A stretch of DNA of 19,267 bases from Tannerella sp. (GTDB taxonomy: Bacteria; Bacteroidota; Bacteroidia; Bacteroidales; Tannerellaceae): the NCBI GenBank assembly GCA_031272655.1, contig JAISTJ010000089.1, positions 1-19,267 on the forward strand, read 5' to 3'. Shown one piece after another: positions 1 through 19,267 of the stretch. The notes under the pieces are model-generated. The model was not told the origin of the DNA. It saw nothing but the letters and a program-made list of their open reading frames with translations, and ran no database searches. The translations under genes were made by a program, and so were the position numbers. Every line of letters starts with the position of its first letter. Position 1 is the first letter of the stretch.

Positions 1-153
1 TACGTAGATGCCATCTTCGGGCGAAGAGCCGTCGCCCTCGCCGCCAATCCACATACCCGGACGCAAACGCATCTGTTCGCGCCACTCCAAGTCAATCATC
101 TGTTCGTCGCCGTACTTTCGTTCTTGCTGATTAATATCGTTTAATTCGTTCAT
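1..153 (-). CDS. parE: DNA topoisomerase IV subunit B (ParE), N-terminal fragment
   Basis: Only the first 51 codons are present; the gene runs off the left edge. ParE is the ATPase subunit of topoisomerase IV, which decatenates daughter chromosomes. The visible part reads through a LEWREQMRLRPGMWIG segment (residues 22-37) and then GDGSSPEDGIYV (40-51). This matches the start of the Bacteroidetes ParE GHKL ATPase domain, whose usual form is RPGMYIG. The DGIYV continuation favours ParE over GyrB, which has a different sequence after its PGMYIG motif. Tryptophan replaces the usual tyrosine at residue 35. The start ATG (complement of 151-153) is the first in frame and is preceded by AT-rich sequence, with a -7 box about 55 bases upstream. 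The gene is divergent from the plus-strand gene at 330. The assignment rests on a short fragment. Confidence 0.82.
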   Translation of the reverse strand, partial: MNELNDINQQERKYGDEQMIDLEWREQMRLRPGMWIGGEGDGSSPEDGIYV

Positions 154-206
154 TTATAGTTTGTTAGATGTCTTCGTTATATGCGTGCCATATTAAATTA
201 CGCAGT

Positions 207-215
207 GCAAAAGTA
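207..215 (-). promoter_or_regulatory. Bacteroidota-type -7 box for parE
   Basis: The minus strand reads TACTTTTGC, an exact match to the Bacteroidota sigma-ABfr -7 consensus TANNTTTG(C). It lies about 55 bases upstream of the parE start codon. I see no clear -33 TTTG at the right spacing. Confidence 0.55.
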
Positions 216-289
216 CACTTTTTTTAGCTATTTGGGTATAATATCCGTAATTTTTTTACCGAAACGAGAGTTTTATTAAGTTAAATTAT

Positions 290-298
290 TATATTTGC
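290..298 (+). promoter_or_regulatory. Bacteroidota-type -7 box for the first UroD-like gene
   Basis: TATATTTGC matches the TANNTTTGC consensus 31 bases before the ATG at 330. The expected transcript would have a short A-rich leader. The -33 element is not convincing. With the minus-strand box at 207-215 this makes a divergent promoter region between parE and the UroD-like gene. Confidence 0.6.
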
Positions 299-329
299 AG
301 TTTTAAAAACAAAGAAAAACTATAAATAT

Positions 330-1574
330 ATGACCTCAAGGGAACGCATTATTGCTGCAATAGCGCATATAGAGCCGGATAAGGTACCGGTTGACTTGGG
401 CGCTACGCCGAGTTCAGGCATCTCGGCAATAGCTTATTCAAACTTAATGAAGTATCTCGGCAAAGAATTGCCGACGCTTGTTTACGACACAGTGCAGCAG
501 TTGGCACAGCCAGACGACAGCATCCTCGACCTTTTTGGGGTAGATGTGATAGATGTCGGTCGGGCGTTCGATACCGAGCCGTCGGACTGGTATCCGATAC
601 GTCTTGCCAACGGCGCCGAAGCCTTCTATCCGAAAGGTTTTAGACCAACGCTGTTAGACGACGGTTCGTATGTAACATACGATGACGACGGCAAGCGCAT
701 ACTGTCGAAGATGCCGGTAGGCGCTACGTTTTTCGACCAGACGTACTTCCCGTATAAAGATGGGTATCCGTCGGACTACGGTACTTTAGACGCAGAGATG
801 GGGCGTATAATGTGGTCGCGGGACGTACACAGCCCATGGAACCACGCTTCCGACGCCGATTTCTGGCAGCAGCTTCGCACAAAGAGCCTGTGGTTGCGGC
901 AGAATACGGATAAAGCGTTAATGCTGGTATGTGGTTGCAACTTGTTTGAGTGGGGTACGTTCCTGCGGCGCATTGACAACTTCCTTATGGACTTGATATG
1001 CGATACCGACAATGTAGAGCGTTTACTCGACGAGTTGCTACAACGGCACCTTGCGACGCTCGAAAAGGTCTGTGTCGCAGTCGGGGATATAGTTGATATA
1101 ATACGTTTTGGCGACGACCTTGGCATGATGTCGGGTCCGTTCATGGACGTTGAGACCTACCGCACGCTGTTTAAGCCGCGTCACAAGCAGCTTTGCGACT
1201 ATGTGAAAACGCACAGCAAGATGCACACATTCATTCATTCGTGCGGCTCTATCTCGCTGCTGATGCCGGATATGATAGAGGCAGGGATAGAAATCTTCAA
1301 TCCGGTGCAGACAGCGGCGGCAAACATGTCGCCGGAGTATCTGAAACGCGAGTTCGGCGCCGCCTGTACTTTTTGGGGCGGCGGCATCGAGAACGTCGGT
1401 ACGCTCAATGTCGGCAGCCGCGAACAGATACGCGAGCAGGTCTTCGAGCGTATGGAACTGTTTTCCAAAGGCGGCGGCTTCGTCTTTAACCCCATCCATA
1501 ACATACTGCCCGATGTGCCGCCGGAGAACGTTGTTACGCTGTTCGAGGCGGTGAGAGAGTTTAATGACAATTAA
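330..1574 (+). CDS. Uroporphyrinogen decarboxylase-like (URO-D/MtaA superfamily) protein A
   Basis: This 414-residue protein belongs to the uroporphyrinogen decarboxylase superfamily (PF01208), which holds both HemE and corrinoid-linked methyltransferases. The N-terminus (SRERIIAAIAHIEPDKVPVD) is the usual family opening. The central H303-S-C305-G motif and the late GGGFVFNPIHNILPDVPPENV segment (around 382-402) belong to the methyltransferase-like branch rather than HemE. H303, C305 and H390 lie where MtaA/MtbA-type enzymes carry the His-X-Cys...Cys zinc ligands, so this protein may bind a metal with His as the third ligand (inference). No corrinoid protein or other methyltransferase gene is in the window, so substrate and pathway cannot be named. 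A related but distinct gene follows at 1778. The stop codon lies inside the first unit of a heptamer repeat array. Confidence 0.85.
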   Translation: MTSRERIIAAIAHIEPDKVPVDLGATPSSGISAIAYSNLMKYLGKELPTLVYDTVQQLAQPDDSILDLFGVDVIDVGRAFDTEPSDWYPIRLANGAEAFYPKGFRPTLLDDGSYVTYDDDGKRILSKMPVGATFFDQTYFPYKDGYPSDYGTLDAEMGRIMWSRDVHSPWNHASDADFWQQLRTKSLWLRQNTDKALMLVCGCNLFEWGTFLRRIDNFLMDLICDTDNVERLLDELLQRHLATLEKVCVAVGDIVDIIRFGDDLGMMSGPFMDVETYRTLFKPRHKQLCDYVKTHSKMHTFIHSCGSISLLMPDMIEAGIEIFNPVQTAAANMSPEYLKREFGAACTFWGGGIENVGTLNVGSREQIREQVFERMELFSKGGGFVFNPIHNILPDVPPENVVTLFEAVREFNDN

Positions 1575-1687
1575 GAATTTAGAATTTAGAATTTAGAATT
1601 TAGAATTAAGAATTTAGAATTTAGAATTAGGAATTAGGAATTAGGAATTAAGAATTAAGAATTTAGAATTAAGAATTAGGAATTAAG
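1569..1687 (+). repeat. Heptamer tandem repeat array, 17 units
   Basis: Seventeen uninterrupted 7-base units run in perfect phase: seven AATTTAG, six AATTAAG and four AATTAGG. The array begins inside the last codon of the upstream gene, so its first unit supplies the stop TAA (1572-1574). Related AATTAAG copies follow the secDF stop (8963-8983) and the first kinase stop (11946-11987), so this is a dispersed repeat family. The class resembles the short heptanucleotide repeats (STRR) of cyanobacteria; function is unknown. The rest of the gap to 1777 holds a weak -7-like CGTCTTTGC (1729-1737) and three inverted heptamers. Confidence 0.95.
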
Positions 1688-1743
1688 AAGATAGATGTAG
1701 ATATTTAGATTGGGAAGAGATGTCTTAACGTCTTTGCTTTCTT

Positions 1744-1764
1744 CTAAAATCTAAAATCTAAAAT
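1744..1764 (-). repeat. Three inverted heptamers (CTAAAAT)
   Basis: Three perfect tandem CTAAAAT units lie just before the ATG at 1778. Read on the minus strand they are ATTTTAG, one base different from the AATTTAG unit of the upstream array. The two arrays face each other across about 56 bases and could pair imperfectly in RNA. Confidence 0.75.
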
Positions 1765-1777
1765 AAAATAAAAAGAT

Positions 1778-2908
1778 ATGGAAAGAACAGAGAAATGCCT
1801 ACTCAAGTTAGACAGGATGAACAAGGCATTAAGAAACGAGAGACCCGACCGCGTACCTGTCAGCGACTTTTTCTGGGGCGGTTTTATTCGTCGCTGGCGC
1901 AAGGAGTTGAACTTGCTGGACGATGCTAACCCCTACACCTACTACGACCTCGACTGGTTAGTTACGTATCCGAACCTTGACCCTCATATTCAGCCGTTTG
2001 AGATTGTTCGTGAAGACGAAATCGAGGTTGTGGTCAAGACGGGTTTTGGGGCTACTATCCGCAAGAAGTTCGACTTTCCGATGCCGGAGTTTGCTGCGTT
2101 TGAGACAGATACTATTGAGAAGTTGCAGGCGTTTGAGTTTGATTCGCCACGCGACCCTCGACGTTTCTACGAAGGCGGCGACAATCAGATAGCCGGCGTA
2201 GGCGATGGTTTCGAGCGAAACTCTCCGCCGTGGGTTGAGACCATAAAAGCGCTGCGTCCCGAAATACCGGTATATGGCAGTGTTATTGAGTGTTCGGAAT
2301 GTCTTACCCGCATGATAGGTCAGGCGAACTATCTGCTATGGATAGCAATGTATCCTGACGAGTTAGGCGCTTGCATCAATCGTATCGGTCAGTTCTACTT
2401 AGACCTTACGAAGGCGCAGATTGAAGCTGCCAACGGGCTGATTGACGGGATGGTGATATGGGGCGACGTCGCTTATAAGCAGACGATGCTTTTTGACCCC
2501 GAATATTGGCGTCAATACTTCAAGCCATGGGTTAAGCAGATAATAGAAGAGTGCCACAAGCATAACTTGCCGGTGATATATCACGGTTGCGGCAACGTGG
2601 AGCTTATCCTTGAAGACTTTATGGAGATAGGTCTCGATGGTTACAATCCGCTTGAAGTGAAAGCCGGTCTCGACTATACGGAGCTGAAGGAACGTTATGG
2701 AAAGCGCATGGCGTATTGCGGCAACAACGATATACAGCTGTGGGAGAGCAACGACCTTGAGCTAATACGCAAAGAGACTATCCGCAAGGTAGAAGCCGGA
2801 AAGGAAGGCGGTTACATCTTCCAGTCCGACCACTCCGTGTCAAGCGACGTTTCAGGCAAGACCTACGACTATATCGTTAAGTTAGCGCGCGAGTACGGGA
2901 CTAACTGA
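1778..2908 (+). CDS. Uroporphyrinogen decarboxylase-like (URO-D/MtaA superfamily) protein B
   Basis: This 376-residue protein is a second member of the same superfamily as the preceding gene but clearly divergent from it. The N-terminus carries the RMNKALRNERPDRVPVSDF opening. The core IYHGCGNVELILEDF has H269 and C271, followed by the GLDGYNPLEVKAG segment. The C-terminal GGYIFQSDHSVSSDVSGKTY carries H352. H269, C271 and H352 could form a metal site like that of methyltransferase-type members (inference from family position). HemE has a different set of conserved residues, so a haem-biosynthesis role is unlikely. The neighbouring paralogue suggests the two act on related substrates or together, but no corrinoid protein is present to prove methyl transfer. 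Start chosen at the first ATG, in an A-rich context without a Shine-Dalgarno, as usual in this phylum. Confidence 0.85.
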   Translation: MERTEKCLLKLDRMNKALRNERPDRVPVSDFFWGGFIRRWRKELNLLDDANPYTYYDLDWLVTYPNLDPHIQPFEIVREDEIEVVVKTGFGATIRKKFDFPMPEFAAFETDTIEKLQAFEFDSPRDPRRFYEGGDNQIAGVGDGFERNSPPWVETIKALRPEIPVYGSVIECSECLTRMIGQANYLLWIAMYPDELGACINRIGQFYLDLTKAQIEAANGLIDGMVIWGDVAYKQTMLFDPEYWRQYFKPWVKQIIEECHKHNLPVIYHGCGNVELILEDFMEIGLDGYNPLEVKAGLDYTELKERYGKRMAYCGNNDIQLWESNDLELIRKETIRKVEAGKEGGYIFQSDHSVSSDVSGKTYDYIVKLAREYGTN

Positions 2909-2928
2909 GCTGAAAGTCGCAGTTTTTT
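2903..2928 (+). terminator. Possible weak terminator after UroD-like protein B
   Basis: A short AACTG/CAGTT stem (2903-2907 with 2920-2924) overlaps the stop codon and runs into TTTTTT. The stem is only five base pairs, so this is a weak call. Confidence 0.3.
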
Positions 2929-2939
2929 GAGGCATTTTT

Positions 2940-2970
2940 TTTGCAGATAAAAAAAATTTTGTAATTTTGC
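2940..2970 (+). promoter_or_regulatory. Promoter of the Rpn-like gene, possibly leaderless
   Basis: TTTG at 2940-2943, an 18-base spacer and TAATTTTGC at 2962-2970 match the Bacteroidota -33/-7 promoter closely. The ATG at 2977 begins only six bases after the -7 box, about where transcription should start, so the mRNA would have little or no 5' leader. Confidence 0.7.
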
Positions 2971-2976
2971 GGTACT

Positions 2977-3903
2977 ATGACAAGGTATTTAGATCCGCGA
3001 AGTGATTTGGTTTTCAAACGAATATTCGGTGAAAACAAGGATTTGGCAATGAGTTTTCTCAATGCCCTGCTTCCTTTGCGCCCTGACCAGCAGATTGTTG
3101 AACTTCAGTATTTGAATGCGGAACTTGTGCCGGTAGCGCCTGATATGCGGAACTCTATTGTTGACGTTAGGTGTACCGATAACCGCGGATGGCAATTCTT
3201 TGTTGAGATGCAGATGTTTTGGTCGGCAGGATTTTTTAAACGTATGCTTTTCAATGCCTCGAAAGTTTATACACGTCAGAAAATCAGCAAATCAAGTGAT
3301 TTTTCAATGTTGAAACCCGTTTTCGGTTTAGCGATACTAAATGATATTTTCGATAAAACAACCGACGATTTTTATCATCATTTTGAATTTATCAACCGTA
3401 AGAATCAAGATGAAAAGATTCAGGATATGGAATTTGTGTTTGTTGAGTTGCCTAAATTTGTTCCTGCAACACTGACAGAAAAAAAAATGGCGGTACTGTG
3501 GCTGCGGTTTCTTAATGAGACTGAAGGCGAACATGAAAAACTACCTCCTGAATTTTTTGAAAATGAGGAAATAAGCAGAGCTTTGAGAATGTGTCGCGAA
3601 GGAGCGTTCACTAAACAGCAGTTAGAACACTATGAACGATTTGAAGATGCTGTACTGACTTATAATACTCTCATGGCAGACTCTAAAACAAAAGGACTTG
3701 AAATAGGTAGAGCTGAAGGTAGGGCTGAAGGTAGAGCTGAAGGCATAGTGGAGGGTAGGGTTGAGGGTATAGCGGAACGAAATACTGAATTAGTGCTCAA
3801 TTGCTTCAGCAAAGGTTATGCCGTTGAGCAGATAGCTGATATATCAGGCTTAAGCGATGTAGAAGTAATACAAATTTTAAATCAGAATGGCATAACTATA
3901 TGA
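2977..3903 (+). CDS. Rpn-family PD-(D/E)XK nuclease / putative transposase
   Basis: This 308-residue protein has the PDDEXK_2 (PF12784) architecture of Rpn-like recombination-promoting nucleases, often annotated as putative transposases. The N-terminus has the family hallmark LDPRSDLVFKRIFGE. The nuclease core shows IVDVRC (D63) then FFVEMQM (E77, Q79), fitting the D...ExQ form of the active site. The C-terminal part has a run of G-R-A-E-G type units (about 244-267) that is probably a helical segment, followed by a short helical tail. Such C-terminal repeats are common in the family. Relatives cleave DNA and promote RecA-independent recombination; some act in phage defence. I see no terminal inverted repeats or target duplications, so it is not a recognisable insertion sequence. 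Base composition looks more AT-rich than in neighbouring secDF, compatible with acquisition, but this was not computed. Confidence 0.88.
   Translation: MTRYLDPRSDLVFKRIFGENKDLAMSFLNALLPLRPDQQIVELQYLNAELVPVAPDMRNSIVDVRCTDNRGWQFFVEMQMFWSAGFFKRMLFNASKVYTRQKISKSSDFSMLKPVFGLAILNDIFDKTTDDFYHHFEFINRKNQDEKIQDMEFVFVELPKFVPATLTEKKMAVLWLRFLNETEGEHEKLPPEFFENEEISRALRMCREGAFTKQQLEHYERFEDAVLTYNTLMADSKTKGLEIGRAEGRAEGRAEGIVEGRVEGIAERNTELVLNCFSKGYAVEQIADISGLSDVEVIQILNQNGITI
3706..3777 (+). repeat. Six in-frame 12-base repeats encoding GRAE-type units
   Basis: Units are GGTAGAGCTGAA and variants: the first three are nearly identical and the last three degenerate. Each adds four residues (G-R-A-E, G-I-V-E, G-R-V-E, G-I-A-E) to the C-terminal part of the Rpn-like protein. 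The near-identical first units could expand or contract by slippage without changing frame. Confidence 0.9.
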
Positions 3904-3918
3904 ATATAAGGCATTTAT

Positions 3919-3962
3919 CCCCCCCCCGTATTTAATTCGCTGTAAATCAGATAAATACGTAT
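3919..3962 (+). other. Poly-C tract and inverted repeat in the gap before the BspA-like gene
   Basis: Nine consecutive C residues (3919-3927) are followed by a perfect 8-base inverted repeat, CGTATTTA (3927-3934) with TAAATACG (3952-3959), and an overlapping palindrome ATACGTAT (3955-3962). No T-tract follows, so this is not a clear terminator. I see no convincing -7 box between here and the ATG at 4056; the best candidate is TACTTGTGC at 3994-4002. Confidence 0.5.
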
Positions 3963-4055
3963 ATTTTATGAATCCCAAAACGGACTCATCGCTTACTTGT
4001 GCCTGTGAGTTACTTAATAAACAGAAATATATTATTAATCAAAACTTTATAATTT

Positions 4056-5699
4056 ATGAAACTTAAAAATTTACTTTCGATTATCATCCTGAGCGCATCG
4101 GCGCTGTCAGGTGTGGCGCAAGAAGGCGCCGTTTATTTAGACTTTGAAAAAGGTTCAGTACTGATTTCTCGTGCATTTAACAATAACGAATTTCTGTATC
4201 CTGATAATGTCAGTGCAGCCAGTTATGGATACGGGCCTACGTATTTGGGAAGTATGAATGCCTTGCAGTATCCTTATTACAGTAAAACTTTCGAAATCAA
4301 GAAAGTTGATGCGGAAAACCACAAGTACACCATTGTCTCCGAGGGTTTTTCAAGTCCTGTCCCATTTTCTGGAGGTTATCTTACGGATGCCACATATCTG
4401 GCGTTCCCCTCCGAAGGGAAAAGAGATGGATTATATATGTGGGAGTCAGGCTTTGCAAGACTTGTATTCCTTGACGAACCTAATGAAAACAGCGTTTTCG
4501 CTTTCAGGCAAGTAGAGCGCGGCACAAATGACTTTGTTCTGGAGACAGCAAACGGATTCATTAAAATACGTAATGGAGTACCAATTATTACCAATAGTAT
4601 TGAAGATGCTGAAATATTTACCATGTTTAAGGCTGAGACAGAAGGTAGTTTTGGCGAAGATTCAAATCTGACTTGGAGTTATTCCGATAATCGCCTTATT
4701 ATAAGTGGAACGGGCGAGATTGAAGATGCTGAAACGCCGCCATGGAATAATTGTCTGTCAACAGTAAAAGAAATCGTTTTCAAAGAAGGCATCACTTCTA
4801 TTGGTAAAGCTTTTCCATCGTTGAATGATAACGTTTGTGTAGTTATTCCGCCAAGCGTTAAAAATGTTAATAATCAAGCATTTGTAGCAAGCAATTTGAA
4901 AATCACAACCAACTGGACAACCGCCGAAGAACTGCCGAAACTTGGAGATAACGCTTTGGGCGACGTCACCTCCTCGACGTTGGTTATACCGAGAGGAACG
5001 AAGGAAATCTATGAAGCGTCTGACGTCTGGAAAGATTTCAAAACGGTCAGCGAACAAGCTGTAACGGCTTCTACTACATCCGTGCGGGCAAACAAGGGAT
5101 ACTTCAACCTTTCTATGGCTGTGCCCGACGACGCTTCTTTCACTGCTATATTTGAGGTGAAACTTCCGGAAAAATTCACTTTGGATAGGGAAGCTACCGT
5201 CCTGGCTGATGAATTTAAGGATGCGGGTTATACTATTAAAATAACTGAGAAGTCGAACGGGATATATCAATGTGAAATATCCCCTGAAACGACCCAAAGC
5301 GCTTCAGCGTCGTGTTATCCTTTCAGAGAGGTTTTAAAAGTGTACTATATAGTTGACAACTCGCTTGAGAACGGCACATATAGCATAGATATCCAGAACT
5401 GCACGCTCAAAATGCCTGATGGAACGGAGATTCAGGAATCAGCAATAGAGATACCGGTGATTTTCAACACTGTTACGCACAACGTTATAATCGCCAAGCC
5501 GCAACAACAGAAGATTTGGGCTGCCGGCTCGCAACTGTTTATCAACAGCAGTAAACCCGAAACAGTCAATATCTATTCAATAACAGGCGCACTGATGAAA
5601 CGCCTGACCGTATCCGACGGCACAACAACGCTCGCACTCCCCAAAGGAATGTACATTGTCAAATCCGCAACTGCAGTCAGCAAAGTGATTGTGCAATAA
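4056..5699 (+). CDS. Secreted BspA-like protein with type IX-like C-terminal sorting domain
   Basis: This 547-residue protein starts with a signal peptide (about 1-21, SGVA before Q22). Residues about 204-275 resemble part of a BspA-type leucine-rich-repeat protein: LTWSYSDNRLIISGTGEI, then PPWNN, TVKEIVFKEGITSIG and VVIPPSVKNV. Residues about 338-470 look like an all-beta, cohesin-like module (VRANKGYFNLSMAVPDDASF onward). The C-terminal part (about 480-547) has the SQLFINSSKPETVNIYSITG and LPKGMYIVKS pattern of Bacteroidales surface proteins with a T9SS type A sorting domain or a close relative. It is therefore predicted to be exported and possibly cell-surface attached. No enzymatic motif is seen; a binding role is inferred from BspA relatives. 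The gene ends 20 bases before a strong hairpin and probably forms a single-gene unit. Confidence 0.78.
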   Translation: MKLKNLLSIIILSASALSGVAQEGAVYLDFEKGSVLISRAFNNNEFLYPDNVSAASYGYGPTYLGSMNALQYPYYSKTFEIKKVDAENHKYTIVSEGFSSPVPFSGGYLTDATYLAFPSEGKRDGLYMWESGFARLVFLDEPNENSVFAFRQVERGTNDFVLETANGFIKIRNGVPIITNSIEDAEIFTMFKAETEGSFGEDSNLTWSYSDNRLIISGTGEIEDAETPPWNNCLSTVKEIVFKEGITSIGKAFPSLNDNVCVVIPPSVKNVNNQAFVASNLKITTNWTTAEELPKLGDNALGDVTSSTLVIPRGTKEIYEASDVWKDFKTVSEQAVTASTTSVRANKGYFNLSMAVPDDASFTAIFEVKLPEKFTLDREATVLADEFKDAGYTIKITEKSNGIYQCEISPETTQSASASCYPFREVLKVYYIVDNSLENGTYSIDIQNCTLKMPDGTEIQESAIEIPVIFNTVTHNVIIAKPQQQKIWAAGSQLFINSSKPETVNIYSITGALMKRLTVSDGTTTLALPKGMYIVKSATAVSKVIVQ

Positions 5700-5719
5700 C
5701 GGGATACAACGCGCTAAAA

Positions 5720-5760
5720 CCTTAACAAGGCCTAAAACCTTGTTAAGGCTATGCGTTTTT
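5720..5760 (+). terminator. Rho-independent-like terminator after the BspA-like gene
   Basis: A perfect 11-base-pair stem, CCTTAACAAGG (5720-5730) with CCTTGTTAAGG (5738-5748), encloses a 7-base loop. After a 7-base spacer comes TTTTT (5756-5760). The T-tract is offset from the stem, which is less usual, but the position just after the stop codon supports termination. Confidence 0.75.
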
Positions 5761-5806
5761 GTGCGCAATTACAAAAAGATTCGACGAAAAAAAACTAAAA
5801 AATCCT

Positions 5807-5823
5807 TGTAAAACTGTTTTACA
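5807..5823 (+). promoter_or_regulatory. 17-base palindrome overlapping the -33 region of secDF
   Basis: TGTAAAAC-T-GTTTTACA is a perfect inverted repeat around one central base. Its end is 13 bases upstream of the secDF -7 box, so it covers the -33 region. This size, symmetry and place suit a dimeric repressor operator. The binding protein is unknown. Confidence 0.5.
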
Positions 5824-5836
5824 TCTAAAAATTTAC

Positions 5837-5845
5837 TATCTTTGC
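5837..5845 (+). promoter_or_regulatory. Bacteroidota-type -7 box for secDF
   Basis: TATCTTTGC is a perfect TANNTTTGC match 54 bases before the secDF ATG. The -33 region is weak by consensus and occupied by a palindrome, so the promoter may depend on or be controlled by a bound factor. Confidence 0.75.
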
Positions 5846-5899
5846 ACCCTGAAAAATTATTTTTTTGATTAAAGTAATAACATAAATATTTAGAAATCA

Positions 5900-8800
5900 A
5901 TGCAAAACAAAGGATTTGTAAGAGTGTTCGCTATTCTGCTTGCGCTGGTTTGTATTTTCTACCTGTCGTTTTCGATAGTTACAAGCAAGTACAACAAGCA
6001 GGCGGAACTTTATGCGAACGGAGATGCGGCAAAAGAAAATGTTTATCTTGACTCGCTCGCCAACAAGAAAGTATGGCTGGGTTATTCGCTCAAGCAGTGT
6101 CGCGAGAACGAAATCACGCTGGGACTTGACCTTAAGGGCGGTATGAACGTCATCCTCGAATTGAATGTTGCGGACGTGTTGCGTTCACTGTCGAACAACA
6201 ACAAAGACGTGAACTTCAACAAGGCTCTTGATGCCGCTTATGCGCGTCAGGCTTCGAGCCAAAGCGGGTTCATCAACCTTTTCGTCGAAGAATATCACAA
6301 AATTGATCCGGGAGCAAGACTGTCGGCTATCTTCAGTACATTTGAACTGAAAGACAAAATCACTCCGCAAACATCTGATGCTGATGTAGTTAAAGTTATC
6401 AGCTCAGAGTTGCAAAGCGCTATAGATAACTCTTTCAACGTGTTACGTACACGTATAGACCGTTTCGGTGTTGTATCGCCTAATATTCAGAAACTTGAGA
6501 CCGATGGCCGTATTCTGGTGGAATTACCGGGAGTGAAAGAGGCCGAGCGTGTGCGTAAACTGCTTCAGGGAAGCGCCAATCTTGAGTTCTGGGAGACATA
6601 CGACTTGACACAGTTATATCAACAACTCGCTGAAGCTGACGGTGTTTTAGCTAAAATAGAAGAAGACAGGGCTGCGGCTGAAAAAGCCAAATCAGCGGAA
6701 ACAACAGAAACATCCGGGTCTCAAGAAACAACGGAGAAGCCTGCGATTGACCAAACGCCTGCAGATGCAACGGCAGAAAACGAAACTTCGGAAGTAGATT
6801 CGCTCTTGGAGCAGATAAACACCGATACGCCTGCAGATGAGACCCAAAGTGAAGCCGAGTTTGCAAGGCAGCACCCGTTGTTTGCGATTTTGATGCCTAA
6901 TTCGTATAACGGCCAGATAGTTCCGGGACCTGTAGTCGGCGTTGCAAGCCGTCAGGACATGTCCAAGATAGACAGTTTGCTTAACCTGCGTCAGGTGAAG
7001 GAAGTGTTGCCTAACAATGTTATTTTCCGTTGGGCTGTAAAGAGCCGCGATGAGAACGAGCAATATTTTGAACTCTATGCGTTGAAAGTAACTAAGCGTG
7101 ACGGTTCGCCCGCATTGAGCGGCGACGTTGTTACGGACGCCAAAGCCGATTTTGCGCAAGACCGAATAGCGCGTTCGGAGCAGGTTGTATCCATGAACAT
7201 GAACGCAGAAGGCGCCAAGGAATGGGCGCGCCTGACTAAAGACAATATCGGCAACTGCGTGGCTATCGTACTTGACGACTTGGTTTACTCCGCTCCCCGC
7301 GTCAATCAGGAGATTACCGGCGGCCGGTCGCAAATTTCAGGCCAGTTTTCCATAGAAGAGGCTAAAGACCTTGCAAACGTGCTTAATTCGGGCAAGATGG
7401 CTGCTTCGGTCAATATTGCGTCGGAAGATATTGTCGGTCCGTCGCTCGGTCAGGAAGCCATCAACGCCGGAGTTATCTCATTTATAGTGGCTTTGATAGT
7501 GCTGATGATTTATATGTGCGTGATGTACGGCTTAGTGCCGGGAATGGTAGCCAACGGAGCGCTGATAATCAACATCTTCTTCACTCTTGGCATCCTTGCC
7601 TCATTCAAAGCCGTTTTGACGCTGCCGGGTATCGCCGGTATGGTGCTCACGCTCGGTATGGCGGTGGACGCCAATGTGCTTATCTATGAGCGCACTAAGG
7701 AAGAGTTGAGGGCAGGCAAGAGCGTCGCCCGCGCGTTGGCAGACGGTTACAGCAACGCCTTTTCAGCCATCTTCGACGGTAACCTAACCACGATGATTGC
7801 AGGTATAGTGCTGTTCATTTTCGGAACAGGACCTATAAAGGGCTTCGCATGGACGCTGCTTATCGGTATCGCCGTGTCGTTCCTGACGGCAGTGTTCCTC
7901 ACACGCCTCGTTTACGAATATCTCATAGCTAAAGACAAAATCAAAGGGCTGACCTTTGTTACGAACATATCGAAGAACTTCCTGTCAAATCCGCATTTCG
8001 ACTTCCTTGCCAAGCGCAAAACAGGCTATCTTATACCGTTGGCAATACTTGTCCTGGGCGCTGCATCGCTCTTTACGGTAGGCCTGAACAGCGGTATTGA
8101 CTTCACCGGCGGTCGCAACTATGTCATTCGCTTTGACAATGCCGTAAGCACTGACAACTTGCGCGAATCGCTTGATGTTCAGTTAGATGGCTCAGTCAGC
8201 GTTATTCAGATCGGCGCTTCCAATCAGGTGCGCGTCTCAACGAACTACAAGATTGCAGACAACGATCCGTCTGTAGATGAAGAAATTTATTCAAAACTGT
8301 ATGAAGGCGTGAAGCAATATTTGCCGGAAGGCGCTACTCTTCAGCAATTTACTGCTACGAACATACAAAGCTCGCAGAAAGTAGGGCCGAGTATGGCTGA
8401 TGACATCAAGAACGCGGCTGTTATGGCGGTCATTTTTGCTATGATTTTCATGGCGTTGTATATCTTGATACGTTTCCGTGAGATAGGATTTTCAGTCGGT
8501 GTGTTTGTTTCGGTGCTTGTTACAACACTCTGTATTATAGCATTTTACTCGTTGCTGTGGAAGATACTGCCATTCTCAATGGAAGTTGACCAGACATTCA
8601 TAGCGGCGTTGCTGACAGTCATCGGTTACTCCATCAACGACACTGTGGTTGTGTTCGACCGTATCCGCGAGACTATCCGCAACTATCCCAAGCGCGACCG
8701 TTTTCAGGTTATCAATGATGCCCTGAACTCCACTCTCGCGCGTACATTTAATACTTCAATCTCCACACTTGTCGTTGTGTTATGTATCTTTACGCTCGGC

Positions 8801-8968
8801 GGCGCTACGATACGCAGCTTCACCTTCGCTATTATGCTCGGTGTAATAGTAGGCACCTACTCAACGCTGTTTGTGGCAACACCTCTCGCATACGAGATAC
8901 AACGCCGCAGGATGGCCCGCAAAGGTATTGTGCTTGAGCCGGCAGTGGTGGGGGTTACTAAGAATTAA
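5900..8968 (+). CDS. secDF: Protein translocase SecDF fusion
   Basis: This 1022-residue fusion of SecD and SecF is the normal Bacteroidota form. SecDF uses the proton gradient to assist SecYEG-driven export across the inner membrane. An N-terminal membrane segment (about 7-28) is followed by GLDLKGG (75-81) in the periplasmic P1 region. SecD ends with the YSAPRVNQEITGGRSQISG segment and the GMAVDANVLIYERTKEE membrane motif (about 585-601). The SecF half opens with a membrane segment (about 708-728), then GIDFTGGRNYVIRF (about 732-745), and includes YSINDTVVVFDRIRE (about 909-923). A Thr/Glu/Ala-rich acidic linker at about 250-320 interrupts the periplasmic part; it looks disordered. The gene has its own promoter and no close partner. 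Its stop codon lies in a heptamer repeat. Confidence 0.97.
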   Translation: MQNKGFVRVFAILLALVCIFYLSFSIVTSKYNKQAELYANGDAAKENVYLDSLANKKVWLGYSLKQCRENEITLGLDLKGGMNVILELNVADVLRSLSNNNKDVNFNKALDAAYARQASSQSGFINLFVEEYHKIDPGARLSAIFSTFELKDKITPQTSDADVVKVISSELQSAIDNSFNVLRTRIDRFGVVSPNIQKLETDGRILVELPGVKEAERVRKLLQGSANLEFWETYDLTQLYQQLAEADGVLAKIEEDRAAAEKAKSAETTETSGSQETTEKPAIDQTPADATAENETSEVDSLLEQINTDTPADETQSEAEFARQHPLFAILMPNSYNGQIVPGPVVGVASRQDMSKIDSLLNLRQVKEVLPNNVIFRWAVKSRDENEQYFELYALKVTKRDGSPALSGDVVTDAKADFAQDRIARSEQVVSMNMNAEGAKEWARLTKDNIGNCVAIVLDDLVYSAPRVNQEITGGRSQISGQFSIEEAKDLANVLNSGKMAASVNIASEDIVGPSLGQEAINAGVISFIVALIVLMIYMCVMYGLVPGMVANGALIINIFFTLGILASFKAVLTLPGIAGMVLTLGMAVDANVLIYERTKEELRAGKSVARALADGYSNAFSAIFDGNLTTMIAGIVLFIFGTGPIKGFAWTLLIGIAVSFLTAVFLTRLVYEYLIAKDKIKGLTFVTNISKNFLSNPHFDFLAKRKTGYLIPLAILVLGAASLFTVGLNSGIDFTGGRNYVIRFDNAVSTDNLRESLDVQLDGSVSVIQIGASNQVRVSTNYKIADNDPSVDEEIYSKLYEGVKQYLPEGATLQQFTATNIQSSQKVGPSMADDIKNAAVMAVIFAMIFMALYILIRFREIGFSVGVFVSVLVTTLCIIAFYSLLWKILPFSMEVDQTFIAALLTVIGYSINDTVVVFDRIRETIRNYPKRDRFQVINDALNSTLARTFNTSISTLVVVLCIFTLGGATIRSFTFAIMLGVIVGTYSTLFVATPLAYEIQRRRMARKGIVLEPAVVGVTKN

Positions 8969-9011
8969 GAATTAAGAATTAAGAGATATTAGAGCTTAGA
9001 GTTAAGATCTT
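8963..9011 (+). repeat. Heptamer repeats after secDF
   Basis: Three perfect AATTAAG units (8963-8983) are followed by degraded seven-base-phased units with the pattern AGnnnTT/A to about 9011. The secDF stop TAA (8966-8968) lies in the first unit, just as at the end of the UroD-like gene A. Confidence 0.8.
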
Positions 9012-9033
9012 CTTTAAATTTTTTAATTATGTT

Positions 9034-9059
9034 CAGGGGCAGGATTAGTCCTGTCCCTG
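9034..9059 (+). repeat. GC-rich hairpin after secDF
   Basis: An 11-base stem (9034-9044 with 9049-9059) has one G-U pair and a TTAG tetraloop. It has no T-tract of its own. It may be part of a double-hairpin termination region or a dispersed palindromic element. Confidence 0.65.
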
Positions 9060-9066
9060 CGAAAAT

Positions 9067-9119
9067 AAAGCAATCCGAAGGGTTATATAAATTATTCCCT
9101 TGGATTGCTTTGTTTTTTT
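9067..9119 (+). terminator. Strong rho-independent terminator of secDF
   Basis: The stem AAAGCAATCC (9067-9076) pairs with GGATTGCTTT (9102-9111). After a bulged G it continues as AAGGG (9078-9082) with CCCTT (9097-9101). The hairpin is followed by G and seven T residues (9113-9119). This is the clearest terminator in the window. Confidence 0.9.
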
Positions 9120-9130
9120 GGTTAAAATTT

Positions 9131-9162
9131 ACCATTCGGACGTGATTTTTGACCATTCAGAC
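9131..9162 (+). promoter_or_regulatory. Two-turn direct repeat, LytTR-type arrangement
   Basis: ACCATTCGGAC (9131-9141) and ACCATTCAGAC (9152-9162) are identical but for one base and start exactly 21 bases apart, two turns of the helix. They end about 28 bases upstream of the -33 element of the next promoter. Direct repeats at this spacing are typical of LytTR-family response regulators. The position suits an activator. No LytTR gene is in the window. Confidence 0.55.
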
Positions 9163-9190
9163 TAAAAATAGTATTTTTTTTCCGAAAAAT

Positions 9191-9221
9191 TTTTTGTTAT
9201 AATAAAAAAAGTGTATTTTTG
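9191..9221 (+). promoter_or_regulatory. Promoter of the Ser/Thr phospho-signalling operon
   Basis: TTTTTG (9191-9196), a 17-base spacer and TATTTTTG (9214-9221) fit the Bacteroidota promoter pattern. The predicted start near 9227 leaves a leader of about 90 bases before the ATG at 9319. Confidence 0.6.
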
Positions 9222-9318
9222 TCGCCCGTCTATGACAAACTCGGTTTGAGAGGCACCGCTGAAATCATCTATTACGACGGCTTTAACTGTTTGATATTTA
9301 ATTTAAAATAACAACATT

Positions 9319-9840
9319 ATGAAAAAAGTAGTATTGACAATGGTATTGGCGCTGGCGAGTCTCGGCGCGACCTACGGACAGGATTTTTACAGTGGGATGA
9401 CTTTATGGAAAGCCAGGACTACCGGAATGGATCTTTCTCTGATTACAGGCGAAAAAGGCTCTAATGCGCTGGAGTTCAATTTGGACGGCGAAGGCGTATT
9501 CTTCTTGTCGAGATGGTTCGCTTTCACCGGATTAGCAGGCATTGATGCCTATAAGTATGGCGATGCGGACGGCGTTCTTGGAGTGAAATTAGGCTTCGGC
9601 ACAAGGTTTTATGCCGCTCCTACCGGCTTTTATGTCGGTCTGGGCATTGACGGCTACAAGAAAGGCGACGCCGACATTTATTCAAACCTGAAGCTTGAGG
9701 CGGGATACACTATTTTTGTGCTTGAGCATGTCTTCCTTGAGCCTGCCCTGCACGCCTCGAAAGCCTATTATTTCGATGAGGGAAAATTTGGTAAGTCTCT
9801 CCGTCTGGGCGCGTCATTTGGTATAGGAGTAGAATTTTGA
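9319..9840 (+). CDS. Small outer-membrane beta-barrel protein
   Basis: This 173-residue protein begins with a clear signal peptide (about 1-20, ending TYG before QDF). The mature part alternates hydrophobic and polar residues in segments rich in Gly and aromatics, such as FTGLAGIDAYKYG, VLGVKLGFGTRFYA, FYVGLGIDGYKKG and LRLGASFGIGVEF. It ends in phenylalanine, a typical outer-membrane insertion signal. The size suits an eight-stranded barrel. Specific family and ligand are unknown. It is the first gene of the operon, directly behind the promoter and direct repeat, and is followed after 12 bases by the zinc-ribbon/FHA gene. This suggests an outer-membrane partner or sensor for the kinase circuit (inference). 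Confidence 0.7.
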   Translation: MKKVVLTMVLALASLGATYGQDFYSGMTLWKARTTGMDLSLITGEKGSNALEFNLDGEGVFFLSRWFAFTGLAGIDAYKYGDADGVLGVKLGFGTRFYAAPTGFYVGLGIDGYKKGDADIYSNLKLEAGYTIFVLEHVFLEPALHASKAYYFDEGKFGKSLRLGASFGIGVEF

Positions 9841-9852
9841 AAACCTGAAGAT

Positions 9853-10599
9853 ATGAGATGCGATAATTGCGGATGGGATAATCCCGACGATAATGTTAAG
9901 TGCGAGAAATGCAACGTATTACTGAACACTTCAGGGGGCAGGGAAAGCTACTCCCGCGACGTTCAGGAATATGCCGGCGACGACAGGAATATCAAAAAGA
10001 CGGTATTCGAGTCAGGCTCTGCCGTAGCCGAACAGGCTGATATTAAGACTATTACGCGCTGTCCCGAATGTGGATATCCGTTGCGAAGCAGCGATGACAC
10101 ATGTCCCGATTGCGGGGCGTTCATAGATACGGATGCTTTCGACTCAGCGCCGGTGCAGGCCGATGTTGACGAAAGAGAAGTCAAGACCGTCAGGTATGCA
10201 GCAGGCAAGTTGCCGCACGCCGAAGCTACGATTAATCCTTGGGAGAAAGCTATCGAAGAGGAGATCGTGGAAGAGGAAGAGGCAGAACCGGAAGAAGAAG
10301 TGATACCCGAACCGGTCGTATGCTACCTGAAACCTCTTCCGCGAGAGAATGAGGCAGAGAAAGAGCGCGTAGAGTTTAACGAAGATACGGTAGTGCTGAA
10401 CAGGGATAACACCGAGCCGGACAACCCGACTATCACCTCAAGGCAACAGGCTGTGCTACGGTATAGAGACGGCAAATGGTACGTCGAAGACCTGAGTGAG
10501 CTTCAGACAACTTTCATCAGGGTTAAAGACCCGACAGAGATAAAAGACGGCGACATACTACTTATGGGGGACCGGCAGTTTCTTTTTAACTGTGAATAA
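9853..10599 (+). CDS. Double zinc-ribbon protein with degenerate C-terminal FHA-like domain
   Basis: This 248-residue soluble protein has two four-cysteine zinc ribbons: C3/C6/C17/C20 (CDNCGW...CEKC) and C70/C73/C84/C87 (CPECGY...CPDC). A long acidic segment (about 133-155, rich in Glu) follows. Residues about 172-248 look like an FHA fold: VVLNRDN, ITSRQQAVLRYRDGKWYVEDLS, then IKDGDILLMGDRQFLF. R184 and S196 of the phosphothreonine-binding set remain, but the conserved SRxH histidine is Gln (Q199) and the NG pair is Q218-T219, so phosphopeptide binding may be weak, altered or lost. No membrane segment is seen. Zinc ribbons with FHA domains occur in bacterial Ser/Thr kinase clusters as adaptors. 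It lies 20 bases before a kinase gene. Confidence 0.75.
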   Translation: MRCDNCGWDNPDDNVKCEKCNVLLNTSGGRESYSRDVQEYAGDDRNIKKTVFESGSAVAEQADIKTITRCPECGYPLRSSDDTCPDCGAFIDTDAFDSAPVQADVDEREVKTVRYAAGKLPHAEATINPWEKAIEEEIVEEEEAEPEEEVIPEPVVCYLKPLPRENEAEKERVEFNEDTVVLNRDNTEPDNPTITSRQQAVLRYRDGKWYVEDLSELQTTFIRVKDPTEIKDGDILLMGDRQFLFNCE

Positions 10600-10619
10600 C
10601 TTCAAACATCAAACTTTCA

Positions 10620-11942
10620 ATGGGCGGAAGCAACAGTAAAATAGCGCAAAGGTGCGATTTCAATCCCGGCGACAGGGTCGGCTCAAGGTATATCGTTGAG
10701 CAGGTCTTGGGCGAAGGCTCTTTCGGGAATGTCTATAAGGTGCACGACTTCAGCAATAATGTATATGCGCTGAAGTTGATGCGCCTGTGGGAAGTGCATC
10801 CTGAGATACGCCAGCAACTGTCCGACCGCTTTGAGATGGAGTTTCAGACCGGGCGCATCAACAGCCGTTATTTGGTGCAGTCGCTCGACTATGGCACGGA
10901 AAAAGGCAACCCGTATATCGTTATGGAGTTTTGTCCGCAGGGCGACCTGCTCCATCTGGCGCAGAAGAAACGCCCCGACTACATCACTGTCGGCAGGCAG
11001 ATATTGTACGGACTGAGGGATCTTCACAGCTGCGGCAAGGTTCACCGAGATTTGAAACCTGAAAATGTGCTGATAAGAGACGACGGCACTTCGGCGTTGA
11101 CCGATTTCGGTATTGCAGGCGACCGTAACAAGCGTATGACCGAACGTAATCTGCTGGGCAAACCGACGCAGATTTTCGGCACTTACGCCTATATGCCTCC
11201 CGAACAGGTTAATCCCAAACGCGGCGAAGCTACTGTGCTGCCTACAACCGACATCTTCTCTTTCGGAGTGCTTATGTATCAGATAATCACCGGAATACTG
11301 CCATTCGGCAGGTTGGATTCCGAAAACGATCTTCCGATATACATTAAGCGTGGCAGGGAAGGCGACTGGGACAGGAAGCTGCTCACAAACTCCCGTCAGG
11401 GAGCGGAGTTTGCAAGAATCATCGAAGGATGTCTTGTGCCTGATTTCAAGAACCGGCTCCAGACTGTTGACGCCGTACTTGCGCTCTTCCCCGCACAATC
11501 GTCTTATGCTGAGGCGGAAGTGAAAATAAGTCCGGAAAAGGATACCTCGTCTTTCAGCCGTGAAGTGAAGTCGGGAGTTTTGCTGAGAATCATGCACGGC
11601 GAAGAGCATGGCACATCGTTCCGTCTCAACGACCTGCTCAAAGACGGCAAACGCCTGCTGACAATGGGCAGGAAAGACATCTCCAGCAACAACAGCATAC
11701 CGCTTGTAGAGACAGGCAGTTGCTATATCTCGCGCAAACACTGCACCCTTGAATGGGATAAACGCAATCAGGTGTGGTATATCCGCGACGGGCAAAGGGA
11801 TATCAATTCCGGAGACGGTTGGAGGGATTCTGTGAACGGAACTTACGTCAATTCATCCGAAGTATCCCGCGACGGCATGGCGTTTTATCCGGGAGACATC
11901 ATCTCGGTTGGAGACGTTAAGCTTCGGGCGGAAGGGTACTGA
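10620..11942 (+). CDS. Ser/Thr protein kinase with C-terminal FHA domain
   Basis: This 440-residue cytoplasmic protein has an N-terminal Hanks-type kinase domain (about 21-290) and a C-terminal FHA domain (about 320-438). It keeps the glycine-rich loop GEGSFG (31-36), K52 in YALKLM, the HRDLKPEN catalytic loop (D144, K146, N149), D162 of the DFG and a PPE motif (193-195). It is therefore predicted active and of the RD type. The FHA part has G350-R351, S371-R372-x-H374 and N406-G407-T408, the full phosphothreonine-binding set. No membrane segment is visible. A self-reading kinase of this type can bind its own or a partner's phosphorylated threonines. It is the cytoplasmic kinase of the operon, and the second kinase lies at 15129. 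The start ATG is the first in frame after the upstream gene. Confidence 0.92.
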   Translation: MGGSNSKIAQRCDFNPGDRVGSRYIVEQVLGEGSFGNVYKVHDFSNNVYALKLMRLWEVHPEIRQQLSDRFEMEFQTGRINSRYLVQSLDYGTEKGNPYIVMEFCPQGDLLHLAQKKRPDYITVGRQILYGLRDLHSCGKVHRDLKPENVLIRDDGTSALTDFGIAGDRNKRMTERNLLGKPTQIFGTYAYMPPEQVNPKRGEATVLPTTDIFSFGVLMYQIITGILPFGRLDSENDLPIYIKRGREGDWDRKLLTNSRQGAEFARIIEGCLVPDFKNRLQTVDAVLALFPAQSSYAEAEVKISPEKDTSSFSREVKSGVLLRIMHGEEHGTSFRLNDLLKDGKRLLTMGRKDISSNNSIPLVETGSCYISRKHCTLEWDKRNQVWYIRDGQRDINSGDGWRDSVNGTYVNSSEVSRDGMAFYPGDIISVGDVKLRAEGY

Positions 11943-11945
11943 TTT

Positions 11946-11987
11946 AATTAAGAATTAAGAATTAAAAGTTAAGAATTAACAATTTAT
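11946..11987 (+). repeat. Degenerate heptamer repeats after the first kinase
   Basis: Two perfect AATTAAG units are followed by AATTAAA, AGTTAAG, AATTAAC and AATTTAT in the same 7-base phase. They begin three bases after the kinase stop codon and fill half of the 86-base gap. The rest is AT-rich with no convincing promoter or terminator. Confidence 0.75.
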
Positions 11988-12028
11988 TTATAAACATATT
12001 TACTAATTTTTTTAATCTTTTTCAGAAA

Positions 12029-13723
12029 ATGGAAAATAAAACTCAATTACAGCCTTACAAGCGCTCATTTTCGGGTTCTGTAGGCGCAGGAGTTGGTTCC
12101 CTGCTGGGACGGGGACGCTCCTATTATGTATTGGAACACTTCAACAGTTCCAAGTATCATCGCGCAGGAGAAGCGCAGGAAATCATTGTTGACCAGATTG
12201 AAATCGGTCGCGACCCGCAGTGTCAGGTGCGCTTCGACAGTTCGTTCAATACTGTCAGCCGCCGTCATGCAGCGATAGTGCGCGAAGGCAGCCGTTGGAA
12301 GCTTGTCCAGCTGTCGTCAACAAACTCCACATTTGTGAACGGTCAGAAAGTTGATGCTGACTGGTATCTTCAGAACGGCGACGAGATTCAGTTGTCGGTA
12401 GGCGGACCTAAGTTAGGGTTCATTATTCCCCAGGGCAACAAGGCTACAGTAGGCAGCATCGGCCTTACACGCCGCTTGAGCCTGTTCCGTCAGCAGGCAT
12501 TAGCGCCTTACAAGACGGCTCTGACAATACTGTCGGTGCTTTTGGCGTTGCTTATTATCGGCGGCGTTTGGTATGCTATCGAGAAAAACCGTGAGACAGA
12601 GGCTCTTATAGCAAAGCAGACAGAGCTGACGCAGCGTGCAGACCAGATCGAAGCCGAGAAAGAAGAGTTGAAAAACAAAGTCGCTTCTTCGGACGAAGAA
12701 GCTGCAGCCATCAAGCGCGACCTTGAGCAGAAAGAGCAGGAACTTGAAGACATCCGCACCGCTCAGGAAGAGTTGAAAAACCGCAAACCACAGGTGATAG
12801 TCCGTCAGGTAGCTGCAACGCCGACGCCTGCGCCTAAAGCAAAAGCTGCGGCGGTAGATGAGGACGAAGATGAGGATGAAGCTCCGGCTCCAAAAGCCAA
12901 AGCATCAGGGGCTAAAAAGATTGAGAACGGTGCAGATGCCTCAGCCACAGGCGTTAACACTTTCGAAGATGTTGAAGCCGTTAATCCTTACGTTTATGTC
13001 ATCATCCTCGACAAACTCGAATGGCAAAACCTCCGCGAGCCGGTTAAATCGTACAAATTCAGCACGATTGTAGGCTCAGGATTTATGCTCAATGACGGCA
13101 GATTCGTAACAGCCCGTCACGTTGTGGAACCGTGGTACTACTATAACCGCGTGATAGAGAAGGACTTGGAGTATGGCAATATGCTGAAGGAAATCAACCG
13201 CGCCGTGTTCAACAACGGCTCGCTGACGGCTCATTACACGATCATATCCCCGACCGGCAGACGCTTCCAATTCTCTTATGACCAGATTATAGCCAACCGT
13301 AGCGACGACAAGCCGCATACACAGAAGAAAGGACGTCGGGTTTACACGTATGTTGAGGCTGAAGCTTCCGACACCCACTCGCGTCTTGACTGGGCTTATT
13401 TCCGTACAAACGAACGGGTAGGCCTTATTCCGGATGTTACATTGTCAAACTCTCTGCCTCAGGGAGTTACGCTTGAAATATTCGGCTATCCTGCCGGTCT
13501 TGGCGCAGAAGATGTGTACAATCTCCGTCCGCAGTATTCAACCGGCGTCGTTTCGGCTCCCGGACTTGACGGATACGGCTTGATAGTATCGTCCAACACT
13601 GAGGGCGCTCATATCGGCGGCCCGGTGATGTACAAGAAAGACGGCAAGTATGTAGCAGTCGGAATAGTTACCGGCGGAGAGTTCAGTAAAAAAGTATTGG
13701 TACCTGTTGCTGAAGTGAAATAA
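12029..13723 (+). CDS. FHA-transmembrane-coiled coil-trypsin-like protein, nucleophile Ser missing
   Basis: This 564-residue protein has a cytoplasmic FHA domain (about 30-135) with the full set: IGRDP, SRRH and STNSTFVNG (S in place of the usual G). A membrane segment at about 163-185 is preceded by basic residues, placing the N-terminus inside. It is followed by a coiled coil (about 188-255, Glu/Lys/Gln rich), an Ala/Pro/Lys linker with an acidic patch (about 260-300), and a trypsin-like domain (about 315-564) predicted to be periplasmic. H364 (TARHVV) and D454 (LDWAYF) occupy the His and Asp positions of the triad. The expected GxSGGP reads GAHIGGP, with I529 where the nucleophile Ser should be. 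The protein is therefore probably a binding pseudoprotease. It would couple a phosphothreonine reader inside to a sensor or scaffold outside. The PP2C gene follows after 10 bases. Confidence 0.88.
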   Translation: MENKTQLQPYKRSFSGSVGAGVGSLLGRGRSYYVLEHFNSSKYHRAGEAQEIIVDQIEIGRDPQCQVRFDSSFNTVSRRHAAIVREGSRWKLVQLSSTNSTFVNGQKVDADWYLQNGDEIQLSVGGPKLGFIIPQGNKATVGSIGLTRRLSLFRQQALAPYKTALTILSVLLALLIIGGVWYAIEKNRETEALIAKQTELTQRADQIEAEKEELKNKVASSDEEAAAIKRDLEQKEQELEDIRTAQEELKNRKPQVIVRQVAATPTPAPKAKAAAVDEDEDEDEAPAPKAKASGAKKIENGADASATGVNTFEDVEAVNPYVYVIILDKLEWQNLREPVKSYKFSTIVGSGFMLNDGRFVTARHVVEPWYYYNRVIEKDLEYGNMLKEINRAVFNNGSLTAHYTIISPTGRRFQFSYDQIIANRSDDKPHTQKKGRRVYTYVEAEASDTHSRLDWAYFRTNERVGLIPDVTLSNSLPQGVTLEIFGYPAGLGAEDVYNLRPQYSTGVVSAPGLDGYGLIVSSNTEGAHIGGPVMYKKDGKYVAVGIVTGGEFSKKVLVPVAEVK

Positions 13724-13733
13724 AGAAACTTGT

Positions 13734-15098
13734 ATGGCTGATATTATATTCAGGTTAGCTGCCCGATGCGAGGCGGCCGGACGTCCTAATAATGAGGATA
13801 ACTTCCTCATCAGTGATAATCTTGAGAGTGGCGAATGGGGATTTCTTACGGATAAAGAGATTACACTGTCGGACAAAGGCGCCTTGCTTGTGGTGGCTGA
13901 TGGTATGGGCGGCATGAAGGCGGGCGAAGTTGCGTCCGCCCTTGCCGTCAAAACCATCAAAGAATGGTTCGCTCCTGCGAACATCACGGACAAAGTTACT
14001 AATACAACCAAATCTGTGAAAGACTATATCCGGAAAGGCATTCAGGAAGCCGACGCCGTAATCAAGAAAGAAAGCGCCGACAACGAGACCAAATCCGGGA
14101 TGGGAAGCACGATAGTGCTTTCATGGCTTACAGGACAGGGACAGATAGTAGTAGGCTGGTGCGGCGACAGTCGCGCCTACCGTTATAACCCAAAGGACGG
14201 GCTGATATTGCTCAGCCACGACCATTCGTATGTGCAGGAGCTTGTTGATAACGGCAAGTTGGATGCTTCTTTGGCGTTCGACTATCCCGACAAAAACATC
14301 ATCACGCGCTCGCTCGGCAATCCGAGCAAGAAAGCCGAGCCAGACATCAAGGAATTTTACCTGCGCAGCGGCGACATCTTCCTGCTGTGCAGCGACGGTC
14401 TTTCGGGCGTACTGCGCGATGCGGAGCTGGAGACTATCATCAGTCATAACACCGAAAGCCTTGCCGCCTGCCGCGAGGCGTTGTGGACAGCCGCTTTTGA
14501 AGCCGGATGGGAAGACAATGTAACGCTGATACTGTGTCAGGCGCTTAAAGTAGGCGACATGCCGGTTCCCGAACCCGATCCTATACCTTTCATTTCGTCG
14601 CAACCTACTCTTAGACAGGAAAATATGTTCCTGTCGGAAGAGGAAATAAAAGAAGCGGAGAAATCGGCAAAAGCAGCGGAAGCAACGGAAACAGCTGAAA
14701 CGGAAAAATCGGAAACAATTGATTTTGAGGACAATGCCAATATTGAAACGCCTGATAATAAGGATATTACAGTAATAAAAAGCGCTGTCGCCACTCCTGC
14801 CGAAACTCCGGAAACAGCAGAAACAAAAGAAACTCCGGAAACAACAACAACAACAGAAACGACAACAGAAACAACAACGACAACAGAAACGGCACAAACT
14901 CAAGAAACAAAAGAAACAAAAGAGCCGTCGCCTGAGGAGCCTGTTATAGAGCCGGATTTGTTAAATTCTCCGGGCAAAAAACGCCGTTGGATGGTAATTC
15001 TCGTTATACTTGCAGCGATATTGTTGCTGTTGTTTTTGGCATACCGTTTTAATTTGTTTGACAGTCAAATCATTATTAATAATTGGTTCGGTAAATGA
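13734..15098 (+). CDS. PP2C-family Ser/Thr phosphatase with C-terminal membrane anchor
   Basis: This 454-residue protein has a PP2C (PPM) domain in the first 270 residues with metal-binding motifs intact: RPNNED (17-22), VADGMGG (54-60, D56), GMGSTIV (122-128), GDSRAYR (144-150, D145), ITRSLG (190-195), CSDG (219-222, D221) and EDN (260-262, D261). It should dephosphorylate Ser/Thr residues in a metal-dependent way and reverse the operon's kinases. A long Glu/Thr/Ala-rich linker (about 295-410) leads to KKRRW (415-419) and a single membrane segment (about 419-437) with a short tail of about 17 residues outside. The catalytic domain is thus tethered to the inner face of the inner membrane, beside the membrane kinase encoded 30 bases downstream. 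Confidence 0.95.
   Translation: MADIIFRLAARCEAAGRPNNEDNFLISDNLESGEWGFLTDKEITLSDKGALLVVADGMGGMKAGEVASALAVKTIKEWFAPANITDKVTNTTKSVKDYIRKGIQEADAVIKKESADNETKSGMGSTIVLSWLTGQGQIVVGWCGDSRAYRYNPKDGLILLSHDHSYVQELVDNGKLDASLAFDYPDKNIITRSLGNPSKKAEPDIKEFYLRSGDIFLLCSDGLSGVLRDAELETIISHNTESLAACREALWTAAFEAGWEDNVTLILCQALKVGDMPVPEPDPIPFISSQPTLRQENMFLSEEEIKEAEKSAKAAEATETAETEKSETIDFEDNANIETPDNKDITVIKSAVATPAETPETAETKETPETTTTTETTTETTTTTETAQTQETKETKEPSPEEPVIEPDLLNSPGKKRRWMVILVILAAILLLLFLAYRFNLFDSQIIINNWFGK
14821..14935 (+). repeat. Low-complexity ACA/GAAAC-rich stretch in the PP2C gene
   Basis: Simple ACA and GAA(A)C repeats encode a Thr/Glu linker (about residues 363-400) with runs of up to five threonines. It probably makes a flexible, possibly phosphorylatable tether between phosphatase domain and membrane anchor, and its length may vary between strains. 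Confidence 0.8.
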
Positions 15099-15128
15099 AC
15101 CGGTTATCCAACAAATATATAGAAAAAG

Positions 15129-16997
15129 ATGCAGTTAAGTGAAGGAATGTTATTTAGCAGGGACCGTTACAAGCTGATAAAATTGCTTGGACGGGGAGGC
15201 TTCTCGGAGGTATGGCTGGTACAGGATATGCGTACCGGTTTGGAGCAGGCTTTGAAAGTCTATGCCCCCGGCATGGGTCTTGATGAAGATGGTATTGCCC
15301 TCTTTATCAAGGAATTTTCGCTTGTTTACAACTTTAATCATTCCAATTTATTAAAACCCTCATACTTTGATGAGGTTGACAATATGCCGTTCCTGATAAT
15401 GCCATATATCCAAAACGGCTCTACTAACAAGATGATAGGTAAGATGGACGAAGAGACTGCATGGCGGTTTTTCCATGACGTAGCATCCGGTCTGGCTTAC
15501 TTACACACTCATAATCCGCCGATTATACATCAGGATATAAAGCCCGACAACATAATGATAGGCGAAAATGAGACCTTCCTGATAACCGATTTCGGCATCA
15601 GCATGCAGGCGCGTCATACCCTTCAGCGGAGTGTTCGCAGCAGCACAACGCTTGATTTTGGCGGCACAATCCCGTATATGGGACCCGAACGTTTCGGTAA
15701 GATGCCCGCACCGGTGAAGTCGAGCGACGTATGGGCGCTCGGAGCGACCGTCTTTGAACTGATGGAAGGCTATGCGCCATTCGGACCTAACGGCGGACTG
15801 ATACAAAAGAGCGGAGCCGACCTGCCTGATATGATCAGCGAATGTTCCGACGAACTCCGTACCCTCGTTGAGCTGTGCCTTCATATTGAGACATGGAATC
15901 GTCCGACAGCCGACAAAATTGTAGAACTGTGCGTAGAAAGGCGTAGCGGCCGCCCGCTCATCTTCCCCGAACATCAGGCGAGCGCCACTCCTACCGGTAA
16001 ACCGATAGTTACACCTTCACCAAAGTCGAAAACCCCTTCGGAAAAACCCGTTCCTGTTGTAAGCGAAGAATCTATCATTGCGGAAGTTATTGGAAATGAA
16101 CCATCTATTCAGGAAGACGACAATATTATCGCCGTTGAAACAGAAGAAAAAGAGCCGGTCGAGGTGGCAGTAAGTGTAGAAGAGCCAAAAGCGCCGCCCG
16201 AAGAGGTTTACATCGAAGTAGAGAAGCCCAAAAGGCGCAGTAAAGCCGTTGCACAAACAATAATTGCCTCTGAGCCACCGGTCGAAACGCCTCCCGACCT
16301 TGAACCGGAACAGCCGGAACAGCCACAGCAACCGGAGCAGCCGGAATTACCGGAACTGCCACAACAGCCGGAACAGCCACAACTGCCGAAACTGCCATCG
16401 AAAAAGGATTATTACGAAAGCCGGTCGGAACAAAATGAAGAAGCGTTGCAAGAACCGCCCATATCAGTTATTGAAAACCGCCCCAAACTCAGCAAGACAT
16501 TTCTTTATGCCATTGCGGGCGTTGTAGCGGCTCTAATACTCGGCGGCGGCATTTACTTCATCCTCAACAATTCCGGTAAGACTGATGAAAAGACAGAGCA
16601 ACCAGCCGAACCGAAGGATGTTCAAACGCAGGTAAACGAACTAATAGAAAAAGGCGACCGACTGTTTGCAGAGCAGACAATCCTTAATCTGAAAGACGCT
16701 AATGACGCTTATTCTCAGGCTAAAGAACTGACTCTGATGAACGGATTGGAAACATCGCAACATCTTAACGACCAGATCAAACTCCTTTCGCAACAAATAG
16801 ATGACTCCGTAAAATCTTATTTGGAAAATGCCGACTTCCTTATCAAGTTTATTGACGACAATCCGGATGTTTCGGCCAAGGATAAAAGGGAGGTTTCCTC
16901 ATTGGCTATCTTTCAGCTTAAAAAATATCTTATTTTGAGAGACGATGAACATAGAAAACAACAAATAGAGAAATTGAAAAAAAATTTGGAGAAATAG
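15129..16997 (+). CDS. Membrane Ser/Thr protein kinase with helical periplasmic domain
   Basis: This 622-residue protein has a Hanks-type kinase domain (about 14-275): GRGGFS loop (21-26), K43 (ALKVY), HQDIKPDN (134-141, D136, K138, N141), D154-F-G and GPE (185-187). The HRD arginine is Gln135, so it is a non-RD kinase whose activation loop may be controlled differently. A charged linker ends in a Pro/Glu/Gln repeat (about 390-420). A membrane segment at about 458-478 follows KTFLY, placing the kinase inside. The last 145 residues are predicted periplasmic and helical (VNELIEKGDRLFAEQTI, DANDAYSQAKEL, SQQIDDSVKSYLENADF), TPR-like in feel but not a clear family match. It would sense envelope state or bind the periplasmic partners. 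The next gene starts five bases after the stop, so translation is probably coupled. Confidence 0.93.
   Translation: MQLSEGMLFSRDRYKLIKLLGRGGFSEVWLVQDMRTGLEQALKVYAPGMGLDEDGIALFIKEFSLVYNFNHSNLLKPSYFDEVDNMPFLIMPYIQNGSTNKMIGKMDEETAWRFFHDVASGLAYLHTHNPPIIHQDIKPDNIMIGENETFLITDFGISMQARHTLQRSVRSSTTLDFGGTIPYMGPERFGKMPAPVKSSDVWALGATVFELMEGYAPFGPNGGLIQKSGADLPDMISECSDELRTLVELCLHIETWNRPTADKIVELCVERRSGRPLIFPEHQASATPTGKPIVTPSPKSKTPSEKPVPVVSEESIIAEVIGNEPSIQEDDNIIAVETEEKEPVEVAVSVEEPKAPPEEVYIEVEKPKRRSKAVAQTIIASEPPVETPPDLEPEQPEQPQQPEQPELPELPQQPEQPQLPKLPSKKDYYESRSEQNEEALQEPPISVIENRPKLSKTFLYAIAGVVAALILGGGIYFILNNSGKTDEKTEQPAEPKDVQTQVNELIEKGDRLFAEQTILNLKDANDAYSQAKELTLMNGLETSQHLNDQIKLLSQQIDDSVKSYLENADFLIKFIDDNPDVSAKDKREVSSLAIFQLKKYLILRDDEHRKQQIEKLKKNLEK
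16300..16392 (+). repeat. Proline-rich repeat in the membrane kinase gene
   Basis: Irregular CCGGAACAG/CCACAACAG/CTGCCG units encode PEQ, PQQ and LP repeats (about residues 391-421). This is a stiff Pro/Gln/Glu linker between the kinase domain and the membrane segment. The repeats are imperfect. Confidence 0.75.
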
Positions 16998-17002
16998 AGA
17001 AC

Positions 17003-18580
17003 ATGAAAACTGTAAAAAAATTATTAACTCTGACAGTATTATTGATACTAACGGCGCTGTCCGCACAAGCGCAGTATGTCGCCTACGAACAAATCCTCAA
17101 GCAGGGCGACGCCCGCTTTCAGTCGGGAACAACCAACATCAACAACAAGCGCTATGACGCCGCCGTAACCGATTTCAACGAAGCTATCCGTTATTATGAG
17201 ACAGCCCGGAAAGCTCCTTCAAAACCTGAAAATGCCGAGGCAACGCTCAATAAAAAAGTAGCCGACTGCCGGTCGCGCATCACACAGGCAACTAATCTCA
17301 AAGCGCAGGCTGCAAAAGCCGCCCAGCAGCCCCCCGCACCCGCGCCGACGCTATCCGTCTCGCAAAAAGAACTGCGATTCACAGCCGCCGATTCCGTGAT
17401 TATCCTTAACGTCAATACCAACCAGAAAAGCTGGAAATTAGACGCCGAGTTGCTGCCTGCATGGTGCGAACCAAGCCATTCGGTCAATGAAAAAGAACTT
17501 ATGGTAACGGTTCAGAAAAACACGGCAGCCAAAAGCCGAAGCTGCGCTTTCGACATCGTTACCGGCAATCTGCGGGAACGAATAGAAGTCTTTCAAAGCG
17601 CGTTGGAAATAACCATGGAAGTGAATAAACGCGAACTGAACTTCAATTCCGATGATGACAGTACTGATTATCAGTCAGTTAGCGTTGTATGCAACACCGA
17701 TTGGGAACTTGTAAACAATGAATATCCAGACATCATAGGCCTGAAGCAGGAAGCCGACAGCGTTCTTGTCTTTATGAAAGTGCATAACGCATACGAAACG
17801 AGAAGGCAGTACCAGTTCAAAATATTGTCCGGAAATAAAGAGGAGACAATAACGGTTTGGCATGAAAAAACCGAAGGAAAAAAAAATAACGCCGCGCAAG
17901 CTACTAAACAAAATACGCGGAAAGAAGAACTAAAAGCCCCGACTACGCCCACTCAACGGGGACAGGCAGTTACGCCATCATCGGAGCAAAGATATTCTTC
18001 CGGCGCCAAAAAGACTGCCGAGACGACCGTAAAAGAACCCGGAAGTCCCGTACTTTTGAACGAGAAACGCGGGTTCGGAATCTATGCCGGATATGCGTTG
18101 AAACAACTTGACGTGAACGGCAGCAATATGAGTCTCAACGGCATGCAGGCAGGCGCCCGCTATGACTACTATTTCCTGCCCGACAAACTCGGATTAGGCC
18201 TCAGCGTAGGCTTGCTCTATGAGATGTTCGGCGGCGATACTAAGGCTTACAACTACGGGGATACCAATCCCCAAAACGGATGGGGCGTCGGCTATGCGCA
18301 TGTATCCGAATCAGGGGTCAGCATCCCTGTTAACGCACTCTACAGGCTCGATTTCTCCGAGACGATGGGGTTGATAATTCAGGCGGGCGTTTGCGCCGAT
18401 TATTCCATGTCGAGCAAAATAACTTATGAAACAGGGACTTTTGAAAGTCTGCCTGCTGCGTTCAAAATATCCCCCTCCGTTGGCGCAAGCCTCCAATTCG
18501 GTCCGGTTGCCATCAATGTCTCCGGAGCCATCGGCTCAAAAATCCCGATGCTCGGAGTTATTTTCTATTTAACTAAATGA
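17003..18580 (+). CDS. Secreted TPR-like / double BACON / outer-membrane barrel protein
   Basis: This 525-residue protein has a signal peptide (about 1-23, ending AQA before Q). Residues about 27-95 look like a short TPR-type helical part (RYDAAVTDFNEAIRYYETA). Two BACON-like beta modules follow at about 114-199 and 200-288; each opens with a LSVSQKELRF / MEVNKRELNF strand, has a W near the middle (NQKSWKLD, NTDWELV) and closes with an ERIEVFQ / EETITVWHE strand. After a Thr/Lys-rich linker (about 289-350), residues 353-525 look like an outer-membrane barrel (FGIYAGYALKQ, GARYDYYFLPDKLGLGLSVGLLYE, SVGASLQFGPVAINVSG, ending LGVIFYLTK). It would place TPR and BACON modules in the periplasm or at the surface, reachable by the membrane kinase or pseudoprotease (inference). 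Domain limits are by eye. Confidence 0.72.
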   Translation: MKTVKKLLTLTVLLILTALSAQAQYVAYEQILKQGDARFQSGTTNINNKRYDAAVTDFNEAIRYYETARKAPSKPENAEATLNKKVADCRSRITQATNLKAQAAKAAQQPPAPAPTLSVSQKELRFTAADSVIILNVNTNQKSWKLDAELLPAWCEPSHSVNEKELMVTVQKNTAAKSRSCAFDIVTGNLRERIEVFQSALEITMEVNKRELNFNSDDDSTDYQSVSVVCNTDWELVNNEYPDIIGLKQEADSVLVFMKVHNAYETRRQYQFKILSGNKEETITVWHEKTEGKKNNAAQATKQNTRKEELKAPTTPTQRGQAVTPSSEQRYSSGAKKTAETTVKEPGSPVLLNEKRGFGIYAGYALKQLDVNGSNMSLNGMQAGARYDYYFLPDKLGLGLSVGLLYEMFGGDTKAYNYGDTNPQNGWGVGYAHVSESGVSIPVNALYRLDFSETMGLIIQAGVCADYSMSSKITYETGTFESLPAAFKISPSVGASLQFGPVAINVSGAIGSKIPMLGVIFYLTK

Positions 18581-18598
18581 TAATTAACTAATTAGAAT

Positions 18599-19267
18599 AT
18601 GAAAACTACTTTTAGATATTCATCAGTCGGATTACATTCCCGTCATGACGGAGAACGATGCAATCATGTGATTTTCCGCTACATTCGCAATGGCGCGAGG
18701 CTAAAAAGGGCGCTTGTCCTGTTGCTCGTTATATTCGCGGCATGCTCGCCCGACGAATCGCAATTCCGATACACCGTTAACGGCAGGGTAACAGAGCAGG
18801 GAGGCGCCAATATTAACGGCAATAACCTCTCTATAACTCTCTCACCTGCAACGAGTAACGACAAAATAGTCAACAGCGACGGCTCTTATGCCTTCCACAA
18901 AGTCATCGAAGGCGAATATACGGTTTCCGTTACCGACAACTCCGGCATGTTTTACGAGGAAACATCAGACCCGTTTCATGTCGGCAAAGGCTCAAACAAT
19001 AACGTTCAGATAACGCTTCGCCGCAGGGCTTTCAGCATTACCGGCAAGGTTACGGACGCATCCACCAACAGCGCTATCAGCGGCGTTTCCGTAAAATATT
19101 CCGGCGCCATAGTAGCCACTACCGACGCAAGCGGCAATTACACAACGCCCCAGTACCAGCCCGGCAGCTACTCTTTCACGTTTGAAAAAGACGGCTATCA
19201 AGCCAAAACAGCTTCGACAACTATCTCAAACACAGGCGCTTCACCATTAGACGTCAAGCTGACGCCA
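18599..19267 (+). CDS. Lipoprotein with carboxypeptidase-regulatory-like domains (partial)
   Basis: An open frame of 223 codons runs off the right edge. A lipobox LVIFAAC puts the lipidated cysteine at residue 49, so this should be a membrane-anchored lipoprotein. After it, residues about 56-110 (YTVNGRVTEQGG...SDGSYAFHKVIEGEYTVSV) and about 127-180 (FSITGKVTDASTNSAISGVSV...DASGNYTTPQYQPGSYSFTF) are two repeated CarboxypepD_reg-type beta sandwiches, with a third region beginning. The chosen ATG gives an unusually long 38-residue stretch before the hydrophobic core; GTG at 18668 (V24) would give a more normal signal peptide. A 12-base palindrome lies in the disputed part. It follows the BACON-barrel gene by 18 bases and is probably the last visible gene of the operon. 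Confidence 0.72.
   Translation, partial: MKTTFRYSSVGLHSRHDGERCNHVIFRYIRNGARLKRALVLLLVIFAACSPDESQFRYTVNGRVTEQGGANINGNNLSITLSPATSNDKIVNSDGSYAFHKVIEGEYTVSVTDNSGMFYEETSDPFHVGKGSNNNVQITLRRRAFSITGKVTDASTNSAISGVSVKYSGAIVATTDASGNYTTPQYQPGSYSFTFEKDGYQAKTASTTISNTGASPLDVKLTP

Follow-up and report, generated by a model that had tools for sequence, protein, structure and literature searches.

Can a phosphate placed on a protein in the cytoplasm act on the bacterial envelope without a transcription step? Bacterial Ser/Thr phosphorylation has mostly been studied in cell-wall-sensing kinases and in the control of type VI secretion. The question arises from a gut-bacterial operon, conserved in Bacteroidota, in which kinases, a PP2C phosphatase and FHA domains are tied to a protease fold predicted to be periplasmic, and such an action could occur if the reading proposed below is true. 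The window is the full 19,267-base contig (Table 1); the 3′ end of the last gene, for a lipoprotein, and anything beyond it lie outside the sequence covered.

The ORF list of the window bears out the eight-gene operon described in the initial annotation. The order is small secreted protein, ZFHA, KIN-FHA, FHAP, PP2C-TM, KIN-TM, TPR/BACON/barrel protein and lipoprotein, with gaps of 5 to 86 bases (12, 20, 86, 10, 30, 5 and 18), and SecDF lies upstream across a 350-base gap. The annotation also has one promoter. A motif that we take to be of the Bacteroidetes promoter type precedes the first gene, and the pattern occurs twice in the window versus 0.61 times expected from shuffling; because 26 of 200 shuffles also reach two, the match taken alone is weak and a single promoter is only plausible.

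Table 1. Features of the 19,267-base window and the basis of each assignment.
Feature	Positions	Strand	Basis
Candidate promoter TTTG-N17-TATTTTTG	9193..9221	+	Pattern match
Small secreted protein, barrel-like by eye	9319..9840	+	No Pfam or NCBIfam match to E 0.1
ZFHA: zinc ribbons and divergent FHA, no TM; conserved part	9853..10599	+	Pfam
KIN-FHA: Ser/Thr kinase with C-terminal FHA; conserved part	10620..11942	+	Pfam Pkinase and FHA
FHAP: FHA, TM, coiled coil, trypsin fold; anchor	12029..13723	+	Pfam FHA and Trypsin_2, AlphaFold2, homologues
FHA domain of FHAP, residues 58-122, probably cytoplasmic	12200..12394	+	Pfam 7e-18
TM segment of FHAP, residues 157-186	12497..12586	+	Hydropathy
HtrA-like trypsin fold of FHAP, residues 311-564, probably periplasmic	12959..13720	+	Fold comparison
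Ile529 codon in place of catalytic serine	13613..13615	+	Alignments
PP2C: Thr-rich linker, C-terminal TM; conserved part	13734..15098	+	Pfam
KIN-TM: Ser/Thr kinase, TM, 141-residue C-terminal part	15129..16997	+	Pfam, hydropathy
Secreted TPR/BACON/barrel protein, recurrent accessory	17003..18580	+	Weak Pfam
Lipoprotein, two CarboxypepD_reg stretches, accessory, 3′-incomplete at contig end	18599..19267	+	Pfam 4e-22

FHAP joins a reader domain to a protease fold. A protein search scored 7,999 candidates, of which 2,213 passed, and 34, 66 or 63 of the best 120 were aligned. The FHA residues R61, S77, H80, N99 and N104 are invariant in the 66 aligned sequences, and GarA is among the solved FHA domains that the profile matches (1e-7); this conservation of binding residues makes the domain a putative phosphothreonine binder. 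Hydropathy predicts one TM segment each in FHAP, PP2C and KIN-TM. In the AlphaFold2 model of FHAP (mean pLDDT 78, pTM 0.50), residues 141-218 form one long helix and the C-terminal end is a predicted S1C trypsin fold, for which DegS, AlgW and the RsgI9 S1C domain are among the nearest solved folds. Alignment shows that His364 and Asp454 are kept while the serine position is Ile529 (HDI), and two relatives from metagenomes, at 88% and 74% identity, also have GAHIG at this site. The protein had been called a pseudoprotease; this holds for the window, and fails as a general rule, since 71 of 87 homologous rows retain the His-Asp-Ser triad and the window is thus a special case.

We collected 95 loci, with redundancy removed on the final 150 FHAP residues and including three (L104, L117, L148) with FHA similarity only, and used FHAP as the anchor for linkage in the 56 with enough flank. 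A kinase is linked to FHAP in 56/56 of these, PP2C in 55/56 and ZFHA in 51/56. The gene set is therefore recurrent and its linkage is far beyond chance, as opposed to homologues being dispersed among unrelated neighbours. Occurrence is scattered, with carriers making up 13 of the 393 genomes in the order, among them the window's own, which holds three FHAP loci. Records with the locus name the isolates Odoribacter laneus YIT 12061, Barnesiella sp. An22 and Bacteroides sp. 519, so the system is testable. A full-text literature search covering few subscription journals turned up no account of the gene set.

The writer, eraser and reader parts proposed from the window alone are well preserved in the homologues. 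In KIN-FHA the kinase Lys, HRD Asp, Asn and DFG Asp are conserved in 76/76 sequences, as are the Ser and Asn of its FHA domain, and hydropathy places no TM segment after residue 280 in any of the 76. The four metal-site Asp columns of PP2C are conserved in 84/84, and 82/84 have a TM segment. Among kinases not adjoining ZFHA, 83 of 110 have a TM segment, and the outer tails of the TM kinases range from 0 to 932 residues; KIN-TM is conserved in type and variable in its outer domain, the 141-residue part of the window protein being probably periplasmic. ZFHA keeps its cysteines in 73-75 of 77 homologues. Its usual FHA His is replaced by Gln in 65/77, and for this reason it may not read phosphothreonine. 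The Thr-rich PP2C linker (19% Thr in the window) was rejected as a general FHA ligand, as Thr exceeds 12% in only 8/84.

The genes at the two ends of the operon are not conserved parts. An outer-membrane barrel had been suggested for the first protein, and this was not confirmed: no Pfam match was found, and its sole relative among the loci fetched by then is itself. The lipoprotein has one relative in the fetched loci, near the downstream end of a single locus (L027 = L111). Pfam matches of the TPR/BACON/barrel protein all fall below curated cut-offs (OMP, 26.5 bits vs 27). Its TPR/BACON half has 29 matching ORFs in the fetched loci, self and duplicate loci included, and its barrel half matches only itself there.

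Most loci also encode C4, which is absent from the window; this secreted protein is predicted to have a trypsin fold and lacks a catalytic serine. Profile comparison with FHAP gave a weak match (28 columns, probability 9%), and the fold was therefore taken from a predicted model. Only trypsin-like folds occur among the structure matches listed (Foldseek, VIA-align), with modest Foldseek TM-scores of 0.24-0.55; a trypsin fold common to C4 and FHAP is accordingly a prediction. A search for C4 elsewhere gave 25 proteins among 6,219 candidates, and no Pfam domain is listed for these 25. In one locus (L094) an opposite-strand ORF overlies the C4 gene, which was detected by profile.

Loss of the triad and absence of C4 recur together, which offers a direct handle on the role of the pseudoprotease. 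The count uses 87 rows and a tree built from FHA, kinase and PP2C in which gaps were allowed. Eight of the 95 loci were omitted from the count as split, fragmentary, FHA-only or at a contig edge: L099 (gene in two frames), L109 (fragment), the three FHA-only loci, and L076, L081 and L083 (contig edge). C4 is absent in 15 of the 16 rows that lost the triad; the exception, L053, is the one row with C4 and a broken triad, and ten rows have the triad without C4. With kinship taken into account, the association falls short of significance (median p 0.0625 in the sign test, range 0.0625-0.25). Of the ten supported pairs in which C4 differs, the triad shows the matching difference in 5.0 and no difference in 4.9. 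The 68 complete rows of the FHA, kinase and PP2C tree comprise 48 with both, 8 with the triad only, 1 with C4 only and 11 with neither, and give six supported pairs (4.6 together, 0 opposite, median p 0.0625). An FHA-only tree of 93 rows was set aside for poor resolution, with two supported pairs; 66 of its rows have both features, 10 the triad alone, 1 C4 alone and 16 neither. The triad state changes at least eight times on the 87-row tree, and dead versions therefore recur.

These observations suggest that the operon is a possible route for phosphorylation signals over the inner membrane. We give roughly even credence to a Bacteroidota transmembrane phosphothreonine pathway whose HtrA-like periplasmic module is the output or a scaffold. 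Phosphothreonine would be written by KIN-TM, with its variable outer domain, and by the soluble KIN-FHA, erased by the membrane PP2C, and read in the cytoplasm by the FHA domain of the single-pass FHAP. Reading would cluster, place or reshape the HtrA-like domain, which would cut periplasmic proteins or, in the window type, bind them without cutting. In most loci C4 may be a partner of the active protease, serving as its regulator, its decoy or its substrate. The secreted TPR/BACON/barrel proteins may be outer clients or sensors, and signalling may extend as far as the outer membrane. The window represents a subtype without C4, and because its own protease domain is dead we expect its FHAP to be a phospho-controlled binding scaffold. 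MamO (5hm9), a fold match of the FHAP trypsin domain, is a trypsin-fold protein repurposed for binding, used without proteolysis; it belongs to a different pathway and is not known to carry FHA.

The signal could instead run from outside to inside, which we regard as unlikely and still the most credible rival. As in DegS, the periplasmic trypsin fold would bind misfolded or foreign envelope peptides and signal inward through the TM segment, coiled coil and FHA domain to the kinases and PP2C. HtrA-family proteins are stress proteases, and DegS in particular is membrane-anchored, as the S1C fold of FHAP is predicted to be. The nearest solved folds listed above agree with such sensing; a dead protease like that of the window could still serve as a peptide sensor, and the TM kinases differ widely in the length of their outer tails. 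However, DegS senses through a PDZ domain, and none is among the Pfam matches of the window FHAP to E 0.1; FHAP also differs from the family in the FHA domain at its other end and in the serine lost in the window. Moreover, an FHA domain reads and does not write, so that something would still have to phosphorylate, and no anti-sigma factor or site-2 protease is among the 25 flanking-gene families listed.

A role in defence or conflict is improbable, whether through toxin/antitoxin kinases like those of KKP or by sensing attack on the envelope. It would fit loci that are patchily distributed, present in several copies and variable in their secreted parts: the 13 carriers in 393 genomes, the three loci in the window's genome, a phage-type integrase gene adjoining L097 (its cluster occurs at five loci; cluster sizes count repeats of an identical locus), and matches of both window kinases to the PADLOC MADS and PD-T4-6 models. 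Those matches, however, reflect kinase-domain similarity. Pf and other prophages carry the KKP module (PMC11341870), a phosphatase-kinase-kinase set with genes of 900-1300 bp in which one kinase has a cold-shock domain. The present operon resembles it in having two kinases, one of them with FHA, and a single PP2C, and differs in the ZFHA-KIN-FHAP-PP2C-KIN order, membrane parts and protease fold. The window has neither the triplet order PP2C, kinase, kinase nor its gene lengths, and no cold-shock domain is among the Pfam matches of its kinases to E 0.1. The flank scan covered 121/156 downstream and 52/68 upstream unlabelled genes, and no nuclease or known effector is among the flanking families of at least two members listed (25/143 and 25/106).

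Still less probable is that the window locus is a disused paralogue in decay. This would account for the missing serine and C4, and the same genome has two other FHAP loci (C11, C42) with intact triads. Against it, the reading frames and remaining catalytic residues are intact, the two relatives described above carry the same serine change, and the repeated changes of triad state on the tree show dead versions recurring.

TerY-P triads combine vWA, PP2C and a kinase with zinc ribbons. The present locus shares kinase, PP2C and zinc ribbons with them, and has FHA and a protease fold in place of a vWA match. Linkage of kinase, PP2C and vWA is mentioned in PMC7159879. In the type VI PpkA-PppA-Fha pathway (PMC3953482), an envelope machine is under the control of a kinase and an FHA reader, and the phosphothreonine bound by Fha is on TssL, a protein of the inner membrane. 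The present operon likewise brings together a TM kinase, PP2C and FHA reader; it differs in that the reader is a membrane-spanning protein with a trypsin fold of its own, in having two kinases and ZFHA, and in carriers without VipB (n=19). That the operon is a detached regulatory part of either locus type is very improbable and largely refuted: the parts (kinase, PP2C, FHA) are alike in kind, and two window proteins show weak similarity to TagH, at 3e-5 and 0.0025 and well under the cut-off of that model, but VipB (PF05943), the sole type VI marker used, is in 0/19 carrier genomes, several incomplete (control: positive in 1/14 control genomes, E. coli), and VWA_2 (PF13519) is never on the locus contigs of nine carrier genomes, several incomplete. 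No vWA match was found by Pfam in the ten window proteins scanned either. The earlier statements that type VI and vWA genes are missing agree with these results, and with the linkage found the idea of a separate system survives.

The transmembrane pathway that we prefer may belong to a broader design, which we put forward more tentatively, at somewhat below even credence. This would be a separate signalling class in which cytoplasmic phosphothreonine controls a periplasmic HtrA-like (pseudo)protease through FHAP, a MotA/MotB-type channel originally powered or gated it, and a secreted pseudoprotease tunes it; the window would be an end state of phospho-gated binding without proteolysis. A MotA/MotB-like pair is inserted in some loci and absent from the window and most others. 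By sequence, the MotA-like protein has one weak match among solved structures, Motility protein A (E 0.02). PADLOC finds weak ZorA similarity in MotA-like genes of relatives (2e-6 to 0.0013) and one weak ZorB match of the partner (0.0013), a likeness to Zorya; no Zorya gene, whether ZorA, ZorB, ZorC/D or ZorE, is among the PADLOC matches listed for the eight window proteins. The MotB-like outer domain could not be assigned to a named family: no Pfam match in the C-terminal half exceeds the cut-off, the best being NOMO_6th (0.0024, in 1/3 proteins).

An FHA-TM-aspartyl-protease gene on contig C150 has matches in 32/295 genomes of the order, and was rejected as a second common system, the listed matches in other genomes covering one half only. 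The MotA/MotB-like pair also occurs in two loci of another class.

From position 9319 to its end, the window, which is the entire 19267-base contig C224 of a genome bin (completeness 72.5%), carries eight genes on one strand, separated by gaps of 5-86 bases and starting after a 350-base gap downstream of secDF. Pfam matches and hydropathy agree with the domain assignments of the initial annotation. The promoter it proposed has a candidate sequence, in a pattern too common to count as proof, and its reading of the first gene as an outer-membrane barrel is unproven because the gene matched no family and had no relative in the set of loci retrieved to that point.

Features in the window and in related loci
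Location	Feature	Details
Window 330-2908	URO-D family gene pair, adjoining	possibly methyltransferases
Window 2977-3903	PD-(D/E)XK transposase family gene	PF12784, 1.2e-40
Window 4056-5699	Secreted protein	LRR_5-like and Por_Secre_tail-like stretches, each under Pfam cut-off
Window 9193-9221	Candidate promoter	
Window 12029-13723	FHAP	FHA, TM, coiled coil, trypsin fold
Window 13734-15098	PP2C	linker ahead of TM unusually Thr-rich (19%; family median 6%)
L104:6342-11087	Parallel operon on C150 of the window's genome	FHA, FHA, PP2C, FHA/aspartyl protease, kinase
L139:8203-9141	Additional trypsin-like protein, secreted, carrying GNSGGP	between FHAP and C4 (one locus)
L102:6978-8837	C4 fused in frame to outer-membrane barrel domain	window's genome

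We conclude that this signalling operon is real and conserved, that it is not described in the papers searched, and that the window holds a protease-dead subtype of it. Searches were anchored on FHAP, a protein with an FHA domain, one transmembrane segment (TM) and a trypsin fold. The protein search scored 7999 candidates, of which 2213 passed as relatives, and the best 80 of 181 places were kept from a scan of genome contigs. By their titles, 78 of these 80 are Bacteroidota (72 Bacteroidales), one is Clostridia (L097, a label that may be a binning error) and one lacks a rank. With relatives' loci included and duplicates removed, the non-redundant set comprised 95 loci, chosen independently of neighbour genes; same-strand neighbours within six genes were counted in the 56 whose flanks exceed 3.5 kb upstream and 5 kb downstream. 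The genes are linked, as the initial annotation had supposed: FHAP is accompanied by a kinase in 56/56 loci, a PP2C in 55/56 and a zinc-ribbon/FHA gene (ZFHA) in 51/56, as well as by C4, a secreted protein with a predicted trypsin fold, in 39/56, and by MotB-like and MotA-like genes in 11/56 and 10/56. Two kinases are present in 31 loci, three in 18, four in 3 and one in 4. The typical order is ZFHA, a kinase with C-terminal FHA (KIN-FHA), (MotB, MotA), FHAP, C4, PP2C, a TM kinase (KIN-TM) and then variable secreted genes. Loci L043, L080, L084, L087, L091, L094 and L097 have, downstream of PP2C, a small FHA gene and then a kinase of 1114-1260 residues. The draft record of Phocaeicola sartorii JCM 17136 (L099) has both kinase and FHAP broken into two ORFs, by decay or assembly error.

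Genomes positive for FHAP number 13 of 393 sampled in the order (at E 1e-20) and 3 of 394 in the phylum, the window's own genome counted in each, and 3 of 244 in another class of the phylum. Three FHAP loci (on C224, C11 and C42) occur in the window's genome; the loci are thus patchy and sometimes multi-copy.

The active and reader sites are conserved. KIN-FHA retains the kinase Lys, HRD-Asp, Asn and DFG-Asp in 76/76 sequences, and its FHA domain the Ser and Asn in 76/76, Arg in 73/76 and His in 74/76; the remaining kinases keep the same four catalytic positions in 104-107 of 110, and PP2C its aspartates in 84/84. FHAP residues R61, S77, H80, N99 and N104 are invariant across the 66 aligned of 120 relatives listed. 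ZFHA keeps its zinc cysteines in 73-75 of 77 sequences, with His replaced by Gln in the FHA motif of 65/77. By hydropathy, a TM lies behind the kinase domain in 0/76 kinases directly after ZFHA and in 83/110 others, indicating a soluble kinase alongside a second that usually spans the membrane; 82/84 PP2Cs have a TM.

Loss of the FHAP catalytic triad (His-Asp-Ser; Ile529 at the serine position in the window) shows a repeated but only suggestive association with absence of C4. Of the 87 rows that could be used, triad and C4 occur together in 61, the triad without C4 in 10, neither in 15, and a broken triad with C4 in one (L053), 'broken' taking in three rows without any protease domain. The triad requires at least 8 changes and C4 12 on a tree that combines FHA, kinase and PP2C. 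In six well-supported independent pairs differing in the triad, C4 differs alike in a mean of 4.8 and oppositely in none; starting from C4 instead, 10 pairs differ, of which 5.0 differ likewise in the triad and 4.9 show no triad difference. The sign test has a median of 0.0625 (range 0.0625-0.25), so the association falls below significance. It is one-sided, with C4 absent beside an intact protease in 10 rows and present beside a dead one in 1 of 16, which fits C4 working on or via an active protease.

Some loci have a MotA/ExbB-family gene (1.8e-14 and 3e-13) and a partner immediately upstream of FHAP; an Asp in the N-terminal hydrophobic stretch of the MotB-like partner is invariant (12/12 aligned). 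From the other class, we read L153 and L154 of three matching genomes (the third being L155). Both are MotA-MotB-FHAP-PP2C, with FHAPs retaining GNSGGP, and L153 additionally has ZFHA and two kinases; a profile search found C4 in neither. The pair's presence in another class suggests that it is old and that many gut lineages have since lost it, although it may instead have been gained repeatedly.

BACON is the most frequent family among both downstream (23 in 121 scanned of 156 unlabelled proteins, followed by Sel1 with 9 and TPR) and upstream proteins (13 in 52 scanned of 68 unlabelled). The earlier observation that the locus lacks type VI and vWA genes extends to its relatives: neither appears among the 25 families listed on each side, VipB was not found in any of 19 carrier genomes, and VWA_2 matches, present in 8 of 9 genomes, never fall on contigs holding the locus.

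Linkage and parts are firm; the mechanism is not. Most simply, the operon would encode a phosphothreonine pathway that uses its own reader as the link across the membrane. KIN-TM would sense by way of its outer domain, and the kinases would phosphorylate proteins encoded in the operon, to be bound by the FHA domain of FHAP, whose long helices (141-252) may relay clustering or strain to the HtrA-like domain. Oligomer state and cleft ligands control HtrA proteases, so FHA recruitment could control this domain; in the window version it would be limited to binding. The reverse direction, outside-in signalling, is nearly as open as this phosphothreonine account.

In mode of working, the proposed pathway resembles the control of type VI secretion by PpkA and Fha (PMC3953482), but the operon is not a member of the type VI pathway, as none of the 19 carrier genomes yielded the type VI marker VipB. 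KKP (PMC11341870) has part types in common with the operon but differs in order, in gene size and in having a cold-shock domain. In the parallel operon of the window's genome, the fourth protein combines an FHA at its N-terminus with a stretch that looks hydrophobic by eye and a domain of retropepsin type (PF13975, 1.4e-15); FHAP and this protein thus have unrelated protease folds, each preceded by an FHA.
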